From Halosimplex halophilum (GTDB taxonomy: Archaea > Halobacteriota > Halobacteria > Halobacteriales > Haloarculaceae): DNA of 64,000 bases. Made by a program: the position numbers and the translations under genes. Each line of letters begins with the position of its first letter. Positions within the stretch are counted from its first letter, which is position 1. The notes beneath the pieces were generated by a model. It did not search any database, was not told where the DNA came from, and worked only from the letters and a program-made list of their open reading frames with translations. The DNA lies in contig NZ_ML214297.1 in assembly GCF_004698125.1 (NCBI RefSeq), positions 1,772,891 through 1,836,890 on the forward strand, written 5' to 3'. Below are positions 1 through 64,000 of the stretch, piece after piece.

Positions 1-37
1 CCGGGTCGCCCCCGCTCTCGGCGTCGTCGCCGTCCAT
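1..37 (-). CDS. N-terminal fragment of an unidentified gene running off the left edge
   Basis: An ATG on the minus strand at 37 opens a frame encoding the acidic start MDGDDAESGGDP before the window ends. Acidic N-termini of this sort are common in haloarchaeal proteins. Only 12 residues are visible, so neither function nor the reality of the gene can be settled. Confidence 0.3.
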   Translation of the reverse strand, partial: MDGDDAESGGDP

Positions 38-370
38 ATCCGTGAGGACGGGTGAGACCGGGAAAAGTCACTCGTCGCGCTACGCGGACGGGAGCGGACG
101 GAGGTCGGCGGTCGCTACGCGGTGCGGTCGCTCCCTGGTGGCGAGCGAACGGTGGAAAGAGAGGGTGGGTGGAACGGCGGAAAGGGTGGGGTGGAATCGG
201 TGGGGTGGGTGGGGTGCGGCGCCGTCGGGCGCCGACACGCGTGATCGGTTTCGTCGGCAATAAGTGCCTTGTGGCCCAATTTTCGTGAACGATACCTGCC
301 GGTGTACTTAACCGGGAGCCGGTCGATACCGTCGGGATTTAAGCGCTCGCCGGCCGCGGGTTCGAGTGAC
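38..370. other. Intergenic region upstream of sucC with a G-rich tract
   Basis: No convincing gene was seen. Bases 162-219 are dense in G-runs of three to four separated by single T or short spacers on the plus strand. Two TATA-like elements (near 304-311 and 338-343) precede sucC. Confidence 0.6.
338..343 (+). promoter_or_regulatory. TATA element of the sucCD promoter
   Basis: TTTAAG lies 27-33 nt upstream of the sucC ATG at 371. That is the archaeal TATA-to-start spacing expected for a leaderless or very short-leader mRNA. Confidence 0.55.
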
Positions 371-1518
<1,148 letters not shown>

Positions 1519-1522
<4 letters not shown>

Positions 1523-2391
1523 GTGTTCTCGTCGACGAAGACAGCCGCGTCATCGTGCAGGGTATCACCGGCGGTGAGGGCAAGTTCCACACCGAGCAGA
1601 TGATCGAGTACGGGACGAACGTCGTCGCCGGCGCCGTCCCCGGCAAGGGCGGCCAGGAGGTCGCGGGCGTCCCCGTCTACGACACCGTCGCCGAGGCCGC
1701 CGAAGAGGAGGACGCCGACACCTCCGTCGTCTTCGTCCCGCCGGCGTTCGCCGGCGACGCCTGTTTCGAGGCGCTGGGCGTCGACGAGCTCGACCTGGTC
1801 GTCACCATCACCGAGGGCATCCCGACCCAGGACGTGTCGCGGGTCTACCGCCGCCTGCAGGAGACCGACGCCTACCTCGTCGGCCCGAACTGCCCCGGCG
1901 TCATCACGCCGGGCGAGGCCAAGCTCGGCATCCTGCCGGGCAACATCTTCGAGGCCGGCCGCGTCGGCCTCGTCTCCCGCTCGGGCACCCTGACCTACCA
2001 GGTCGTCGACAGCCTCACCCAGCGCGGCATCGGGCAGTCGACCGCCATCGGCATCGGCGGCGACCCGATCATCGGCACCTCGTTCATCGAGGCGCTCGCG
2101 CTGTTCGAGCAGGACAGCAAGACCGACGCCGTCGTCATGTGCGGCGAGATCGGCGGCGAGGACGAGGAAGAGGCCGCCGAGTACATCGACGAGTACATGA
2201 CCACGCCCGTCGCCGGCTTCATCGCCGGCCGCACCGCCCCGCCGGGCAAGCGCATGGGCCACGCCGGCGCCATCGTCTCCGGCTCCGGCACCGGCACCGC
2301 CCAGTCGAAGATCGACGCGCTCGAATCCGCGGGCGTCCCCGTCGGCGACACCCCCGAGGAAGTCGTCGACAACGTCGAAGACCTGCTGTAG
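1519..2391 (+). CDS. sucD: Succinyl-CoA synthetase subunit alpha
   Basis: Encodes 290 residues, the standard SucD length. The N-terminal CoA-binding Rossmann part reads [15 protein letters not shown], followed by [14 protein letters not shown]. The C-terminal ligase part holds [19 protein letters not shown], whose histidine is the phosphorylated catalytic residue in this family. It forms the CoA-binding, phospho-histidine half of the enzyme with SucC. The gene starts inside the last codons of sucC (4-nt overlap). The next gene is 260 nt away with its own promoter-like element, so the operon is sucCD only. T-rich sequence at about 2399-2430 may help termination. Confidence 0.95.
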
Positions 2392-2651
2392 CGGCGCCGT
2401 TCTTCTCTCGGGATTCTCCCTTTTCGCGACCGTTCCGAACACGAGAGGCATCCGCCGGTTCGATCCCGGGCGGTCCGCACGACGCTCTCACGGCGCTGGC
2501 CGCGATCCCCCTGTGGTCGGTCGCCTACTGCGCCACCGCGGGGGAAGAGCAGCCGTCCGGGACCGGTCGGGGCTTTCGGGTCCACTGCGGTCCGGGGACC
2601 GCCACAGCCGGAAGCTATTTGCACACTCATTCGAGACGGTGGGTAACGACC

Positions 2652-4778
2652 GTGACGGACACGAACGAGGACGCGAGCCCGCGGTTCGAGCCGACGATGG
2701 ACCCGACGGGCGTCAGGATCGTCGACCCGATCGAGTCGGTCGAGTTCGCCGTCGGGACGGACCGACCGGTGGATCCGATCCCGGTCGCCGACGAGCCGTT
2801 TCGCTTCCCGGTCGACGCCACTGTCGAGTTCGAAGCGACGGAGATCGAGTTCCCCTACCGAGCTATCCTCACGGTGAGAGACGCCGACGGAACTCACCGA
2901 TGTGACCTGTTCGAGGACGGGGAACAGCGGTTTTCCGGCCGACGATACACGGTCGAACTGAGCAAGACGCCCGTGAAGGTCTACCTCGCCGTCGAGGGCG
3001 AACTCACCGTCCGGATATCCGGAAACTCCGCGGTGGTTCGGACCGAGAACGGTAAGGGAGTCCGTCTCGGCGCTCGGAGCTATCACTCCAGCCCGGCGGG
3101 GACGATCACGACCACCGAGGACCCGACGGACGTGGCGTCGGCGCTCTCGCGTCTCGGATCGGCACTGAAGACGCGCTCGCCCGAACGCTCGTGGCCGACG
3201 CTCCGGGGGTATCCACCGCTCGTCGAGTTCGGTGACGCACTGCACGTACCGGACGGGCTCTCCTCGCCCGACTCCGGCGTGTCGATCGTGGTACCACCGC
3301 GGCTCGATGCCCTCCTTCCGGTCGCTTCACTGGCGTTCTACCTCGACGCGACCGTTCGCATCGGGATGCCCCCTCGTCTGCGCGCGGACGGACGGGAGTG
3401 GTCACTGACCGAGGACGGCGACATCGAGACGACCGTCGCGAACGTGCTTCGACGGCAGTTCACGCTCGACTGCGTCGTCAGAACGACGGGATACTACGAC
3501 TTCGACCTCTTCGAACGTGACCTGCTCGCCGACTTGCTCCCGTTCGACCCCGGTGAGGCGTACGAGTGGCCGCTCGCCGCCCGCGTGGCAGCCTACATGG
3601 ATGTTGCGCCGACTGCGGTCGACGGAGCGGCCCCCCGCTGGCGACTCACCGCCGATCTGGTCCCCGAGCCGGACGCCGTCGAAGCGCTCCCGCACCTGGC
3701 CCACGAACTCGCCGCGATCCGCTGTCCGACCCCGGGAGACATCGACGATCCGGGCGTCGGTGGCGTCGGTCGACCGGTCTTCGGACGAGACCGGTCGGAG
3801 CAGGCGGCGCTCGCTCGGGGGGCAGATGAGGCGTGGAACCAGAACTTCGTGTACCCGGAGACCGCGACGAGCATCGAGCACGCCTACCGCGGACCCGGCG
3901 TTCCGGTGGGTGCGAGCGAACTGTCCGTCTCCGCGTACGAGCGCAGTCTGCGGCGGGATCCAGTCGAGGATGTCGAGACCAGCGTCACGGTCGTCACCAA
4001 CGACACCGACATGATCGAGGGCGACACGGTCGCGGCCATCTACGACCTGAACGAACTAGCGTCGTTCGACGTGAGGATGCTGGAGGGGCTGTCACGGTCG
4101 GAACTCGCGGACGCGCTGGCGACCGAGACAGACCTCTTGCACTACATCGGTCACGTCGACGACAGGGGGTTCGAGTGTGCCGACGGCTTTCTCGACGCGC
4201 GGTCCGTCGCGTCGGTCGGCGCCGAGGCGTTCTTCCTCAACGCCTGCACGTCGTACGAACAGGGCCGAGCGCTGGTCGAGAACGGCGCGACGGGCGGTAT
4301 CGTCACCGTCGCCGACGTGTTCGACAGCACGGCCGAACGCGTCGGCGAGACGGTCGCCCGACTACTCGGGCAGGGGTTCTCGCTGGCCGCGGCGCTGGAG
4401 ATCTGCAAGCGGACCACGGGGTTCCCGACCGGGGAGTACCTCGTCGTCGCCGACGGCGGCGTCCGGGTGACGCAGAACGAGACGGGGGTTCCGCTCGTGT
4501 ACCGCGTTACGTGGGACGAGGGGTTGATCGTGACGCCCGTGGCCTTCCCGGCGAGGGGGATCGGACTCGGGACAACCGTCGTGCCGTTCGGGAACGAGAA
4601 CGATCGCCACTTCCTCGCTGCCGGCGAAGGGTTCCCGATCGACGCCACACTCGACGCTTTCGCCGAGACCATCCGGTCCGAACCGATCCCGCTTCTGGTC
4701 GACGGCGACCTGTACTGGTCCCCGGACCTCACGAGGGACGATATCGCGGGTCTAGTCGATGCCGACTCGAACGAGTGA
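2652..4778 (+). CDS. CHAT-domain (caspase-like) protein
   Basis: Encodes 708 residues from GTG 2652; ATG 2697 is an alternative start. The C-terminal third carries the pattern of the CHAT family of caspase-related cysteine peptidases: H497-Y-I-G-H501 (LLHYIGHVDDRG) and, about 30 residues on, FFLNACTSYEQG with C532, then GGIVTVADV. H501 and C532 form the likely catalytic dyad. The first roughly 350 residues are unrecognised, with a beta-rich N-terminus of acidic haloarchaeal composition. No membrane segment or signal peptide is seen. A TATA-like CTATTTGC lies 33-40 nt upstream. Neighbours are unrelated, so the substrate and pathway are unknown; CHAT proteins elsewhere act in programmed death or defence, which is only an analogy here. 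Confidence 0.75.
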   Translation: MTDTNEDASPRFEPTMDPTGVRIVDPIESVEFAVGTDRPVDPIPVADEPFRFPVDATVEFEATEIEFPYRAILTVRDADGTHRCDLFEDGEQRFSGRRYTVELSKTPVKVYLAVEGELTVRISGNSAVVRTENGKGVRLGARSYHSSPAGTITTTEDPTDVASALSRLGSALKTRSPERSWPTLRGYPPLVEFGDALHVPDGLSSPDSGVSIVVPPRLDALLPVASLAFYLDATVRIGMPPRLRADGREWSLTEDGDIETTVANVLRRQFTLDCVVRTTGYYDFDLFERDLLADLLPFDPGEAYEWPLAARVAAYMDVAPTAVDGAAPRWRLTADLVPEPDAVEALPHLAHELAAIRCPTPGDIDDPGVGGVGRPVFGRDRSEQAALARGADEAWNQNFVYPETATSIEHAYRGPGVPVGASELSVSAYERSLRRDPVEDVETSVTVVTNDTDMIEGDTVAAIYDLNELASFDVRMLEGLSRSELADALATETDLLHYIGHVDDRGFECADGFLDARSVASVGAEAFFLNACTSYEQGRALVENGATGGIVTVADVFDSTAERVGETVARLLGQGFSLAAALEICKRTTGFPTGEYLVVADGGVRVTQNETGVPLVYRVTWDEGLIVTPVAFPARGIGLGTTVVPFGNENDRHFLAAGEGFPIDATLDAFAETIRSEPIPLLVDGDLYWSPDLTRDDIAGLVDADSNE

Positions 4779-4863
4779 CCCCGGTTCGCGCGTACCGCTG
4801 CCAAATCCCTGTCACGTGTGACCGGCCGACGCCCCTTTGACCGCGCCGCCCCAACGCCGATGC

Positions 4864-5721
4864 GTGATAGTCGCCGAGACGGCGGAGGGCTACCAGTTCG
4901 TCACCCAGCCCGACCACGCCGCCCTCGCGGGCCAGTTCGCCGACGCCTGGGGGAACGACGACTTCGACCGCCCGGACCCCTTCGGCTCGCTCGCACTCGC
5001 GGCGTACGCCCACGACACGGGCTGGCGGACCTACGACCGCCGGCCGCACCTCGCGGACGGCGAGCCGGTCGACTTCCGCGAGATGCCCGCCGGGACGTGG
5101 GTCGACCTCTACGACGAGGGGATCGAGGCCGTCGCCGGGATGGACGCCTACGCCGGCCTGCTCGTCTCGATGCACGGCGCCGGGCTGCGGAACCAGCGAT
5201 ACGGCCTCTCGCCGGCGTGGCCGGAGACGCCCGCGGCGTTCCGGGAGTTCGTCGACCGCGAACACCGTCGCCAGCGCCGCCTGCTCGACGCGCTCCGCGA
5301 CGGCGAGCGCGACGGGCCGGCGCCCGTCACGGCCGCCGACCGTGACCTCCTGCGGTCGCTCCATGACGCGAAGCGCGTCCCCGGTGGGTACGACGGGCGG
5401 CTGTGGGCCGACTACCGCCGCCTCCAGGCGTGGGACGCTCTCTCGCTATCCTTCTGTATCACCGACTCGCCGCCCGGCTACGGCGAGATCGACGCCGTTC
5501 CCGCGACCGGCGGGGACGACGCGACGCTCTCGGTCACCGCGCTCGACGACGGCACCTACCGGGTCGATCCCTACCCGTTCGAGACGGCGCCGCTGGAGGC
5601 GACGGTCCCAGTTCGGACCGTCGGGGAGGACGCCCTCGCCGACGAGGCGACGCTCGCGCGAGCGTTCTACGACGCCGGTCGGGAGCTTCGGCGGGTCACG
5701 CTCCGCCCGCCGCCGGAGTGA
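4864..5721 (+). CDS. DUF3891 family protein
   Basis: Encodes 285 residues. GTG 4864 gives MIVAETAEGYQFVTQPDHA, matching the family's typical start and its signature 'TQPDHA'. A TTG at 4837 would add nine poorly conserved residues. Histidines and acidic residues recur (AYAHDTGW, SMHGAGL, FVDREHRRQ, LHDAKRVPGG), a pattern that resembles an HD-like metal-dependent fold, but no activity is established for the family. The protein is soluble with no signal. It sits alone between the CHAT gene and a small conserved gene. Confidence 0.7.
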   Translation: MIVAETAEGYQFVTQPDHAALAGQFADAWGNDDFDRPDPFGSLALAAYAHDTGWRTYDRRPHLADGEPVDFREMPAGTWVDLYDEGIEAVAGMDAYAGLLVSMHGAGLRNQRYGLSPAWPETPAAFREFVDREHRRQRRLLDALRDGERDGPAPVTAADRDLLRSLHDAKRVPGGYDGRLWADYRRLQAWDALSLSFCITDSPPGYGEIDAVPATGGDDATLSVTALDDGTYRVDPYPFETAPLEATVPVRTVGEDALADEATLARAFYDAGRELRRVTLRPPPE

Positions 5722-5784
5722 CGGGCCGGGCGACGACCGCCCCTCACCAAAGCGATTTATCGACGGCTCCCCTCGTGACGTGGT

Positions 5785-5967
5785 ATGGAAGACGAGGCCT
5801 GGCGTTCGGTCGAAGTCGTCCGGAACAACAAGGGCGAACCGCACGTCCTCCAGCAGAAGGTCAGCGTCTACACCGCGGGCGTCACCGAGGAGTCCTCGGG
5901 CTACACGAAACCCGAGATGCAGCACCGACTCGTGCCGCTCAAGAGCCTGGTCGAACTCGACGGCTGA
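5785..5967 (+). CDS. Small conserved haloarchaeal protein
   Basis: Encodes 60 residues, MEDEAWRSVEVVRNNKGEP onward, containing VLQQKVSVYTAGVTEESSG and a C-terminal hydrophobic patch PLKSLVELDG. A TTTAT element 25-29 nt upstream (5756-5760) supports a real leaderless gene. No known domain is recognised and it has no signal or membrane segment. Its composition and promoter argue for a genuine gene; its function is unknown. Confidence 0.65.
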   Translation: MEDEAWRSVEVVRNNKGEPHVLQQKVSVYTAGVTEESSGYTKPEMQHRLVPLKSLVELDG

Positions 5968-6063
5968 GTCGGCGGCCACCGCCGGCCGGTCGCCGTCGAC
6001 CGGGTTCGGCCGGCCGACGCGTGCGATACTTTATGAGGGAGTCCGGGACCACTCCCGCTCGCC

Positions 6064-6621
6064 GTGGGAGCGCGCACGCTGGTCGCGGTCGAACGCGACG
6101 CCGACGGGTACGACCTGCACCGCTCACAGTGGGGCGGCGAGCACGTCGACCGGCTGGTCGCCCTGGTTCGGGCCGACGAGGCGCCCCCCGACCTCGTCGA
6201 CCCGGAGCCGTTCCGCTCGGGCGCGTCCGTCGAAGAACTCCTCGACTCGCTCGACCCCCGGGAGTTCGAGGTTCTGGTCGTCGCCGGCGACCGGACCGAG
6301 GCGTTCCTCGTCCCCCGGCTGGCCATCGAGACCGGCCGGCGGTACGGGACCGCATCCGGTGCGGCCACCGACCGGGAGACTCCTTCCACCGACGCCGAAC
6401 CGTCGGCGCTCGTCCCCTGGCCCGGCGAGGCCGCCGCCGAGCGGATCCGGCGGTTCCTGCGCACCGCGAAAGACGTGCTCGGCGACGCGGTCGACGCCGG
6501 CCTCGTGCCCGCGCCCGCGGCGACGCGGTACCTCGCCGTCCGGGTCGCTCGCCACCCCGATACGCTCGACCCCGACGCGATCCTGTGGATCGACGGAGGT
6601 GAGCGCGCGAGCAGCGGCTGA
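6064..6621 (+). CDS. Hypothetical haloarchaeal protein, DUF6735-like
   Basis: Encodes 185 residues from a GTG. The start MGARTLVAVERDADGYDLH followed by SQWGGEHVDRL resembles a haloarchaeal family that I recall as DUF6735. A TTTAT element lies about 30 nt upstream. The protein is soluble, with a low-complexity acidic middle (about residues 98-120). A middle segment FEVLVVAGDRTEAFLVPRL and a C-terminal WIDGG are the most ordered parts. The biochemical role is unknown. It precedes nucS, separated by 49 nt with a separate promoter. Confidence 0.65.
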   Translation: MGARTLVAVERDADGYDLHRSQWGGEHVDRLVALVRADEAPPDLVDPEPFRSGASVEELLDSLDPREFEVLVVAGDRTEAFLVPRLAIETGRRYGTASGAATDRETPSTDAEPSALVPWPGEAAAERIRRFLRTAKDVLGDAVDAGLVPAPAATRYLAVRVARHPDTLDPDAILWIDGGERASSG

Positions 6622-6670
6622 CCCGTCCCGTGTCGCGCGGTTTTTAGCCCCCGACGCCCAACCCCGAGGC

Positions 6671-7429
6671 GTGACTGCCGTCGAGGAGGGACTCCGGCTG
6701 GAGACGCGCGAGCGCCCGGGCCACGAGACCGCACGGGACCTCGTGGCCGAGGCCATCGACGCCGGCGCCCTGGTGACCGTCGTCGGCCGCTGCACCGTCG
6801 ACTACGAGGGCCGCGCGTCGAGCACGCTCGGCCCCGGCGAGCGGCTGGTGATGCTCAAGCCAGACGGCGCCGCGCTGGTCCACACCGACGAGGGCCAGCA
6901 GCCGGTCAACTGGCAGCCCCCGGACTGCGACCACGAGGCCCGCCTGGACGAGGGCCACCTCGTCGTCGAGAGCCACCGCGAGACGCCCGAGGAACACCTC
7001 CGGGTCGACTTCGAGGCCGTGCTGGAGGTGTCGGCCTACGGGCTGACCGACGAACGGGACCTCTCGCTGGAGGGCACCGAGGAGGACCTGCGCCAGCGGA
7101 TCCTCGACGAACCGTCGCTGGTCGAGGAAGGGTTCATTCCACTTGCGACCGAGCGGTCGACGCCCGCCGGCGCCGTCGACATCTACGGCGAGGACGCCGA
7201 GGAGCGGGCGGTCGCCGTCGAACTCAAGCGCCGGCGGGTGGGGCCCGACGCCGTGGGGCAACTGGGCCGGTACGTCGACGCGCTGGAGCGAGACCTCCAC
7301 GCCGACCGACAGATCCGCGGCATCCTCGTCGCGCCGTCGGTCACCGACCGCGCGCGCCGGCTGCTCGCCGAGCGCGGGCTGGAGTTCGTGCCGCTAACGC
7401 CGACCGGGCCCGACGGCGTCGACGGCTGA
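6671..7429 (+). CDS. nucS: Endonuclease NucS (EndoMS), mismatch-specific
   Basis: Encodes 252 residues from GTG 6671, the usual NucS length. The N-terminal half is the DNA-binding/dimerisation domain (GRCTVDYEGRASSTLGPGERLVMLKPDG). The C-terminal RecB-like nuclease core shows GAVDIYGED, then AVAVELKRRRVGPDAVGQL, matching the D...ExK...Q catalytic signature, then GILVAPSVTDRARRLL. In archaea NucS cuts both strands at mismatches. A TATA-like TTTTTAG lies about 28 nt upstream. The gene faces mutS end to end, 54 nt apart. The protein ends PDGVDG, lacking an obvious PCNA-binding peptide at the extreme C-terminus. Confidence 0.9.
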   Translation: MTAVEEGLRLETRERPGHETARDLVAEAIDAGALVTVVGRCTVDYEGRASSTLGPGERLVMLKPDGAALVHTDEGQQPVNWQPPDCDHEARLDEGHLVVESHRETPEEHLRVDFEAVLEVSAYGLTDERDLSLEGTEEDLRQRILDEPSLVEEGFIPLATERSTPAGAVDIYGEDAEERAVAVELKRRRVGPDAVGQLGRYVDALERDLHADRQIRGILVAPSVTDRARRLLAERGLEFVPLTPTGPDGVDG

Positions 7430-7483
7430 CCGCGGATCGACGCGGAGAACTGAGCGGATCCCGTCCGCTTGTCCGCCCGAGCC

Positions 7484-10270
7484 TCAGTCGTCCAGCGACT
7501 CCTTCAGCTCGGCGAGAGCGTTCATCGCCTCCAGCGGCGTCATCGTCGCCACGTCGAGGTCGGCGAGTCTCCGTTCGAGCTCCGAGTCGGGACCGCTATC
7601 GTCGCCGCCGGCGCTGTCGCCCTCGTCGGCGGTGCTGCTCACGCGGACGTTCTCGTCGAGGTCGTGGCCGTTAGACTCGACCGTCCCCGGACCGTCCGAC
7701 CCGGACTCGCTCTCGTCGAGCAGCTCGCGCGAGCGGTCGACCACCGCGTCGGGCACGCCGGCCAGCTTCGCCACCTCGATGCCGTAGGAGGCGGCGGCGG
7801 CGCCGGGCGCGACCTCGTGTTCGAAGGCCACCTCGCCGTCCGTGCGCTCCGTCTCGAAGTGGAGGTTGAACACGCCCGACAGCTCGTCGGCGATGGCGGT
7901 CAGCTCGTGGTGGTGGGTGGCGAAGAGGGTGGTGGCGCCGATCTCGTCGTGGATGTGCTCGGTGACCGCGCGGGCGATGGCGAGGCCGTCGGCGGTGCTG
8001 GTGCCGCGGCCGACCTCGTCGAGCAGGACCAGCGACTCGCCGGTGGCGTTGTTCAGGATGTCGGCGAGTTCGGTCATCTCGACCATGAAGGTAGAGCGAC
8101 CGCCGGCGATGTCGTCGCTGGCGCCGACGCGGGTAAAGACTCGGTCGACGACCGGGAGCCGGGCCTCGGCGGCGGGGACGAAACTCCCGGCCTGGGCGAG
8201 CACGGAGGTGAGCGCCACCTGGCGCATGTACGTCGACTTGCCGCTCATGTTCGGGCCGGTGATCACGGCGAAGAAGTGCTCGTCGTCGAAGTGGGCGTCG
8301 TTGGGGACGAACCGCTCCTCGGCGCGCTCGACGACGGGGTGGCGCCCGGCCTCGACGGCGAACTCCTCGGCGCCCACGCAGGGGCGGGTGTAGTCGAACT
8401 TCGCCGCCACGCTCGCGAAGGAGACGAACACGTCCAGCCGCGCGAGCCGGTCAGCCAGCGCCTGCACCCGCTCCGACTCGTCGGCCACGTCCCGGCGCAC
8501 CTCGCAGAACAGCTCGTACTCGAGGTCGTCCGCGCGGTCCTCGGCGCGGATGATCTCGTCCTCCCGTTCCCTGAGTTCGGGCGTGACGAACCGCTCGGAG
8601 TTCTTCAGGGTCTGCCGGCGCTGGTAGTCGTCGGGCACCCGATCGAGGTTCGGGTCGGTCACCTCGATGTAGTAGCCGTGGACGGAGGTGTGGCCGACCT
8701 TCAGCGAGTCGATGCCGGTGCGCTCGCGCTCGCTCGCTTCGAGGTCGTCGATCCACGCTTTGCCCTCCCGTTCCGTGCTCCGGAGGTCCGCGAGTTCGTC
8801 GTCGAACCCGGGCTTGACGATGCCGCCCTCCGTGAGGTCGGCGTCCGGGTCCTCCTGGATGGCCTCGTCGATCAGTTCGCGCACGTCGGCGAGGGGGTCG
8901 AGGTGTTCGCGCAACTCGACCAGCGTCGCGGAGTCGGCGTCCGACAGGGCGGCTTCCACGTCGGGGACGACCGCGAGCGTGTCGTGCAGCGAGCGCAGGT
9001 CCCGCGCCGTCGCGCGGCCGCGGGCGACCCTGGAGATGAGCCGCTCGATGTCGTACACGTCGTCGAGCAAGTCGTGCAGGTCCTCGCGCAGTCCCACGTC
9101 GCCGGTCAGTTCCGCGACGGCGTCGTGGCGGGCGGCGATGCGGTCCTCGTCCAGCAGGGGGCGGCGCAGCCAGTCGTCGAGCTTCCGGCGGCCGAGCGCG
9201 CAGGCGGTCTCGTCGAGCGCGTCGACGAGCGTGAGCGCCCGGTCGCCGTGGACCGCCCGGCGGTCGAACAGCTCTAAACTTTCCAGCGCGACCCGGTCCA
9301 GCAGCATGTACTCCCGCGGGTCGTACCGCGTGAGGGTGTTGATGTAGTCGAGCGTCGCGGTGTCGTCGATGCCGTCGTCGTTCGCGGTCGCGCCGGGCCC
9401 GGCCACTTCGGCCGTCGCGTCGTCGCCGATGTCGCCGGCGTCGGGGTTGCCGCCGCGGGTGTACTCGGCGTAGGCGAGCAGGGCGCCGATGGCCCGGACC
9501 TCCGCCTCGTCGGCCAGCCCGAGGTCCCCGAAGTACGCCTCGACGCGCTCGCGGGCGCGCTCGGCGTCGAAGGCCGTCCGCTCGTAGGGCGAGACCATGC
9601 AGTCGCCGTCGAACACGTCGGCCGGCGCGTCGGGGCCGACGATCGCTTCGGCGGGCGCGAACCGCCCGAGTTCGTCCGCGACCGAGTCCAGCCGGTCGGC
9701 GCTCGTCGCGTAGCAGTCGCCGGTCGACACGTCCAGCAGGGCGAGCCCGTACGGGCCGTTCTCGTCGCCGCCGGCCCCTGCACCGCCGCCCGCCCGCTTC
9801 GTGTCCCGGGTCGACGTATCGCCGCCCGGACCGTCCGCGGTGAGGCAGGCGACGAAGTTGTTGTCGGCGCTGCGCAGGAGTTCGTCCTCGGTGAGCGTCC
9901 CCGGCGTGACGACCCGGGTGACCGCCCGGTCGACCACGCCGCTGACCTCGTCGGGGTCCTCGACCTGGTCGGCGACCGCCACGCGGTAGCCCGCCTCCAG
10001 CAGCCGTTCGATGTACGACTCGGCGTTGTCGATGGGGATGCCCGCCATCGCGTACTCGCCGGTCGAGTCCTCGCGTTTGGTCAGCGTGATCTCGCAGATG
10101 CGGGCCACCCGCTCGGCCGCCTCGCAGAACGCCTCGTAGAAGTCACCCACCTGAAAGAGCACCAGCGAGTCGTCGTACTCCCGACAGAGCTCGAAGTACT
10201 GGGCCATCATCGGCGTCAGGTCCTCCTCCCGCTCGGCCATCTTCGCCGGCGCCCCCAGTGCCGCGTCCAT
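7484..10270 (-). CDS. mutS: DNA mismatch repair protein MutS (MutS1 type)
   Basis: Encodes 928 residues from ATG 10270. An upstream ATG (10306) overlaps the likely TATA box, so the inner start is preferred. Full domain set: mismatch-binding domain I with the F44-Y45-E46 motif (GDFYEAF), connector, lever and clamp domains, and ATPase domain V with Walker [10 protein letters not shown], Walker [13 protein letters not shown] and ATHHHEL. A haloarchaea-like acidic linker (roughly residues 840-890) precedes a C-terminal helical tail [19 protein letters not shown]. It recognises mismatches and small loops in the cytoplasm. No mutL is in the window. It is convergent with nucS. Confidence 0.95.
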
Positions 10271-10296
10271 GGGTGTGTGGGAGCGGGTCCCCCGGG

Positions 10297-10302
10297 TTAT
10301 AT
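10297..10302 (-). promoter_or_regulatory. TATA element of mutS
   Basis: On the minus strand ATATAA lies 26-32 nt before ATG 10270 and overlaps the upstream ATG at 10306. This decides the mutS start. Confidence 0.6.
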
Positions 10303-10361
10303 CCATCGGCTCCCCGTCTCCGAGTTGGTTCGAGCAGTCGGCCGGGTCGATACCACCGTCG

Positions 10362-10394
10362 ACAGCGAGCGGTGAAAGCCCTCGCCGCGCTCGC
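10362..10394. repeat. 33-bp direct repeat, copy 1
   Basis: It begins acagcgagcggtgaaagccc and ends gcgctcgc. It is identical to the copy at 10419 except for one base (g/a at position 11). Ends AGCGAGCG and CGCTCGCT (the final T one base outside) can pair as a short stem, so each copy could also fold as a hairpin. Confidence 0.7.
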
Positions 10395-10418
10395 TAGCAG
10401 TGACTGTGACCGCAGGAT

Positions 10419-10451
10419 ACAGCGAGCGATGAAAGCCCTCGCCGCGCTCGC
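10419..10451. repeat. 33-bp direct repeat, copy 2
   Basis: Second copy of the element at 10362, with repeat starts spaced 57 bp apart and one mismatch. The conserved core is gaaagccctcgccgcgctcg. Confidence 0.7.
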
Positions 10452-10812
10452 GGTCGCTGAGCGGCATATCCGCGCTCTCCGCACCGCCCGCGCGGATAGC
10501 GGTCGCTCAGGCGACTGAACTGCACGCAAGCGCGCCTCGCCCTTTCAGTCCACCAGGAACGGCACCGCAACCGCCCTGCACAGCACCGCAGACGGCCACG
10601 AACCTCCCCAGCCGATTCGCTCCGTCACTCCGTTCCTCCGCTCATCCCTCGCGCGGCTACGGTCGCGCGCATGAACGCGCGCTCCAGCGCACGCCGACCG
10701 CATTCGTTGCCACGCCGTCCCGCATCGAATCCCGCTAGTATCGTCCATCCACCGACTCACACACGAGCCGAGCCGCAGAGGGCTTACACGCGTCGGGGAC
10801 GTACACCCGGGC

Positions 10813-11145
10813 ATGGCCGCGACACACGACCGTCCCGTCTCGCTGTCGACCCGGGCCGAACTCGACGACCTCGTCGCGAGTCACGACCGGGTGCTCGTCG
10901 AGTTCCACACGGAGGGCTGCGGGAAGTGCGCGGCGATGGAGCCGGTCCTGAGCGGGGTCGCCCGCTCGACCGACGCCGTCGTCGCGACGATGAACCCGCG
11001 GGACGACCCCCAGCTGATCGACGAGTACGACGTGCGGAGCGTCCCGAAACTCCTCCTGTTCGTCGACGGCGACCTCGCCGGGACCCGCGAGGACGGGGTC
11101 CTCTCCGTCGGGGAAGTACAGGAGTTCGTCGCGGAAAGCGGCTGA
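10813..11145 (+). CDS. Thioredoxin-fold protein
   Basis: Encodes 110 residues with a single thioredoxin fold. The active site is EGC36-G-K-C39 in VLVEFHTEGCGKC, replacing the classical WCGPC, and the cis-proline loop reads VRSVPKLLLF. It probably acts as a cytoplasmic thiol-disulfide oxidoreductase; no signal peptide is seen. The CGKC active site differs from that of canonical thioredoxin, so redox potential and partner may differ. The gene is divergent from mutS across a long gap and convergent with the sensor kinase gene downstream. Confidence 0.85.
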   Translation: MAATHDRPVSLSTRAELDDLVASHDRVLVEFHTEGCGKCAAMEPVLSGVARSTDAVVATMNPRDDPQLIDEYDVRSVPKLLLFVDGDLAGTREDGVLSVGEVQEFVAESG

Positions 11146-11196
11146 CGCTCCGGTCGAGTGGCGCAGCCGGACGGGCCGCCGCCGGCAGTCCCGGCC

Positions 11197-13227
11197 TCAG
11201 TCGAGCGGGTCGAGTTCGGTCACTGTCACGTTCTCGAAGACGGCTTCGCTGGTCTCGTCGGCGCTGTGGCTGCAGACGGCGAGGCCGACGACCACCGGGT
11301 CGGCGAGATCGATCCGTCGCTGGTCGATGGGGTGCCAGTCCTCGCCGTCGGTGGACCACGACAGCGTCACCGTGCCGTCGACGGCGTCGAGGCGGTACCA
11401 CGGGTAGGCGTCGTAGGGCTCCTCGAGCTGGTCGCTCCCCGCGGCGGCGCCGGCCTCGTGGCGCCACATCGTCTCGGTGCCGTGGTCGCCCGTCGCGCCG
11501 ACGAACGCGAACGCGGCGTCCTCGGCGAGGGTGTCCCTGACCATCAGCCCGGCCTTGCTGTACTCGTGGACGGCCTCCAGTTCGTCCAGCCGCCCCTCGA
11601 TCCGGACGGGCCCGTCGAGTTCGACGTAGGCGAAGTGGAACTCGTCGATGTCGTGCCAGATGTCCCGGCCGTCGCCGACGACCCGCCAGGACCCGTCCGC
11701 CGCGCCGGGGGTCGCCGAGCCGGCGACGGACACGTCGCCCACGTCGACGTTCCCGGTGAGCGCCACCGGCTCGCCGGTCGGCTCGGCGGGTTCGGGGACC
11801 ACGACCGGGCACTCGGTGAACTCGAAGCGCGCGCCCGGGGCGTCGCCGGTCTCGCTCTCGCGGATGTCGACCTCCCAGCCCTGCTGGTCGACGGTCTCGG
11901 CGACGATCGCCAGCCCCGTCCCGGTGCCGTCCTCGGTGGTCGTGTAGCCGGCTTCGAGGACCTGCTCGCGCTCGGCCTCGGGGATGCCGGGGCCGTCGTC
12001 CTCGACGTAGAAGCCGCGGTCGGTCGTCCCCACGCGGACGGTCACGTCCGGACCGGCGTGGTCGAGGGCGTTCTTCAGGAGGTTCTCGACCAGCGGCCGG
12101 ACGGCCTCGGTCTCGGCGATGACCTCGGTGCCCTCGGGAACGGCCACCTCCAGCGTCGCGTCGTCGGTGCCGTGGACGCTCCAGACCTGTTCGACCAGCG
12201 GCGCGAGCTCCGTCGAGGAGACGCCCACGTCGAGCACGTCGAGCACCTCCTCGGAGAGGTCGACCGTCCGGTCGCCCTTCGAGAGGGCGCTGAGGTCCGC
12301 GAGGATCTCCTCGATGCGCTCGTTGGCCCGCTCGATCCGGTCGAACGCCTCCTCGTGGCCCTCGCGGGCCCGTTCGAGGGCGCCGACGGAGACCTGCAGC
12401 GGCGTCCGCAGGTCGTGGGAGACGTAGCTGGCGAACTCGTCGAACCGGCGCTGCTGTTCCTCCAGGCGTCGCTTGAGCTGCATCCGCTCGGTGACGTCGA
12501 GCGCGTAGCCGACCACCCCGACAACGCGGCCGTCCCCGTCGCGCCAGGGGACCTTCGTCACCTCCGACCAGTGGTCGCCGCCCTGCGTCTCGAAGTGCTC
12601 GATCTGGCGACGGATCGGCTCGCCGGTCTCGGCGACGCGGAGGTCGTCCTCGTAGGCCTCCCGGTCGGCGTCCGAACCGTGGTCGAACACCTCCGGGTCG
12701 GTCTTCCCGACGAACTCCTCGGGGTCCGGCGTGTACGGCACGTCGGCCATCCGGACGTACCGGCCCGCCTCGTCCTTGGCGAACATCGTCATCTGTCCCT
12801 CTTCGAGCAGCGTCCGGAGGATGCCGCTGTCGGCGGCGGCCTGGCGCCGCTCCCGGAAGGTCGCCACCGCGTCGTCGACGACCGCGCCGAGCGTCTCGAC
12901 GGAGGCCGACCGCGGGAGGTACCGGCAGTCGGCCCGCCCCGCGACGGCCGCGGCGACCGCCTCGTCGTCGGCGTAGGCGACGACCGGCAGGTGGTCGCTG
13001 ACCGCTCTGGCGGCCTCGACGGCGTCGTCGAACCCGGCCTCGTCGACGCCCACGGCGACGATACAGCCGACGTCGTTCCGTGCGGAGAGCCGCTCGGTCA
13101 GGTCGTCGCGGTCCGCGACGGCGACGGCCTCGATCGCGTCCGGGAGCGCCCCGCGGACGCGGTCCCGGTCGTCGGTCGATCCGCCGACGACGAGGGCGAC
13201 AGTCGGGTCCGCCAGGAGGTGACTCAT
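11197..13227 (-). CDS. Soluble PAS histidine kinase with C-terminal lectin/glucanase-like domain
   Basis: Encodes 676 residues from ATG 13227; GTG 13242 is an alternative. Order: a receiver-like N-terminal domain (about 8-115; ALVVGG, then DVGCIVAVGVDEAG, with a degenerate phospho-acceptor region), a PAS domain (about 130-245) ending VVGYALDVTERM, a HisKA helix with H271 in SYVSHDLRTPLQ, a HATPase with ENLLKNALDHA, EDDGPGIP and GTGTGLAIV, and then an extra domain at about 512-672. That last part (EYSKAGLMVRDTLAEDAAF, ETMWRHEAGA, WYRLDAVDGTVTLSWSTDG) looks like the concanavalin-like DUF1349 type usually found in secreted carbohydrate-binding proteins. No membrane segment is visible, so the sensor appears cytoplasmic. 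No cognate response regulator is adjacent. Confidence 0.85.
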   Translation of the reverse strand: MSHLLADPTVALVVGGSTDDRDRVRGALPDAIEAVAVADRDDLTERLSARNDVGCIVAVGVDEAGFDDAVEAARAVSDHLPVVAYADDEAVAAAVAGRADCRYLPRSASVETLGAVVDDAVATFRERRQAAADSGILRTLLEEGQMTMFAKDEAGRYVRMADVPYTPDPEEFVGKTDPEVFDHGSDADREAYEDDLRVAETGEPIRRQIEHFETQGGDHWSEVTKVPWRDGDGRVVGVVGYALDVTERMQLKRRLEEQQRRFDEFASYVSHDLRTPLQVSVGALERAREGHEEAFDRIERANERIEEILADLSALSKGDRTVDLSEEVLDVLDVGVSSTELAPLVEQVWSVHGTDDATLEVAVPEGTEVIAETEAVRPLVENLLKNALDHAGPDVTVRVGTTDRGFYVEDDGPGIPEAEREQVLEAGYTTTEDGTGTGLAIVAETVDQQGWEVDIRESETGDAPGARFEFTECPVVVPEPAEPTGEPVALTGNVDVGDVSVAGSATPGAADGSWRVVGDGRDIWHDIDEFHFAYVELDGPVRIEGRLDELEAVHEYSKAGLMVRDTLAEDAAFAFVGATGDHGTETMWRHEAGAAAGSDQLEEPYDAYPWYRLDAVDGTVTLSWSTDGEDWHPIDQRRIDLADPVVVGLAVCSHSADETSEAVFENVTVTELDPLD

Positions 13228-13310
13228 CGGGATTACCGACACCGTATGCGATGCAGGTAAATAAGGCCCGGGGGGGCCGGTGAACGGTCCGGTCGCTGGT
13301 GTGTACCGGC

Positions 13311-14081
13311 CTACGTGTCGACGGCACGACGGATCGCCGAGGGGTCGGTTCCGCCGACGAGCAGCGACGTGTACCAGCCGGCCGCCCGCGCAGCGAAGTT
13401 ACAGACGTGCAGCGACGCGAGCGTCGCCACCAGCCCGAACGCCGAGACGGCCAGCGCCTCCGGCAGCGTGGTGACGTACCACGTCGTCAGCCGGAACGGG
13501 ACCGTGAGCCCGACCTCCCAGGTCCGGAGCGCGACCTCGACGGACGGCTGGACGTTCATCTCCCCGGAGACCGGCCGGACGCCGACGTTGACCGACCGGT
13601 AGTACAGCGGCACGAGCAACAGCGACAGCGACACCGTCCCCAGCAAGACCAGCAGCGTGAACGCCGCGGTCCCGACGAGGACCTTGCTCAGGAGGAAGAC
13701 GACCCCCCGCCACGTCGAGAGGCTCGTGAGCGCGTGTTTCAGGTGGGCGACCGGGTCGGTGAGCGGGGGCACCTCGGCCTCGCCGGCGGGGGCGTCGACG
13801 GCGAGCAGCCGGTCGGCCGCGTACCGTTCGAGCGCGGTCAGTTCCCGGACCAGCAGTATCGTCCCGGCGAGCACGGGGAGGCCGACGAGTATCACCGCCA
13901 GCCCGACGCCGAGCCCGAAGCCCAGCGGGAGCAGTATCGAGTACGCCATTCCCAGCGGGAACAGCGCCGAGAGGTACAGCAGGTTCGCGTACGTCCGGAG
14001 CCGGAAGGGCACGCCGACGAACCGCCGGAGGAGGGCGCCCGGCCGGCCGGGTATCCGGAGCGCGGGGACCAGTCGGCTCAT
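13311..14081 (-). CDS. Membrane protein with putative sensor domain (PF13796-like)
   Basis: Encodes 256 residues with about four to five hydrophobic segments. The N-terminal signature TYANLLYLSALFPLGMAYS, followed by a glycine-rich membrane helix LGFGLGVGLAVILVGLPVL, matches the 'putative sensor' membrane domain found in bacterial and haloarchaeal signalling proteins. No kinase or output domain follows, so this is a stand-alone membrane module. It lies 83 nt upstream of, and in the same direction as, the PAS histidine kinase gene. A joint sensory role is possible but not shown. Confidence 0.65.
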   Translation of the reverse strand: MSRLVPALRIPGRPGALLRRFVGVPFRLRTYANLLYLSALFPLGMAYSILLPLGFGLGVGLAVILVGLPVLAGTILLVRELTALERYAADRLLAVDAPAGEAEVPPLTDPVAHLKHALTSLSTWRGVVFLLSKVLVGTAAFTLLVLLGTVSLSLLLVPLYYRSVNVGVRPVSGEMNVQPSVEVALRTWEVGLTVPFRLTTWYVTTLPEALAVSAFGLVATLASLHVCNFAARAAGWYTSLLVGGTDPSAIRRAVDT

Positions 14082-14190
14082 TGTCGACTGCTCGCCCGCC
14101 GGCGTAGTAAAACTGTTCGTACAGGCGCGAGGACGGCCGCTACCGGCGGCTCCGGCCCCGGGTCGACGAACGACGAGCGGCGAGTCCCGG

Positions 14191-14538
14191 TCACGCGCCG
14201 GTCAGCGCGTAGAGGATCGACCCGAGGCCGAGGATCTCCAGGAGCGCCCAGGCGAGGACGCCCGCGGCGTCGCTGGCGAGCAACACGGAGACCAGCAGCG
14301 TCGTGACGACGAACGGGGCCGCGGTCACGAGGAAGATACCGACGCCGAGAAACAGCATCGGGCGGCTGTCGTTGCGGCGGTACCCGCGGTAGGCCTGGTA
14401 GGCGACGAACAGCCCGACTGCGGCGGTCAGCGCCCCGGTGAGCGTCGCCGGCGTAACCGCCGGGCCGCCCTGGAGCGGTGCAGTCCCGGCGGGGAAGGGC
14501 ACCGCGGGTGACGCGGCGCCCGCGAGCGGGTCGCTCAC
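14191..14538 (-). CDS. Small membrane protein, DUF7521-like
   Basis: Encodes 115 residues from GTG 14538. It has three predicted membrane helices: TLTGALTAAVGLFVAYQAY, then MLFLGVGIFLVTAAPFVV, then a C-terminal LLEILGLGSILYAL. A short basic YRGYRRNDSRP loop follows helix 1. It resembles the preceding paralogue at 14603-14965 (shared loop YRGxR-D--MLFLxVGI and C-terminal ILGLGxILYA). I recall this as a haloarchaeal family often beside ArsR-type regulators. Function unknown. Confidence 0.65.
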   Translation of the reverse strand: MSDPLAGAASPAVPFPAGTAPLQGGPAVTPATLTGALTAAVGLFVAYQAYRGYRRNDSRPMLFLGVGIFLVTAAPFVVTTLLVSVLLASDAAGVLAWALLEILGLGSILYALTGA

Positions 14539-14602
14539 GGCGCCACCTCCCGGCGGGGACCGGCGTCCGGGTCGCGTTCGTGGGGGTGTGGGGTGCGTGC
14601 GG

Positions 14603-14965
14603 TCATGGTCGTCCGTAGACGGCGTAGAGGATACAGCCGAGGCCGAGCAGTTCGCTGACGGTCGTCGACAGCAGGCGGACGGACTCCGGCGCGTCGGTGA
14701 GCGTCGGGAGGGCGATGCGGAGGGCGATGGGGCCGCCGGTCAGGAGGACGATCCCGACCGCCAGGAACAGCATCGCCCGGTCGCGGGTGCCCCGGTAGCC
14801 CTTCAGCGCCTCGTAGGCGATGAGCAGCGACAGGCCGGCCGCGACGGCCAGCCCCAGCAGGGCCAGCGCCGCGAGCAGGGCGGACCCGCCGGTCGCGGAG
14901 ACCTGCAGGGCGGGCCCCGGGGCGGGAGCGTGGCCGATCGCGGGAGCGGATGTCGCGGGTATCAT
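14603..14965 (-). CDS. Small membrane protein, DUF7521-like, coupled to a regulator
   Basis: Encodes 120 residues from ATG 14965, which overlaps the stop of the winged-helix regulator by 4 nt (ATGA), showing translational coupling. Three hydrophobic segments surround a basic loop ALKGYRGTRDRAMLFLAVG, and the C-terminus reads LLGLGCILYAVYG. It is a clear paralogue of the next gene. The operon context (regulator first, then two membrane proteins) suggests the regulator controls these proteins or that they form a small signalling unit. Confidence 0.7.
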   Translation of the reverse strand: MIPATSAPAIGHAPAPGPALQVSATGGSALLAALALLGLAVAAGLSLLIAYEALKGYRGTRDRAMLFLAVGIVLLTGGPIALRIALPTLTDAPESVRLLSTTVSELLGLGCILYAVYGRP

Positions 14966-15321
14966 GGTTCTGTGAGTCCCTCGAACAGCCGCGTGAACCG
15001 GTCGGCGGCGTCCACCTCGCGGCGAGACACGTCGATGGTGCACTCGCCGTCCTCGATCTCGACGGTGACGCGCTCGACGCGCGTCTGATACGTCTTGTAG
15101 TGGTGGCCGTCCGGGTCCAGCTGCTGCTGTTCGACGATGAGGTCGTACTCGCGGAGCTGTTCGATGCGCCGGTAGATCGTCGGCTCGGAGGCGTCGCAGC
15201 GCTCGGCCAGCGCCGAGGCCGACAGCGCCTCGCGGCTCGACTCGACCAGGATCGCGCGGGCGTACTCGTCGTCGAGCAACGAGATCACGTCCGCCTCCTC
15301 GGGATCCTGCCCGGCTGCCAT
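14962..15321 (-). CDS. ArsR-like winged-helix transcriptional regulator
   Basis: Encodes 119 residues from ATG 15321. The HTH covers EALSASALAERCDASEPTIY with the recognition helix SEPTIYRRIEQLREYDLI; a short beta wing and a C-terminal domain (TYQTRVERVTVEIEDGECT) follow. A TTTTATG element 26-32 nt upstream (15347-15353) supports the start over longer alternatives. It heads a three-gene unit with two DUF7521-like membrane proteins and is probably autoregulatory. No metal-binding cysteines are visible, so a thiol-metal sensor role is unlikely. Confidence 0.8.
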   Translation of the reverse strand: MAAGQDPEEADVISLLDDEYARAILVESSREALSASALAERCDASEPTIYRRIEQLREYDLIVEQQQLDPDGHHYKTYQTRVERVTVEIEDGECTIDVSRREVDAADRFTRLFEGLTEP

Positions 15322-15397
15322 CACCCGACCGTTTTCCCGGCGGTCACATAAAAGGGGCCACACGCTTTCCGACCCGGAAACTGTGACCCGGGCCGGG

Positions 15398-15715
15398 CTA
15401 CGCGAGGGTCGCGATCCAGCCGACGGCCAACAGGAGGGCGGCGCCGGTGGAGATCACGGGCAGGAGGTACAGGTAGGCCGGTGCCGGTTCGACGCCGTTC
15501 CGGAGGTGATCCGGGTTCCGATACATCCGGACGGCCCCGAGGAGCGCGAACCCGCCGAGGGCGGCCATACCGGCCTCGTAGGTCGTCGCGCTGGCGGAGA
15601 GGGCCGCGGCCGCGAACTCACCGACGTACACGGCGCCCAAGAGGCCGAAAACGTACGCGATCACGTCGACGCGCCGGACCCGCTCGCTCGGAGGGCTCGA
15701 GAGGGCGGTCGCCAT
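15398..15715 (-). CDS. Small membrane protein of unknown function
   Basis: Encodes 105 residues from ATG 15715. Three hydrophobic helices are visible (VIAYVFGLLGAVYVGEFAAA, AGMAALGGFALLGAVRMY, APAYLYLLPVISTGAALLLA). No family is recognised. It stands alone between the regulator unit and the flavin oxidoreductase. Confidence 0.55.
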   Translation of the reverse strand: MATALSSPPSERVRRVDVIAYVFGLLGAVYVGEFAAAALSASATTYEAGMAALGGFALLGAVRMYRNPDHLRNGVEPAPAYLYLLPVISTGAALLLAVGWIATLA

Positions 15716-15797
15716 ACCGGATCGTCTCCGCTCAGCCACAGGAACGTTTCGGTGCGGCCAGGACACGGTCCGCCCGGCATCGCCCGCCGGCCCGGTG

Positions 15798-16832
15798 TTA
15801 CCCGAACCCCTCGGCTTCGATATACTGGCCGGGAACGCCGACGGACTCTGCGGCGTCGACGAGGCTGTTGACCATCACGTTGATCCCGCAGGCGTACACC
15901 TCGGCGTTCCCGGGGTCGATGCGCGCGTCGACGCCGGAGGCGGGCGCCTCGTCGAGCCACCCCTCCAGCTCCCGGCCGAGCGGTGCGGTCACGGCGCTCT
16001 CGTCGACGTGTTTGACGAACGCGTGCTGGACGTAGTCGGTCTCGCCCGTCCACTCGCTGAGGTAGGACTCGCGGCTCAGACAGGGGACGAAGTGAAAGCC
16101 CTCGTGGTCGCGGTCGTACGCGCGGAACGCCTCGCGGTAGGGCAGGTCGTCCTCCCAGGCTGCGCCGAGGAACAGCCACACGTCGCGGCGGTCGCCGTCG
16201 ACCACGTCGGCGCCGGTGTCGAAGACGTAGTCGATCATCCCCTTCAGCGGCGCGACGCCGGTCCCGGTCGCCATGAAGACCAGGTCCCGCGCCGAGGGGC
16301 CGTCGAGGACGAGTTCCCCCCGCGGGCCGCGCATCGTCACCTCGTCGCCCACGTCGAGGTCGCGGCAGAGCCGCGGCGACAGGTCCCCGCCGGGGACGCG
16401 ACGGACGCAGATCTCGACGGTGTCGCGGGTGGGCGAACTCGCCAGCGAGTAGGCCCGCGACTCCCCGCAGTAGCGCAGCCCGACGTACTGGCCGGCGAGG
16501 TACTCGAAGGTGTCGTCGGGTTCCAAGGCGATGCGGACGAGCATCGGGTGGGGCCGCTCGTAGCGCTCCCGCAGCGTCGCACACCGGCGCGCGAACCGCG
16601 CGTAGCCGTCCGCGCGCAGTTCCGCGACGAGCTGTCCCCAGTCGTCGTAGTCGGTGACGCTCTCGTAGCGGTCGGCCAGCCCCTCCCGCTCGAACCAGTG
16701 GTCGACGGTTCGGCGGACCTCCTCGGTCCGGTCGCGGTCCATCGCCTCCCGCTCGACGACCGTCGCCGACTCGGTCACCAGCGGCAAGTCGGCGATCCGG
16801 TCGTGTCTCGACGCGTGCTCCCTGACGGGCAT
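15798..16832 (-). CDS. FAD/NAD(P)-binding oxidoreductase, ferredoxin-NADP reductase type
   Basis: Encodes 344 residues. The FAD-binding barrel carries the flavin motif SRAYSLASSP and GPRGELVLDG; the NAD(P) domain has FMATGTGVAPLKGMI and a C-terminal VYACGINVMVNSLVDAAE. It belongs to the FNR superfamily, as in phenol hydroxylase or flavohaemoglobin reductases. The first roughly 95 residues are an acidic, helical extension with no ferredoxin cysteines (ATVVEREAMDRDRTEEVRR...), so the electron partner is a separate protein. A clear GGAGG ribosome-binding site sits 8 nt before the ATG. The physiological acceptor is unknown. Confidence 0.8.
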   Translation of the reverse strand: MPVREHASRHDRIADLPLVTESATVVEREAMDRDRTEEVRRTVDHWFEREGLADRYESVTDYDDWGQLVAELRADGYARFARRCATLRERYERPHPMLVRIALEPDDTFEYLAGQYVGLRYCGESRAYSLASSPTRDTVEICVRRVPGGDLSPRLCRDLDVGDEVTMRGPRGELVLDGPSARDLVFMATGTGVAPLKGMIDYVFDTGADVVDGDRRDVWLFLGAAWEDDLPYREAFRAYDRDHEGFHFVPCLSRESYLSEWTGETDYVQHAFVKHVDESAVTAPLGRELEGWLDEAPASGVDARIDPGNAEVYACGINVMVNSLVDAAESVGVPGQYIEAEGFG

Positions 16833-16840
16833 TACTCAGT

Positions 16841-16845
16841 CCTCC
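16841..16845 (-). promoter_or_regulatory. Shine-Dalgarno site of the flavin oxidoreductase gene
   Basis: GGAGG is spaced 8 nt from ATG 16832. It stands out because most genes here look leaderless; this mRNA probably carries a short leader. Confidence 0.55.
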
Positions 16846-16928
16846 GGGCCCGCGGTAGTAAGTACTGGCGGGCCGTTCGACGTGTCGGTCTCCCCAGTCC
16901 TGTCAGCGCCTTTCGACCAGCCGCCCGC

Positions 16929-17594
16929 TCAGCGCCCTTCGACCAGCCGCCGGAGGTGCTCCGGCGGGACGGCGCCGCGGGCGGCGTACTCGCCGTAAGT
17001 GAAGGTGGGGACGCCCGTCACGCCCTCGCGCCGGGCGGCGTCGAACCGCTCGGTGACCCGTTCGTGCCACGCCTCGTCGTCGACGGTCTCCCGGATCTCC
17101 GCGGGGTCGAGGTCCACGTCGCTCGCCAGGTCCGCGAGCACGTCCGCGTCGCCGATGTCCCGCTCGTCCTGCCAGAGCGCGTCGAGGATCGCCTCGTCGA
17201 AGGCGAGCCACTGCTCGTAGGGGTAGGTCTCCTTGACGTAGAACGAGGCGACCTGCGCGGGCAGCGAGTCGACCTCCCGGGAGAGGTCGAGACTCATCTC
17301 GACGCCGTACTCCTCCTGCAGGCGCTCGACGTTCTGCTTCGCCTGCTCGAAGTAGTCCTCGTCCTTGCCGTCGTCGACGGAGTGGTCGATCGACCCGTCG
17401 GGTCGGCGCTTGTCCGCCCGCAGGTCGAAGGGGTACCAGTCGATCCGCAGGCGCTCGTCGCGTTCGGCCTGGTACTGCGCCAGCGACTCGCGGCCGAGGT
17501 AACAGAACGGACAGACGTAGTCGGAGTAGATCCCGATGGGCTGGTCGGCGTCGGCGCCCCCGTCGGTGCCGGCACCGGTTTCGGTGTCGCTCAT
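16929..17594 (-). CDS. DsbA-family oxidoreductase (FrnE-like)
   Basis: Encodes 221 residues from ATG 17594. A thioredoxin fold with an inserted helical domain shows C28-P-F-C31 in IYSDYVCPFCYLGRESL, and the cis-proline loop GVTGVPTF at about residue 195. FrnE/2-hydroxychromene isomerase relatives share 'SDYVCPFCYLG' and a length near 220. There is no signal peptide, so it probably acts in the cytoplasm on thiols. It stands alone, 97 nt from the flavin oxidoreductase on the same strand. Confidence 0.85.
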   Translation of the reverse strand: MSDTETGAGTDGGADADQPIGIYSDYVCPFCYLGRESLAQYQAERDERLRIDWYPFDLRADKRRPDGSIDHSVDDGKDEDYFEQAKQNVERLQEEYGVEMSLDLSREVDSLPAQVASFYVKETYPYEQWLAFDEAILDALWQDERDIGDADVLADLASDVDLDPAEIRETVDDEAWHERVTERFDAARREGVTGVPTFTYGEYAARGAVPPEHLRRLVEGR

Positions 17595-17755
17595 ACCTCC
17601 CGATTGCGGTCGCACGGGGAAAAGCGCCCGGTAACACGGGTGTCACCGGCCGTCGACCCTGACCGCCGTCACCGGCCGGCGACACCGATCCCCGGCACCG
17701 GCCGACGTTGCGGCCACGGACAGATTTAACAGGGAGATCCAGTCTTGTGGGTGAT

Positions 17756-18529
17756 ATGTCGACGACGACGATCAGGGGCACGGTGGGCGGCCTCGGGCGG
17801 CGAGCGAACCCCGCGTTCGCGGTCGCGGTGGTCGTCCTGCCGCTGGCCGCCCTCGGCTACGCGCTGACGGTCGCGTCGGTCCAGGGACACACCTACGTCC
17901 ACGTCATGGCGGGCGTGCTGTGGACGGGCACGGACATCTTCATCGGGGCCGTCCTCGGCCCGGTCGTCGGCGGGCTCGACGACGAGCAGAGCGCCGCCGT
18001 CTTCCGGCGGCTGACGCCCAAGACCGCCTTCTTCCTCCCGTCGATGGCCACCGTCACCATCGCCTCCGGGCTGGCGCTGGCCCAGCGGATCGGGGTGTTC
18101 ACCCACGCCGAGCCGTGGCTGGCGCTCTTTACCGCCGCGAACCTGATCCCGGTGTTGCTGCTGATCGGCAAGCGGCTGGACTGCTACCGCGACCGCCGCT
18201 GGCAGGCCCTCTTCGCCGTCGCGGCCGTCGGATCGCTGGCGTGGGTCGCGACCACCATCGGCGAGTTCCGGATGACCGAGCCGACGGTCGTGGTCGCGCT
18301 GGTCATCGTCACGATCCTCACCGTCCAGGGCTTCGGCTTCCTGATGCCCGGCGAGGTCCGGATGTACCTGGAGATGGTCTCCGCCGACCCCGACCCGTCG
18401 GTCATCGCGTCCATCGGCAAGCAGAACGCCATGCTCGGCGCCGTCCAGGGCGCCTTCCAGCTCCTGCTCATCCTCGACATGGTGTACATGACACGGGGGA
18501 CCATCCCCTGGGTCCCGTTCCCCGGCTGA
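17756..18529 (+). CDS. Polytopic membrane protein, CopD/DUF2269-like
   Basis: Encodes 257 residues with about six to seven membrane helices. The pattern YVHVMAGVLWTGTDIFIGAV (conserved histidine with 'WTGTDIF') followed by AVFRRLTPKTAFFLPS resembles small redox or haem-handling membrane proteins of the DUF2269/CopD type; family placement is tentative. A TATA-like ATTTAAC lies about 28 nt upstream. It is convergent with the ABC permease gene, with only 12 nt between them. Confidence 0.6.
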   Translation: MSTTTIRGTVGGLGRRANPAFAVAVVVLPLAALGYALTVASVQGHTYVHVMAGVLWTGTDIFIGAVLGPVVGGLDDEQSAAVFRRLTPKTAFFLPSMATVTIASGLALAQRIGVFTHAEPWLALFTAANLIPVLLLIGKRLDCYRDRRWQALFAVAAVGSLAWVATTIGEFRMTEPTVVVALVIVTILTVQGFGFLMPGEVRMYLEMVSADPDPSVIASIGKQNAMLGAVQGAFQLLLILDMVYMTRGTIPWVPFPG

Positions 18530-18541
18530 CCGGGGGCGGGG

Positions 18542-19390
18542 TCAGTAGTGACCCATCAGGCCCTGCCGGCGGGCGCGCGCCCCGAACCACTGGAAGGCGG
18601 CGTAGCCGAGGGCGAAGTAGCCGACCGCGGTCCCGACCAGCAGCGCGAGGTCCGCCGGCGGGATCTGCCAGAGGCGGATCCCCTCGGCCATCGACCGGGT
18701 GAGCAGGTAGCTCCCCTGGGAGATGGGGAGCAGCCGGGCCCAGAACACGCCGACGGTCGGCGCGGCGATGAGTCCGATGAGGGCGAACTGCATGATGTTG
18801 AAGATGTTCTCGACGCGCTTGTACACGAGCGCGAGGCCGCCGAAGAAGAAGCCGAGGCCAACGGCCGGCGCGACGGCGAACACCGTCAGGACGAGGACGG
18901 TGGCCACCGGCAGGTGCAGCGACTCGCCGGTGACCGCGAGCATGAAGGCGAGCGTCGCGCCGCCCCAGACGAGCGTCTCGAGGAGGGCGACGGCGACGCC
19001 CGCGACCATCACCCTGCCGTAGCCGAACGCCGACATGTACAGCTGTTCCAGCGTCCCCCACTCGGACTCCTTGGTGACGCTCCGGGCCACGCCGGAGAAC
19101 GCCCCCAGCGCCATGCTCCAGAGGAAGTAGCCGACGATGATGCCGCCGAGGCTGTCGGTCAGCGCCTGCCCCGCCACCGCGCGGCCGCCGAAGAAGACCA
19201 TCCCGAAGAAGATGAAGTTCATCGCCAGCCCGCTCAGCGTGTTCAGCGGGTAGCGGTACATCAGCAGCAGCCGCTTTTTCGCCTGCGCCCACAGGAGCGT
19301 CAGCAGGGTCGCGGTGCCGCGCTCGCCGTCGCGTCCGGTCGCTTCGGACCCGTGAGCCGGCCCGTCGGGCGCGGCGGTGTCGGTGCTCAC
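18542..19390 (-). CDS. ABC-2 type transporter permease
   Basis: Encodes 282 residues from a GTG that overlaps the ATPase stop by 4 nt (GTGA). About six membrane helices and the ABC-2 export permease pattern are present: cytoplasmic start AQAKKRLLLMYRYPLN, first helix LSGLAMNFIFFGMVFFGG, and coupling region VARSVTKESEWGTLEQLYMS. With the ATP-binding subunit it would export a drug, lipid or polysaccharide, or build part of the envelope; the substrate cannot be read. The pair faces a divergently transcribed winged-helix regulator. Confidence 0.85.
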   Translation of the reverse strand: MSTDTAAPDGPAHGSEATGRDGERGTATLLTLLWAQAKKRLLLMYRYPLNTLSGLAMNFIFFGMVFFGGRAVAGQALTDSLGGIIVGYFLWSMALGAFSGVARSVTKESEWGTLEQLYMSAFGYGRVMVAGVAVALLETLVWGGATLAFMLAVTGESLHLPVATVLVLTVFAVAPAVGLGFFFGGLALVYKRVENIFNIMQFALIGLIAAPTVGVFWARLLPISQGSYLLTRSMAEGIRLWQIPPADLALLVGTAVGYFALGYAAFQWFGARARRQGLMGHY

Positions 19391-20529
19391 GGGCGGTCAC
19401 CTCCGTCGACGCGGGCCGCTCGCTCAGGCCCGCCGGGGTCGCTCGCGGGACCGGCCCCTTCGCCGCTGGTCAGTTCGAGGAACACCTCCTCCAGGTCGGG
19501 GTCGACCGACTCGACCTCGTAGACAGTCAGGTCCGCCGCCCGCAACTCGTCCATGAGGTCGTAGAGCCGCTCGGGGTCGCCCAGCGACACCTCGAAGGCC
19601 GTCCGGTCGCCGAGACGCTCGAACTCGTCGACGCCGTAGACCTCCCGGAGTCGCTCGCGGGTGTCGTCCGCGAGTTGTGGGTCCGTCCCCTCGTGGATGG
19701 ACGCGTCGGCTCCCGCGGCGGCCCCGGCCCGGCCGGCGACGACGCGGTACGCGAACGTGCGGAACACGTCGATGAGGTCCTCGACCGCGTCGTCGGCGAC
19801 GACTTCGCCGTCCGCCATGATGACGACGCGGTCGCAGATCTCCTGGACCACGTCCATGTCGTGGCTGGAGAGGACGATAGTCGTCTCCTCCTGGTCGGCG
19901 AGCCGCCGGATCTCCCGCCGGAGGTCGACCGACGACGCCACGTCCAGCCCGAGCGTCGGCTCGTCGAGAAAGGCCACCTCGACGTCCCGCGCCAGCGCGC
20001 AGGCCAGCGACACCTTCTGTTTCTGCCCCCGCGAGAGGTCGTTGACCGGCGTGTCGGCCTTCTCCGCGAGCGAGAGCTGGTCGAGGAGGGCGCCGTGGCG
20101 GTCCCGGACCGCGGCCGGCGACTCCCCGCCGATGGCCGCGAAGTACTCCAGGTTCTCCCGGACGGTGAGCCGCCAGTAGACGTTGCGCGCGCCTTCCAGC
20201 ATCGCGCCGACCCGGGCGTAGGCCGACTGCGGGTCGCCGTACACGTCCGTCCCCGCGACCCGCACGTCGCCCTCGTCGGCGACGACCAGCCCCAGGATCG
20301 ACTTGATGAGCGTCGTCTTCCCGGCGCCGTTCGGCCCGAGGACGCCCACGACCGTCCCGGGGTCCACGTCGAGGCTCACGCCGTCGACCGCCCGGACGGC
20401 TTCGTCGCCGTCGCCGAACGTCTTCGAGAGACCGCGGACCGAGAGGGCGGGCGCCGCGTCCGTCGACGCGCCGTCGCGTTCGGGAACCGGATCGCCGTCC
20501 TCGGGGACCCGTTCGGGTGCCGTCGTCAT
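19387..20529 (-). CDS. ABC transporter ATP-binding protein
   Basis: Encodes 380 residues. The NBD has Walker A LGPNGAGKTTLIKS, Q-loop region around MLEGARNVYW, signature NDLSRGQKQKVSLACAL, Walker B VAFLDEPTLGLD and H-loop LSSHDMDVV. The C-terminal roughly 110 residues form an accessory domain (TAFEVSLGDPERLYDLMDEL...EVFLEL) typical of exporters of the CcmA/NatA class. It energises the permease encoded just downstream. A minus-strand TATA-like TTATAC lies about 27 nt upstream, in the 108-nt gap shared with the divergent regulator. Confidence 0.9.
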   Translation of the reverse strand: MTTAPERVPEDGDPVPERDGASTDAAPALSVRGLSKTFGDGDEAVRAVDGVSLDVDPGTVVGVLGPNGAGKTTLIKSILGLVVADEGDVRVAGTDVYGDPQSAYARVGAMLEGARNVYWRLTVRENLEYFAAIGGESPAAVRDRHGALLDQLSLAEKADTPVNDLSRGQKQKVSLACALARDVEVAFLDEPTLGLDVASSVDLRREIRRLADQEETTIVLSSHDMDVVQEICDRVVIMADGEVVADDAVEDLIDVFRTFAYRVVAGRAGAAAGADASIHEGTDPQLADDTRERLREVYGVDEFERLGDRTAFEVSLGDPERLYDLMDELRAADLTVYEVESVDPDLEEVFLELTSGEGAGPASDPGGPERAARVDGGDRP

Positions 20530-20637
20530 GATGGGAACGGGTAGCGGGTGTCAGCGTATAACCATTTCCTGTACGGCCGTTCAGTTTGAGATCTGATACG
20601 ACGTAACCGTTTTTCGACCGGCCGGGGAAGCGGTGGT

Positions 20638-21630
20638 ATGGTCGAGGGAAGCGGGTCCGGGGAAACGGACGGGCAGCAGGGGGTGGCCGGTGCCGGGGAC
20701 GGGTCGAGCGGCGCGGGGGTCGATCCGACCGCGGTCTTCGAGCTGCTCGCCGACGAGACGCGGCTCTCGATCGTCAGAGAGCTGGCCGTCGAGCGCTACT
20801 CGAACTGGCGGTGGTCCGGGAAGACGTTCGCGGAGCTGCGCCGGGCGGTCGGGGTCGAAGACGCCGGCAACTTCAGCTATCACCTGGAGAAGCTGAGGGG
20901 GCGGCTGGTCGTCAAGGAGGGGGACGAGTACTACCTGCTCAACCACGGCCTCCAGATCGTCGGCGCCGTCGAATCGGGGCGCTACAGCGACGCGAGCGAG
21001 GTGGTCCGCGGGGCGACGAGCTACGACTGTCCGTACCCGGACTGCGAGCGCGCGCTCGAAGGCATCTACGAGGACCAGTACTTCCGCCTGCGCTGTCCCG
21101 ACCACCACCGGTTCGCCGCGACGATCCTCCCGCCGACCGTCGCCGTCGCCCACTCGCCCGACGAACTCGTCGAGATCATGACGGTCGACACCCGACAGGA
21201 GGTCCAGCGGGCCCGCGCGGGCGTCTGCCCCAACTGCTGGGGCCCCGTCGATGTGGCGCTCCCCGCCGAAGACCCGACGCTGGCCTCCCAGATCGAACCG
21301 GACCTGCCCGACGACGCGCTCCTCGCGACGTTCGACTGCCGGCAGTGCGGGCTCTCCTTCGAGATGCCGCCCGGCGCCTGCGTCGTCGACCACCCCGCCG
21401 TCGTCGCCTTCCACCACGACCACGGCGAGGACATCCGCGGCCGCCCCTACGTCGCCCTCCCGTTCTGCGGGATCGGTCGCGCCGCCCTCGAATCCGAGGA
21501 CCCGGTCCGCGTCAGGGTGGACGTGCGACTCGACGGCGACGCGCTCCACCTGTGGCTCGACGGGGAGACGGACGTGGTGGCGTACGACCGCGAGGCGAAC
21601 GTCGGCGAGGTCGACCGCGCGGCGGAGTGA
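20638..21630 (+). CDS. Winged-helix regulator divergent from the ABC exporter
   Basis: Encodes 330 residues. The N-terminal ArsR-like HTH is at about 30-100 (TAVFELLADETRLSIVRELA ... VEDAGNFSYHLEKL). A long C-terminal half includes two paired cysteine/histidine clusters: SYDCPYPDCERA ... LRCPDHH and GVCPNCWGPV ... FDCRQCGLSF. These suggest zinc-stabilised sensor domains. The haloarchaeal family with this layout is probably regulatory. Divergence from the ABC pair across 108 nt suggests it controls that exporter; that is inference from position. Confidence 0.75.
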   Translation: MVEGSGSGETDGQQGVAGAGDGSSGAGVDPTAVFELLADETRLSIVRELAVERYSNWRWSGKTFAELRRAVGVEDAGNFSYHLEKLRGRLVVKEGDEYYLLNHGLQIVGAVESGRYSDASEVVRGATSYDCPYPDCERALEGIYEDQYFRLRCPDHHRFAATILPPTVAVAHSPDELVEIMTVDTRQEVQRARAGVCPNCWGPVDVALPAEDPTLASQIEPDLPDDALLATFDCRQCGLSFEMPPGACVVDHPAVVAFHHDHGEDIRGRPYVALPFCGIGRAALESEDPVRVRVDVRLDGDALHLWLDGETDVVAYDREANVGEVDRAAE

Positions 21631-21647
21631 CCGGCGCCGACCCGCGC

Positions 21648-22439
21648 TCACTCCTGCAGTCGCTTGGTCTTCTGGACGAGCGGGTGGTGGGCGTAGTCGA
21701 CGACCGCGATGTCGTCGATCGAGTGCAGGTCCTCCTTCTCGGCGGTCCTGGCCATCCCGAGGTCGACCGGCTCGGAGAGGACGATGACGTAGGCGTCCAT
21801 CGCCTCGATGTCCAGCCGGGCGGCGGCCTTGACGCGGTGGTGGCCGTCCGCCAGCAGCAGGTCGCCGTCGTTGTCGATGACGACGAGCGGTTCGGCCAGC
21901 CCGCGGTCGAGCTCGTAGCGACGGCCCTCCAGTTCGTCGGCGTAGACCTTCGCCTGGGTCGGCGTCAGCTCGGCGAGCGGGACCTCCCGGCGCTCCTGGG
22001 AGACGGCGACGCCGTGGATGTTCTCCAGCGTCTGCATCAGGTTGTCCACCTTCCCCGGCGTGGCCCGCTCGATCTGCGAGCGGATCACGTCGGCGTTGGA
22101 GATGATGCCCACGAGGTTGCCGGCGTCGTCGACGACCGGTAGCTTCTGGATGCCCGACCGGAGGATCACCCGGGCGGCGTCGTCGATGTCCATCTCGGGG
22201 TGGGCGACCAGCAGGTCGTCGCTCATCACCTTGAAGATGGGCTCGTGGTCGGGCTCCTGGAGGAGGTCCCGGGCGCTGACGAACCCCTCGACGTGGCGGC
22301 CGTCGGTGACCGGGAACCCGCTGTGTTCGGTGCTCTCGGCGATCAGCGTCGCCACGTCCTCGACCGTGTCGTCCGGCGAGACGGTGTCGACCTCGCGAGT
22401 CATGTAGTCTTTCACCGTCAGCGCGCCCTCCTCGACCAT
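21648..22439 (-). CDS. CBS-pair protein with C-terminal ParB/SerK-like domain
   Basis: Encodes 263 residues. Two CBS motifs occupy about 8-125 (VKDYMTREVDTVSPDDTVED; FKVMSDDLLVAHPEMDIDDA). A ParB-like domain follows at about 145-240 with VPLAELTPTQ, EPLVVIDNDGDLLLADGHHR and VKAAARL. The ADGHHR motif is shared by ParB CTPases and by archaeal free-serine kinase SerK. The CBS pair would bind an adenine nucleotide. No segregation partner (ParA, parS) is visible, so a metabolic kinase role is at least as likely as partition. It is convergent with the winged-helix gene, 17 nt apart. Confidence 0.75.
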   Translation of the reverse strand: MVEEGALTVKDYMTREVDTVSPDDTVEDVATLIAESTEHSGFPVTDGRHVEGFVSARDLLQEPDHEPIFKVMSDDLLVAHPEMDIDDAARVILRSGIQKLPVVDDAGNLVGIISNADVIRSQIERATPGKVDNLMQTLENIHGVAVSQERREVPLAELTPTQAKVYADELEGRRYELDRGLAEPLVVIDNDGDLLLADGHHRVKAAARLDIEAMDAYVIVLSEPVDLGMARTAEKEDLHSIDDIAVVDYAHHPLVQKTKRLQE

Positions 22440-22491
22440 CGGCTACCGATCCGCGTCGCCCACGCAAAAACACACCGGCTCCGCCCCGCGG

Positions 22492-24087
22492 TCAGCGCTC
22501 GTCGTCCTCGCCGCCGTCGGCTGCGTCGTCGCGGTCGCTCGTCCGGCCCCGGTCGCCCGCGCCGTCGCGGTCGCCCACCTCGTCGCCGCTCCCACCGGCG
22601 CCGGAGATGCGGTCGAGCGCCGTCGGTCCGCCGGCCCCGGTGCCGTGGTAGTCGTCGGGGTAGACGCCGGTCAGGACCCGGTGGTCCCGCGAGCCCATGG
22701 CGTCGAGGAAGCGGTCGGTGACGATGGCGTCGAGGATCTCCGAGAGGGACTCGTCGTCGGCGTCGATGGCGTCCAGCAGGCCCAGCGAGATCTGCGCGCC
22801 CGCCATGTCGGCGTGGCCGCCGGCGCTGCCGATCTGGCCGAAGGCGTCCCGGAGCGTCTCCCCGAGGTCCAGGTCCGTCCCGCGGGCCCGCGCGGAGACG
22901 TAGATGGTCCCGTTCATGATCCCGTAGACGAGCGTCGTCGTCACGTCCTCGAGGTCGAGCAGGCGGTCGGCCGCCTGCGCGAGCGCGTCGCGGTCGGTGA
23001 GCTCGCCGACGCCGGACAGCAGCGCCGACCCGTGCCGCTCGCGGCCGCTGATAGCCCGCGCGATGGTGTCCAGCGTCTCCGGGTTCATGCTCGGCGACTC
23101 GATGCGGTCGAGCGTCCCCGCGTCGGCGTGGGGGACGAGATACGCCGTCGCCTCGAAGTCCGCGGCGCTCACCTCCCGCGTGTACTCGTCGGTGTCGACC
23201 CGGATGCCGAACAGCAGCCCGGTCGCCACCTCGCGGCTCGGCGTGATGTCGAGCGTCCGCAGGTAGTCGACCAGCAGCGTGCTCGTCGCGCCGACCTCGC
23301 TGCGCAGGTCGACGAACCGCGCCTCGACGGGGTAGCGCGGCGGGTGGTGGTCGACCACGATGTCGACCGGCGTGTCCTCGGGCAGCCCGTCGTTGACGCC
23401 CGGCCGGGAGTGGTCGACCAGCGCCACGCCGCCGTACTCCGACAGGTCCGCCCCCGGTTCGAGCTCGCGCAGGTCGTACTCCAGCAGGTTGACGAACGCG
23501 CGGTTCTCCTGGTGGGTGATGCTCCCGAAGTAACACACGTCGGCGTCGACGCCCGCGCCCTCGGCGACCCGCGCCAGCGCGACGGCACTGGCGATCGCGT
23601 CCGGGTCCGGGTTGTCGTGGGCGACGATCGCCAGCTCGCCGTCGATGTCCCGCAGCGTCGCCGTCAGCTTCCGCGTCCGGAGCCCGTCGTCGCCCACCCG
23701 CTCGTCCAGCCAGTCGGTCGTGGCCGCCAGCGCGTCGACCACCTCGTCCGCGGTCGCCGACAGCGCCGCCCGCTGGTCGTCGGTCGCTTCCGCGGGCGCG
23801 TACGCCAGCAGGAACGCGTCGGGGTAGACCGAGTCGACGGCCGCCGCGGCCGCGACGTTCGTCGCCGCGTCCTCGGTCGCCACGGCGACCGTGTCCGGCC
23901 GGGGACACGCCCGCAGCGCCGCCTCGTCGGTCGGGTCGCCGGCCTCGGCGGCGACGCCCTCCTCGCGCAGCGTCCGGACCGCGTTCTCGTCGCTCGCGAG
24001 CACGGTCACCCGGCCCCGCCGCTCGCGCAACTCCCCGACGAGCGACCCCGCCAGCGATCCGGTCCCCAGCACCAGGCGGGCGGTCAT
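22492..24087 (-). CDS. RCK_N (TrkA-N) - DHH phosphoesterase fusion
   Basis: Encodes 531 residues. The N-terminal Rossmann-type RCK domain (about 1-120) begins TARLVLGTGSLAGSLVGEL. The DHH phosphoesterase core has AIVAHDNPDPDAIASAVAL, ALVDHSRPG and the DHH-equivalent VVDHHPPRYP, and the C-terminal DHHA1-type region shows FGQIGSAGGHADMAGAQ. A disordered glycine/aspartate-rich tail follows. Archaeal members are predicted to cleave cyclic dinucleotides or nanoRNA; the RCK domain could sense a nucleotide. A TATA-like TTTTTAC lies about 28 nt upstream. Substrate unknown. Confidence 0.85.
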   Translation of the reverse strand: MTARLVLGTGSLAGSLVGELRERRGRVTVLASDENAVRTLREEGVAAEAGDPTDEAALRACPRPDTVAVATEDAATNVAAAAAVDSVYPDAFLLAYAPAEATDDQRAALSATADEVVDALAATTDWLDERVGDDGLRTRKLTATLRDIDGELAIVAHDNPDPDAIASAVALARVAEGAGVDADVCYFGSITHQENRAFVNLLEYDLRELEPGADLSEYGGVALVDHSRPGVNDGLPEDTPVDIVVDHHPPRYPVEARFVDLRSEVGATSTLLVDYLRTLDITPSREVATGLLFGIRVDTDEYTREVSAADFEATAYLVPHADAGTLDRIESPSMNPETLDTIARAISGRERHGSALLSGVGELTDRDALAQAADRLLDLEDVTTTLVYGIMNGTIYVSARARGTDLDLGETLRDAFGQIGSAGGHADMAGAQISLGLLDAIDADDESLSEILDAIVTDRFLDAMGSRDHRVLTGVYPDDYHGTGAGGPTALDRISGAGGSGDEVGDRDGAGDRGRTSDRDDAADGGEDDER

Positions 24088-24214
24088 GGTTGCCCGTCGG
24101 GCGAGTGCGCGTAAAAATCTATCACACTCGTTTCAGTCGTCGCAAACACCCCCGGACGCCCCGTCGCGTCGGTGCCCGGGCCGGCCCACCGTCCGTCGCC
24201 CGGCCGGTCGCCGC

Positions 24215-24643
24215 TTACTTCAGCCGTTCCTGGAGAAAGGAGGGGTGGGCGGCCGTGACGCCCTCGATGTCCTTGATCGTCGACTCGATCACGTCCCCGA
24301 CGGCGTCGCCGTCGGGACCGCGCACCTCGGCCATCAGCATGTGGTCGCCGCTGGAGGTGTACAGCTTCTCGATCTCGGGGATCCCCTTCAGCTCGCGGAC
24401 GGCCTCGACGTAGCGGCCGCTGTCGACGTCCATCCCCACGAGGGCGATCGACTGGCCCGGCAGTTTCTTCGGGTCCACGTCCGCGGAGTAGCCGACGATG
24501 ACCTCCTCCTCCTCGAGGCGCTGGATGTACTTGCGGACGGTGGGCTTGGACACGTCCACCCGGTCCGCGATCTCGGCGTAGGAGGCCTGGGCGTCCTCCT
24601 CCAGCACGGAGAGGATGCGTTCCTCCGTCGATTCGGCGCTCAT
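24215..24643 (-). CDS. Lrp/AsnC family transcriptional regulator
   Basis: Encodes 142 residues from ATG 24643 (ATG 24649 is possible, but the TATA spacing favours the inner start). The N-terminal HTH reads ASYAEIADRVDVSKPTVRKY; the C-terminal RAM/AsnC ligand-binding domain has SIALVGMDVDSGRY and YTSSGDHMLMAEVRG. It likely senses an amino acid or metabolite as an oligomer. Lying just downstream of porBA on the same strand, with its own AT-rich promoter, it is a candidate regulator of amino-acid or oxoacid metabolism. Confidence 0.88.
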   Translation of the reverse strand: MSAESTEERILSVLEEDAQASYAEIADRVDVSKPTVRKYIQRLEEEEVIVGYSADVDPKKLPGQSIALVGMDVDSGRYVEAVRELKGIPEIEKLYTSSGDHMLMAEVRGPDGDAVGDVIESTIKDIEGVTAAHPSFLQERLK

Positions 24644-24768
24644 ACACATTGATTTGCCGCGCCGCGAAAAATATCTTCCGAAACCACAAACCGTCCCCGA
24701 ACGGACCGGAAACGGCCGCCAGCGGCCGTACAGGCGGGTTACCCAGTCGTCCGGTCGGTAGGGTGGGC

Positions 24769-25707
24769 CTATGTATGCTTGTCGATGAGCTGCTCGGCGC
24801 AGCGCTCCCACTCGGCGTCCTCGTCGTAGTAGCGCTCGGCCAGCGGCTCCTCGGGCATCTCGCCCGTCGCGCGCTTCTCCTCGCCGTAGGAGCGGCGGTC
24901 CTCGTCGCGGTAGAAGCGACCGGTCAGCACCTCGCCCTCGTAGAGCTTCGACTCGACCTCGTACATCATCTCGCCGGCCTCCTGGCGGTCGGTCACGTCG
25001 AAGTCGTAGTCGTCGGAGTCCTGCACGTCCGTGTAGGGGACGTACTGGCGGGCGTCCTTGTTCCAGGTCGGACACTGGGTCAGGAAGTCGACGTGGGCGA
25101 ACCCGTCGTGTTCGACGGCCTCGGCGATGATGTCCGCGGCCTGGTTGGGGTTGACCGCCGCCGTGCGGGCAACGTAGGAGGCCCCGGAGGCCAGCGACAG
25201 GCTGAGCGGCCGGACCGGGTCCTTGGCCGACCCGCTGGGCTGGGTCTTGGACTTGTGACCCTTCGGGCTCGTCGGCGAGGTCTGGCCCTTGGTGAGGCCG
25301 AAGATCTCGTTGTTGAACACGATGTAGGTCATGTCGTGGTTCTCGCGGGCGGTGTGCATGAAGTGGTTCCCGCCGATCCCGTAGCCGTCGCCGTCGCCGC
25401 CGGCCGCGACGACCTCGACGCCGGGGTTGGCGAGCTTGGCCGCCCGCGCCACGGGCAGCGACCGCCCGTGGATGGTGTGGAAGCCGTAGCTCTCGAAGTA
25501 GCTGTTCAGCTTGCCCGAACAGCCGATGCCCGTACACAGCAGGACCTCGTCGGGGTTCTTCCCGAGCCGGGCCATCGCCTTCTTCAGGGCGTTGTTCACC
25601 GCGAAGTCGCCACAGCCCGGACACCACGTGGGCTGGGGCTCGATCCCGGGTGTGAACTCGTCTTCCTCGGCCTCTCGCTGTTCGCCGATGGCGCTGAATG
25701 CACTCAT
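24769..25707 (-). CDS. porB: Pyruvate (2-oxoacid):ferredoxin oxidoreductase subunit beta
   Basis: Encodes 312 residues. TPP-binding subunit: cysteines for the Fe-S cluster in TWCPGCGDFAV and LLCTGIGCSGKL, and the TPP/Mg motif GGDGDGYGIGGNHF. With the alpha subunit it oxidatively decarboxylates a 2-oxoacid to its acyl-CoA, reducing ferredoxin; haloarchaea use this instead of the pyruvate dehydrogenase complex. Assignment to pyruvate (Por) rather than 2-oxoglutarate (Kor) rests on remembered length and gene order and is less certain than the enzyme class. The start follows the alpha stop by only 3 nt. Confidence 0.85.
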   Translation of the reverse strand: MSAFSAIGEQREAEEDEFTPGIEPQPTWCPGCGDFAVNNALKKAMARLGKNPDEVLLCTGIGCSGKLNSYFESYGFHTIHGRSLPVARAAKLANPGVEVVAAGGDGDGYGIGGNHFMHTARENHDMTYIVFNNEIFGLTKGQTSPTSPKGHKSKTQPSGSAKDPVRPLSLSLASGASYVARTAAVNPNQAADIIAEAVEHDGFAHVDFLTQCPTWNKDARQYVPYTDVQDSDDYDFDVTDRQEAGEMMYEVESKLYEGEVLTGRFYRDEDRRSYGEEKRATGEMPEEPLAERYYDEDAEWERCAEQLIDKHT

Positions 25708-25710
25708 TGG

Positions 25711-27612
25711 TTAGTCACCTGCCGCTGGTACGTACTTCATGTTGCTCACCGCGAGTTCCTCGCCCTCGATGCTGGACTCGAAGCCCTCGACGATCTCCGC
25801 GGGCTCGAACGGGTTGCCGTTGTACTTCAGCAGGCTGGAGAGCTTCGGCCCGAAGCGACCGAGCTCCTTCTGGGTCAGCCCGCGGAACTGCGCGGTCGCG
25901 TTCATCTCGACGACGAGACACTCCTCGACCGATTCGAGGAACGCGCTGACCTCCTCCTTGGGGTAGGGCATCAGGTCGCTGACGCCGATGGCCTTGACCG
26001 AGTGGCCGGCGTCGTTGAGCCGGTCGACGGCCTCGAAGACCGTGCCCTGGTGGCTGCCCCAGCACATGATCCCGTACTCCGCCTCCTCGGGACCGTGGTG
26101 GGTCTGGTTGCCCTTCTCGTCGAGCTCCTCGCGGATGGACGCGAGCTTGCCCAGGCGACGGTCCATCTGCAGGACGCGGTTCGTCGGGTCCTCGCTGATG
26201 TGGCCGGCCTCGTTGTGCTCGTTGCCGGTCGCGAGGAAGCGCCCGCCCTTCTGGCCGGGCACCGAGCGGGGGCTGACGCCCTCCTTGCCGTCGTCGGCGT
26301 CGTACTGGAAGCGCTTGAACTTGCCCGCGTGGTGCTCGGCGGCCTCGGCGATCTCCTCCTCCGTGATGACCGAGCCCGGGTCCGCGTCGGGCTCGCGGTC
26401 GAAGAAGCTCGCGTCGACGTTGCGCAGTTCGCCCTGGAGCTTCTGGTCGTAGACGAGGATCGCCGGGATCTGGTAGTCGTAGGCCAGCTCGAAGGCGGTC
26501 CGGATCTGCTCGTAACACTCCTGCTGGTCGCCGGGCGCCAGCACGACGCGGCTGGAGTCGCCCTGGCTCGTGTAGAGGACGTGTTCGAGGTCGGCCTGCT
26601 CGGGCTTGGTCGGCATCCCGGTCGAGGGCCCGGCGCGCATCGCCTCGACGAGCACGACCGGCGTCTCGGACATCTCCGCGAGGCCGAGCGGCTCGCTCAT
26701 CAGCGCGAACCCGCCGCCGGACGAGCCGGACATCGCCTTGACGCCGGCGTGGCTGGCACCGAGCGCCAGCGACGCGGCGGCGATCTCGTCCTCGACCTGC
26801 TCGGAGATCCCGCCGAACTTCGGCAGGTTCTGGGACATGATCGTGAACACGTCCGTCCACGGCGTCATGGGGTACCCCGAGATGAACCGACAGCCGGCGT
26901 CCAGGGCCCCGTAGGCGATGGCGTCCGACCCCGAGACCAGCGCCTGCTCCTCGTCGGGCCCGTCGTGGTCCGGGATGGAGAGGTCGTGGGTCTGGTCGAA
27001 CTCCTGGGCCTGCTCGTAGCCGTCCTGGATGACCGCGAGGTTGGCCTCGAGGATGTCTTCCTCCCACATCTCCTCCATGATTCCCTCGTACTCCGAGGTG
27101 TCCATGTCGAGCAGCGCCGCGGTGACGCCGATCCCCGCGTTGTTGCGCATGATCTCGCGGCCGTGTTCCTTCGCGATGCCGCGCAGGTCGACGGGATAGA
27201 CGTGCCAGCCGTTCTCCTCGGCGCGCTCTTCGAGGTTGATCTCCTCGACCTGCTCGTCGTCGATGAGCCCCGAGTCGTAGACGATGATGCCGCCCTCGCG
27301 GAGGTCGTCTAAGTTCTCCGTGAGCGGTTTCAGTTCCTCGTTGCCGTAGTAGGCGTCTTCCGAGGGGTTCCGCGCGAAACTGTCACCGAGCGCGAGGAGG
27401 AAGTTGTAGCCGTCCCCGCGCGAGGCCGCCCCGTCCGGGGTCGCCCGCACCTCCACGTACGTGTGGCCGCCCCGAATCCGGGACGGATAGTGTCGGTGTG
27501 TGAATACGTCGAGCCCCGACCGCATGAGGGCCTTGGCGAAGTACCGACTGTTGCTGTCGATACCGTCGCCGGAACCACCCGCAATCCGCCATATTAGTTC
27601 CTGATCTGTCAT
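25711..27612 (-). CDS. porA: Pyruvate (2-oxoacid):ferredoxin oxidoreductase subunit alpha (gamma-alpha fusion)
   Basis: Encodes 633 residues. The N-terminal roughly 190 residues form the gamma-type domain (IAGGSGDGIDSNSRYFAKAL, HYPSRIRGGHTYVEV). The rest is the alpha pyrimidine-binding part (ALVSGSDAIAYGALDAGCRF, SGYPMTPWTDVF) plus the C-terminal domain with IMCWGSHQGTVFEAV and VVEMNATAQFRGLTQ. The gamma-alpha fusion with a separate beta is the haloarchaeal arrangement. It is transcribed before porB as one operon. The pyruvate assignment is probable; 2-oxoglutarate cannot be excluded from sequence alone. Confidence 0.87.
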   Translation of the reverse strand: MTDQELIWRIAGGSGDGIDSNSRYFAKALMRSGLDVFTHRHYPSRIRGGHTYVEVRATPDGAASRGDGYNFLLALGDSFARNPSEDAYYGNEELKPLTENLDDLREGGIIVYDSGLIDDEQVEEINLEERAEENGWHVYPVDLRGIAKEHGREIMRNNAGIGVTAALLDMDTSEYEGIMEEMWEEDILEANLAVIQDGYEQAQEFDQTHDLSIPDHDGPDEEQALVSGSDAIAYGALDAGCRFISGYPMTPWTDVFTIMSQNLPKFGGISEQVEDEIAAASLALGASHAGVKAMSGSSGGGFALMSEPLGLAEMSETPVVLVEAMRAGPSTGMPTKPEQADLEHVLYTSQGDSSRVVLAPGDQQECYEQIRTAFELAYDYQIPAILVYDQKLQGELRNVDASFFDREPDADPGSVITEEEIAEAAEHHAGKFKRFQYDADDGKEGVSPRSVPGQKGGRFLATGNEHNEAGHISEDPTNRVLQMDRRLGKLASIREELDEKGNQTHHGPEEAEYGIMCWGSHQGTVFEAVDRLNDAGHSVKAIGVSDLMPYPKEEVSAFLESVEECLVVEMNATAQFRGLTQKELGRFGPKLSSLLKYNGNPFEPAEIVEGFESSIEGEELAVSNMKYVPAAGD

Positions 27613-27928
27613 GGATACATCCGTCGGCCCCGGTTCGGGTGCCGTGAACGAAACGAGGACTGGACCCGACTAAAGCGTTTTCACTCCGATACCGCTGAAT
27701 AATCGTGAAGGTTGGGTACGGCCCGTCTCGCGCCTGAACTCGGCCGGGGGTGACAACGGCATGCACAGCGCGTCTCGCTCGCGTGCCTCGCATCTGTTCT
27801 CGAAGACAGAACGTAGTTCTCTATATCCTCGATCGCCGGACCTGAAAGCTCCCGATCAGTTTTTCGGACGGTCTCAGCGACGATTCTCGGGCGGCCAGGC
27901 TTTTGTGGCAGTCCACCAACGGCCGGGT
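27613..27928. other. Divergent intergenic region between porA and the histidine kinase gene
   Basis: No gene was seen. A minus-strand CTTTAGT near 27668-27675 may be the porA TATA, implying a leader of about 30 nt. On the plus strand a TATA-like CTATAT lies at 27821-27826, and GCTTTTG just upstream of 27929 has the right spacing for a leaderless kinase mRNA. Confidence 0.5.
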
Positions 27929-29062
27929 ATGATCCGACGGACTCTCGCGGTCGGGAGCGTGGCCCTGACGGGGCTGGCGCTGGTCGCCGGGGCGGCCTCC
28001 AGCGCCGCCGGTGCGGGCGGCGACGGCATCGGCCTCGCCCTCGTGGCGCTGGGGGCGGTGCTCGGCACCGCCATCGTCGCCGGGGCGGCGTACCTCTACC
28101 GCAGCGACGTGGCCACGGTACACACGGCGCGTATCGCCGGCTGGAACCTCCTCGGGGTCGCGCTGCTGGGCGTCATCCTGGCGCTCGCCCGGGCGGCGCC
28201 CGGAGCCTCGATTCCGGCCTACGTCGTCGTCGACGTGCTCGGCGTGAGCTCCGTCGCGCACCTGCTCATCGGGTACAACGACGTGCGCCGCATCCGCGCC
28301 GAGGAGCTCGCCCGCCAGCGCCGCACCCTCGCCGTCGTCAACCGGCTCACCCGCCACAACCTCCGCAACCGCACCCAGGTCCTCACCGGCCACGCGTCGC
28401 TGCTCGCCGAGGAGCTGGACGACCCCGACCACCGGACCGCCGCCGAGACCGTCCGCGACACCGCCCGCGACCTCGCGGAGATCGACGGGGAGCTCGAGAC
28501 CATCCAGACCGCGCTCAACCGCGACTCGCCGGACCGGTCGGTCGATCTCTCCGCGCTCGTCGAGGAGGTGCTCGACCCCTACCGCGAGGCCCACCCCGAC
28601 GGCACGTTCGAGTCCGACGTGCCCGACGGGTTCACCGTCTACGGCGACGAACAACTGCGGACCGCGGTCGAACACCTCGTCGAGAACGCCGTGGAACACG
28701 GTTCCGCGAGCCCTGATTCGCGGGCTCCCGAGGACGCCGACGGAGCGAGCTCCGGCGAGCCTTCGGTCGCTGGCGCTCCCGAGGAGGCCGTCGAGCACGG
28801 CGACTCCGGGTCGCCGTACGTCCGGGTCGCCGCCGAGACCGACGGCGACAGCGCCGAGATCCGGGTCTCCGACCGCGGTCCGGGCGTCCCGGCCGACGAG
28901 GTCGCCGTCCTCGACGGCGACCGGGACATCTCACAGCTCGAACACGGCTCCGGGCTGGGCCTGTGGGTCGCGAAGACGGTCGCGGAGCGGTACGGCGGCG
29001 ACCTCGCCGTCGAGAACGGCGACCGCGGCGCGACGGTCTCGCTCGGTGTCCGGGCGGCGTGA
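27929..29062 (+). CDS. Membrane-bound histidine kinase
   Basis: Encodes 377 residues. Four hydrophobic helices lie at about 1-110 (SVALTGLALVAGAASSAAGA, GLALVALGAVLGTAIVAGAA, AGWNLLGVALLGVILALA, AYVVVDVLGVSSVAHLLIG). The haloarchaeal-type H-box VNRLTRHNLRNRTQ has H143, followed by HATPase motifs HLVENAVEHG, VSDRGPGVP and HGSGLGLWVAKTV. There is no PAS domain and no adjacent response regulator. Between the N and G1 boxes is an inserted low-complexity segment of about 33 residues flanked by a repeat of AVEHG (28688-28801). Confidence 0.87.
   Translation: MIRRTLAVGSVALTGLALVAGAASSAAGAGGDGIGLALVALGAVLGTAIVAGAAYLYRSDVATVHTARIAGWNLLGVALLGVILALARAAPGASIPAYVVVDVLGVSSVAHLLIGYNDVRRIRAEELARQRRTLAVVNRLTRHNLRNRTQVLTGHASLLAEELDDPDHRTAAETVRDTARDLAEIDGELETIQTALNRDSPDRSVDLSALVEEVLDPYREAHPDGTFESDVPDGFTVYGDEQLRTAVEHLVENAVEHGSASPDSRAPEDADGASSGEPSVAGAPEEAVEHGDSGSPYVRVAAETDGDSAEIRVSDRGPGVPADEVAVLDGDRDISQLEHGSGLGLWVAKTVAERYGGDLAVENGDRGATVSLGVRAA
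28688..28801 (+). repeat. In-frame insertion flanked by a short direct repeat inside the kinase ATPase domain
   Basis: GCC-GT-GA-CACGG occurs at 28688 and again at 28787, exactly 99 bp (33 codons) apart, both encoding AVEHG. The inserted part contains inverted repeats (gagccc...gggctc; ggagcg...cgctcc). It keeps the reading frame and encodes SASPDSRAPEDADGASSGEP and similar residues. Confidence 0.65.
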
Positions 29063-29110
29063 CGAGGTGTCCGCCCCAGGTGCAGACTCGTTCGGTATCG
29101 TCGAACGGAA

Positions 29111-30265
29111 CTACTTCGGCGCCTGGTTGTACACGAGGTTGCGCTGGATGTCGTTGGCCCCCTCGTAGATGACCGGCACGCGCACGTCGCGGTAGACGCG
29201 GGCGATCCGGCGGTCGTGGAGCACCGAGCGGCCGCCGTGCAGTTGCATCGCCTTCTGGGCGCAGTCGTTGGCCGTCTCGGTGGCCTTGAGCTTCGCCATC
29301 GCCGCCCAGAAGCCGGCGTCGTCGCTCTCGGCCACCTGGTCTGCGGCCCGCCAGGTCAGCGCGCGGGCGGCCTCGAACTCGGTCCGCATGTCCGCCAGCT
29401 TGTGCTGGACGGCCTGGAACTCGTCGACCGAGCGGCCGAACGCCTCCCGGTCGTGGACGAATTCCCACGCCTCCTCGATGGCCGCCGCCGCCATCCCGAT
29501 GCCGTGGCCGCCGACCACGACGCGGCCGTGGTTGAAGAACTCCGCGAGCATGTAGAAGCCCGCGCCCTCGACGCCGATCAGGTACTCCTCCGGCACCCGG
29601 CAGTCCTCTAGCGTGAGGTGGGCCTGTTTCGACGCCCGGAAGGCCATCTTCTCCGGGATGTGCTCGGCCTCGTAGCCGTCGGCGTCGGTGGGGACGACGA
29701 ACAGCGAGTAGTTGCCGTACCGGTTGTTCTCGTCGTCGCCCGTCTTCGCGTAGACGGTCACCCAGTCGGCCTCGACGCCGTTGCCGATCCAGTACTTCTC
29801 GCCGTTCAGGACGTACTCGTCGCCCTCTTTCTCGGCGGTCGTCGTCATCCCGGCGAGGTCGCTCCCGGTGTCGGGCTCGGAGACGGCGAGGCCGGTGATC
29901 TGTTCGTTCTCGGCGACCGGCCGGAGGAACTCCTCTTTCAGCTCCTCGTCGCCGTGCTCTTCGAGGATCTCGGCGCCGAAACTGGCCAGCTGCAGCGTCA
30001 GCGCGATCCCGGCGTCGGCGCGGTAGAACTCCTCGGCGATGGCCAGCACCTGCTGCAGCGAGAACCCCTCGCCGCCGTACTCCTCGCCGATGTCCTGGGC
30101 GACCAGCCCGGCGTCCATCCCCGCCTCCAGCACCTCCCGCGGGTACTCGCCCGACTCGAAGTACGCCTGGGCGTTCGGCGCGATGTGCTCGGCGGCGAAC
30201 TCGCGGGCCTGTCGCTTCACGTCGTGCGCTTCCTCGGGGACCGGACGGTCGTCCAGCAGTTCCAT
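29111..30265 (-). CDS. Acyl-CoA dehydrogenase
   Basis: Encodes 384 residues, full length for the family. Signature motifs are GLAVSEPDTGSDLAGM (FAD and substrate contacts), YVLNGEKYWIGNGVEADW, FGRSVDEFQAVQHKLADM, AMQLHGGRSVL and the C-terminal catalytic glutamate in PVIYEGANDIQRNL. It catalyses alpha,beta-desaturation of an acyl-CoA, passing electrons to ETF, in fatty-acid or branched-chain amino-acid breakdown. The position of the glutamate (YEG) fits short/branched-chain enzymes. A minus-strand TATA (CCATATA on plus, 30289-30295) precedes the ATG by about 26 nt. No ETF or thiolase genes are adjacent. Confidence 0.93.
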   Translation of the reverse strand: MELLDDRPVPEEAHDVKRQAREFAAEHIAPNAQAYFESGEYPREVLEAGMDAGLVAQDIGEEYGGEGFSLQQVLAIAEEFYRADAGIALTLQLASFGAEILEEHGDEELKEEFLRPVAENEQITGLAVSEPDTGSDLAGMTTTAEKEGDEYVLNGEKYWIGNGVEADWVTVYAKTGDDENNRYGNYSLFVVPTDADGYEAEHIPEKMAFRASKQAHLTLEDCRVPEEYLIGVEGAGFYMLAEFFNHGRVVVGGHGIGMAAAAIEEAWEFVHDREAFGRSVDEFQAVQHKLADMRTEFEAARALTWRAADQVAESDDAGFWAAMAKLKATETANDCAQKAMQLHGGRSVLHDRRIARVYRDVRVPVIYEGANDIQRNLVYNQAPK

Positions 30266-30422
30266 ACCCGCGTCACGGACCGCGAGCCCATATACCCCCT
30301 GGCACGGCGGGAAACGCCCCGGGAGTTTCCGGGCGACGCCGGGGCGCTCGCGGCCCGCCGGGACGGGCCGACGGCGACACCGTCCCCGGGAACTTTTGGC
30401 GAGGGGCCGAAAACCTCCGGGC

Positions 30423-31379
30423 GTGACTCCGCGCCCCGGTCCCGCCGTCGCCGTCGACTCCTCCGCGCAGGTGGCCCCGAACGGGTGGCCGGCTCAGTCG
30501 TGGAGCCTCGGGGACTGGTTCGGGACGATGTTCAGCGGACCGCTGGAGGTCCACGCGTTCGTGCTCGGGGCGTTCGTCGGCGGGATCCTCGCGACGGTGT
30601 CGACCAGCGGCCGCCCCCGGACGGCGCTGGCGGCGACGCTCGGGGTGTTGCTGTTCACGTTCGGCGCCTTCGAGACGGTGCTGTGCCGGGAGAGCTTCGC
30701 CGCCTGCCGGCACGTCCGGTTCAAGCCGTGGTACTTCCTGGCCGGCGTCTTCCTCGCCCAGGTGCTCGGCCTCGGCCTCCTGGGGCGAGCGGTCGAGGAG
30801 CGCCCCGACCTGCGGACCGAGCGCGTCCCGACGCCGCTCGCCGGCGCGATCGTCGCGGCCCTGCTGGCGGTCGCGGCCGCCTCGCTCGCGGTCGGCCGGC
30901 CCGCCCACCCGATCACCGGCCTCGCGACGGCCGGCGGGCTCGCGGGATCGGTCCTCGGCTTCGGCGCCTACCAGTGGAGCCGCCCGGACGGTGGGACGGA
31001 CCGCTACCGCGCCGCGGTCCGGCGCGTGGTCGGGCGCGAGGGCGAGGCGTCGGCGCTGTTCGTCGCCGCGGGGACCGTCTTCGGGTTCGGCTACCCCCGG
31101 CTGCTCTGGGAGGTGGGCCGGGCGACCGGCCGCGGCGGCTTCCCGTTCGGCCCGATCACCTGGTTCCGGTTCGGCGTCCCCTCGGTCGCGCTGTACGTCC
31201 TCCCCGCGGTCGCCGCGACGGTAGGTGCCGCCTGGCTCCGCGGCCGCCGCCGCGACGAGCGCCTCGACGGCGGCGTGGTCGCCGCCGTCGTCCTCGGCTA
31301 CGCGACCTACGCGGCGTGTCTCGCCCTCGCGACCGGGCTGGCGGCGACCCTCTGGTTCCGCGCCGTCCCCCTCTGGTGA
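30423..31379 (+). CDS. Polytopic membrane protein of unknown function
   Basis: Encodes 318 residues from GTG 30423, chosen for its ACTTTT promoter element about 30 nt upstream. Roughly eight hydrophobic helices are visible (e.g. ALAATLGVLLFTFGAFETVL, PWYFLAGVFLAQVLGLGLL, LAGAIVAALLAVAAASLAV). Two cysteines lie in VLCRESFAACRH between helices 2 and 3. No family is recognised. It is divergent from acyl-CoA dehydrogenase and convergent with the cation exchanger. Confidence 0.6.
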   Translation: MTPRPGPAVAVDSSAQVAPNGWPAQSWSLGDWFGTMFSGPLEVHAFVLGAFVGGILATVSTSGRPRTALAATLGVLLFTFGAFETVLCRESFAACRHVRFKPWYFLAGVFLAQVLGLGLLGRAVEERPDLRTERVPTPLAGAIVAALLAVAAASLAVGRPAHPITGLATAGGLAGSVLGFGAYQWSRPDGGTDRYRAAVRRVVGREGEASALFVAAGTVFGFGYPRLLWEVGRATGRGGFPFGPITWFRFGVPSVALYVLPAVAATVGAAWLRGRRRDERLDGGVVAAVVLGYATYAACLALATGLAATLWFRAVPLW

Positions 31380-31438
31380 GGGCGACCGCGGTCGGGCACC
31401 GCCGGCCACGTCGGGGATCGGCCGGCCGCGGGTCCCGC

Positions 31439-32374
31439 TCACCGGCCGAGGAACGCGACCACCCAGTCGACGGCGTTCAGCGCGACCAGCAGGGCGCCCT
31501 CCGGCCGGGAGAGGGCGCGGCGCGACCACAGCAGGCCGGTCGCGACGACGGAGACGCTCAGCAGCCAGAGCGCCCCCGTGAACGCCGCCGGGCCGACGGT
31601 CAGCGGCTGGAGGACGCTCGCCGCTCCGAGCACCCCGAGCACGTTGAAGACGCAGCTGCCGACGACGTTGCCGGCCGCCAGGTCCGCCTCCCCGCGGGCG
31701 GCGGCCGCGACGGAGGTGACAAGCTCCGGCGTCGACGTGCCAAGCGCGACCACCGTCGCGCCGATGGCCCACTCCGAGACGCCCAGGTCCGCCGCGGTAC
31801 TCACCGCCCCGACCACGAGGAGGTGCGCGGCGACGACCACGACGGCGAGGCCGCCGAGCAGTCGCGCCACGTCGGACCGCCGGAACGGGTCCGGCTCGAC
31901 GGCCGGGCCGGCCGCGTCCCCGTCGGTCCGGGCGAGCAGGAGCACGTAGCCGGCGAGCCCGGCGACCAGCAGGGCGCCCTCGGCCCGGGTGACGGTCAGG
32001 TCGCGGAGGACCGCGAGCAGGGCGACCACCGTCAGGACCATCAGGACGCCGTCCCGGCGCACCAGGTCGGCGTCGACGGGCAGCCGGCGGACCAGCGCCG
32101 TCCCGCCGAGGACGACGCCGAGGTTGACGACGTTCGAGCCGACGACGTTGCCGACCGAGATGTCGGCCTCGCCGGTCAGCGCCGCGTCGACGGTGACCGC
32201 CAGCTCCGGCGCCGAGGTCCCGAACGAGACCACGGTGAGCCCGATGACGAGCCCGGAGACGCCGAGCCGGCCGGCGAGCCGGCTCGCGCCCGTGACGAAC
32301 TGGCCGGCGCCGACCCACAGGCCGGCCACGCCGACCGCTACCAGGGCGACGTCGCGCAGGAGTGCCGCGACCAT
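31439..32374 (-). CDS. Calcium/sodium antiporter (CaCA, YrbG type)
   Basis: Encodes 311 residues with about ten membrane helices arranged as two inverted halves. The alpha-repeat motifs are both intact: VSFGTSAPELAVT...GNVVGSNVVN and VALGTSTPELVTS...GNVVGSCVFN, which supply the acidic ion-binding residues. It exchanges Na+ (or H+) for Ca2+ across the cell membrane. A central loop (ARTDGDAAGPAVEPDPFRR) is acidic and cytoplasmic. It is a single gene convergent with the preceding membrane protein. Confidence 0.9.
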   Translation of the reverse strand: MVAALLRDVALVAVGVAGLWVGAGQFVTGASRLAGRLGVSGLVIGLTVVSFGTSAPELAVTVDAALTGEADISVGNVVGSNVVNLGVVLGGTALVRRLPVDADLVRRDGVLMVLTVVALLAVLRDLTVTRAEGALLVAGLAGYVLLLARTDGDAAGPAVEPDPFRRSDVARLLGGLAVVVVAAHLLVVGAVSTAADLGVSEWAIGATVVALGTSTPELVTSVAAAARGEADLAAGNVVGSCVFNVLGVLGAASVLQPLTVGPAAFTGALWLLSVSVVATGLLWSRRALSRPEGALLVALNAVDWVVAFLGR

Positions 32375-32487
32375 CCGCTCGCCGGTTCGGAGTGCTCCGG
32401 GATAACGCCGGTGGTCCGGTGCGGTCTGCGAGTCGGGGGCGACGGGAGGGGAAACGACGGGGCTCGACCAGGGAGGGCGTCGAGAAC

Positions 32488-33090
32488 TCAGACCTCGATC
32501 TGCTGCATGAGCGCGACCAGCTCCTCCAGTTCGGGGAAGGTGTAGACCTTCACGTCGACGTTGGAGTCGGGCGCCTGGACGTGCGAGTCGAACATCAGCG
32601 CCATGTCGCTCTCGCGGTCGCCGACGAGGTCGTCGACCATCCCGGACCCGGGGCCGAAGATGAACGACGGCGGGCCGATGTCGATGGTCGTGTCGAGGAC
32701 GTTCGCCCAGCCGTCGATGAACCCGGAGGTCATGATGTTGCCGATCTCCTGGATCGCCGACCGCTCCATGTCCGTGAACCCGCGGGCGTTGGGGTCGGTC
32801 TCGCCCATGTCGCCGATCATCCCGCGGGCGAGCTCCTTCGCGCTGCCCGCTTCGAGGAGAAAGAGGATGTGGCCGTGGGGGGGTTCGACCATCTCGATGC
32901 TGATGCCGATCTGCTCGGCGTGGCCGACGTGGGTCTTGATGTCCGGGATATCGATGAAGTTGATCTTGGTGATCTCCATCTCCGTCTCCATCCCCGTCAT
33001 CTGGCTGAGGTGGTCCGCGACCGTGTTCCCGCCCTCCTTCGCCATCCTGTTGAACAACCCGAGCTTCCGGATATCTATCTTCAGACTCAT
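32488..33090 (-). CDS. CheC-family protein
   Basis: Encodes 200 residues from ATG 33090 (MSLKIDIRKLGLFNRM). CheC family members dephosphorylate CheY-P in chemotaxis. The second active-site motif is intact (TDMERSAIQEIGNIMTSGF, with E...N), as is the partner segment KELARGMIGD. The first motif is degenerate: NRMAKEGGNTVADHLSQM lacks the E and first N. No other che or archaellum gene is in the window. In haloarchaea several CheC paralogues exist, so this may act at a distance or bind another receiver. Confidence 0.85.
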   Translation of the reverse strand: MSLKIDIRKLGLFNRMAKEGGNTVADHLSQMTGMETEMEITKINFIDIPDIKTHVGHAEQIGISIEMVEPPHGHILFLLEAGSAKELARGMIGDMGETDPNARGFTDMERSAIQEIGNIMTSGFIDGWANVLDTTIDIGPPSFIFGPGSGMVDDLVGDRESDMALMFDSHVQAPDSNVDVKVYTFPELEELVALMQQIEV

Positions 33091-33214
33091 CGGTGACCCT
33101 GCGAGGTGGGGAGGCGTTTCGACCCGACCCACATAAGCGGTCCCCCCCGATTTTCGCGAGCGAGACTCGGCGGCCGCCGGGCCGCGACTTCGGCCCGACG
33201 AGCGGGGCGGGCGC

Positions 33215-33904
33215 TTACCGCTCCCGCTGGCTGACCGAGACGCCCTCGCCGAGCGGCAACAGCGCCGTCTCGAAGGCGTCGGCCGCGGCGACGGCGTCGA
33301 GGTAGTCCGCGATCCCTTCAGTCATCCCGTCCATCCCCGAGCGGTCCGCGCCGCCGGCCCGCCCGCCGTCCTCGAAGTACGCACGCAGGTCGCCGGCGTC
33401 GATCGAGCCGCCGGCGACGACGTTGTCCGCGACCACGACCCCGCCCGGCGCGACCTTGTCGCGGACCGCCTCGAACGCCTCGGCGTAGCGCTCCTTCTGG
33501 CAGTCGACCAGCACCGCGTCGAACGGCCCCTCGTAGTCGTCGACCGTCTCGATGGCGTCGCCGTGTTCGAACGCCGCCCGGTCCGCGAGGCCGCCCCGGC
33601 GCATGTACTCGCGGGCCTGGTCGAGTTCGCCCGCGTCGATCTCCGTGAGGACGACCTCGCCGTCGGCGGGGAGTTCGCGGGCGAACCAGTACGCCGAGTA
33701 GCCGAACCCCGACCCGAACTCGAAGACCCGCTCGGCGTCGGTCAGGCGGGCGAGCATCGCCAGCCACCCGCCCACGGCCGGCCCGACGTAGGGGAATCCC
33801 TCCTCGCGGGCCTGCGCGCCCATCTCCGTGAGTATCTCGTCGGGCTCGGGCCCCAGCGCGGTCGCGTACGATTCGAGGAACTCGGATACCTCGTAGTCGG
33901 CCAT
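33215..33904 (-). CDS. O-methyltransferase (COMT-like, class I SAM-dependent)
   Basis: Encodes 229 residues. The SAM-binding motif I reads VFEFGSGFGYSAYWFA, with acidic motif II LTEIDAG, then EHGDAIE and the metal-site region VLVDCQKERYAEAFEAV followed by GGVVVADNVVAGG. These match the cation-dependent O-methyltransferase family related to catechol and caffeoyl-CoA methyltransferases. Substrate unknown; the divergent P450 neighbour (164 nt away) could hint at secondary metabolism, but nothing proves a link. Confidence 0.85.
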   Translation of the reverse strand: MADYEVSEFLESYATALGPEPDEILTEMGAQAREEGFPYVGPAVGGWLAMLARLTDAERVFEFGSGFGYSAYWFARELPADGEVVLTEIDAGELDQAREYMRRGGLADRAAFEHGDAIETVDDYEGPFDAVLVDCQKERYAEAFEAVRDKVAPGGVVVADNVVAGGSIDAGDLRAYFEDGGRAGGADRSGMDGMTEGIADYLDAVAAADAFETALLPLGEGVSVSQRER

Positions 33905-34068
33905 GGTCGGGGTTCGGCGGCCGTCGGGATAAACTGCGCCGCACCGGCCAGGCGTTCCGGGATCGGGCGGTCGTCGCCGCCAAATCGCCGGGTTCGCGGC
34001 CCCGACATCGCCCCGTCGCTGACCCCGACCGTCGAGAGATTCATGCCGGTCCGGCCGTAACTCCGGAC

Positions 34069-35439
34069 ATGTCGGACACCCCGCCGGGGCCCAAGGGCGA
34101 GCCGCTGTTCGGGAGCAGCCGGCGCTACGCCCGGGACCCCTTCTCGTTCATCTCGGCGCTCGAAACGACCTACGACGACGTGGTCACCTTCGACATGGGG
34201 CCGATGGAGACGTACATGGTCACCGACCCCGCGGATATCGAGCGGGTCCTCGTCTCCGAGGCCGACGCCTTCCGGAAACCGGACTTCCAGAACGACGCGC
34301 TGGGCGACCTGCTCGGCGACGGCCTGCTCCTGAGCGAGGGCGACACCTGGGAGCGCCAGCGCGACCTCGCCAACCCCGCGTTCCGCATGTCGCGGCTGAT
34401 GGGGATGGCCGACCGGGTGGCCGGCCACGCCGAGTCGATGGTCGACTCGTGGGAGCCTGGGCAAACGATCGACGCGGAGACGGAGATGGCCCGCGTGACG
34501 CTCCACGTCATCCTCGACCTGATGATGGGCGTCGAACTCTCGGAGTCGCGGGTCGACACCGTGCAGGCGCAACTCGACCCGCTCGGGCGGCGCTTCGAGC
34601 CCGACCCGCTCAGGTTCGCGATGCCCGACTGGGTGCCGATGCCCGGCGACGAGGAGTTCGAGTCCGCGGTCGCCGAACTCGACGCCGTCCTCGACGACAT
34701 CGTCGCGGCCCGCCGGGGTCGTGAGGTCAGCGGCGTCTCGACGGTCGTCGACGCGCCCGCCGAGGGGGCGGACCCGCCGATGGACTTCCTGTCGGTCCTC
34801 CTGCGCGCACGCGACCGCGGCGAGCAGTCGGCCGAGCAGCTGCGCGACGAGATGATGACGATGCTGCTGGCCGGCCACGACACCACGGCGCTGACGCTGA
34901 CCTACACGTGGTTCCTGCTGTCGGAACACCCGGAGGCCGAGCGGCGCGTCCAGGCGGAGGTCGACGAGGTGGTCGGCGACGACCGCCCGGCGATGGACCA
35001 CGTCCGGGAGTTCGAGTACCTGGAGTGGGTGATCAACGAGGCGATGCGGCTGTACCCGCCCGTCTTCACCATCTTCCGCGAGCCGACCGAGCCGGTCGAG
35101 CTCGGCGGCTACCGCGTGCCCGCGGGGGCGACGCTGATGCTCCCGCAGTGGGGCGTCCACCGCTCGGCCCGCTACTGGGACGACCCCGAGACGTTCGACC
35201 CCGAGCGGTTCAGCCCCGACCGGCGCGCCGACCGCCCGCGCTTCTCGTTTTTCCCCTTCGGCGGCGGCCCGCGCCACTGTATCGGCAAACACCTCTCGCT
35301 GCTGGAGGCGAAGCTCATCGTCGCCACCGTCGTCTCCGAGTACGAACTCGACTTCCAGGGGGAGACGCCGCTGGAACTCATGCCCTCGCTGACGATGCAC
35401 CCCCGCCAGACGATGGAGATGAAACTCGTCGAGCGGTAG
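34069..35439 (+). CDS. Cytochrome P450
   Basis: Encodes 456 residues with all P450 hallmarks: I-helix oxygen-binding LLAGHDTTALTLTY, K-helix ExxR in NEAMRLYPP, PERF region FDPERFSPDR and haem loop FFPFGGGPRHC404IGKHLSLLEAK. No membrane anchor is seen, so it is a soluble class-I type enzyme needing ferredoxin electrons. It resembles the single P450 common in haloarchaea (CYP174-like), but that subfamily is from memory. Substrate unknown. Divergent from the O-methyltransferase. Confidence 0.93.
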   Translation: MSDTPPGPKGEPLFGSSRRYARDPFSFISALETTYDDVVTFDMGPMETYMVTDPADIERVLVSEADAFRKPDFQNDALGDLLGDGLLLSEGDTWERQRDLANPAFRMSRLMGMADRVAGHAESMVDSWEPGQTIDAETEMARVTLHVILDLMMGVELSESRVDTVQAQLDPLGRRFEPDPLRFAMPDWVPMPGDEEFESAVAELDAVLDDIVAARRGREVSGVSTVVDAPAEGADPPMDFLSVLLRARDRGEQSAEQLRDEMMTMLLAGHDTTALTLTYTWFLLSEHPEAERRVQAEVDEVVGDDRPAMDHVREFEYLEWVINEAMRLYPPVFTIFREPTEPVELGGYRVPAGATLMLPQWGVHRSARYWDDPETFDPERFSPDRRADRPRFSFFPFGGGPRHCIGKHLSLLEAKLIVATVVSEYELDFQGETPLELMPSLTMHPRQTMEMKLVER

Positions 35440-35456
35440 CGTCCGCCCCGCCGGTC

Positions 35457-35756
35457 CTACTCGACGGCCGGCGCTTCCTCGTCGGGACGGCCCGGCAGCT
35501 CCAGCTCGATCTCCAGTTCGGGGTCGTCGACGCCGTCGAAGTCGACCTCCAGCTCGACGGGTTCGCCGAACGCGAAGGGGAGTTCCCACTCGTCGGTCGC
35601 GATCGTCAGCTCGTCGCCGTCCTGCAGCTGTTCGCCCAGGTCGACCAGGAACGCGCCGGCCTCGCTCGCGTCCAGCCGGTAGCTCTGCTCGAAGTCGCGG
35701 CCGGTCCTGATGGTCGTCCGCTCGTCGGCGTCGGTCGCTTCGGTGTCGTCGGTCAT
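35457..35756 (-). CDS. amphi-Trp domain protein
   Basis: Encodes 99 residues. The C-terminal half, WELPFAFGEPVELEVDFDG, then ELEIELELPGR, matches the amphi-Trp domain, a small haloarchaeal-rich beta domain. A preceding amphipathic part FEQSYRLDASEAGAFLVDL completes it. No enzyme activity is known. The promoter overlaps a DtxR-like palindrome (35767-35784), placing the gene in the same putative iron regulon as the solute-binding protein genes upstream. Confidence 0.75.
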   Translation of the reverse strand: MTDDTEATDADERTTIRTGRDFEQSYRLDASEAGAFLVDLGEQLQDGDELTIATDEWELPFAFGEPVELEVDFDGVDDPELEIELELPGRPDEEAPAVE

Positions 35757-35766
35757 CGATCACCTG

Positions 35767-35784
35767 TTTTAGGCCGTCCGAAAA
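35767..35784. promoter_or_regulatory. DtxR-like operator at the amphi-Trp gene promoter
   Basis: TTTTAGGCCGTCCGAAAA is an imperfect copy of the palindrome found at six other sites in this region. It lies 10-28 nt upstream of the ATG at 35756, over the likely TATA and transcription start. Confidence 0.6.
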
Positions 35785-35857
35785 AAGCAGTGCGATCCCG
35801 GCCGGGCGCGGGCGGCGAGCGAGATGCGGGACCGCGCCGGGCGGTCGCCGGGCGCGC

Positions 35858-37147
35858 TCAGACGTTCCCGGCCACGATATCGGCGACCCGCTCGCGGTCG
35901 AACAGTCGCTGCTCGTCGGGAACGTCGGGGAACCGGTCGGCGTCGAACACGCCGAACTCCCCGGGGTAGAGTTGCTGGGCTACCATCTCCGTCTGCAGCA
36001 GGTTGACGAGCGGGCCCTGCGAGCCGAACGCGCCGGGGTAGACGTTGCCCTCCCGGACCGCGGTCAGCCGACGCCCGACCGAGTCCGCCTCCAGCGGCGC
36101 GACGTACCGCTCGCGGAACGCCTCGGCCGAGAACCCCTCGCCGTCCCCGGTCGTCCCGATCCCCCAGTGGAAGACGAGGATCTCCGGGTCGACCTCCAGC
36201 AGTTGCTCGTAGTCGATGGTGCCGGCCTCGACCAGATCCGCCGGGAACGCGCTCCCGACGCCGAGGTCGCGGTAGGGCTTCATCTCGACGCCTTCGACCC
36301 GGGTGTCCATCGGGTAGAACGTCCCCTCGCTGGGGTTCGACGCGCTGTTGAGGAGTCCGATCTCCGGGCGTTCCGCCGCGGGCGGCAGCCGCGAGTCGAT
36401 CTCCGCCTGCAGGCCGTCGTGGACGGCGGCGAGCGCCTCGTAGCGCTCGCGCTCCCGGAACAGGTCGGCCAGCCGCTCGAACGCCTCGTACAGCGAGTAG
36501 AGCCTGTAGTCGTGAAACTCCCGGCGCCGGAGGATGTTGTTCCCGAAGAAGGGCGCGACGTTCTCGCGGATCTCCGCGGTGTCCGCCCGGTCCCAGGCGT
36601 CGTCCCACCCCGTCTTGTGCATGTAGTTGGGGTCCATGAGGATCACGTCCGGGTCCTGCTCGTAGAACACCTCCTTGTCCCAGTCGGTCGCCGAGAGCCC
36701 CGTCGCCTCGGACTCGGGGGGCACGTCGAGGTCGAACGGCTCGAACAGGAAGCCGGGGATCATGTTCGTGGCCGTCAGGAACCCGTCGCGCTGCCCGAGC
36801 GCGAACGCCATGTCGGCCCACTCGCCGTTGTTGACGATGTACGTCTCCGGCACCTCGTCGAAGGCCAGACACCCCACCGGCTCGATACAGGCCTCGTACG
36901 TCCCGGCCGCCGTGGCCGTCGACCGCTCCGCGCTCGGCGACGCCGTCGCCGTGTCGGCGCCGGTTCCGGGAGTCGCCGTCGGCGTCTCGGTCGCCGTTGC
37001 GGTGGCACCGCTCTCCCCGTCGTCGGTCGGCGTCGCCTCCCCGCTCGAACAGCCCGCGAGCAGGCCGCCGCCCACGAGCGCCCCGCCGTATCGCAGATAC
37101 GTTCGTCGACTCGTTTCGCCGGTCATCTCGGTGTCGTCGTCGCCCAT
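35858..37147 (-). CDS. Tat lipoprotein, ABC-type solute-binding protein (paralogue 1)
   Basis: Encodes 429 residues. The twin-arginine signal SRRTYLRYGGALVGGGLLAG ends in lipobox cysteine C33, then a Thr/Ala/Asp-rich linker of about 60 residues. The binding domain is of the siderophore/metal type (FecB/FhuD-like, with long helix FRERERYEALAAVHD). Conserved stretches with its three paralogues include VAPFFGNNILRRR, DYRLYSLYEAFERL and ILVFHWG. Last gene of a three-gene unit, 2 nt after paralogue 2. It would capture a ferric-siderophore or similar ligand at the outer face of the membrane. No permease is encoded nearby. Confidence 0.82.
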   Translation of the reverse strand: MGDDDTEMTGETSRRTYLRYGGALVGGGLLAGCSSGEATPTDDGESGATATATETPTATPGTGADTATASPSAERSTATAAGTYEACIEPVGCLAFDEVPETYIVNNGEWADMAFALGQRDGFLTATNMIPGFLFEPFDLDVPPESEATGLSATDWDKEVFYEQDPDVILMDPNYMHKTGWDDAWDRADTAEIRENVAPFFGNNILRRREFHDYRLYSLYEAFERLADLFRERERYEALAAVHDGLQAEIDSRLPPAAERPEIGLLNSASNPSEGTFYPMDTRVEGVEMKPYRDLGVGSAFPADLVEAGTIDYEQLLEVDPEILVFHWGIGTTGDGEGFSAEAFRERYVAPLEADSVGRRLTAVREGNVYPGAFGSQGPLVNLLQTEMVAQQLYPGEFGVFDADRFPDVPDEQRLFDRERVADIVAGNV

Positions 37148-37149
37148 AC

Positions 37150-38391
37150 TCAGATCTCTCCGTTGACGATGTCGGCGACTCGCTGGCGGTCGAACAGCTC
37201 CCGGTCACCGGTCACGTCCCCGAACTCGTCGGGGAACAGCTGTTTCGCGGCCCGCTCGGTCAGGAACAGGTTGTGGATCGGTCCCTGGTGGAGGTAGCCG
37301 CCGCGATAGACCCGCCCGTTCTGCACGGCGGTCAGCCGGCTGCCGACGGGGTGGTCCTCCATGTACGCGAGGACGGTGTCGCGGAACTCCGCCGCCGACT
37401 TGCGCTCGTGGCCCCGGACCAGGAGCACGTCCGGGTCGACCGAGAGCAGGTTCTCGTAGTCGAGTTCGCCGCGGTTCTCCGTGCTGAGGTTCTCGATGCC
37501 GGTGCCCGCGAGCGCGTCGCCGACGCCCAGGTCGCGCCACTGCTTCTTGCTGGTCCCCTTGTCCGTCAGCCGGTACGGCGAGAACGTCTCCGGTTCGTCC
37601 GTCCCCTCGAAGGTGAGCATCACGTTCGGGCGCTCGCCCGCCGGGGGGAGCCGGGCCTGGATCCGGGCCAGGAACTCGTCGTGAAGCGACTTCATCGTCT
37701 CGAAGCGCTCGCGCTCCCGGAACACGGCGGCGACCTTCTCGAAGGCCTCGTACAGCGAGTAGTAGCGGTAGTCGTGCCAGGCGTCCGACCGGCGGAAGAT
37801 CAGGTTGCCGACGAACGGCGCGACGTTCTCGGCGACCTCCTCGACGTCGGACCGGTCCCAGTCGAACCAGTTGATCAGCATCCCGGGGTCGTAGAAGTGC
37901 ACGTCGCTGTCCAGCTCGTAGAACGCCTCCCTGGTCTGGACCGTCGGGTACTGCTCCAGCGGCTCCGTGTCGACACTCACGCCGGGCAACTCGTCGTAGA
38001 CGTACGTGTAGTACCGGTCGGCGCCGCCGATACCGGCCATCCCGTCCCCTCGCCCGAGCGCGACGCCCATGTCGGCGTACTCGCCGCAGTAGGGCAGCCA
38101 CGTTTCGGGCACCGCGTCGAAGGTCACTTCGCCGACCGGCGCCATCGTCACCGAGTACGACCCCCCGCCCGTCGCGGTCGTCGTCCCGGTCGCGGCCGGT
38201 TCGCGCTCGGTCGGCGCCTCCGTCGCAGTCGCCGTATCGCCGTCGCTCGCGGCGTCGGTCGGCGTCGCCGGACCGCCGGCGCAGCCGGCCAGGAGGCCGC
38301 CGCCGACGACCGCGCCGCGCTTCAGGTAATCGCGACGGGTCGGCTCGTCGGCCGACGGGCCGTCGCCGGCCCCGTCGCTCCCGTCGCTCAT
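37150..38391 (-). CDS. Tat lipoprotein, ABC-type solute-binding protein (paralogue 2)
   Basis: Encodes 413 residues. The signal TRRDYLKRGAVVGGGLLAG leads to lipobox cysteine C37; the linker is about 45 residues. The binding domain shows VAPFVGNLIFRRSD, DYRYYSLYEAFEKVAAVFRE, and LLVRGHERKSAAEFRDTVL near the C-terminal lobe. The ATG overlaps the stop of paralogue 3 by 4 nt (ATGA), so the genes are translationally coupled. Same proposed role as its paralogues; the divergence between them suggests different ligands rather than simple dosage. Confidence 0.82.
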   Translation of the reverse strand: MSDGSDGAGDGPSADEPTRRDYLKRGAVVGGGLLAGCAGGPATPTDAASDGDTATATEAPTEREPAATGTTTATGGGSYSVTMAPVGEVTFDAVPETWLPYCGEYADMGVALGRGDGMAGIGGADRYYTYVYDELPGVSVDTEPLEQYPTVQTREAFYELDSDVHFYDPGMLINWFDWDRSDVEEVAENVAPFVGNLIFRRSDAWHDYRYYSLYEAFEKVAAVFRERERFETMKSLHDEFLARIQARLPPAGERPNVMLTFEGTDEPETFSPYRLTDKGTSKKQWRDLGVGDALAGTGIENLSTENRGELDYENLLSVDPDVLLVRGHERKSAAEFRDTVLAYMEDHPVGSRLTAVQNGRVYRGGYLHQGPIHNLFLTERAAKQLFPDEFGDVTGDRELFDRQRVADIVNGEI

Positions 38392-39620
38392 GCGTCGACC
38401 CCCTCGGTGACGATCCGCGCGAGGCGGTCGCGGTCGAACAGCTCGTCCTCACCGAACTCCTCGGGGAAATAGCCCTGCGCGTACCGCTCGACCATGAAGA
38501 GGTTGTGCAGCGGGCCGCTGTAGATGGGGCCGCCGCGGAACACCCGACCCTCCTGGACGGCGGTCAGCTTGCTGCCGACGGGGTGGTCGCGCATGTACTC
38601 CAGCACCGAGGTCTCGAACTCCTCGCGGCTCTTGCCGCGCCGGTGGTAGCGCAACAGCAGCGAGTCGGGGTCGACCTCCAGCAGCGTCTCGTAGTCGATC
38701 GTGCCGGTATCGGTGGTCGAGAGGCCGTCGACGCCGGTCCCCGCGAAGGCGTCGGCGAGGCCCAGCGTCCGGAAGTGCTCCTTGTTGGCGCCGTTGCCCG
38801 ACAGCCGGTAGGGGGTGAACTCCTCGGGCTGCTCGCCGGCGAACACGAGCGCGGCGTTCGGCCGGTCGTCGGGCGCGGGCAGCCGCGACTGCACCGTCGC
38901 GACCAGCTCGTCGTGCATCGACCGGATCGCCTCGAAACGCTCGCGTTCCTGCACTACCTCGGCGACCTTCTCGAAGGCGTCGTACAGCGTGTAGTAGCGG
39001 TAGTCGTGCCAGTCGTCGGTCCGCCGGAAGATGACGTTCCCGAGGAAGGGAGCGACGTTGTCCCCGACCTCCGTCAGGTCCGACTCGTCCCAGACGCCGA
39101 ACCAGTCGGTCAGCGCGTGGGGGTCGATCAGGTGCAGGTCGGCGTCCATCTCGTAGAACGGTTCCTTCGATACCCCGTCGTTCCACAGCTGGGTGAGCCC
39201 CTCCACGTCGACGGAGACACCCGGGAGTTCCTCGTAGTGGATGGTCTTGTAGCGACCGCGATACCAGATCGACTCGACGGCGTCGCCGTGCCCCAGCGCC
39301 ACCAGCATGTCGATGTAGTCGGCCGTGAACGGCGCGATCGACTTCGGGACCTCGTCGAACTCCACCGTTCCGACGGGTTCCATCGTCACCGAATACGACC
39401 GCGCTGGTGTCGCCGTCGCCGCGTCGCTCTCCGTCGACCCCTCGTTCGAGGGCGCTGTCGGCGTCCCGGCGGGCGTCCCGGTCGGCTCGCCGCCGCCGTC
39501 GTCGGTCGGCGTCGACTCCCCGCCGGAACAGCCGGCGAACAGGCCGCCACCCACGATCGCTCCGCCGTACTTCACGTACTCGCGCCGCGTCGGCGCTTCA
39601 CGCTCCGTCTCGTCTGCCAT
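38388..39620 (-). CDS. Tat lipoprotein, ABC-type solute-binding protein (paralogue 3)
   Basis: Encodes 410 residues. The signal TRREYVKYGGAIVGGGLFAG is followed by lipobox cysteine C31, nearly identical to that of paralogue 4. The binding domain contains YSVTMEPVGTVEFDEVP, VAPFLGNVIFRRTD and DYRYYTLYDAFEKVAEVVQE. It is first of the three-gene unit and has a perfect DtxR-like palindrome (39625-39642) between TATA and start. Cell-surface capture of iron chelates is the favoured role, by family and operator. Confidence 0.82.
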   Translation of the reverse strand: MADETEREAPTRREYVKYGGAIVGGGLFAGCSGGESTPTDDGGGEPTGTPAGTPTAPSNEGSTESDAATATPARSYSVTMEPVGTVEFDEVPKSIAPFTADYIDMLVALGHGDAVESIWYRGRYKTIHYEELPGVSVDVEGLTQLWNDGVSKEPFYEMDADLHLIDPHALTDWFGVWDESDLTEVGDNVAPFLGNVIFRRTDDWHDYRYYTLYDAFEKVAEVVQERERFEAIRSMHDELVATVQSRLPAPDDRPNAALVFAGEQPEEFTPYRLSGNGANKEHFRTLGLADAFAGTGVDGLSTTDTGTIDYETLLEVDPDSLLLRYHRRGKSREEFETSVLEYMRDHPVGSKLTAVQEGRVFRGGPIYSGPLHNLFMVERYAQGYFPEEFGEDELFDRDRLARIVTEGVDA

Positions 39621-39624
39621 ATTG

Positions 39625-39642
39625 TTTTAGGCCAGCCTAAAA
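39625..39642. promoter_or_regulatory. Perfect DtxR-like operator before the solute-binding protein operon
   Basis: TTTTAGGCCAGCCTAAAA is a perfect palindrome around a CA centre. Its core TTAGGCCAGCCTAA differs at two positions from the half-known DtxR box TTAGGTTAGCCTAA. It ends 5 nt before the ATG at 39620, between an AT-rich TATA (about 39641-39652) and the start, a position suited to repression. Confidence 0.75.
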
Positions 39643-39658
39643 TCTAAAAGCGTTCCGG

Positions 39659-39676
39659 TTTTAGGCCGGCCGAAAC
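39659..39676. promoter_or_regulatory. Second DtxR-like site before the solute-binding protein operon
   Basis: TTTTAGGCCGGCCGAAAC sits just upstream of the TATA region of the gene starting at 39620, 34 bp from the perfect site (start to start). It gives a tandem operator arrangement. Confidence 0.6.
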
Positions 39677-39768
39677 CATTGCGACTGCGGTGTGGTACCG
39701 GGGAGAGTCGGTCGCGGTCACGCCGCCGGACCGCGGAGGGTGCCCGAGTCGACCCGTCCCGCTCGCGC

Positions 39769-41058
39769 TCAGAAGTCCCCGGCCACGATGTCGGCGACGC
39801 GTTCGCGGTCGAACAGCCGTTCGCCCTCGGGGATCTCGGGGTAGGGGTCGCCGGCGCTGTAGCCCGGCCACTCGCCGAACCGCCCGGGGTAGAGCTGTTT
39901 GGCGGTCATCTCCAGCTGGAAGAGGTTCATCAGCGGCCCCTGGACCGGGTTGGCGCTCGGGTAGACGGCGTCGTCCTCGACCGCCGTCAGCCGGCTCCCG
40001 ACGGGGTGGTCGGCCAGCGTCTCCCGGACCTGCCCCACGTCGTAGTAGGAGGCGATCCCGAACTGGTGGAGCAACACGTCGGGGTCGACCTCCAGCAGCT
40101 CCTCGTAGTCGTAGGTGCTCTCGTAGGTCACGTCGCCGTCGGCGAAGGCGTCGGTCGCACCCAGCGGCCGGACGTGCGCGTTGGCGAAGCCCGGCGTGTT
40201 GATCGTCGACGGGTAGAACGTGCCGTCCACGAAGATGACCGCGCCGACCCGCGGGCGCTCGGACTCGGGCGGCAGGTCCGAGTGGATCCGCTCGCGCAGG
40301 TCCGCGTGGACCGCGGCCAGCCGCTCGTAGCGCTCGCGCTCCCGGAAGACCGCGGCGACTCGCTCGGCGATCTCCCAGAGCGTGTAGTACTCGTAGTCGT
40401 CCCGGTAGGCCTCCGGCGGCTGGCCGTGGTTGCGGCTGAAGGCGTTGCCGAACCACGGTGCGATCGTCTCGGCGATCTCCTCGATGTCGGGCTGGTTCCA
40501 CCCGTCGAACGACGCCACCAGCGCCGGGTCGACCAGGTGCAGGTCCGAGTCGAGCTCGTAGAACAGCTCCGTGTCGACCGTGAGGCTGCCCGAGCCCGTG
40601 TTGAGCTGGGCGAGGCCCTCGCGGTCGAACGCGACGCCGTCGAGCCGTTCGTAGTAGGCGTCCAGTGTGTTCCCGCCCGCCTCGGCGTCGAAGCCCAGCG
40701 AGTTCACCGCGTCGCCGTGGCCGTAGGCGACCGCCATGTCCGCGTACAGCAGGCTGTAGACCATCACGTCCGTCGGCACGCTCGCGAGCTCGACCTCGCC
40801 GACCGGCGCCATCGAGACGGTGTAGGGCCCGTCCGGCGTGGCGGTCTCGGTCTCCGTCGGCGCGGCCGATTCCGTCCCCGCAGCCTCGGGTGTCGGAGTC
40901 GCCGTCGCGGTGTCCGCGCCCGCCGCCTCGGGCGTCGCGGTCGAGTCCTCGCCGTCGCTCGAACAGCCGGCGAGCAGGCCGCCGCCGATGATCGCTCCGC
41001 CGTACTTCACGTACTCGCGCCGCGTCGGTGCGTCCGCGTCGTCCGCGTCGTTCACCAT
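39769..41058 (-). CDS. Tat lipoprotein, ABC-type solute-binding protein (paralogue 4)
   Basis: Encodes 429 residues. The signal TRREYVKYGGAIIGGGLLAG ends in lipobox cysteine C32, followed by a linker of about 50 residues. The binding domain has YTVSMAPVGEVELASVP, IAPWFGNAFSRNHG and YEYYTLWEIAERVAAVFRE, the most divergent of the four. It is monocistronic: its own operator (41061-41078) precedes it, and the next gene has a separate promoter. It has no permease partner in the window. Confidence 0.82.
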   Translation of the reverse strand: MVNDADDADAPTRREYVKYGGAIIGGGLLAGCSSDGEDSTATPEAAGADTATATPTPEAAGTESAAPTETETATPDGPYTVSMAPVGEVELASVPTDVMVYSLLYADMAVAYGHGDAVNSLGFDAEAGGNTLDAYYERLDGVAFDREGLAQLNTGSGSLTVDTELFYELDSDLHLVDPALVASFDGWNQPDIEEIAETIAPWFGNAFSRNHGQPPEAYRDDYEYYTLWEIAERVAAVFRERERYERLAAVHADLRERIHSDLPPESERPRVGAVIFVDGTFYPSTINTPGFANAHVRPLGATDAFADGDVTYESTYDYEELLEVDPDVLLHQFGIASYYDVGQVRETLADHPVGSRLTAVEDDAVYPSANPVQGPLMNLFQLEMTAKQLYPGRFGEWPGYSAGDPYPEIPEGERLFDRERVADIVAGDF

Positions 41059-41060
41059 GG

Positions 41061-41078
41061 TTTTAGGCTAGCCAAAAC
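41061..41078. promoter_or_regulatory. DtxR-like operator before solute-binding protein paralogue 4
   Basis: TTTTAGGCTAGCCAAAAC ends 2 nt from the ATG at 41058. A minus-strand TATA (CATAAATG) lies just beyond it at about 41082-41089, so the site covers the expected transcription start. Confidence 0.68.
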
Positions 41079-41122
41079 CACATTTATGGATTCCGGATCG
41101 CAGGTTGGCAGGACGGTGACAC

Positions 41123-42157
41123 TCATCGCGGGGCACCACAGCGCGGGCACATCGGCGGCCCGGTATCGCGGAGAGCGAGCCCGCAGTGGGGGCACTCGCC
41201 CTCGGCGTCCGGCGACCGCATCGCCTCGACCGCCCGCTCGGTCGACCGCCGGATCGATTCGAGCGAACCGAGCGGCGCGCGTTCGGCCTCGTCCTCGGTC
41301 GAACGGTCGCCGTCGTCCGTCCGTGACCCGTCGCCGTCGAGACGGGCCGAGAGGAGGCGGGCGCGGTCGGCGACGAACGCCTCGTCGCTGTCGGTCAGTT
41401 CGGCGACGCGGTCGACGGGGAGGGCCGGGTCGGGACCCGCTCGCGCCGGGGCGGCCAGCGCCTCGGCCGCCCGCCCGCGAACGTGCGGGTTCCCGTCGTC
41501 GAGTCGCGCGACGAGGGGGTCGACCGCCTCGGCCAGCCGTCCCGGGTGAGCCGAGCCGACGGCGGCCAGTGCCGTACAGACGTGGAACCTGACGAACTCG
41601 CTGTCGTCGTCGAGGTGTTCGGCCAGTCGGTCGACCAGGTGGCGGAGCCGGTCGGGGTCGCCCAGCGCCACGAACGCCAGCGCCTTCGCGAGTTTCTCGG
41701 AGACCTCCGGCTCGTCGAAGGTCAGGCCGACCCGCAGGTCCGCCAGCACGTCCGGCGACGCGACCGCGTCGGGGTGGTCCAGGGCGACGTACCCGAGCCC
41801 CTCGGCCGCACGCGCGCGGACGTAGTAGAACTCGCCGTCGTCGGCCAGCCGGTCGGCGAGGGCCTCGACCGCCGGGATCACGGCCTCCGGCTCGCCGTCG
41901 GCGACCGCGACGAACAGTTTCGCGGTCGTCAGCCGGACCGACCGCTCGTCGTCGGTCAGAAACGGGGTCAGCGCCGTCGCCACCCCGTCGAACAGGGCGG
42001 GCGCTTCGTCCGCGACCGCCCGGAGTTCCCGGACCGCGTCCTTCCGGGCGTCGGCCGGCGCGGCCGCGAGGTCGTCCAGCGCGGCCCGCGCTTCCCCGGT
42101 CGCGCCGCTCTCGATCGCCTCCACTACCCGGTCGGCCGCCGACGAATCCCCGTCCAT
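41123..42157 (-). CDS. HEAT-repeat protein with C-terminal zinc ribbon
   Basis: Encodes 344 residues. About five to six HEAT repeats lie between residues 35 and 260 (e.g. RSVRLTTAKLFVAVADGEPE, YVRARAAEGLGYVALDHPDA, FVRFHVCTALAAVGSAHPGR, HVRGRAAEALAAPARAG). An acidic linker follows, then a C-terminal zinc ribbon CPHCGLALRDTGPPMCPRCG with two CxxC pairs. It is probably a cytoplasmic scaffold protein. The likely promoter is about 85 nt upstream and overlaps an operator-like palindrome, and the gene is divergent from the NifU-like gene. Its ligand and partner are unknown. Confidence 0.8.
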   Translation of the reverse strand: MDGDSSAADRVVEAIESGATGEARAALDDLAAAPADARKDAVRELRAVADEAPALFDGVATALTPFLTDDERSVRLTTAKLFVAVADGEPEAVIPAVEALADRLADDGEFYYVRARAAEGLGYVALDHPDAVASPDVLADLRVGLTFDEPEVSEKLAKALAFVALGDPDRLRHLVDRLAEHLDDDSEFVRFHVCTALAAVGSAHPGRLAEAVDPLVARLDDGNPHVRGRAAEALAAPARAGPDPALPVDRVAELTDSDEAFVADRARLLSARLDGDGSRTDDGDRSTEDEAERAPLGSLESIRRSTERAVEAMRSPDAEGECPHCGLALRDTGPPMCPRCGAPR

Positions 42158-42249
42158 CCGTTCACGCCCCGTATCGCGGGAGACCCACAAACCGCTTGCG
42201 CTCGTCGCGTCGGCCTCGACGCCGCGACGACCGGACGCCGCCGACCGTG

Positions 42250-42267
42250 TTTTAGGCCCGGCGAAAA
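42250..42267. promoter_or_regulatory. DtxR-like site facing the HEAT-repeat gene
   Basis: TTTTAGGCCCGGCGAAAA sits next to a minus-strand TATA-like GGTATTTTT at about 42264-42272. It would cover the transcription start of the HEAT gene, implying a 5' leader of about 85 nt. Confidence 0.5.
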
Positions 42268-42288
42268 ATACCAGATAGAGATACAGGA

Positions 42289-42306
42289 TTTTGGCGCGCC
42301 CAAAAA
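42289..42306. promoter_or_regulatory. Operator-like palindrome in the HEAT/NifU divergent promoter
   Basis: TTTTGGCGCGCCCAAAAA is a variant palindrome midway between the other two sites of the gap. It lacks the TTAGG core, so membership of the same motif is less certain. Confidence 0.4.
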
Positions 42307-42336
42307 TACATCCGAATGAGCGCTTTACTACGCCGA

Positions 42337-42354
42337 TTTTAGGCACCCCTAAAC
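42337..42354. promoter_or_regulatory. DtxR-like site upstream of the NifU-like gene
   Basis: TTTTAGGCACCCCTAAAC lies immediately upstream of the TATA element (42362-42368) of the gene at 42394. This is a different geometry from the repressor-like sites that follow TATA. Confidence 0.55.
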
Positions 42355-42361
42355 ACACAGA

Positions 42362-42368
42362 TTTATGA
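42362..42368 (+). promoter_or_regulatory. TATA element of the NifU-like gene
   Basis: TTTATGA is positioned 26-32 nt before ATG 42394, fitting leaderless transcription. Confidence 0.6.
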
Positions 42369-42393
42369 TACTTGGGGCCGAAGTGGGTCGTGT

Positions 42394-42720
42394 ATGAGCG
42401 CCGAAGGACTCGAACGGCAGACGCGGAACTACCTGAGCAACAACGTACCGCAGATCCAGCAGCACGGCGGTAACTTCGAGGTGCGGGACGTCGACGAGGC
42501 CGCCGGGACGGCGACGGTCGCGATCGGCGGCGCCTGCTCGGGCTGTGGGATCGCGCCGATGACGATGAAGGCCATCGAGGAGCGACTCCCCGAGAGCGTC
42601 GACGGCCTAGAGGACGTGGAGGTCGTCCGCGCCGGCGGGCCGCGGGCCGCCGTGATGCCCTCCAAGACCGACGAGATGGAGGACATGGACGAGTACGAGG
42701 ACTACAGCCCGCCGTTCTAG
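42394..42720 (+). CDS. NifU C-terminal domain (Nfu) Fe-S scaffold protein
   Basis: Encodes 108 residues. A single Nfu domain has C48-S-G-C51 in AIGGACSGCGIAPMTMKAIE, the cluster-binding motif. The acidic tail MEDMDEYEDYSPPF is typical of haloarchaeal versions. Nfu proteins accept and deliver [Fe-S] clusters in the cytoplasm. The upstream iron-box-like site and divergence from the HEAT/zinc-ribbon gene suggest its expression responds to iron. Confidence 0.85.
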   Translation: MSAEGLERQTRNYLSNNVPQIQQHGGNFEVRDVDEAAGTATVAIGGACSGCGIAPMTMKAIEERLPESVDGLEDVEVVRAGGPRAAVMPSKTDEMEDMDEYEDYSPPF

Positions 42721-42923
42721 AGCGTCGTCCTTCCGCGACCGGCCCGCCCGCTCGGGCGAGCCACCGACTCGAACCCCCTCCAGGTTTTCCGACGAACAGT
42801 GCCCCGACAGCGTCGCGTCCCGGGAGCCGGCCCGACCGGTCCACCGGTGGATGCGCGCGGCCGTGGGGCGGACGCGCGCGGTCCGGGCCCGCCACCGTGT
42901 GGGCGGACGGCGTACGCGTCGCG

Positions 42924-43160
42924 TCAGTCTTCCATGCGGACGGGGATCCACCAGACGCGGCTGCGACCGCCGACCTTCTTGCTGGTCACGTCGGTCTCCG
43001 CCTGGAGGTCGTGCAGTCGGTTCAGGGCGGTACGGCGGGAACAGCCCAGCGCCTCGGCCACCTCGCTGGCGGTCAGCGGCTCCGCGTAGTCGCTGCGGTC
43101 GCGGAACACCTCGATCACGTCCGACTCGGTGTACTGGGTCTCGCGGCCGGGGTCGACCAT
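42924..43160 (-). CDS. Small winged-helix DNA-binding protein
   Basis: Encodes 78 residues, a minimal winged HTH: TASEVAEALGCSRRTALNRL is the helix-turn-helix and KKVGGRSRVWWIPV the wing. It has no sensor domain. Small wHTH proteins of this type are abundant in haloarchaea and may regulate nearby genes. It is divergent from the DUF4129 operon across about 200 nt, so that operon is one candidate target. Confidence 0.75.
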   Translation of the reverse strand: MVDPGRETQYTESDVIEVFRDRSDYAEPLTASEVAEALGCSRRTALNRLHDLQAETDVTSKKVGGRSRVWWIPVRMED

Positions 43161-43305
43161 ACCCGAGGTAGGGCCGCTCGACTCTTAGGAGTTCCCACGA
43201 GGGTACCACCCGCCGGGTCACGTCGCGACGCGCCGGACGCGACGAGTGCGACCGACAGATGTAATGTGTTCTCTCGACGTACAGTATGTAGAGGCGACAC
43301 TACCG

Positions 43306-43377
43306 ATGCACGCCCGGATCGCACTGCCGCCCCGCCCCCGCGCCCCCTCCGTCGAGCCGAGAACCGATGTGGCGTGA
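43306..43377 (+). CDS. Possible 23-residue leader peptide overlapping the DUF4129 start
   Basis: ATG 43306 opens MHARIALPPRPRAPSVEPRT and three more residues before a stop at 43375-43377, overlapping ATG 43367 in another frame by 11 nt. A TATA-like AGTATG lies about 20 nt before it. The proline/arginine-rich composition is unlike haloarchaeal proteins, so it may be chance. Confidence 0.2.
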   Translation: MHARIALPPRPRAPSVEPRTDVA

Positions 43378-44218
43378 CCGCGGGCGCTCGCTTCTCGCGG
43401 GCGTCCTCCTCGCCGTCGCGTTCGGCGGCGTCGCCGCGACGGTCGACCCGCGGGACCGGTCGAGCGGGCCCCCGCCCGAGCCGCGGGAGCCCGCGGCGAC
43501 GCCGCTGGAGCTGCCCGCCCCCGTCGAGCCGTCGACCGGCCGGAGCTGTCCCGCCGTCCTGGCCGACCCTGGCGGCTTCGCCCTGGTCGTCGCGGGGACC
43601 GTCGCCGTCGCCGCCGCGCTCGCGTGGTGGCGCGACTCCCCGGCGCTCGGCGTCGCCGCGGGCGGGCCGGTCCTGACACTCGCGGTCGCGCTGTGCCCGC
43701 CGCCGGTCGTCGTGGACCTGGGGACCGGGCTGGCCGCCCTGCCGCCGGTCGGCGTCGCCATCGAAGCGGCGCCGCCGGCGCCGCTACTGGTCAGCGGGTT
43801 CCTCCTCGCGCTGGTCGGCGGCGCCGCGCTGCTGTTCGTCGTCGAGGACGACCGCGACCCGCTCGACAGCGACACGGCCGACACCGACGAGGCGGGCGAC
43901 CTGGAGCGGGTCGGCCGCGCGGCCGGCGACGCGGCCGACCGGATCGAACACGGCTCGGCCGGGACGAACCCGGTGTACCGCGCGTGGACCGAGATGGTCG
44001 CCCACCTCGACGTGGCCGACCCCGAGACGGCGACGCCCGGCGAGTTCGCCGACGCCGCGACCGCCGCGGGGATGGACCCCGACGACGTGGCCGAACTCAC
44101 CGAGCTGTTCGAGGCGGTCCGCTACGGCGACCGCGACCCCGAGGCCCGCGCCGAGCGGGCGCTCGCGACGCTGCGCCGGATCGAGGCGGCCTACGCCGAC
44201 GGGGGTGACGAGGACTGA
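43367..44218 (+). CDS. DUF4129 domain membrane protein
   Basis: Encodes 283 residues. An N-terminal signal-anchor helix and two further hydrophobic segments (GFALVVAGTVAVAAALAWW, PLLVSGFLLALVGGAALLF) precede a C-terminal soluble DUF4129 domain with NPVYRAWTEMVAHLDVADPE, ATPGEFADAATAAGMD and VAELTELFEAVRYGD. DUF4129 is often linked to transglutaminase and DUF58 proteins in envelope-associated systems. It is the first gene of a four-gene run with overlapping ends. Role unknown. Confidence 0.8.
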   Translation: MWRDRGRSLLAGVLLAVAFGGVAATVDPRDRSSGPPPEPREPAATPLELPAPVEPSTGRSCPAVLADPGGFALVVAGTVAVAAALAWWRDSPALGVAAGGPVLTLAVALCPPPVVVDLGTGLAALPPVGVAIEAAPPAPLLVSGFLLALVGGAALLFVVEDDRDPLDSDTADTDEAGDLERVGRAAGDAADRIEHGSAGTNPVYRAWTEMVAHLDVADPETATPGEFADAATAAGMDPDDVAELTELFEAVRYGDRDPEARAERALATLRRIEAAYADGGDED

Positions 44219-44745
44219 TGGGCCGGCGGCTCCGCGCCCTCGGGTTCGTGGCCGTCGCCGTCGGGCTCGTCGTTCTGGTCGCCGCGCCGTCACTGGACTT
44301 CGGCGACGACTCCCTCGCGTCGGCGGCCGCGGCGTTGCTCGGGGTCGTGGCGGTCACGCTCGGCGCCGGCCAGCTGCTGGAGCGCCGCCTCGCCGAGCCC
44401 GAGCGGTGGCGACCACCGACGACCGAACGCGGTCGGCGCGTCCCGACGCCGGACGACGGGTTCGCCGACCTGAGCGGCCGCGAGCGCACCGAGCGACTCC
44501 GCCGGCTGGCCGTCCGGTCGCTCGTCGACGCGACGGGCTGTACGCCCGCCGACGCCGCGGACCGCCTCGACGGTGGGACCTGGACCGACGACTCCGTGGC
44601 CCGGCAGTACTTCACGCCCGGAGCCGTCGACCTGCGAGGGCGGACGCGCCTGCGGCTCGCCCTCCGGCGCGAGCCCGTCGAGGCGTTCGTGCTGGAGCGG
44701 ACCGTCCGCGCGATCCGTGCGCTCCGGGAGGGGAGCGACCGATGA
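44218..44745 (+). CDS. DUF7269-like membrane protein
   Basis: Encodes 175 residues and begins at the last base of the previous stop (TGATG). Two N-terminal membrane helices (ALGFVAVAVGLVVLVAAP, ASAAAALLGVVAVTLGAGQL) precede a cytoplasmic domain RTERLRRLAVRSLVDATGC, then LRLALRREPVEAFVLERTV. This matches a small haloarchaeal family always seen with DUF4129 and DUF58, recalled as DUF7269. Likely a component of the same membrane assembly. Confidence 0.7.
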   Translation: MGRRLRALGFVAVAVGLVVLVAAPSLDFGDDSLASAAAALLGVVAVTLGAGQLLERRLAEPERWRPPTTERGRRVPTPDDGFADLSGRERTERLRRLAVRSLVDATGCTPADAADRLDGGTWTDDSVARQYFTPGAVDLRGRTRLRLALRREPVEAFVLERTVRAIRALREGSDR

Positions 44746-46178
44746 GCGACGACGCGAGCGTCGGCGACGCGGCGACGGCCGCCACAGACGCCGCCGACGG
44801 CGCGACGGCCGACACCCGCCTCGCCGACCGCACCGTCGAGGACACCCCCGTCGTCGACCACGCGACCGGCCGCTGGACCGGGATCGGTGCGCTCGCGCTC
44901 GGCGCGTGCGGTGCGGGCGTGCTCGCGGGCGCACCGGGCCCGGTCCTCGCCGGCGTCGTCGGCGCGGTCCTCGCCGTCGCCGCCCGCTCGGCGGAGCCGG
45001 TCCGGCTCACCGACCCCGAGACGGGCGACCCGGTCGTCTCCGTCCGCCGGGAACTCGACTCCGAGCGGCCCGACCCCGGCGACGAGGTGACCGTCACCGT
45101 CGCCGTCGCCAACGAGGGCGACGGCCTGCTGACGGACCTGCGGGTCGTCGACGGCGTCCCGCCCGACCTCGAAGTCGTCGACGGGTCGCCCCGCCACAGC
45201 GCGGTGCTCCGCCCCGGCGGGTCGACGGGGTTCGCCTACACGGTGGTCGCCACCAGGGGCGAACACGACTGGCAGCCGGCCAGGGTCGCGGCCGCCGACC
45301 CGACCGGGAGCGTCGAGCGGGAGACGCCCGTCCCCGCGGCGACGACGCTGCGCTGTGCGCTCCCGGCCGTCGACACCGCCGCGGCGCCGCTCCAGGACCT
45401 GACGGCGCCTGCCGCCGGGCACCACGAGACGGCCACCGGCGGCCCGGGGCTTGCCTTCCACGCCACCCGGGAGTACCGTCCGGGCGATCCGCTCGCCCGC
45501 GTCGACTGGAACCGCCGGGCGAAGACGGGCGAGCTCGGGACCGTCGAGTTCCGCGAGCGACGCGCGGCGACGGTCCTGGTGGTGGTCGACGCCCGCCGCG
45601 CGGCGTATCGCGCCCCCGCGCCCGGCGCCGTCCACGCCGTCGAGCGGAGCGTCGCCGCGGCCAACCGGCTGTTCGCCGCACTGCTCGACGACGGCGACCG
45701 GGTCGGCCTCGCGGCCTTCGCCGGCGGCCCCGAAGCGTGGCTCGCGCCCGGGACTGGTCCGGACCACCGGGCCCGCGGCCGCGAGTTCCTGACGACCGAA
45801 CCCGCGCTCGCGCCGACGCCCCCCGAACGGGGCACCTTCGAGGGGTTCCAGGCCGACCGGCGCGCGGAACTGCGGCGCGAAGCCGTCGCGGCGCTGCGCC
45901 GCCGGCTCCCGGCCGCCTCCCAGGTCGTCTTCTGCTCGCCCTGCTGTGACGACTACTCCGCGACGGTCGCCCGCCGGCTCGATACGCGCGGCCACCCCGT
46001 CACCGTCCTCGCCCCCGACCCGACGACCGACGACGGGCCCGGGGAGACCGTCGCCCGACTGGAGCGCGCCGACCGGCTGACCGATCTCCGGCGGGCCGGG
46101 ATCCCGGTCGTCGACTGGAGTCGTGACGAGCGGATCGCTGCCGCCGTCGCTCGCGCCCGCGAGCGGTGGTCGCCGTGA
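44742..46178 (+). CDS. DUF58 domain protein (vWA-like)
   Basis: Encodes 478 residues. Two helices near 48-82 anchor it. A CARDB/DUF11-like beta region with GDEVTVTVAVANEGDG follows, then the DUF58 signature ATREYRPGDPLARVDWNRRA, KTGELGTVEF and a vWA-like fold (ATVLVVVDARRAA...GDRVGLAAFAGG). DUF58 proteins usually partner MoxR AAA+ ATPases in metal-dependent complex assembly. The start overlaps the previous stop (ATGA). No moxR gene is in the window. Confidence 0.85.
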   Translation: MSDDASVGDAATAATDAADGATADTRLADRTVEDTPVVDHATGRWTGIGALALGACGAGVLAGAPGPVLAGVVGAVLAVAARSAEPVRLTDPETGDPVVSVRRELDSERPDPGDEVTVTVAVANEGDGLLTDLRVVDGVPPDLEVVDGSPRHSAVLRPGGSTGFAYTVVATRGEHDWQPARVAAADPTGSVERETPVPAATTLRCALPAVDTAAAPLQDLTAPAAGHHETATGGPGLAFHATREYRPGDPLARVDWNRRAKTGELGTVEFRERRAATVLVVVDARRAAYRAPAPGAVHAVERSVAAANRLFAALLDDGDRVGLAAFAGGPEAWLAPGTGPDHRARGREFLTTEPALAPTPPERGTFEGFQADRRAELRREAVAALRRRLPAASQVVFCSPCCDDYSATVARRLDTRGHPVTVLAPDPTTDDGPGETVARLERADRLTDLRRAGIPVVDWSRDERIAAAVARARERWSP

Positions 46179-46699
46179 CCGCCGGCGGAGCGGCCGGCGA
46201 CCGGGGCGACGCGGGAGCCGTCGACCCAACCCCTTCACGCGCGAGCGCCGGGCTCGCCGTCGCGATGACCGCGCTGTCGGTCGCGGTCGTGCCCGGCACG
46301 GTCGGGACAGTCGTCGGCGTCCCCGGCGCGGTACTCGTCGCCGGCGGTGCGATCCGGGGGTCCCGGCAGGCGGTCGACTACGGGGCGGTCGCGGTCATCT
46401 CGGGCGCGGTCCTCGCCGGCCTGGGCGGTACGGCCCCGCTGCCGGTCGCGCTCGGGGCGCTCCTCGCGGTGCTCGCCTGGGACGCCGGTCGCTACGGGAT
46501 CGCGCTCGGCGAGCAACTCGGCCGCGAGGCGGCGACGACGCGGGTCGCCGTCACTCACTCGGCGCTGACCGCGGCAATCGGCGTCGGCGGCGTCGGCCTC
46601 GGCTACGGCGCCTATCTGGTCGCCGCACCCGGTGACTCGACGGTCGCGCTGCTCGCCCTGCTTGTCGGCGTCGCCGCCGTCGTTCCGGCGCTCCGGTAG
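46175..46699 (+). CDS. DUF7519-like membrane protein
   Basis: Encodes 174 residues from GTG 46175, which overlaps the DUF58 stop by 4 nt (GTGA); GTG 46166 is an alternative. Four to five hydrophobic helices are visible (AVAMTALSVAVVPGTVGTVV, VAVISGAVLAGLGGTA, PVALGALLAVLAWDAGRYGI, TVALLALLVGVAAVVPAL). It is the final member of the DUF4129 unit in haloarchaea. It ends 6 nt before the oppositely oriented pilin-like gene. Confidence 0.7.
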   Translation: MTAGGAAGDRGDAGAVDPTPSRASAGLAVAMTALSVAVVPGTVGTVVGVPGAVLVAGGAIRGSRQAVDYGAVAVISGAVLAGLGGTAPLPVALGALLAVLAWDAGRYGIALGEQLGREAATTRVAVTHSALTAAIGVGGVGLGYGAYLVAAPGDSTVALLALLVGVAAVVPALR

Positions 46700-46705
46700 G
46701 ACCGG

Positions 46706-47251
46706 TCACTTCACCGCCGGCGTGACGACGGTGAGTCGGACCGTCTCGCGGTCGGTCGTCACGGTGAGGTCGTAGCCGACGGCGAGGACGAGCGTTCGCC
46801 CGCCGCGCTCCTGAACGGCGACGCCGCGGTCGGCCGCACAGGAGCCGAACTCCCGTCCCGGACCGTCGGGGCAGTTCGCAGTCGCCCACTGCCGCGCGGC
46901 CGTCCCGTTGAACGCGACCGTATACGCGACGCCCGATTCGACCCGCGACCGCTGTAGCGTGCGTATCCGCGGCCGGAGGCGGTTCCGGGCCTCGGTCACC
47001 GCCCGGCCGCGCTCGCTCCAGGTGAAATTGCTCCGGAGCGCGCGAGCCGCGTCGTGCGTGGCTCGCTGGAGGTACGCCCGGCCGTCGGCCGCGGCCTCGC
47101 CGTCGACGGCCGCGGTCCGCACGTCGGCGTGGTACCCCAGTTGCAGGTACGCGACGAGCATCGCCACGAGTGCGAGCGCGACGACGACGCCGGCGAGCAA
47201 CACCATCTGTCCCCTGCGGTCGTCCGTGACCGCGGTCGGCCGTCGGCTCAC
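46706..47251 (-). CDS. Pilin-like secreted/membrane protein, DUF7261-like
   Basis: Encodes 181 residues from GTG 47251, a 4-nt GTGA overlap with the preceding stop (GTG 47260 is an alternative). It has a basic start, DDRRGQ, then one hydrophobic helix MVLLAGVVVALALVAMLVAY, then an extracellular beta domain with N/C residues (NFTWSERGRAVTEARN, TANCPDGPGREFGSCAADRG). A short basic leader followed by a hydrophobic helix resembles archaeal prepilins and pseudopilins. Last gene of the pilus cluster. Confidence 0.7.
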   Translation of the reverse strand: MSRRPTAVTDDRRGQMVLLAGVVVALALVAMLVAYLQLGYHADVRTAAVDGEAAADGRAYLQRATHDAARALRSNFTWSERGRAVTEARNRLRPRIRTLQRSRVESGVAYTVAFNGTAARQWATANCPDGPGREFGSCAADRGVAVQERGGRTLVLAVGYDLTVTTDRETVRLTVVTPAVK

Positions 47252-47697
47252 GCGTACCACACCCTGATCGTCAGGTCGCCGTGGCGAGTGGTCACCGTGG
47301 CCGTGCCGGTCGGGACGCGAGCGGGCTTTCGGTACCCGGCCCGACCGTGCGGGGTCTCGACCCTGAACATGACGTTGTCGGGCAGGATGCGCCCGACCCT
47401 GCGGTCGAGGGCGTCGCGCTCGCGCTCGAACGCGTCCGCCGACCGCATCACCTCCACGAGACGCGTTCCGCCGCGGTGGCGCGGCGGTTCCTGTGCGAGG
47501 ATCGTCGCCGCGTCCTCGGCGTAGGCGTCGAGCTGTTGCGTCCCGCCCGGCTGGGGGACGCCGAGCGCGAACCCGGCTGCGACTCCGAGCACCAGCAACA
47601 CCGCGAGTGCGCCCTCGACCGCCGGCATCGGGAGCTGCCCACGGTCGCCGCAGTCCTCGGCCGCGCGGGGACGCCGCTTCCCGGTGGCGTCAGCCAT
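47248..47697 (-). CDS. Pilin-like protein, DUF7262-like
   Basis: Encodes 149 residues. Basic N-terminus with GDRGQLPMP followed by hydrophobic helix AVEGALAVLLVLGVAAGFAL, then a small extracellular domain (LDAYAEDAATILAQEPPRHRG ... NVMFRVETPHG). The leader plus hydrophobic helix is the class III signal layout of archaeal pilins. Overlaps its neighbours on both sides by 4-8 nt, so it is expressed with them as a set of minor pilin-like subunits. Confidence 0.7.
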   Translation of the reverse strand: MADATGKRRPRAAEDCGDRGQLPMPAVEGALAVLLVLGVAAGFALGVPQPGGTQQLDAYAEDAATILAQEPPRHRGGTRLVEVMRSADAFERERDALDRRVGRILPDNVMFRVETPHGRAGYRKPARVPTGTATVTTRHGDLTIRVWYA

Positions 47698-48421
47698 CGA
47701 CGGTCACCCCCAGCCGCGCCTTGGTCGTGTTGCTCGGTGCGAACGCGAGGGTCACGTCGCCTCGGTCGAGGGTGCTGTTGGCGACGAACGTGAACTGGAC
47801 CGTCTCCATCCGGGACACGGAGACCGTGTACTGTCCGTCCAGCCCGTCGGGGTCCCGGAGCACGGTCCGCTCGTTGGCTCGAACGCCGCTGACCGAGACG
47901 TTGTCCGGCGCGTCGATGTCGAGTTCGACCCACGGGGTTCGCCGGGGGAGCGTGACCCGGTTCGGTCCGGAGAACGACGGCGTGACCGTCTCGTTGCGCC
48001 GGCGTTCGACGAGGACGACCCGGCGCCGCGTGGTCCCGCCCCTCGGCGTGCCCGCGGCCGCGACCGCCCGTCCGTCGACCGTCACTCGAAACGACCGCCC
48101 GTCGAGTATCGGATAGTAGCTCCGGAGCGTCGCGGCGTCGAGCGACGCGAGCGCACCGCGGTCGACGACGTTCGACCGGTTGGTCACCGGCGACGCGTCG
48201 GCGACGATCCGATCCGCGACCGCAGTCGCCGCGTGACGGTCGCCGGAGTCCCGGAACTCGCCGACGAGAGCGCCGTTCGCCGCCGCGACACCGAGGACGG
48301 TCACGGTCGCCAGCGCGAACAGCGCCGCGGCCAGCGCGGCCAGGTTCGCCTGAGCACGACCCGAGTGGGGCGGCGGCCGCTCGCCGCCCGCCCGTCTTCG
48401 TCCCCGGCTCACATCGACCAC
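47690..48421 (-). CDS. Pilin-like protein, DUF7263-like
   Basis: Encodes 243 residues from GTG 48421; GTG 48412 (VSRGRRRAGG) is equally plausible. Basic leader SGRAQANLAALAAALFALAT runs into a hydrophobic helix and then a large beta-rich exported domain (NVSVSGVRANERTVLRDPDG, METVQFTFVANSTLDRGDVT). Likely a minor pilin or pilus-associated subunit. A 277-nt gap separates it from the previous minus-strand gene, and a plus-strand gene fills that gap. Confidence 0.7.
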   Translation of the reverse strand: MVDVSRGRRRAGGERPPPHSGRAQANLAALAAALFALATVTVLGVAAANGALVGEFRDSGDRHAATAVADRIVADASPVTNRSNVVDRGALASLDAATLRSYYPILDGRSFRVTVDGRAVAAAGTPRGGTTRRRVVLVERRRNETVTPSFSGPNRVTLPRRTPWVELDIDAPDNVSVSGVRANERTVLRDPDGLDGQYTVSVSRMETVQFTFVANSTLDRGDVTLAFAPSNTTKARLGVTVDG

Positions 48422-48456
48422 CCCGGACCGGCGACTCGCTCCCGTGGAACGGCGGG

Positions 48457-48463
48457 ATTTACC
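48457..48463 (+). promoter_or_regulatory. TATA element of the small inverted gene
   Basis: ATTTACC is 25-31 nt before GTG 48488. It supports real plus-strand transcription inside the minus-strand pilus cluster. Confidence 0.5.
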
Positions 48464-48487
48464 AGGTTCGACTCCGACGTGTCGGTC

Positions 48488-48697
48488 GTGCCCGCGGAAC
48501 TGACGCCCGACTTCCCGCTCTTTCTCGGCGTGATGCTCGCGGCCATCTGCGGAGCGGTCGCGGCGCTCGTGTACGTGGTGGCGCTCCCCGGCTCCCCGGC
48601 GGTCGGGCTGGCGTACGGCTTCGGCGCGCTCGGACTCTCGTTTCTCGCTATCGGGGTCGTCGCCGCCGTCCTCCTCCGGGCGCTGGGCGGGGAGTGA
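48488..48697 (+). CDS. Small two-helix membrane protein encoded inside the pilus cluster
   Basis: Encodes 69 residues from GTG 48488. VPAELTPDFPLFLG leads into helix VMLAAICGAVAALVYVVAL and a second helix GFGALGLSFLAIGVVAAVLL. It runs opposite to all pilus genes and stops 1 nt before the end of the next minus-strand gene. A TATA at the right spacing supports it. No family is recognised; a role beside the pilus machinery is only suggested by position. Confidence 0.6.
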   Translation: MPAELTPDFPLFLGVMLAAICGAVAALVYVVALPGSPAVGLAYGFGALGLSFLAIGVVAAVLLRALGGE

Positions 48698-48698
48698 G

Positions 48699-49208
48699 TC
48701 ACGGGTCACCCCCCTCGCGGAGTTCGACCACCAGCCCGCTACCGCCCCCGCTGTCCCGGACTGCGACGACCGCGTCTGCCCCTCCATCGGTCCGCCCGGT
48801 CACACGGTCGACACGCCGGGGGAGCGAGAGGTCGACACGCCCGCCGACGGTCGGGTCGGGGTGGTCGAGGACGAGCGCCGACCCGTCGACCCGGACCGTG
48901 TAGCCGCTCCCGGCGATGGTGCTCGGGAGGTCCACCGACCGGCGGACCGACACCTCCCGCGCGCCCGGCGGCACGGCTCGCTCAATCTCCTGGGCGGTCG
49001 CGGCGAGGACGCGGTCCCCGACCTCCGAACCCGCGGCCGACCGGTAGTCCGGGACGACGCCGCCCAGCAGCGCGGTCGTGACCAGCCCGACGAACAGGAC
49101 CACGATCCCGATCTCCAGGGTCTTGCCGACCGCGGGAGTGACGCCACGCGTCCCCGGGCCGAATCGCGGCTCCGACCTCGGAGAGACCGCTCCGACCCGG
49201 TCAGCCAT
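48699..49208 (-). CDS. Pilin-like protein, DUF7266-like
   Basis: Encodes 169 residues from ATG 49208, overlapping the upstream stop by 8 nt. FGPGTRGVTPAVGKTLEIGI then VVLFVGLVTTALLGGVVPDY is a pilin-like leader and hydrophobic helix; the outer domain follows (EIERAVPPGAREVSVRRSVD, YTVRVDGSALVLDHPDP). The 'RGVTPAVGKTLEIG' pattern resembles the 'RGVSPVIG' start of archaeal pilins. Confidence 0.72.
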   Translation of the reverse strand: MADRVGAVSPRSEPRFGPGTRGVTPAVGKTLEIGIVVLFVGLVTTALLGGVVPDYRSAAGSEVGDRVLAATAQEIERAVPPGAREVSVRRSVDLPSTIAGSGYTVRVDGSALVLDHPDPTVGGRVDLSLPRRVDRVTGRTDGGADAVVAVRDSGGGSGLVVELREGGDP

Positions 49209-49944
49209 CCGCCACCTCCAGTCGCATCCGGTGTTCGACGAGGTACGCCCGCCGCCGACCCGGGAACTCCGCCACGACGCTGACGACCCCGTCCCCGTCG
49301 AGATCCGACCGGCTGACGCTCGCACCCCGGTCGGCGAAGTACCGCTCGAACGCCGCGGGCGCTTCGGTCTCGACGGCCACCTCGTAGCGCCCGCGACCGA
49401 GCGACCGTCGGTCGTGGGTGACGTTCGCGGAGAGTTTCGCGGTCACGCCCCCTCCCACCGACGACGGAGTCGCCGAGAGGTTCGCGGCGCCGACGACGAG
49501 GACGCCGTTCGAGTCCGACCCGACGATCGGCGGATCCTCGACGAGCCACGCGTTCTCGCCGCGACCGCGGACGACTGCCCCGGCGACCGCGGCGACGCGA
49601 CGGTCGGCGTTCTCGTAGACGAGCGCTCCGATATCGACGGCCGCGACGGTCCCGGCGGCGTCGGAGACGCGCAGCCGTCGCTCGGCGGTGTAGAGCCGTC
49701 CCCCGGCGAATCGAACGGTCGTCGTCCGGTGGCCGGTCGACTCGACCGGACGGAGCCCGGACTGCAGGTCGGCGGCGACGCGGTCGGCGTCGGCGCGGGC
49801 GGCGTGTCCCTCGACCAGGGCGCCGACGCTGGCGGTCAGGACGCCGAGCGCGACGACCGTCATGCCGAGGAGCAGTGCGACGCCGACGACGCTGGACTGC
49901 CCGCGCTCCCGGCGTACGTCCGCGGGCGCACCGTTTCGAGTCAT
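49201..49944 (-). CDS. Pilin-like protein, DUF7289-like
   Basis: Encodes 247 residues. The leader RRERGQSSVVGVALLLGMTV matches the archaeal prepilin/pseudopilin pattern (RGQSxVxGxxLLxG), followed by hydrophobic helix and an exported beta-rich domain (FAGGRLYTAERRLRVSDAAG, NGVLVVGAANLSATPSSVGG). Its ATG overlaps the stop of the TadC-like gene (ATGA). It may be the main structural subunit, as the first of the pilin-like genes. Confidence 0.75.
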   Translation of the reverse strand: MTRNGAPADVRRERGQSSVVGVALLLGMTVVALGVLTASVGALVEGHAARADADRVAADLQSGLRPVESTGHRTTTVRFAGGRLYTAERRLRVSDAAGTVAAVDIGALVYENADRRVAAVAGAVVRGRGENAWLVEDPPIVGSDSNGVLVVGAANLSATPSSVGGGVTAKLSANVTHDRRSLGRGRYEVAVETEAPAAFERYFADRGASVSRSDLDGDGVVSVVAEFPGRRRAYLVEHRMRLEVADG

Positions 49945-51863
49945 AGCATCCCCGCCCCCGCGAAGACGGCGTAGGTGATCCCGACGAGCCCGGCCGAGTG
50001 CAACAGCGCCTCGTAGCGACCGCGACTCGCCATGCCGGCGAACCAGCCACAGGACAGCATCGTCGCCTGGGTGACGAGGTAGAACCGCCACTGCTCGCGG
50101 GCCGGCCGGACCGCGTCCGGGTCGAGCGCGAAGCCGCTCGCCGACCCCTCCACGTTCGACACCGACGCCAGCTGCGAGAAGCCGTCGAGCACGGAGACGT
50201 TGACCGCGACCATGATCCCGAGGACGAGCAACCCCGTCGTCCACCCCACCGCGACGTACACCAGCAACGTCGACCGAAGCCGCTTCCGCTCGTGGTAGAG
50301 ACGACCCACTTCCGTCTGCAGAGCCTCGAACACCTGTTCCGTGTCGCTCCCGGATTCGAGCGCGCCGACCACCAGCCCCATCGTCTGCTCGGCCATCGGC
50401 GTGCCGACGTCGTCGACGAACTTGTCGAGCGCGGCGGCCCGCACGTCGCCGTCGCCCGACCCGGCGTCGGTCGTCAGCGACAGCGAGAACGCGAGCGACT
50501 CCACGTCGGGCTGGAGCGCACCGTGGTCCACCTCGTCGGCGACCTCGTCGACGGCCGTCGAGAACGGCTGTCCGAGGGCGACGTGGCCGGCGATAGCGTG
50601 GACGAAATCGCGAATCTCGCGGTCTTTCGCCTCGTCGATACGCGCCCGCCGGACGGCGACGAACCCGACCGGGAGTCCGAACCCGACGTAGCCAACCAGC
50701 AGGACGTTGGCGGGTCTGTACCCCAGCGTCCAGAGCGCGACCGCGAAGGCGGCCGCGAGCGGGGCGCAGACCACCGCTGCACTGGCCGGATTCGTCGGTA
50801 CGGACCGGACCAGATCGGCGAGGTTCCGGGGTACCTCGTAGCCGGGGATCGCGTGCTGGGCGGGTCTGAGGCTGGCGACGACGGCGGCCGTCGCGAGCCC
50901 GACGCCGAGGACGAAGGCGATGCTGCTGTAGATCAGCACCTCCCGGGCGGTGACGGGGCCCAGCGGCGTGGCCACCGTCGCCGAGAGCCCGGGTGCGAGG
51001 ACGCTCATGACCGTGATGATGAGCACCGTGAGCGCGGGGAACACCAGCATGACGACGAACAGCTCGGCGAGCAACTCCAGGTAGCCCGCGACGCGGTCGT
51101 GGGTCCGGGACTGCTGGTGTGAGAGCAGACGGCTCTCCATCCGCAGGTACTCGGCGAGCGCGTCGGTCCCCTGGTTGGCGTGTTCCCGGTACTTCAGGAG
51201 GAACGGAGCGAGCAGGTCTCGGGAGGGAGTGTCGCGGGCGACCAGTTCCAGGCCGGCGTCGAGGCTGCCGGTGAGCGCGGCCTCGTTGAGCGCGCGCCGG
51301 AACGCGGTCGCCGTCTCGCCGTAGGCGCGCTGGTCGGCGACGCGCCGGAGCATCGCCCGCTGGTCGCTGCTCCCCGAGGCGAGCACGCGGAGGTACCTGA
51401 CTGCGCCGGGAAGCGTCGTCTCGATGTCGGCCCGCCGGGCGTCGGCCTGCCAGCGGAGGTACAGCCCACCGGATCGAACGACCCCCCAGCGGACGACCGC
51501 TCCGGCGACCACGCCCGCAGCCAGTGCCGGAACGACCGGCGGAACGACCGGGAGCGCCACCCGGTCGAGGACCGGAACTGCACCGTGAGCGAACTCGAGA
51601 ACCGCGGTCAGCGCCGACCGCGGCAACAGCCCGAGAACGACCACGGCGACCGCGAACGCGACCGTCGCGAGCGCCCACGAGAGACCGTACACCCGGGAGA
51701 TGTAGATGTCGAAGCTCGTCCCGAGGTCGGCCGCGCGATACCGGTGGCGGTCGCGTTCGTGTTTCGCGCTGTCGGCCCGCCGGGAGAACAGCGCGTACAG
51801 CGCGCGGTCGACGAACGCGACGGTCCCGTCGGCGCTCGTCGCCGGCGGGTTCTCAGTCGCCAT
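49941..51863 (-). CDS. Archaeal pilus membrane platform protein (TadC/PilC-like, T2SSF domains)
   Basis: Encodes 640 residues from ATG 51863, overlapping the ATPase stop by 11 nt. Two T2SSF repeats are separated by membrane helices: the first has PGAVRYLRVLASGSSDQRAM, the second VHAIAGHVALGQPFSTAVDE, each followed by the 'E..G' loop. About eight membrane segments are visible. It anchors the assembly ATPase and pilin extraction in the cytoplasmic membrane. Confidence 0.88.
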   Translation of the reverse strand: MATENPPATSADGTVAFVDRALYALFSRRADSAKHERDRHRYRAADLGTSFDIYISRVYGLSWALATVAFAVAVVVLGLLPRSALTAVLEFAHGAVPVLDRVALPVVPPVVPALAAGVVAGAVVRWGVVRSGGLYLRWQADARRADIETTLPGAVRYLRVLASGSSDQRAMLRRVADQRAYGETATAFRRALNEAALTGSLDAGLELVARDTPSRDLLAPFLLKYREHANQGTDALAEYLRMESRLLSHQQSRTHDRVAGYLELLAELFVVMLVFPALTVLIITVMSVLAPGLSATVATPLGPVTAREVLIYSSIAFVLGVGLATAAVVASLRPAQHAIPGYEVPRNLADLVRSVPTNPASAAVVCAPLAAAFAVALWTLGYRPANVLLVGYVGFGLPVGFVAVRRARIDEAKDREIRDFVHAIAGHVALGQPFSTAVDEVADEVDHGALQPDVESLAFSLSLTTDAGSGDGDVRAAALDKFVDDVGTPMAEQTMGLVVGALESGSDTEQVFEALQTEVGRLYHERKRLRSTLLVYVAVGWTTGLLVLGIMVAVNVSVLDGFSQLASVSNVEGSASGFALDPDAVRPAREQWRFYLVTQATMLSCGWFAGMASRGRYEALLHSAGLVGITYAVFAGAGML

Positions 51864-54231
51864 CGGCCTCGCCCTCCGGCTCGCCCCCGTCCGGGCCGGC
51901 GTGTCGTTCCGCACGGCCGCGGTCGTTCCTCGACCCGGCGTCGTCGAGCGTGATCGTCTCGCGACTCGCCGTGCGAGCCGCCGGGCCCGCCTGTTCGTCC
52001 GTCGGAGTCGCGGTTTCGGAGCCCTCGTCGGTGTGCTGGCCGATGCGCTCGACGGTCGCGGCCTCGTTGGTCTGCAGGTCGGCGAGGAACGCGAACAGCT
52101 CGTCGCCGTCGGAGACGCCCTCCCGCTGCAGGTACCTGACGTAGCCGTGCTTGCGATGGAACGCGTTCTCGACGGCGTCGACCGGTTGGTCGGTGAGGTC
52201 GGCGATCCGATCGAACAGGTCCGTCTCGACCCGGCGCTCGTCGTCGCCCAGGTCCGGGTGTTCGTAGGCGAGGTCGTAGGACCCGTCGTGGGTCCGGCGG
52301 GCGACGGTGTTCCAGTAGACCGTCGTCTCCCCCTTCCGCACGACGCCGCAGGCGTCGTCGTCGCGGTCGCGGTCGTACTCCCTGAACCGCTCCTCGCCGA
52401 CGAACTCGACGACCTCCCCGACGTAGCGCTCGCCGTCGACCTTCCGGGGGAAGACCAGCAGGTCGATCTCCGAGAGCAGGTACGTCGGCAGGTCCTGCTC
52501 GACGACGCGGTTGACGAGCGTCTCCACGTCGCCGGCGTGGGTGGTCCCGATCACCCCGTGACCAGTGTTCAACACCTCTGCGAAGGTTTCGAAGCTCTCG
52601 GGCGTGTTGATCTCCGCGATGAGCTCCACGTCCGGGTTCAGGTAGTTCGTCTCGGTCATGAGATCGGCCATCGTCACCTGCTTGTAGTCGTCCTGATGGT
52701 CCCGGGTAGTCAGCGAGACGCCGGTCTCGTGGGGGAGCCACACCTCCCGGGACCCCTCGTCGATGCTCACCGGCCGGTCCCGGAAGCTGACGAACGGCAT
52801 GTGGGCGTTCATCAGCGTCGTCTTCCCGACGCCGGTCGGGCCGCAAAAGAGGACCACCCCCTGGTTCTCGTACAGTTGCCAGAGCATCGCGACCAGCTCC
52901 GTCGGGAGACTGTCCCGTTCGAGCAGGTCGACGGGCGTCATCACGTCCGGCGCCTGCTTGCGGATGGAGATGTGCGGGCCGTCCTCGCTGACGGTCGGCA
53001 GCGCCACCGCACAGCGGATCGTCTCGGAGACGCCCGGCGGGCTGAGGTTGACCTTCGCGCTCGGGTTGGCCGCGTTGAGTTCGGTGCCGTCCTCGGCGGC
53101 GAGCTGCTTGACGACGTTGACGAACTCGCTCTCGTCGTCGAAGGTGAGGTTCGTCGGGATCCGCTCGGAGTGACCGACCTCGTCCCGGGGGACGACCTTG
53201 ACGCGCTCGCCGACGCGGTTGGCCTCCACGTCTTCGAGGCGGTCGTCACGGACGGGGACGGTGAGCTTGCCGTAGCCGACGTAATCCCGGAGGACGTAGT
53301 AGACGAGATCGTCCAGCCGGTCGGTCGCGTAGCGGTCGTCGACCGGCGGGATGGCCAGCCCCCACTCGGCGAGCGCGCTCCGGACGCGGTGGCGAGCGGC
53401 ATCGAACCAGGCGCGCGTGTTCCGGGCAGTGAGTCGCCGGGAGAGCAACTCGCGGGCTCGATCGCGGACGAACGCCGCCTCGTCGTCGACGACGCCGTCC
53501 ACGTCGGTCTCCCAGATGCGCTCCTTGCACTCGGCGACGAGGTCGGCGTCACCGGGCAGCAGGTCCGGCTCGCGGACCGCGTACTTCGTCATCCACGAGT
53601 CGGATCCCAGCAGGTTCTCGCGGTAGACGACGACGGGCACCTCGAAGCCGTGGAAGTCGACGGTGTGGCGGTCCAGCCGCTCGCTCGTGAACCGGTCGAG
53701 GTACGCGGGGTCGGCCGGCAGGTCGGTCTCGGCGGGCGCGAACCGCTCGGTGTGGACGACGACGCCGTCGCCGGTCACGTCGGCCACGTCGATGCGGTCG
53801 TCGAGCGCGTACGGCGTTAGCCGGCCGAGACACCCCAGCTCGGACAGCGCGTGGTACTCGATCCGGCGCCGAACGCCGGGCGCGGCGTCGACCAGGCGGT
53901 CGATGACCCGCCGGTGTTTCGGGCCGAACCCGTCGGCCATCCGCTCGGCCGCGCCCTCGCGGGTGCGCGGTCGTTCCAGGCTCGCGTCGCCGAAGTAGTC
54001 GAGGACGCGGTCGAGCTGGCCGCGCCCGTCGTCCGTGAGCCCGGGCTCGCGCACCTGGTAGTCGAACCCCGTCGCAGTCTCGCGGATCGTGACGACGACG
54101 CCCGGCGAGACCTCGGTCTGGGAGCGCACGTCCGGCGCGTACCACGCCTCGGGGTCGTCGGGCGGCAGCGGCGGCGCGACCGCCCCGCCGCCGTCCCCCC
54201 GGTCGACGAGTTCGAGTCGGTCGGTCGACAT
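51853..54231 (-). CDS. Archaeal pilus assembly ATPase (VirB11/TadA/PilB-like)
   Basis: Encodes 792 residues. The secretion-ATPase core shows Walker A GPTGVGKTT at 464-472, an Asp-box region VSIDEGSREVWLPHETG, a Walker B-like NPDVELIAEINTPESFETFA and His-box TGHGVIGTTHAGD. The long N-terminal region (about 1-300) is archaeal-specific and the tail is acidic. It powers pilin polymerisation. First gene of a cluster with a TadC-like platform and five pilin-like proteins. No prepilin peptidase is in the window. Confidence 0.9.
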   Translation of the reverse strand: MSTDRLELVDRGDGGGAVAPPLPPDDPEAWYAPDVRSQTEVSPGVVVTIRETATGFDYQVREPGLTDDGRGQLDRVLDYFGDASLERPRTREGAAERMADGFGPKHRRVIDRLVDAAPGVRRRIEYHALSELGCLGRLTPYALDDRIDVADVTGDGVVVHTERFAPAETDLPADPAYLDRFTSERLDRHTVDFHGFEVPVVVYRENLLGSDSWMTKYAVREPDLLPGDADLVAECKERIWETDVDGVVDDEAAFVRDRARELLSRRLTARNTRAWFDAARHRVRSALAEWGLAIPPVDDRYATDRLDDLVYYVLRDYVGYGKLTVPVRDDRLEDVEANRVGERVKVVPRDEVGHSERIPTNLTFDDESEFVNVVKQLAAEDGTELNAANPSAKVNLSPPGVSETIRCAVALPTVSEDGPHISIRKQAPDVMTPVDLLERDSLPTELVAMLWQLYENQGVVLFCGPTGVGKTTLMNAHMPFVSFRDRPVSIDEGSREVWLPHETGVSLTTRDHQDDYKQVTMADLMTETNYLNPDVELIAEINTPESFETFAEVLNTGHGVIGTTHAGDVETLVNRVVEQDLPTYLLSEIDLLVFPRKVDGERYVGEVVEFVGEERFREYDRDRDDDACGVVRKGETTVYWNTVARRTHDGSYDLAYEHPDLGDDERRVETDLFDRIADLTDQPVDAVENAFHRKHGYVRYLQREGVSDGDELFAFLADLQTNEAATVERIGQHTDEGSETATPTDEQAGPAARTASRETITLDDAGSRNDRGRAERHAGPDGGEPEGEADGD

Positions 54232-54257
54232 CTACGAGGGCTTGGCTCCCCGATGTG

Positions 54258-54265
54258 TTATAAAA
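54258..54265 (-). promoter_or_regulatory. TATA element of the pilus ATPase operon
   Basis: On the minus strand TTTTATAA lies 27-34 nt before ATG 54231; the surrounding AT-rich patch stands out from the GC-rich background. Confidence 0.65.
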
Positions 54266-54400
54266 TCTTGCACCTCACTGGACGTGTAGTCTCGTTTTTA
54301 TCTGTGGCGGATAACACGACCGCCGGACCGACGGATCACGGCACTCGCTGGGCGGATGCTCGAACCGTCCATGCGGGAGTGGTCGGAGAAAACTCCCGAT

Positions 54401-55738
54401 TCAGACCAGCTGAATCGTGTTCCCGTTCGAGGTGACGTGCAGGTCTTCGCCCAGCTCGTAGCCCTGACTCGTCGCCAGATCGACGTACCCGGAGAACCCG
54501 GCCAGGTCCTGGTGGGCGGGGATGACGTGCTCGGGCTGGAGCGCGTCGAGCATCTCGTAGTGGCCCTCCCGGGAGAGGTGACCGGAGACGTGCACGTCGT
54601 CGTAGATGCGGGCGCCCTGCATGCCCAGCAGCGTCTCGCTCCGGTAGCGCTGACCCTCGTTCGTGGGTTCGGGGATGATCCCCGCCGAGAAGATGACCTT
54701 GTCGCCCCTGTCCAGCTCGTAGGGGGTCTCGCCGCGACCCATCCGGGTGAGCATCGCCCGCGGCTCGCCCTGGTGGCCCGTCACGACGGGCAGGAAGTTC
54801 TCCTTGCCCTCGTTCATGATCCGCTCGAACGTCCGGTCGACGGACTTGCGGTGGCCGTACATCCCCAGGTCGTCGGGGAACTCCACGGCGCCGATCCGTT
54901 CGGCGGTGCCGGAGTACTTCTCCATCGACCGGCCCAGCAGGACGGGCTGGCGCCCGATCTCCTCGGCGAACTCGACGAGGCTCACGACGCGGGCGATGTG
55001 GCTCGCGAACGTCGTGGCGACGATGCCGCCGTCGTAGTCCTCCAGACTCAGCATGAGGTCCCGCAGTTCGCTGCGGGCGACGGCCTCGCTCGGCGTGCGG
55101 CCCTTCTTGTTGGCGTTGGTGCAGTCCTCGATGTAACAGAGGACGCCCTCGCGGCCGATCTCGCGGAACCGGTCCATGTCGATGGGGTCGCCGACCACTG
55201 GGGTGTGGTCCATGCGCTTGTCGAGGCCGTAGACGACGGCGCCCTCGGGCGTGTGCAGGACGGGGTTGATCGCGTCGATGGTCGAGTGGGTGACGTTGAC
55301 GAACTCCAGTTCGGTCTCGTCGCCGATGGACATCGTCTCGCCCGCCTCCATCTCGACGAGGTCGTTGTCGACCTGGAACTTCCCCTCGTCGTCGATCTCC
55401 TCCTTGACGAGCGCGAGCGTGAACGGGGTCGCGACGACCGGCGCGTCGTAGCGGTGGGCCAGCTTGGAGATGGCGCCGATGTGGTCGAGGTGGCCGTGGG
55501 TCGGCACGATGGCTCGGACGGTGCCGTCGAGGTCGGCCATGACGCGGTCGTCGGGGATCGCGTCCATGTCGATCAGGTCGAGGCTGTGCATGCGCTCGGT
55601 CTGGACGTCGTCGTGAATCAGTACCTTCGAGAGGTTCAGGCCCATGTCGAAGACGACGATGTCGTCGTCGGCACGGACGGCGGTCATCTGGCGGCCGACT
55701 TCCTCGTAGCCGCCGATAGTTGCGATTTCGAGTTCCAT
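54401..55738 (-). CDS. rnj: Ribonuclease J (archaeal beta-CASP)
   Basis: Encodes 445 residues from ATG 55738. The metallo-beta-lactamase core has H81-G-H83-L-D85-H86 in [17 protein letters not shown], with motifs [21 protein letters not shown] and YIEDCTNA. The beta-CASP part holds [30 protein letters not shown] and FSAGIIPEP, and the C-terminal motif [20 protein letters not shown] is present. It acts as a 5'-3' exonuclease in RNA turnover. The start fits the family ([18 protein letters not shown]). Upstream of it is a 269-nt gap with no clear gene. Confidence 0.92.
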
Positions 55739-56007
55739 GATAGGTCCGATCGGAGCGATCCCAGAACCCATCTCAGAGTCCGCCGACAAAGGAGAGCAGG
55801 CCGGACGGGTTCCGTCGACGGCACAGAACGGATCGCGACGGAACGCGGCACGGCCTTCCCGGGGACAACGCGTCTCGGTTACGTTGGCATCCGCGACCGA
55901 GGCGTAAATAGGTCCCGAAACGGGGATCGCCTGTGAGGGCTGGTCGACGGCCGATGGTCGACGGGCCCCACCGTCGCTACGCCGAGACGGGCAACGGGAC
56001 AGTCCGG

Positions 56008-57249
56008 TCACCACTGCCGGAGCGCGCGCTGGCCGTGGGTCCACGACAGGACGCCGAAAAAGGTGAGGACGCCGGAGAACGCGGCGAACCCGCCCGCGAA
56101 GAACACCCACTCGATCCCGGCGGTGCCCATCACCCACCCGCCGGCGAGCGGGGCGAGGATGCTGCCGGGCTTCCAGACGAGCGAGCGGACGCCGAAGCTG
56201 CTGGTGATCCCCTCGCCTTTGCCCTCGTCGGCGAACAGGGCCATGCTCGCCGGCTCGCGGAACGCGTCGGCGACGCCGAGCAGGCCGTTGAGACAGACGG
56301 CCGCGGCGACCGCGCCGGTGACCTCGCCGGCGACCGGCACGGAGACGGACAGCAGGCTCTCGAACGCGGCGGCGAAGGGGAACGCCATCGCGACCAGCCC
56401 GTAGGCGCCGCCGCCGACGAAGACGAACAGCGCACGGCCGTGGCGGTCGGAGAGGCGGCCGGTGACCGGCTGGACGAGCATGTTGGTGAACTTCTCGGCC
56501 GCCAGCACCGTGCCGACGATGGCCGAGCCGTATGCGAGACCGCCCTGGGCCGCGGAGACGCCGACGAAGATGGGGACCCACTTGCGGACCAGCGAGACGG
56601 CGACGGCGTACTGGGCGCGGAAGCTGGTCATCGTCAGGATGCGGCGGTTCAGGGCCAGGTCGGTGAACGCGAAGCCCGCGACGCTCGTCTCGTCGGCGTC
56701 GACGAACAGCCAGATGCCGACCGTCGCGAGCACGAACAAGACGGCGATGAGCCCGAAGACCACGTCGAAGCCGGTGAGTGCGTAGAGGAACCCCACGCCG
56801 ACGGTGCCCGCGATGCCGGCCGCCATCCGGACGGCGTTGTAGCGGCCGATGTAGTTCGCCCGGCTGTCGTCGGGGGCCAGGTCGCCCATCAGCGCCAGCC
56901 CGACGAGACCCGTCCCGGTCATGCCCAGTCCTTGGAGCGTCCGCGAGACGAGGAAGCCGTCGACCGAGGCCACGAGCGAAAAGGAGAGGTACGCGACCGC
57001 GCTCAGTGCGAGCGCGCCCAGGAGGATGGTCCGCTTGCTGTACCGGTCGGCCGCCCAGCCCAGCGGGACGATCCCGACCGTCCGGGCGACCTCCAGCGCG
57101 GTCACGAACAGCCCGATCGTCACGCCGGTCGCCCCCAGGGCGTCGATGTAGTCGGGCAGCAGCGTCAGGACGGTCATGAAGCCGAAACTCGACGCGAACC
57201 GCGCCAGGTAGAGCGAGGAGAACTGCAGCTCGTCGTGGGAGTACGTCAT
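56008..57249 (-). CDS. MFS transporter
   Basis: Encodes 413 residues with about twelve membrane helices. The MFS loop 2-3 signature is present as [15 protein letters not shown], and the equivalent C-terminal half loop [14 protein letters not shown]. Substrate unknown; fold and length fit drug or sugar exporters and importers. Same direction as the sugar-acid dehydratase upstream (141 nt), so it might import a related sugar acid, though this is only a guess. Confidence 0.85.
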
Positions 57250-57390
57250 CACACGTGGCGGTGATCGGTCGCCGGAAAAACGGGTTCCGGATCCGGAGCG
57301 ATCCGCCCGCAACGGGGCGGGGGCGTTCCTCGATCTGTCCGACGTGCTCGACTTCGGTCGCTCGTTCCGGACCGGTGACTCGAGAGCCGC

Positions 57391-58542
57391 TCAGGGCCGC
57401 TTGAGCGCGCCTTCCTCGTCGAAGAGGCTGTTCTGTTCCTTCGGGGTGCCGGGGTACTCGCGGGCCGCGTCGGGGTCGAACTCGACGCCGAGGCCGGGCT
57501 CGTCGGGCACCTCGATGGTCCCGTCGGAGACTTCCCAGGGAGTCTCGACGATCTCGTCGGCCCACTCGGGCTGGCGGCTCATGTGCTCCATGATCTCGAG
57601 GTTTTCGAGGGTGGCACACAGGTGCAGCGACGCGGCGGTCGAGACGCCGGCGTTGGGATTGTGCGGGGCGATCGTCATGTAGCGGGACTTGGCCATCGCC
57701 GCGGCGTCCTGGGCTTCCGCGAGGCTGCCGTAGTTGGTCACGTCTGGCTGGATGATGTCACAGGCGTCCTTGCGGATCAGCTGTTCCATGTTCGCGTTGT
57801 TGTAGATGCGCTCGCCGGTCGCGACGGTCATGTTCACCTGCTCGGTGACCTGGGCCATCACCTCGGGGTCCTCGAGTTCGACCGGTTCCTCGAGGAACAT
57901 GATGTCGTACTCTTCGAGGGCGTTGGCGACCTCGATGGCACCCCGACGGGTGAACCGCCCGTGACAGTCGATCGCGATGCCGGGGTCCGGCCCGATGGCC
58001 TCGCGGACGGCGCCGATCAGGTCCTCGATCTCCTGCATCTGCTGGTTGTCCAGCGAGTACTCGTAGTGGGCGAACGGGTCGCACTTCAGCGCGGCGTAGC
58101 CCTGGTCCTTGATAGCCTTCTCGGCGTGGTGGGCGTAGTTCTCGGGGGTGCGCTCGCCGATGTGCCAGCCGTTGGCGTAGACGGGAACCTCGTCGCGAAC
58201 CTTCCCGCCCAGCAGCTTCCAGACCGGCTCGTCGTAGTACTTGCCGGCGATGTCCCACAGCGCAATGTCGAAGGCGGCGGCGACGCCGTTGATGAGCTTG
58301 CCCGCCCGCCACGCGAACGGGTAGCGGGTGAGCTTCCGGTTCAGCATGTTCCGGTTCAGCGGGTCCTCGCCGATGAGGTAGTGCTTGTGTGTCTCGGCGA
58401 CTTCCTCAAGCGCGCCAGTCAGTCCCTCCGCACCGAGGGCCTCACCCACGCCGGTAATGCCCTCGTCGGTCTCCACCTGAACGAAAAACCAGTTGCGCCA
58501 GTCCGCGTCGACGACGAACGTCTCGACATCTGTGATCTCCAT
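57391..58542 (-). CDS. Sugar-acid dehydratase of the enolase superfamily (mandelate racemase/gluconate-galactonate dehydratase type)
   Basis: Encodes 383 residues from ATG 58542. Upstream ATGs (58557, 58566) are rejected because the TATA at 58569-58575 would lie 3-12 nt from them. The capping domain starts [18 protein letters not shown]. In the barrel, metal ligands appear as [19 protein letters not shown] and VATGERIYN, with the catalytic histidine in [16 protein letters not shown]. It dehydrates an aldonic acid (gluconate, galactonate or xylonate) to a 2-keto-3-deoxy acid, as in the semiphosphorylative Entner-Doudoroff route of haloarchaea. Confidence 0.85.
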
Positions 58543-58883
58543 GTTCGGCCGATGCATCGAAGACATCGATTAAAGAAACGTCGAAACGTCACGGTCGACC
58601 CGGAAGCCACCGACCGTCCGACCTACCGGGGCGGACGGTGTTGCGACTCCCGAGTTTCGAGTCCAGCCGCGAACGGCGTGTGCGACACCGCCGGTCGACG
58701 TGCCGACCGGTCGGGGTCGTCCGTCGGGCTCAGTCATGGTCGACCCGACGTGTCTACTCCGCAGTCCGGCCAAAAAATCATTACGGAGTGAGCGCGGACA
58801 CAGCGGCCGACCTAGTGCTGGCACGCTCCGCTTGCGAGCGAAAGGCGGTATCTCACCGCTCCCGAGGCCCTGAAAGCGACCGT
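58543..58883. other. Intergenic region between the dehydratase and CBS genes
   Basis: No convincing gene was seen. It holds the dehydratase promoter and an AT-rich patch ccaaaaaatcattacgg at about 58769-58785 of unknown role. Confidence 0.5.
58569..58575 (-). promoter_or_regulatory. TATA element of the dehydratase gene
   Basis: Minus-strand CTTTAAT lies 27-33 nt before ATG 58542, which decides the start. Confidence 0.6.
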
Positions 58884-59309
58884 ATGCCTGTCGGAAACCT
58901 GGGCCCCGAGGAAGCCGTCACCACGTCACCGGATGCATCGCTCGACGAAGTCACCAACACGCTCGAATCCGAGGGGGTCGGCGCCGTCGTCGTCACCGAG
59001 GACGACTCGCCCGTCGGTATCGTGACTGACCGCGACATCGCGCTCGAAGTCGGGAACACGGAGGACATCGCCGACCAGTCGGTCGAATCTGTCATGACCG
59101 ATGACCCGGTCACGGTTCGCAAGGACGAGCCGGCGATGGAGCTCTCCCGAACTATCGAGGAACACAACGTCCGTCGGGTACCGATCGTCGACGAGAACGA
59201 CAAGTTGGCCGGCATCGCGACGCTTGATGACCTCGTGGCAACCGTCGGCGAGCAACTCGACAACGTCTCCGAAACCATCGAGTCCCAGTCGCCCGACTAC
59301 CAGCCCTGA
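58884..59309 (+). CDS. CBS-domain pair protein
   Basis: Encodes 141 residues, essentially two CBS motifs: EAVTTSPDASLDEVTNTLES with VVVTEDDSPVGIVTDRDIAL, then MTDDPVTVRKDEPAMELSRT with VRRVPIVDENDKLAGIATLD. A stand-alone CBS pair of this size usually binds AMP/ATP or a related nucleotide and regulates a partner. No partner enzyme is adjacent. A C-terminal helix VATVGEQLDNVSETIE may mediate dimerisation. Confidence 0.85.
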   Translation: MPVGNLGPEEAVTTSPDASLDEVTNTLESEGVGAVVVTEDDSPVGIVTDRDIALEVGNTEDIADQSVESVMTDDPVTVRKDEPAMELSRTIEEHNVRRVPIVDENDKLAGIATLDDLVATVGEQLDNVSETIESQSPDYQP

Positions 59310-59390
59310 TGCGGTCGTTCCGGGCCGACCCGACGCGAGCACGGACCCGCGAGTCCCGGACCGCCGAAGCGGGCGAGATCCGGAGCGAAT

Positions 59391-59609
59391 TCACCCGTGT
59401 CGCTCGTGTGCGAACACGTTGCCGGCGCGGTTGACCTTCAGTCGGTGGTCGTACTCGTCGGAGTAGGTGTGCGTCGTCAACTCGACGACCCAGGTAGCGT
59501 CGTCGCGCTCCGCGGTGACGACATCCCCCACCTGGCCGACGCATTCCTCCTTGGCGTACTCCGTCGCCACGTCGATCGCGGTCTCCTCGTCCGTGACTTC
59601 CCCCATCAT
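59391..59609 (-). CDS. Small conserved protein of unknown function
   Basis: Encodes 72 residues, starting at either of two adjacent ATGs (59609 or 59606). AIDVATEYAKEECVGQVGDV then ATWVVELTTHTYSDEYDHRL and KVNRAGNVFAHERHG form a helix-then-beta pattern that resembles a single PepSY-like module, but the similarity is weak. A TATA-like ATCTATC lies about 29 nt upstream. Confidence 0.6.
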   Translation of the reverse strand: MMGEVTDEETAIDVATEYAKEECVGQVGDVVTAERDDATWVVELTTHTYSDEYDHRLKVNRAGNVFAHERHG

Positions 59610-59692
59610 GCTACCGACTTCGAGCTACAGCCCGATAGATGCTCGCGCCTGATCGGTCCCGCGGCCGACCGCCGCCGATGGAAAACGCCCGC

Positions 59693-59896
59693 TCACAGTT
59701 TGCCCGACTGTCGAAGCTGTGCCTTCTGGTCTTCCGTCAGGATAGTCGCCCCGCAGTCTGGACAGGTGATCGCCTCGATCGAATACGCGTCGAGGTCGAG
59801 GTCGCTCCCGTCGAACTGGCACTTCGGACAGTCGAGCCCGGACACCTTGCCACCGACCATCACTACCCGGTCTCGGATATCGCTATCTAGGGACAC
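59693..59896 (-). CDS. Small zinc-ribbon protein
   Basis: Encodes 67 residues from GTG 59896; ATG 59860 (MVGGKVSGLDCPKC) would give 55 residues. Two CxxC pairs, LDCPKCQFDG and AITCPDCGATI, form a zinc ribbon. The tail ILTEDQKAQLRQSGKL is a short helix. No partner is evident. Start uncertain. Confidence 0.6.
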   Translation of the reverse strand: MSLDSDIRDRVVMVGGKVSGLDCPKCQFDGSDLDLDAYSIEAITCPDCGATILTEDQKAQLRQSGKL

Positions 59897-59977
59897 GGAT
59901 CGAGTTCCCCTTCCGGCGAGGAAATGAATTACGCTCGATTCGACAGCTCTACCCCGGTCGGATGCCCTTCCGTACCG

Positions 59978-59983
59978 TTTATT
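59978..59983 (+). promoter_or_regulatory. TATA element of the 283-residue hypothetical gene
   Basis: TTTATT is 27-32 nt before ATG 60010. It supports this start over ATG 59962. Confidence 0.6.
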
Positions 59984-60009
59984 GTACCGCCTACCGGACC
60001 GCCGACCGT

Positions 60010-60861
60010 ATGCTCGACAACATTCCCGACGAGTACGAGATAGACCCGGGAACTGACATCGACCGGCTTGCCGACATCTTTCTCGACAAGTATCCGGATG
60101 CCGACGACCACACTGTCGACGAAGCGATCTTCGTCGACGACGGTCCTGTCGACCATCTCACCTGGGTGTCGCTCGACGGCTACTCCCAACACGAGTTCTT
60201 CTATCGCGACCCCGACCCCGACGACGAAGTGCTCCGTCGCTTGCTGTCGATATCCCCCAGCGAAAAGGAGATGAAACTGCTCAGAGCGTATCTTTCGAAG
60301 CACTTCGCCGTGATCGAATCGGTCGAACACATCGCGTTTCTCACGATTCCCGATACCTACCTCCCTGGCTCGAAACCGCGAGCGAACGTCGCGTTCTATC
60401 AGAATCCCGTCGGGGAGCAGATCGATGTGGGGATCAACGCGACCCCGCTCTCACACGAAAAAGAGATACTCTCCGACGCCGACCGACTCGTCCCCGCGAG
60501 GGATCTCGAGACGTTCGCCCGGGACGTTATTACGGCCTTCTACGCAGAACTCGAAGAAACGGCCGAAACCCACCTGATCGAAGGCGACATCCGGTCGGTG
60601 CTCGACCAAGACCCCGACTTCCGACGGCAGACCGTGAAACCGCTCCCCGACGGTATCCATCCGGTGTACACGGGCGATGAAGCGGAACTCTGGCAGAAAC
60701 CCATCTCCCAGGAGCCGGCTATCGAGGGGTCTCACGGATTCGTGCAAGTCTGGGTCCCGGACGACGAGCGGGCTGGCTTCGTGTTCCTCACAGACGGCGA
60801 CTACGAACAGGAGCGACCGCTCGACGACGTTCGTCGGTCGCTCGAATCCGCCCTCGATTGA
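60010..60861 (+). CDS. Unrecognised 283-residue protein
   Basis: Encodes 283 residues from ATG 60010 (MLDNIPDEYEIDPGTDIDRL). No known domain is recognised. It is soluble and acidic, with VDHLTWVSLDGYSQHEFFYR, a helical LRRLLSISPSEKEMKLL, and a central beta region KPRANVAFYQNPVGEQIDVG. DNA of 59.9-61.0 kb is visibly less GC-rich than its surroundings, with more A/T-ending codons. This suggests a younger or transferred segment. No phage or defence motif was seen. Confidence 0.6.
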   Translation: MLDNIPDEYEIDPGTDIDRLADIFLDKYPDADDHTVDEAIFVDDGPVDHLTWVSLDGYSQHEFFYRDPDPDDEVLRRLLSISPSEKEMKLLRAYLSKHFAVIESVEHIAFLTIPDTYLPGSKPRANVAFYQNPVGEQIDVGINATPLSHEKEILSDADRLVPARDLETFARDVITAFYAELEETAETHLIEGDIRSVLDQDPDFRRQTVKPLPDGIHPVYTGDEAELWQKPISQEPAIEGSHGFVQVWVPDDERAGFVFLTDGDYEQERPLDDVRRSLESALD

Positions 60862-61012
60862 TTCGGCTCGCGTGCTCGCACTCTCCGTAGAGACACGTCT
60901 CTGTTCAGGCTCACTAGCCGGAGTTTCCGGTATCGATACCCCTTCGTGAGATCCGGATACGGAGCCGTAGCGACGTGAAAATATCAGAAACTACGAGCGC
61001 ACTGTGGACTTC

Positions 61013-61222
61013 CTACGCTTCTTCGGAGGAGTCTTTGATGTCTGCCAGCCGGTCGACCAAGTCGTCGGTCGAAGCGTCGGTTTCGAACGTGACTTCCCCC
61101 TCATGGTCGTTTTCGTGGACCGTCACGGCCTCGCTGTCGTCGTCGTCGGCGTCCACGTTCTGGTTCTCCTGCTCGGATTCGTCGTAGCTCCCGAAACCCA
61201 TATCAGATAGATCTCTCGCCAT
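61013..61222 (-). CDS. DUF5786-like small acidic protein
   Basis: Encodes 69 residues, starting MARDLSDMGFGSYDESEQEN and continuing through an Asp/Glu-rich centre to DDLVDRLADIKDSSEEA. The 'MGFGSYDESEQEN' start matches the haloarchaeal DUF5786 family as I recall it. Extremely acidic, probably partly disordered; function unknown. Confidence 0.7.
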   Translation of the reverse strand: MARDLSDMGFGSYDESEQENQNVDADDDDSEAVTVHENDHEGEVTFETDASTDDLVDRLADIKDSSEEA

Positions 61223-61283
61223 CGACTAAAGCCGACCGGTCCCATCGGGACGGGAACGTCGGTGTTCGGAAGCCGGATCGGAA

Positions 61284-61970
61284 TCACTCTCGATCGGCAG
61301 ACCCGAAACGATCCGAGACCCGGCCCGTCGCCGGTCGGTAGGTCAGCTCCAGCGTGTCGTCGGCAGCCGTCGTGACCCAGACGACGCCGTCGACCTGCTC
61401 GGCCAGTGCCCGTATCGTCGCGCCGTCGTGCGCGGTCTCGTCGACCCCGAGGAGGGTGAGCCCGGTTTCGGTTCGAATCCCCGAGATCTGCCGGAGCACC
61501 GTACAGACCTGGTCGGTCGCGGCCCCCCGGAGGATCGGCGTGAGCGACCGCACGAGGAGGTGTCGGTCGCCGGTCGCCGGCGGCTCCGCCCCGGAGAGGT
61601 CGCTCAGCGCCACGACCAGCCGCTCCAGGTCACTCGACGAGGGCGTGAACACCGCGGGAACGTCCCCGTAGCGGGACGCGACCGACTGCTGTTTCGAGAC
61701 CGTGTCGACGACGCCGAGCGACGGCCGGTCCCCCGCTTCGAAGACCTCGCGCGAGCGTCCGACGGTCGTCTCGGCGCTTTCCGTCGTCGTGACGACCAGG
61801 ACCGTGTCGTCGCCGTCGGCGAACGCAGCGAGGATCCGGAGGGGCAGCGCGGAGTGGGTCGGATCGCCCACGCTGGCCACGAGGACCGTCGAACCGGGGA
61901 CGAGTCCGTCCGGAACCGCGTCGGCGCCCGGTACCGAGAACTCGCGCTCCGCGCCTGGGTCGTCGGTCAC
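61284..61970 (-). CDS. Degenerate KaiC/RAD55-like protein (DUF7504-like)
   Basis: Encodes 228 residues from GTG 61970, overlapping the previous stop by 4 nt (GTGA). The RecA-like layout survives (VPGSTVLVASVGDPTHSALP where a Walker A would be; DDTVLVVTTTESAE; TGLTLLGVDETAHDGATI), but no GxxxxGKT is present, so ATP binding is doubtful. Haloarchaea carry several such families, possibly signalling adaptors. It is coupled to a zinc-ribbon gene. Confidence 0.6.
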   Translation of the reverse strand: MTDDPGAEREFSVPGADAVPDGLVPGSTVLVASVGDPTHSALPLRILAAFADGDDTVLVVTTTESAETTVGRSREVFEAGDRPSLGVVDTVSKQQSVASRYGDVPAVFTPSSSDLERLVVALSDLSGAEPPATGDRHLLVRSLTPILRGAATDQVCTVLRQISGIRTETGLTLLGVDETAHDGATIRALAEQVDGVVWVTTAADDTLELTYRPATGRVSDRFGSADRE

Positions 61971-62179
61971 TGGTCGGCCGTCCCCGCGGGAGTCTCGTTC
62001 GCCCGCCCTGCCAGTTGCGCGACCGTCTGTCGCGGGTAGTACCGGGCGCCACACGACGGACACTCGGCGACGCGGACGCTCCCGCGCCAACCGGTCTCGA
62101 CGGGGAGGTCCGCCGCGAACACGACGCGTTCGGCGAGTTCTGTGCCACACTCGGAACAGGGGAGGTCGATCTCTCTCAT
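61967..62179 (-). CDS. Zinc-ribbon protein coupled to the RAD55-like gene
   Basis: Encodes 70 residues from ATG 62179. IDLPCSECGTELAERVVFAA and VAECPSCGARYYPRQTVAQL supply two CxxC pairs of a zinc ribbon. It overlaps the next gene by 4 nt and so forms a two-gene unit with it, suggesting a joint role. Confidence 0.65.
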   Translation of the reverse strand: MREIDLPCSECGTELAERVVFAADLPVETGWRGSVRVAECPSCGARYYPRQTVAQLAGRANETPAGTADQ

Positions 62180-62705
62180 GGTGGGTGCGTACTCGGTCCC
62201 GTCGGGGAGACCCAGCGTCACCACCACAGGTCGACATCCGGCACGGCGCATCTCAGAGCAGTGCCATCGAAGGACGCCTCCCGTGGGGCGGCGAACCGAT
62301 GGGCGAACGGAGAAAGACGGGACGAGGCCGTCAGTACGAGTCCGCTACACCGGGTCGAGACAAATACGTTTCGCTCGACCGCCCGGAGCGGACCGCTCTG
62401 CGATCCCACGGGCCCGGAGCCGAGAGCAGCGGCGATCTGGTCAGCAATCAAATACCTTCCCAAACCACTAAGCGACCCGAGCGAGAAGCGACGGTCGTCA
62501 CGAGCCCGCCCAGTCGAGGGACTGTGTATCGGCCCGGGCAGCGGTGCCCGATGAAGCCATCCGGCCGAGGGCGTGCACAGCTGCCTTCCAACCCCAGTCT
62601 CCCTGCGACTGGTCTACGGTGGGCCCCACGCGAGCCATACGTGGGAACGACTGCCTGCGAGGTCCCACTGGGCATCTGCGGCCCGGACCTCGACCTGCTT
62701 CGATT
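62180..62705. other. 526-nt intergenic region with a possible structured RNA
   Basis: No protein gene was convincing. A plus-strand TATA-like AATCAAATACC is at about 62446-62456, followed by a series of strong hairpins up to 62694 (see the candidate RNA). The left part (62180-62445) has an AT-rich ACAAATACG at about 62368-62376 and nothing else recognised. Confidence 0.55.
62480..62700 (+). ncRNA. Candidate structured non-coding RNA (unidentified)
   Basis: Perfect or near-perfect stems occur in series: cgggca-GCGG-tgcccg (about 62534-62550), followed by GATGAAG, which resembles a kink-turn strand; ccagtc-tccctgc-gactgg (about 62593-62612); and cgaggtcc...ggacctcg enclosing gggc...gccc (about 62658-62692). 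A TATA-like element is upstream. It does not match what I know of SRP RNA, RNase P RNA or tRNA. Ends are estimates and the strand is inferred. Confidence 0.35.
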
Positions 62706-63290
62706 TCAGTCCAGTATCGATACCTCCACCTCGGGGACGCAGGTCGCCGACCGACAGGCGAGCAGCGTCGTCCAGGCCGCCGACCGGATCCCGTCCTCGA
62801 ACAGCCCGACCTGGGTGGCCGAGTCGTTGCAGTCGAAGACGGGGCAGGGCACCCGGAGCGTCTGTTCGACGCCCGCGTCGGGGACGCGGACGGTGACGAG
62901 ATACGGCGCCGGCTCCAGCAGCGACACCCGCACCGCGGCGCCCTCGGGGACCGCGAACGTCCGGTCGAGCGGCCGCGTCTCCGTCGTGTAGTCGACGACC
63001 TCGACGCCCGTCTCGGGGTAGCCGGCGGCGTTCCAGACGGCCACGTCGTGGGGCTGGAAGTCCTCGTGGACGCCCTCGCGGCTCCCGACCTCGACCCGCC
63101 GGTGGGTTTCCCTCGGCGCGAACCCCCCGAGGTCGCCGGTGCTGACCGGGTACTCGCCGGGCGTCTCGGGCAGGTCGGCGACCGGGTCGCCGGACGCGCG
63201 TTCGGCGTCGCCGACCAGGCCCGAGAGACAGCCGGCGGTCGCGGCGGAGACGGCGGTTCCGAGCCCGGCGAGGACCTGGCGACGGTTCAC
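62706..63290 (-). CDS. Tat-exported lipoprotein of unknown function
   Basis: Encodes 194 residues from GTG 63290. VNRRQVLAGLGTAVSAATAG is a twin-arginine signal followed by the lipobox cysteine. The exported domain has YPVSTGDLGGFAPRETHRRV, DVAVWNAAGYPETGVEVVDY and, near the end, paired cysteines PCPVFDCND and LACRSATCVPEV, which may form disulfides. No family is recognised. Upstream ATGs would place the signal internally and are rejected. Divergent from the truncated haemoglobin gene (177 nt between starts). Confidence 0.7.
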   Translation of the reverse strand: MNRRQVLAGLGTAVSAATAGCLSGLVGDAERASGDPVADLPETPGEYPVSTGDLGGFAPRETHRRVEVGSREGVHEDFQPHDVAVWNAAGYPETGVEVVDYTTETRPLDRTFAVPEGAAVRVSLLEPAPYLVTVRVPDAGVEQTLRVPCPVFDCNDSATQVGLFEDGIRSAAWTTLLACRSATCVPEVEVSILD

Positions 63291-63467
63291 GGGCGTCGGC
63301 TCGTCGCCCGACGGGAAGTGCTTTTCCCGGCGAGCGTTCGCCCGGCGGCGCAGGTGGTGGCCCCGGACGGGACCGGGCGCGGCGGGTGGGGACGGTCCGC
63401 CGGCGGTAGTTGCCATCCGCTGGGAACGAGCGGGAGGTACAAACCCGTCGGCTGCGGTCGTACGCTC

Positions 63468-63845
63468 ATGACCGGAGAGACGCTCTACGACCGGCTGGGC
63501 GGACGCGAGGGGATCGAGGCCGTCGTCGACGAGTTCTACGACCGGCTGGTCGCCGACGACGAACTCGGGCCCTTCTTCGAGGATTCGGACCTGGAGATGC
63601 TCCGGCGGACGCAGACGGACTTCCTCTGCGAGGCCGCGGGCGGCCCGGAGACGTACGACGCGGCGCCGGTCCGGGAGGCCCACCTCCACGTCCCGTTCAC
63701 CGAGGACCACATCCTGCGAGCGATCGACATCCTGGAGGCGACGCTCGCGGCGTTCGACGTTCCGGAGGAGGACGCCGACAGGGTCGTCCAGGCGGTCGCG
63801 GCCTACGAGGCGGACCTGCTGGCGACGCCGGCCGACGAGGAGTGA
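63468..63845 (+). CDS. Group 1 truncated haemoglobin
   Basis: Encodes 125 residues. LYDRLGGREGIEAVVDEFYD is the TrHb1 start. FFEDSDLEMLRRTQTDFLCE then AAGGPETY and VREAH72LHVPFTEDHI give the globin core, with the proximal haem histidine probably H72. It binds O2 or NO in the cytoplasm. No reductase or partner is adjacent. Confidence 0.88.
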   Translation: MTGETLYDRLGGREGIEAVVDEFYDRLVADDELGPFFEDSDLEMLRRTQTDFLCEAAGGPETYDAAPVREAHLHVPFTEDHILRAIDILEATLAAFDVPEEDADRVVQAVAAYEADLLATPADEE

Positions 63846-63860
63846 GTCGGCCGCGACGGA

Positions 63861-64000
63861 TCAGTCCCCGGGCCGACGAGCGAGTCGCGTCTCGGTCGCC
63901 CGGACCGGACGGATCGCGGTCTCGTCGGGGTCGGGCCGTCGGATGGCCGTCGAAGTCTGCCGGGCCGGTAGCGGGACCCCGCGCAGCCGGTGGTCGGCGG
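63861..64000 (-). CDS. C-terminal fragment of an unidentified gene running off the right edge
   Basis: A minus-strand frame is open from the right edge to a stop at 63861-63863, giving the C-terminal sequence ADHRLRGVPLPARQTSTAIR, then RPDPDETAIRPVRATETRLA and RRPGD. Its length is compatible with a real gene, but composition alone cannot prove it. Convergent with the haemoglobin gene. Confidence 0.3.
   Translation of the reverse strand, partial: ADHRLRGVPLPARQTSTAIRRPDPDETAIRPVRATETRLARRPGD

Follow-up and report, generated by a model that had tools for sequence, protein, structure and literature searches.

In most haloarchaeal families, nucS has remained linked to, and convergent with, one particular mutS paralog amid flanking genes that are not conserved, and lineages without NucS keep this MutS only where it has a MutL of its own. 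This pattern suggests that NucS may have taken the place of MutL in a second repair module. The pair was analyzed in a 64,000-nt stretch of Halosimplex halophilum DNA (hereinafter, the window) and in a sample of 155 genomes, many of them drafts. We denote the paralog represented by the window mutS window-type MutS; C2 MutS is the second MutS1, and MutLb is the second MutL, defined as a PF01119 match adjoining window-type MutS. The genome counts rest on the matches listed, from which weaker second copies of a gene may be missing.

The original prediction described nucS and mutS as facing each other 54 nt apart, and the coordinates, the strands and the gap are all correct (Table 1). The window NucS matches the NCBIfam model NF003270 with 338.8 bits (cut-off 216), combines the Pfam domains NucS_N and NucS_C in one protein, and can be aligned with EndoMS of Thermococcus kodakarensis (5gke) and NucS of Pyrococcus abyssi (2vld). 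The equivalents of the T. kodakarensis mismatch-pocket and nuclease residues are all present in the alignment, and no clamp-binding tail follows the nuclease domain. The window MutS has the features of MutS1, namely, domains I-V, the F-x-E mismatch motif and Walker A, and is matched by the two profiles given in the table. Judging from these residues and motifs, both genes look intact, as had been claimed. The boxes that precede both genes were read from the sequence by eye; in leaderless haloarchaeal transcripts, TATA-like boxes are expected at about such a distance (27-32 nt) from the start.

Table 1. Features of the nucS-mutS pair (positions in the window)
Feature	Positions	Strand	Details
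TATA-like box, candidate	6641..6647	+	~27 nt before nucS start; read by eye
nucS (EndoMS)	6671..7429	+	252 aa, GTG start at 6671; Pfam NucS_N/NucS_C; NF003270
NucS N-terminal mismatch-binding domain	6767..7057	+	residues 33-129; Y45, N80, W81 = T. kodakarensis Y41, N76, W77
NucS C-terminal nuclease domain	7079..7402	+	D170, E184, K186 = T. kodakarensis D165, E179, K181
Spacer between both stop codons	7430..7483	.	54 nt
mutS, MutS1 type, NucS-linked paralog	7484..10270	-	928 aa, ATG start at 10270; MutS domains I-V; NF003810, TIGR01070
MutS domain V ATPase, GPNMSGKST	7712..8266	-	residues 669-853
MutS domain I with GDFYE mismatch-recognition motif	9881..10216	-	residues 19-130
TATA-like box, candidate	10297..10302	-	~27-32 nt before mutS start; read by eye

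It had also been predicted that MutL is not nearby. A search of the same assembly bears this out: MutL is absent next to the window mutS, which lies on contig C1, and the sole copy is at 920363-922390 of contig C2. The same genome encodes the C2 MutS at 876733-879519 of contig C2, with ~40% identity to the window MutS. The portrayal of NucS and MutS as two mechanistically different routes is accurate for the enzyme families, but it overlooked this second MutS1 paralog and the lack of a MutL belonging to the window mutS.

The pair is far from unique to this strain: nucS and mutS are convergent in 75 of the 80 named haloarchaeal nucS loci, so that a strain-specific neighborhood is excluded, and the shared repair island originally envisaged is upheld as a conserved two-gene linkage. 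Among the 107 genomes that have NucS and window-type MutS without a second MutL, the convergent pair was found in 88, from 8 of 11 families, a count for which the genomes of family f9 other than G049, G077, G088, G112 and G122 were checked for a linked nucS copy; window-type MutS lies within 12 kb of nucS in 89, the same-strand pair of G108 included. Both genes are kept but unlinked in 13 of the 107 genomes; G048 and G081 were scored as unlinked from the best NucS match together with a 7-kb stretch around mutS that contains no nucS. The linkage exceeds chance because, outside Halosimplex, MutS recurs at 70 of the 75 nucS loci, whereas no other window ORF of at least 100 aa (positions 1-18000) recurs at more than 4, antisense shadow frames of both genes excepted. 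C2 MutS is linked to MutL in 70 of the 107 genomes, and window-type MutS is linked to C2 MutS in only 18, with C2 on another contig or among unlisted matches in 29. In the genomes of family f2, NucS is unlinked to window-type MutS, and in several of them nucS lies some 30-75 kb from the C2-type MutS (positions compared by eye, uncounted).

The partners of window-type MutS follow a strict pattern. Across the 155 genomes, this protein has either its own adjacent MutL or a NucS encoded in the same genome, and never neither. Comparison of positions puts MutLb close downstream of window-type MutS, on the same strand, in all 33 MutLb genomes; in 20 of the 21 stretches fetched, the two genes overlap or are at most 63 nt apart, and nucS occurs in none of the 21 (in the remaining MutLb genomes, nucS was scored as unlinked when located more than 30 kb away or on a different contig). 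In the MutS tree, the NucS-linked and MutLb-linked contexts require a single change. In the absence of MutLb, window-type MutS is present, among the matches listed, in 107 of 111 genomes with NucS vs 0 of 11 without it (Fisher p 1e-12, computed on genomes with relatedness ignored; the partial NucS match of G075 was counted as absent). NucS occurs without window-type MutS in G046, G054, G069 and, perhaps, the fragmented genome G136. When mapped on the EF-2 tree, NucS changes 12 times, a count that treats all absences alike and in which gain and loss are indistinguishable; window-type MutS is retained in every one of the 6 NucS-less groups that have MutLb and is missing from every one of the 6 that do not (p 0.002). 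The independent-pairs test on the species tree gave ~3.8 pairs changing the same way, 0 the opposite way and 1.2 undecided, which is not significant (p ~0.125). Two genomes of one genus harbor window-type MutS together with two nucS genes; their best MutL match reaches 27 bits, compared with more than 470 in 12 others (in two of these, only by summing split pieces), and there is no C2 MutS among the matches listed for them.

We propose that nucS and the linked mutS constitute a conserved module of two genes for mismatch processing, which would be distinct from the MutS-MutL pathway whose genes lie elsewhere in the genome. The linked MutS would find mismatches, probably, in recombination heteroduplexes or in post-replicative DNA, and would hand these over to, or else assist, the NucS endonuclease, which would thereby fill the role of MutL as the strand-cutting partner. 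Whether the linked NucS and MutS act in one pathway appears to us evenly balanced, and direct MutS-dependent targeting of NucS is put forward more tentatively.

A serious, if less than probable, alternative is that the pair is a relic of an ancestral island of mutL, C2 mutS, nucS and window-type mutS, such that MutS uses the single genomic MutL and has no special link to NucS. In 28 of the 107 genomes, C2 is indeed no more than 50 kb away from the linked pair, in 24 of these along with MutL, and the Halobacterium salinarum locus tags fall into the same cluster (mutL 0159, mutS 0163, nucS 0171, mutS 0172; PMC9997560). Nor is the co-loss clean proof of coupling because adjacent genes can disappear in one deletion, as the relic scenario would have it. 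For the proposed module, we predicted that the MutL-binding connector domain of MutS would be relaxed where NucS is the neighbor, but the opposite was observed: connector conservation is 0.56 in NucS-linked vs 0.35 in MutLb-linked MutS, at equal ATPase identity. Thus, connector conservation does not suggest any loss of MutL binding, and NucS-linked MutS may still bind the single MutL. However, the pair outlasts the island: for 61 of the 89 linked pairs, neither C2 nor MutL is present on the same contig at a distance of up to 50 kb, contigs of draft genomes included. Furthermore, the two genomes described above keep window-type MutS without any MutL, and the presence of this MutS in the NucS-less groups depends on MutLb (6/6 vs 0/6).

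The residues of the linked NucS bear on the proposed two-gene module in two ways. Outside f9, the equivalents of T. kodakarensis Y41, N76 and W77 are kept in 79 of 80 linked copies (the window copy included), so that MutS would not be needed for mismatch recognition by these proteins. The linked NucS of f9, a family that probably consists of Halobacterium and relatives, retain the nuclease triad in 13 of 13 cases, but have lost N76 or W77 in 10 and P79 in all 13; a second, unlinked NucS is encoded in the f9 genomes beside the linked copy. N76 and W77 are also lost from the linked NucS of G106 (locus L105, family f5), a genome with no other strong NucS match. In its boldest form, the proposal implies a third kind of mismatch repair, in which MutS exchanged MutL for NucS and recruits or licenses a tail-less NucS, resulting in MutS-directed double-strand cutting beside MutS-MutL, and the linked NucS of f9 and the one of f5, with a decaying pocket and an intact triad, may be MutS-dependent nucleases; this version is speculative and rather unlikely.

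The C-terminal tail of NucS sets the linked type apart from four unlinked paralogs. A clamp-like end of the form [KE][LY][STR][DL]F is found in none of the 108 NucS of the linked type (type-a) and in all 4 unlinked paralogs (NucS-b); some aromatic residue is present within the last 8 positions of 42 of the 108 tails, and the classical PIP pattern occurs in none of the 112 NucS, the four paralogs included. Loss of the clamp motif was rejected as specific evidence because the tail is also missing from the two unlinked f2 NucS examined, and the MutLb-linked MutS likewise lack the C2 motif. By its domains and active site, the window protein is a NucS, for which dependence on the clamp should not be assumed, although a divergent motif is possible.

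It is also conceivable, but improbable, that nucS and mutS spread jointly through gene transfer, as a repair cassette, or that they handle different mismatches in parallel, in either case having complementary, non-interacting functions that are inherited together. The topologies of the MutS and EF-2 trees differ, with family f3 split between the two MutS clades, so transfer probably did happen, and the substrate ranges of NucS and MutS are reported to differ (PMC8228993). However, the flanking genes were not carried along, and this explanation leaves unaccounted for the requirement of window-type MutS for MutLb in NucS-less genomes. Convergent transcription could also let the two genes control each other by antisense at their 3' ends, as originally suggested. 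This possibility is very hard to credit and was rejected as the cause of conservation: the spacer is short in the window and, in 10 of the 98 values measured, the two stop codons overlap or directly adjoin, but its length lies anywhere between -29 and +9193 nt (median about 700) and exceeds 250 nt in 52 of the 75 named loci and 1000 nt in 32 of the 98 values, conserved ORFs occur within longer spacers, and the 54-nt spacer folds no better than shuffled sequences (z -0.71).

If the proposed module exists, haloarchaea would possess one MutS module that works with MutL and another that works with NucS, with a sharp rule on which partner is kept, and simple deletions in harmless, genetically tractable archaea can test the MutS/NucS interplay. 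A point against the proposal is that the mutation frequency of H. salinarum is not raised by deletion of both MutS1 genes (PMC2816208). The two-module picture may help explain the missing mutator phenotype of mutS or mutL deletions in this organism. In Haloferax volcanii, each mutS1 is accompanied by a mutL (mutS1a-mutLa and mutS1b-mutLb; PMC7776575), and a nucS mutant is affected, whereas a mutS1a mutant is not (PMC11276520). The gene order in f2 suggests that HVO_0552 is of the C2 type and HVO_1940 of the window type; on this mapping, the H. volcanii mutants, in the parts of the sources available, do not support coupling in that organism, where window-type MutS has its own MutL.

Compared to the EndoMS/NucS repair of Thermococcus, Pyrococcus, Mycobacterium and Corynebacterium, the window NucS has the same two domains, base-flipping pocket and D-E-K nuclease residues. 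However, the described systems, as far as the available part of PMC8228993 covers them, mostly occur in the absence of MutS and rely on a sliding-clamp motif at the C-terminus, whereas the window NucS has no such tail and adjoins MutS. With MutS1-MutL repair, the window MutS shares the full MutS1 domain set, GDFYE and the ATPase motifs; its orthologs in other haloarchaea directly precede MutL, whereas the NucS-linked clade lacks that MutL and has NucS as the usual neighbor. In H. salinarum, VNG_0171 (nucS) and VNG_0172 (mutS) carry consecutive tags (PMC9997560), an arrangement shared with f9 genomes, for example, G094; the assignment of VNG_0172 to the linked MutS type comes from gene order alone, and the available part of that paper does not remark on the pair. 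The endoMS-radA operon of Thermococcus likewise links nucS to a DNA repair gene (PMC7776575), but it is an operon that the available part of the source places in a single genus, whereas the convergent arrangement of nucS and mutS extends over 8 families of haloarchaea.

The nucS and mutS genes of the window are convergent, their stop codons lie 54 nt apart, and both genes look intact, as the original prediction held. The search of the 7 contigs of this genome identified a single NucS, a second MutS1 (hereinafter C2 MutS, encoded on another contig, C2) that is ~40% identical to the window MutS, and 2 weaker MutS_V matches besides the two MutS1 genes. The sole MutL gene is on C2 and the window on contig C1; therefore, MutL is not near the window, again as anticipated. 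The closest named relatives in the nucS locus comparison are Halosimplex species. A GC-rich repeat of 31 nt occurs twice in the region separating mutS from the gene for a histidine kinase (0.00 expected by chance). The C-terminal 140 residues of the sensor kinase weakly resemble DUF1349, under the curated cut-off; of 75 other nucS loci, only 2 have this kinase.

Locations of the nucS-mutS pair, its neighbors, and the other mismatch repair genes of the Halosimplex genome
Feature	Location	Strand	Description
nucS	window 6671-7429	+	252 aa; both NucS family domains, pocket and nuclease residues
mutS	window 7484-10270	-	928 aa; MutS domains I-V, GDFYE, ATPase motif
Repeat, first copy	window 10364-10394		31 nt
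Repeat, second copy	window 10421-10451		31 nt; one base different
Sensor kinase	window 11197-13242	-	PAS/HisKA/HATPase
C2 MutS	C2:876733-879519		second MutS1
MutL	C2:920363-922390		sole MutL

Among 80 named haloarchaeal nucS loci, taken with flanks of up to 10 kb, an ortholog of the window mutS (window-type MutS) is convergent downstream of nucS in 75 but not in the other five (L011, L015, L039, L043, and L085); the linkage is real and wide. Once five Halosimplex-like loci are excluded, MutS is present in 70 of 75; each of the other window ORFs (at least 100 aa, positions 1-18000), antisense shadow frames of both genes aside, is found in at most 4 of these 75. The pair is conserved, and the flanking genes are not. 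Spacer length varies between -29 and +9193 nt, with a median of about 700 (98 values, including the window's own pair, with two split-frame loci contributing two values each); therefore, no conserved 3' overlap holds the pair together, and the proposed antisense interplay of the 3' ends is unsupported. In one draft genome (L108, from G132), nucS and the linked mutS are each broken into several frames and the C2 MutS frame is open, which reflects either joint decay or assembly errors.

We searched 155 haloarchaeal genomes from 11 families and 53 genera for NucS_N, the window MutS, MutL, and C2 MutS, and rechecked uncertain genomes using full-length NucS (59 genomes), MutL positions (35), MutS domain I (23), and a full-length MutL model (14). 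NucS is absent from 18 genomes, counting G075 with its partial match, and window-type MutS from 14, plus the fragmented G136. A second, short MutL, defined by a PF01119 match beside window-type MutS (MutLb), is present in 33 genomes, namely, all 25 of family f2 and G003, G006, G008, G022, G062, G075, G080, and G086; G006 and G008 have no other MutL. By position, MutLb lies close downstream of window-type MutS on the same strand in all 33; in 21 fetched examples (L112-L131 and L231), where window-type MutS is directly upstream of the short MutL, the genes overlap or are at most 63 nt apart in 20, with a gap of 774 nt in one, and no stretch contains nucS.

The distribution of window-type MutS follows that of these two partners. 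It is present in 33/33 MutLb genomes, 7 of them without NucS, and in 107 of the 111 genomes with NucS and no MutLb (missing in G046, G054, G069, and G136), but in none of the 11 genomes with neither (G001, G009, G017, G025, G026, G038, G070, G082, G111, G131, and G145), all of which keep one C2-type MutS domain I gene and a MutL. In the 107 genomes, the pair is convergent in 88 (71 from the first position comparison, 13 of family f9, probably Halobacterium and relatives, and G056, G106, G132, and G150 via full-length NucS), on the same strand ~6 kb apart in G108, and unlinked in 13, with the relevant nucS copy covered in all of the 107 but 5 f9 genomes. In the 26 genomes with both MutLb and NucS, no nucS link to window-type MutS was seen, the two genes being separated by >30 kb or assigned to separate contigs, although draft contigs leave some doubt.

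Two genomes of one genus (G034 and G102, each 99% complete and in two contigs) lack a PF01119 match, and the full-length MutL model reaches at best 27 bits, in a position range shared with other ATPases, compared to >470 bits in 12 other genomes (in G006 and G008, only with pieces summed). Yet each carries an intact window-type MutS convergent with one of two nucS genes, with a 4-nt overlap (L093 and L092, respectively); window-type MutS is thus kept where MutL is absent. Both have exactly one MutS domain I gene and no second MutS1, and this genus is a natural case of MutS with two NucS and no MutL.

We favor the interpretation that window-type MutS belongs to a second MutS module with NucS in place of a dedicated MutL; NucS would substitute for this MutS's own MutL. 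The DQHAx2Ex4E nuclease motif is intact in MutLb at 17 of 21 loci (unmatched in L112, L122, L130, and L231); the swap would therefore be of one endonuclease partner for another. A quick tree built from 72 MutS proteins places every window-type MutS that is unlinked or has NucS context in one group (48 rows), separate from the MutLb-context proteins, and partner context needs one change, unlinked rows excluded. Family f3 is divided between both MutS clades (L110 vs L124, L127, L129, and L131) though the family stays together by EF-2, a sign that the MutS-MutLb operon was transferred or replaced.

The main rival is that the pair is what is left of a former repair island. All four genes (nucS, window-type mutS, C2 mutS, and mutL) lie within 50 kb in 24 genomes, so an ancestral island is plausible; however, the nucS-mutS bond has outlived it. 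Among the 107 genomes, window-type MutS is within 12 kb of nucS in 89 (G108 included) and C2 MutS within 12 kb of MutL in 70, whereas window-type and C2 MutS are that close in only 18 (C2 MutS is on another contig or not among the matches listed in 29 of the 107), and 61 of the 89 linked pairs have no C2 MutS and no MutL on their contig within 50 kb. Co-loss could also result from single deletions of adjacent genes. The pattern of NucS presence on an EF-2 tree (73 genomes) requires 12 changes: the 6 NucS-less groups with MutLb all keep window-type MutS, and the 6 without MutLb all lack it (Fisher p 0.002, unchanged without G038, whose relatives also lack window-type MutS). A stricter independent-pairs test yields about 3.8 pairs in the same direction and 0 in the opposite one (p about 0.125), the pairs being too few.

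Three observations count against a NucS-MutS module, one of them on the MutS connector domain (see below). H. salinarum mutants lacking both mutS1 genes, or lacking mutL, had mutation frequencies similar to the parent (PMC2816208); nucS, unmentioned in the text of that article, was presumably intact in these mutants, and the article's mutation table includes no strain deleted for the presumed linked mutS alone. The other is the near-complete pocket retention in linked NucS outside f9: Y41, N76, and W77 (residue roles from PMC6829318) are kept in 79/80 and the nuclease triad in 80/80. The sole exception (L105, from G106 of family f5) has a degenerate pocket, a retained triad, and no other strong NucS in the genome. 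All 13 f9 genomes with a linked copy have a second, unlinked NucS; their linked copies keep the triad (13/13), and N76 is lost in 8 (L094-L097, L099-L101, and L104), W77 in 2 others (L102-L103), and P79 in all 13, whereas the pocket is intact in the three unlinked copies examined (L145, L146, and L147).

That NucS occurs together with MutS-MutL in haloarchaea is well known, and PMC9997560, in its accessible part, lists VNG_0171G (nucS) and VNG_0172G (mutS) with no comment on adjacency. Further literature on the topic includes PMC7776575, PMC11276520, PMC5290159, PMC7690668, PMC10470531, and PMC9051519; in the accessible parts of the open-licence literature, we found neither the conserved pair nor a MutLb/NucS alternative described.

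The connector domain result also counts against the module. A NucS-linked MutS that had lost MutL binding would be expected to have a relaxed connector; this was rejected, the opposite being observed, because at ATPase identities that are equal (0.65-0.72) connector identity is 0.56 within NucS-linked and unlinked MutS vs 0.35 among MutLb-linked MutS.

The two MutS types also differ at the C-terminus. Q-x-[VIL]-F-[DE], which by likeness to bacterial and PIP motifs we take to be a putative clamp-binding motif, is found near the C-terminus in 23 of 24 C2 MutS, all but L073, whose tail looks frameshifted, and in no window-type MutS (0/103 NucS-linked or unlinked, 0/21 MutLb-linked); in C2 MutS, it is a possible clamp-binding site. 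C2-type MutS (L087:8134-10923 and L259-L278) shows a nearly invariant Q-x-V-F-D amid an otherwise variable C-terminal part. The classical PIP pattern occurs in none of 112 NucS, and 42 of 108 linked-type NucS tails have some aromatic residue among the last 8. The four unlinked paralogs of a second NucS lineage, NucS-b (L145, L146, L150, and L151; 35-39% identical to the window NucS, not adjoining window-type MutS), all end in K-L-[ST]-D-F. Loss of a clamp-like tail was ruled out as a linkage-specific sign because two f2 NucS also lack it. The linked NucS type, which ends without such a clamp-like motif (0/108), differs in this respect from characterized NucS enzymes, in which, according to PMC8228993, a C-terminal motif binds the sliding clamp and strongly boosts cleavage.

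Follow-up and report, generated by a model that had tools for sequence, protein, structure and literature searches.

Histidine kinases normally carry their sensor domains N-terminal to the catalytic core. In the 64,000-nucleotide stretch of the Halosimplex halophilum genome analyzed here (the window), we found a histidine kinase gene whose product continues behind the ATPase domain into a domain similar to DUF1349 and concanavalin-type folds, which raises the question of whether this is a true protein architecture, and of what such a domain may do at that place in a cytosolic kinase. The account that we favor, and that we regard as reasonably probable, is that the gene belongs to a haloarchaeal subfamily of soluble PAS-HisKA-HATPase kinases to which a DUF1349 sandwich was fused once, in a gene that was later duplicated, and in which the sandwich acts as a cytosolic input.

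Architecture of the kinase

As shown in Table 1, the gene is one uninterrupted open reading frame of 676 amino acids counted from the ATG, without internal stops. The matches to HisKA (43.3 bits) and HATPase_c (58.8 bits) are both above the Pfam curated cut-offs (26.9 and 26.4, respectively), that to PAS_4 also lies well above its own, and no transmembrane segment was detected in the kinase, the peak 19-residue hydropathy being 1.04. The first-pass annotation had described a soluble protein with receiver-like, PAS, HisKA and HATPase domains followed by a DUF1349-like domain; Pfam and the structure model confirmed this order and the hydropathy profile the solubility, in such a way that the architecture stands as described, whereas its interpretation was supported in part.

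Table 1. Positions in the window of the kinase gene, its domains and its neighbors.
Feature	Position	Strand	Residues	Evidence or remark
Thioredoxin-like protein, convergent with the kinase	10813..11145	+		Synteny kept in Halosimplex
Soluble histidine kinase with C-terminal DUF1349-like domain	11197..13227	-		Stop codon 11197-11199
DUF1349-like domain, predicted concanavalin-type beta-sandwich, C-terminal	11200..11766	-	488-676	
Pfam DUF1349 match	11215-11646	-	528-671	E 1.8e-5, 24.9 bits
HATPase_c	11815..12105	-	375-471	Pfam, E 8.7e-16
HisKA dimerization/phosphoacceptor domain	12271..12438	-	264-319	Pfam, E 3.7e-11; His271 within SHDLRTPL
PAS_4	12484..12786	-	148-248	Pfam, E 1.7e-15
Receiver-like (beta-alpha)5 domain, degenerate	12838..13212	-	6-130	Structure model
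Possible alternative in-frame GTG start of the kinase	13242	-		
TATA-like CTTATTTA, 31-38 nt 5' of the kinase ATG	13258..13265	-		Six-species comparison
Membrane protein with "Putative sensor" PF13796	13311..14081	-		Synteny kept in Halosimplex only

The phosphoacceptor H271, the N-box (N382/N386), the G1 box (D410-x-G412-x-G414) and the G2 box (G436-x-G438) are all intact in the window copy, which suggests that it should be a catalytically active kinase. Activity is not preserved by every copy, as an essential kinase residue is missing in 10 of the 53 proteins of the family that were aligned.

In the structure model the N-terminal residues (around 6-130) take up a receiver-like fold of the (beta-alpha)5 type, with a pLDDT of around 70-88 over most of its length (block means of 74-88 for residues 11-120), this being the only part in which the full-length model was confident. 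A PF00072-type phosphorylation site is absent from the window copy, where V59-G60 occupies the expected site of the phospho-acceptor Asp and R106 that of the conserved Lys. Of the 53 family members aligned, 15 have Asp at column 59, 20 have it at column 60, and a single one has the Lys at its aligned position, supporting that the domain is a pseudo-receiver here, degenerate to a varying degree in the other members.

Identity of the C-terminal domain

The C-terminal domain, a predicted beta-sandwich, is homologous to DUF1349 (PF07081), judging from profile comparisons. The window copy scores 24.9-28.8 bits against PF07081, below the gathering cut-off of 32.4, and for this reason we call it a divergent DUF1349 homolog and not a formal member; two orthologous or paralogous fused kinases exceed the cut-off, with 36.4 and 35.9 bits. 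When the kinase-borne domains were aligned by hhalign with the non-kinase haloarchaeal DUF1349 domains, a probability of 100 was obtained (E 1.1e-39, 38% identity), and all the 23 domains of a mixed set matched PF07081 with E values of 0.1 or lower. The initial assignment to DUF1349 was right, and the concanavalin-like fold is the probable one. A single-sequence search of the PDB with this domain gave nothing useful and profiles were required; the top matches of the profile search were 3o12 (yeast YJL217W/Ree1) and 3mep (ECA2234), and the same two entries were ranked first by Foldseek (E around 4e-4, TM around 0.4) with a weak domain model built on three close sequences (pLDDT 45.6).

The notion that DUF1349 domains are usually secreted held only in part. 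Haloarchaeal relatives with Tat-type signals are common, but the stand-alone proteins of around 190 amino acids cannot fit a signal peptide, since in a canonical one 177 of the 179 profile positions lie inside a 191-residue frame, leaving no room for it. The genome of the window encodes two further DUF1349 proteins (L001 and L002, on contig C4), with Tat-like signal sequences at their start and the DUF1349 domain near the N-terminus of frames of around 750 amino acids, in which other Pfam domains were not found.

Recurrence and origin of the fusion

The full-length gene is present in six Halosimplex species, with conserved synteny and promoter. A full-length profile further detected the fusion in no fewer than 25 of the 392 Halobacteriales genomes that were sampled, from four families and often in several copies, so that the same architecture, which the first-pass annotation had suggested looking for in other Halobacteria, does recur there. 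As two places were scored per genome, the copy numbers are lower bounds. Fused kinases scored 712-981 bits and aligned through to the end of the profile, whereas kinase-only matches reached 469 bits at most and stopped before position 555 or so of 710, without overlap between both groups. At the level of the family 34 of 146 genomes have the C-terminal domain, and at that of the order 64 of 392, in some cases in non-kinase proteins; among places taken with their flanks, kinase and domain occur together in 52 further open reading frames, mostly without predicted membrane segments. No carriers of the fusion were detected outside Halobacteriales in a sample of 197 genomes of the phylum.

This recurrence excludes chance and mis-assembly. 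That a frameshift or an assembly error had joined two adjacent genes, as considered in the first-pass annotation, is refuted by the continuous frame kept in the six Halosimplex species and in at least 25 independent genomes, and by the well-supported single-origin tree described below, in such a way that we give this explanation practically no weight.

In a tree of the PAS-kinase region, one branch (100/92) set 51 fused kinases apart from the 16 closest unfused ones of nine genomes, which end 1-48 amino acids past the HATPase domain. The tree of the C-terminal domain likewise separated the 51 kinase-borne domains from 16 other DUF1349 domains by one branch (100/99). Both trees are unrooted and their outgroup sample is limited; as each keeps the 51 fused proteins together on a single side, they agree best with one fusion and subsequent duplication, and the simplest reading would be a single fusion, then duplication and patchy loss or transfer.

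Comparisons between Halosimplex species gave dN/dS values (Nei-Gojobori) of 0.16-0.29 in the kinase core, 0.26-0.44 in the added domain and 0.28-0.54 in the receiver-like one. All the 53 family proteins have G560 and W631, and W588, R589, W610, R612, S625 and D627-G628 are common to kinase-borne and secreted domains. The kinase clade has in addition a signature of its own (T579, E585, T621 and D635-Q636-R637, 82-96%), and these residues suggest a ligand or a kinase interface particular to this clade. The Pfam score of the window copy, below the curated cut-off, could be taken as a sign that the domain is a functionless, decaying remnant. We consider this very improbable, since purifying selection acts on the added domain and the core of the kinase is intact, and it is further opposed by the two invariant residues, by the retention of the domain across four families and many paralogs, and by the orthologs that exceed the cut-off. 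The earlier suggestion that the domain may have lost ligand binding appears unlikely as well, considering the purifying selection and the many residues retained in common with secreted relatives.

Gene neighborhood

The CTTATT within the TATA-like box is invariant in six Halosimplex species, in a spacer that has otherwise diverged, which suggests that the kinase is probably transcribed from its own promoter. Upstream of it (13311-15363, minus strand) lie the PF13796 "Sensor" gene, the genes of two small membrane proteins that are paralogs of each other and that of a winged-helix (HTH) regulator, conserved in Halosimplex in the order HTH, small membrane proteins, "Sensor" and kinase; other genera lack this arrangement. 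The regulator has around ten paralogs in the genome. The PF13796 protein was considered as an obligate partner of the kinase and dropped, because this arrangement is restricted to Halosimplex and a conserved TATA-like box precedes the kinase itself; a link to the cassette of the HTH and the small membrane proteins was also dropped, given the around ten HTH paralogs per genome.

Among 30 loci of the family, no recurrent neighbor gene was found that could indicate a pathway or a cognate regulator, and none of the 106 neighbor proteins pointed to a recurrent glycan, sugar-transport or response-regulator family. For this search the neighbor genes were chosen by a heuristic composition-based pick and then assigned by Pfam; an all-against-all comparison was dominated by antisense frames.

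Paralogs and inserts in the ATPase domain

One well-conserved group of Halosimplex orthologs (L090, L091, L107 and L108) has lost the N-box Asn and the glycines of G1 and G2, keeping His271, the PAS and the C-terminal domain; its members are likely pseudokinases, and the group was not seen in the genome of the window. Tandem fused kinases were found in L098 (6040-10576), L103 (3838-7915), L099 (3774-8302), L067 (6844-11102) and L094 (5864-11102), most of them with overlapping frames, and the pairs of L098, L099 and L103 combine an intact copy with one that has lost its catalytic residues.

A separate observation concerns another kinase-like frame of the window (27761-29062), in which an in-frame insert (28675-28790, plus strand) lies within the ATPase N-box. 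Such inserts, of around 10-75 residues, occur in several haloarchaeal kinases, also in L089, L101, L104, L105 and L106, and are often flanked by N-box motif copies (NAVEHG-STS...DAVEHG), in some cases in tandem. When a DNA pattern for the start of the insert was searched, the genome of the window had nine matches and the reversed control none. It looks like a short element that duplicates its target within kinase genes.

Proposed function of the C-terminal domain

The added domain is probably a cytosolic input module that binds a ligand or a partner. In the mechanism that we propose, the soluble kinase would act as a dimer, autophosphorylate at His271 and pass the phosphate to an unlinked response regulator. 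Two cytosolic inputs would converge on it, one being the PAS domain and the other the beta-sandwich at the C-terminus, the latter binding a soluble ligand or partner, which may be a glycan or sugar compound or a protein. Held on a linker of around 16 residues, the sandwich could alter the access of the ATPase domain to His271; from its place near the ATPase it might gate this domain or bring a partner to it. The degenerate receiver-like domain would probably serve as a dimerization or docking element.

What the sandwich binds is the point on which the alternatives differ. In the sugar sensor proposed in the first-pass annotation, a carbohydrate in the concanavalin-type groove would switch the kinase. 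The fold family includes lectins, plasmid-borne haloarchaeal relatives lie within proteins annotated as pectate lyases, and W524, H531, R564, W588 and R589 are largely common to secreted and kinase-borne forms; fucosylated glycans are the ligands of YesU, a concanavalin-like protein reported to be cytosolic (PMC6120924), although it is comparable at the fold level only. Considering also that no carbohydrate gene family recurs beside the kinases of the 30 loci and that the kinase clade departs from the secreted clade at many otherwise conserved positions, a sugar sensor seems to us rather unlikely.

A module for protein interaction or oligomerization, similar to SPRY/B30.2 domains, that recruits partners or pairs the kinase with pseudokinase paralogs, has a somewhat better chance, while still falling short of an even one. 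SPRY domains also appeared in the fold search, but the structure model is weak and such matches are generic to the fold. The overlapping tandems of intact and degenerate copies in some genomes and the retention of the domain by the pseudokinase orthologs agree with it, and the fact that catalytically dead paralogs keep the domain hints at a role beyond tuning the catalysis of their own chain. A bolder version, in which the lectin-type sandwich would be an intracellular signal receiver behind the ATPase throughout the subfamily, working in some lineages through pairs of active and dead paralogs, is put forward tentatively, as we rate it no higher than the sugar sensor. If true, it would be, to our knowledge, a novel position and a novel type of input for histidine kinases. 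A cytosolic family that has retained and multiplied a lectin-type fold after the core offers a testable case of C-terminal kinase input and a way to approach the function of DUF1349 domains, and otherwise orphan haloarchaeal kinases gain a recognizable subfamily.

Comparison with known systems

Kinases without a membrane segment are frequent in archaea, 62% of the total according to a census (Galperin et al. 2018, PMC5847659), where up to 40% of the REC domains that these kinases carry are considered as possibly escaping phosphorylation and the REC-PAS-HisKA type is already described within the REC-HisK class. The kinase of the window shares with these haloarchaeal soluble proteins the receiver-like, PAS, HisKA and HATPase domains and the lack of a membrane segment, and a kinase core like that of the fused proteins is also present in their nearest unfused relatives from the same genomes; by contrast, kinases of the REC-HisK class stop at the HATPase, whereas that of the window continues into the DUF1349-like domain. 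The passages of the census that were searched make no mention of a DUF1349-like domain on a kinase, and a literature search retrieved no paper reporting a histidine kinase with a domain of the DUF1349 or concanavalin-like type.

Sequence profiles and the fold search alike relate the domain, a predicted beta-sandwich, to the DUF1349 proteins and to their solved relatives 3o12 and 3mep, but these are stand-alone proteins and the domain of the window is fused to a kinase. Other haloarchaeal DUF1349 domains are secreted through Tat-type signals or lie in large multidomain proteins, and the kinase-borne ones form a separate, diverged branch. YesU of Bacillus subtilis resembles it in the concanavalin-like fold, predicted for the domain of the window, and in a location described as cytosolic (PMC6120924); glycan binding was measured for YesU alone. 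Finally, the hybrid histidine kinases of bacteria and eukaryotes also have an extra domain behind the HATPase, but theirs is a phosphorylatable receiver, whereas that of the window kinase is a predicted beta-sandwich.
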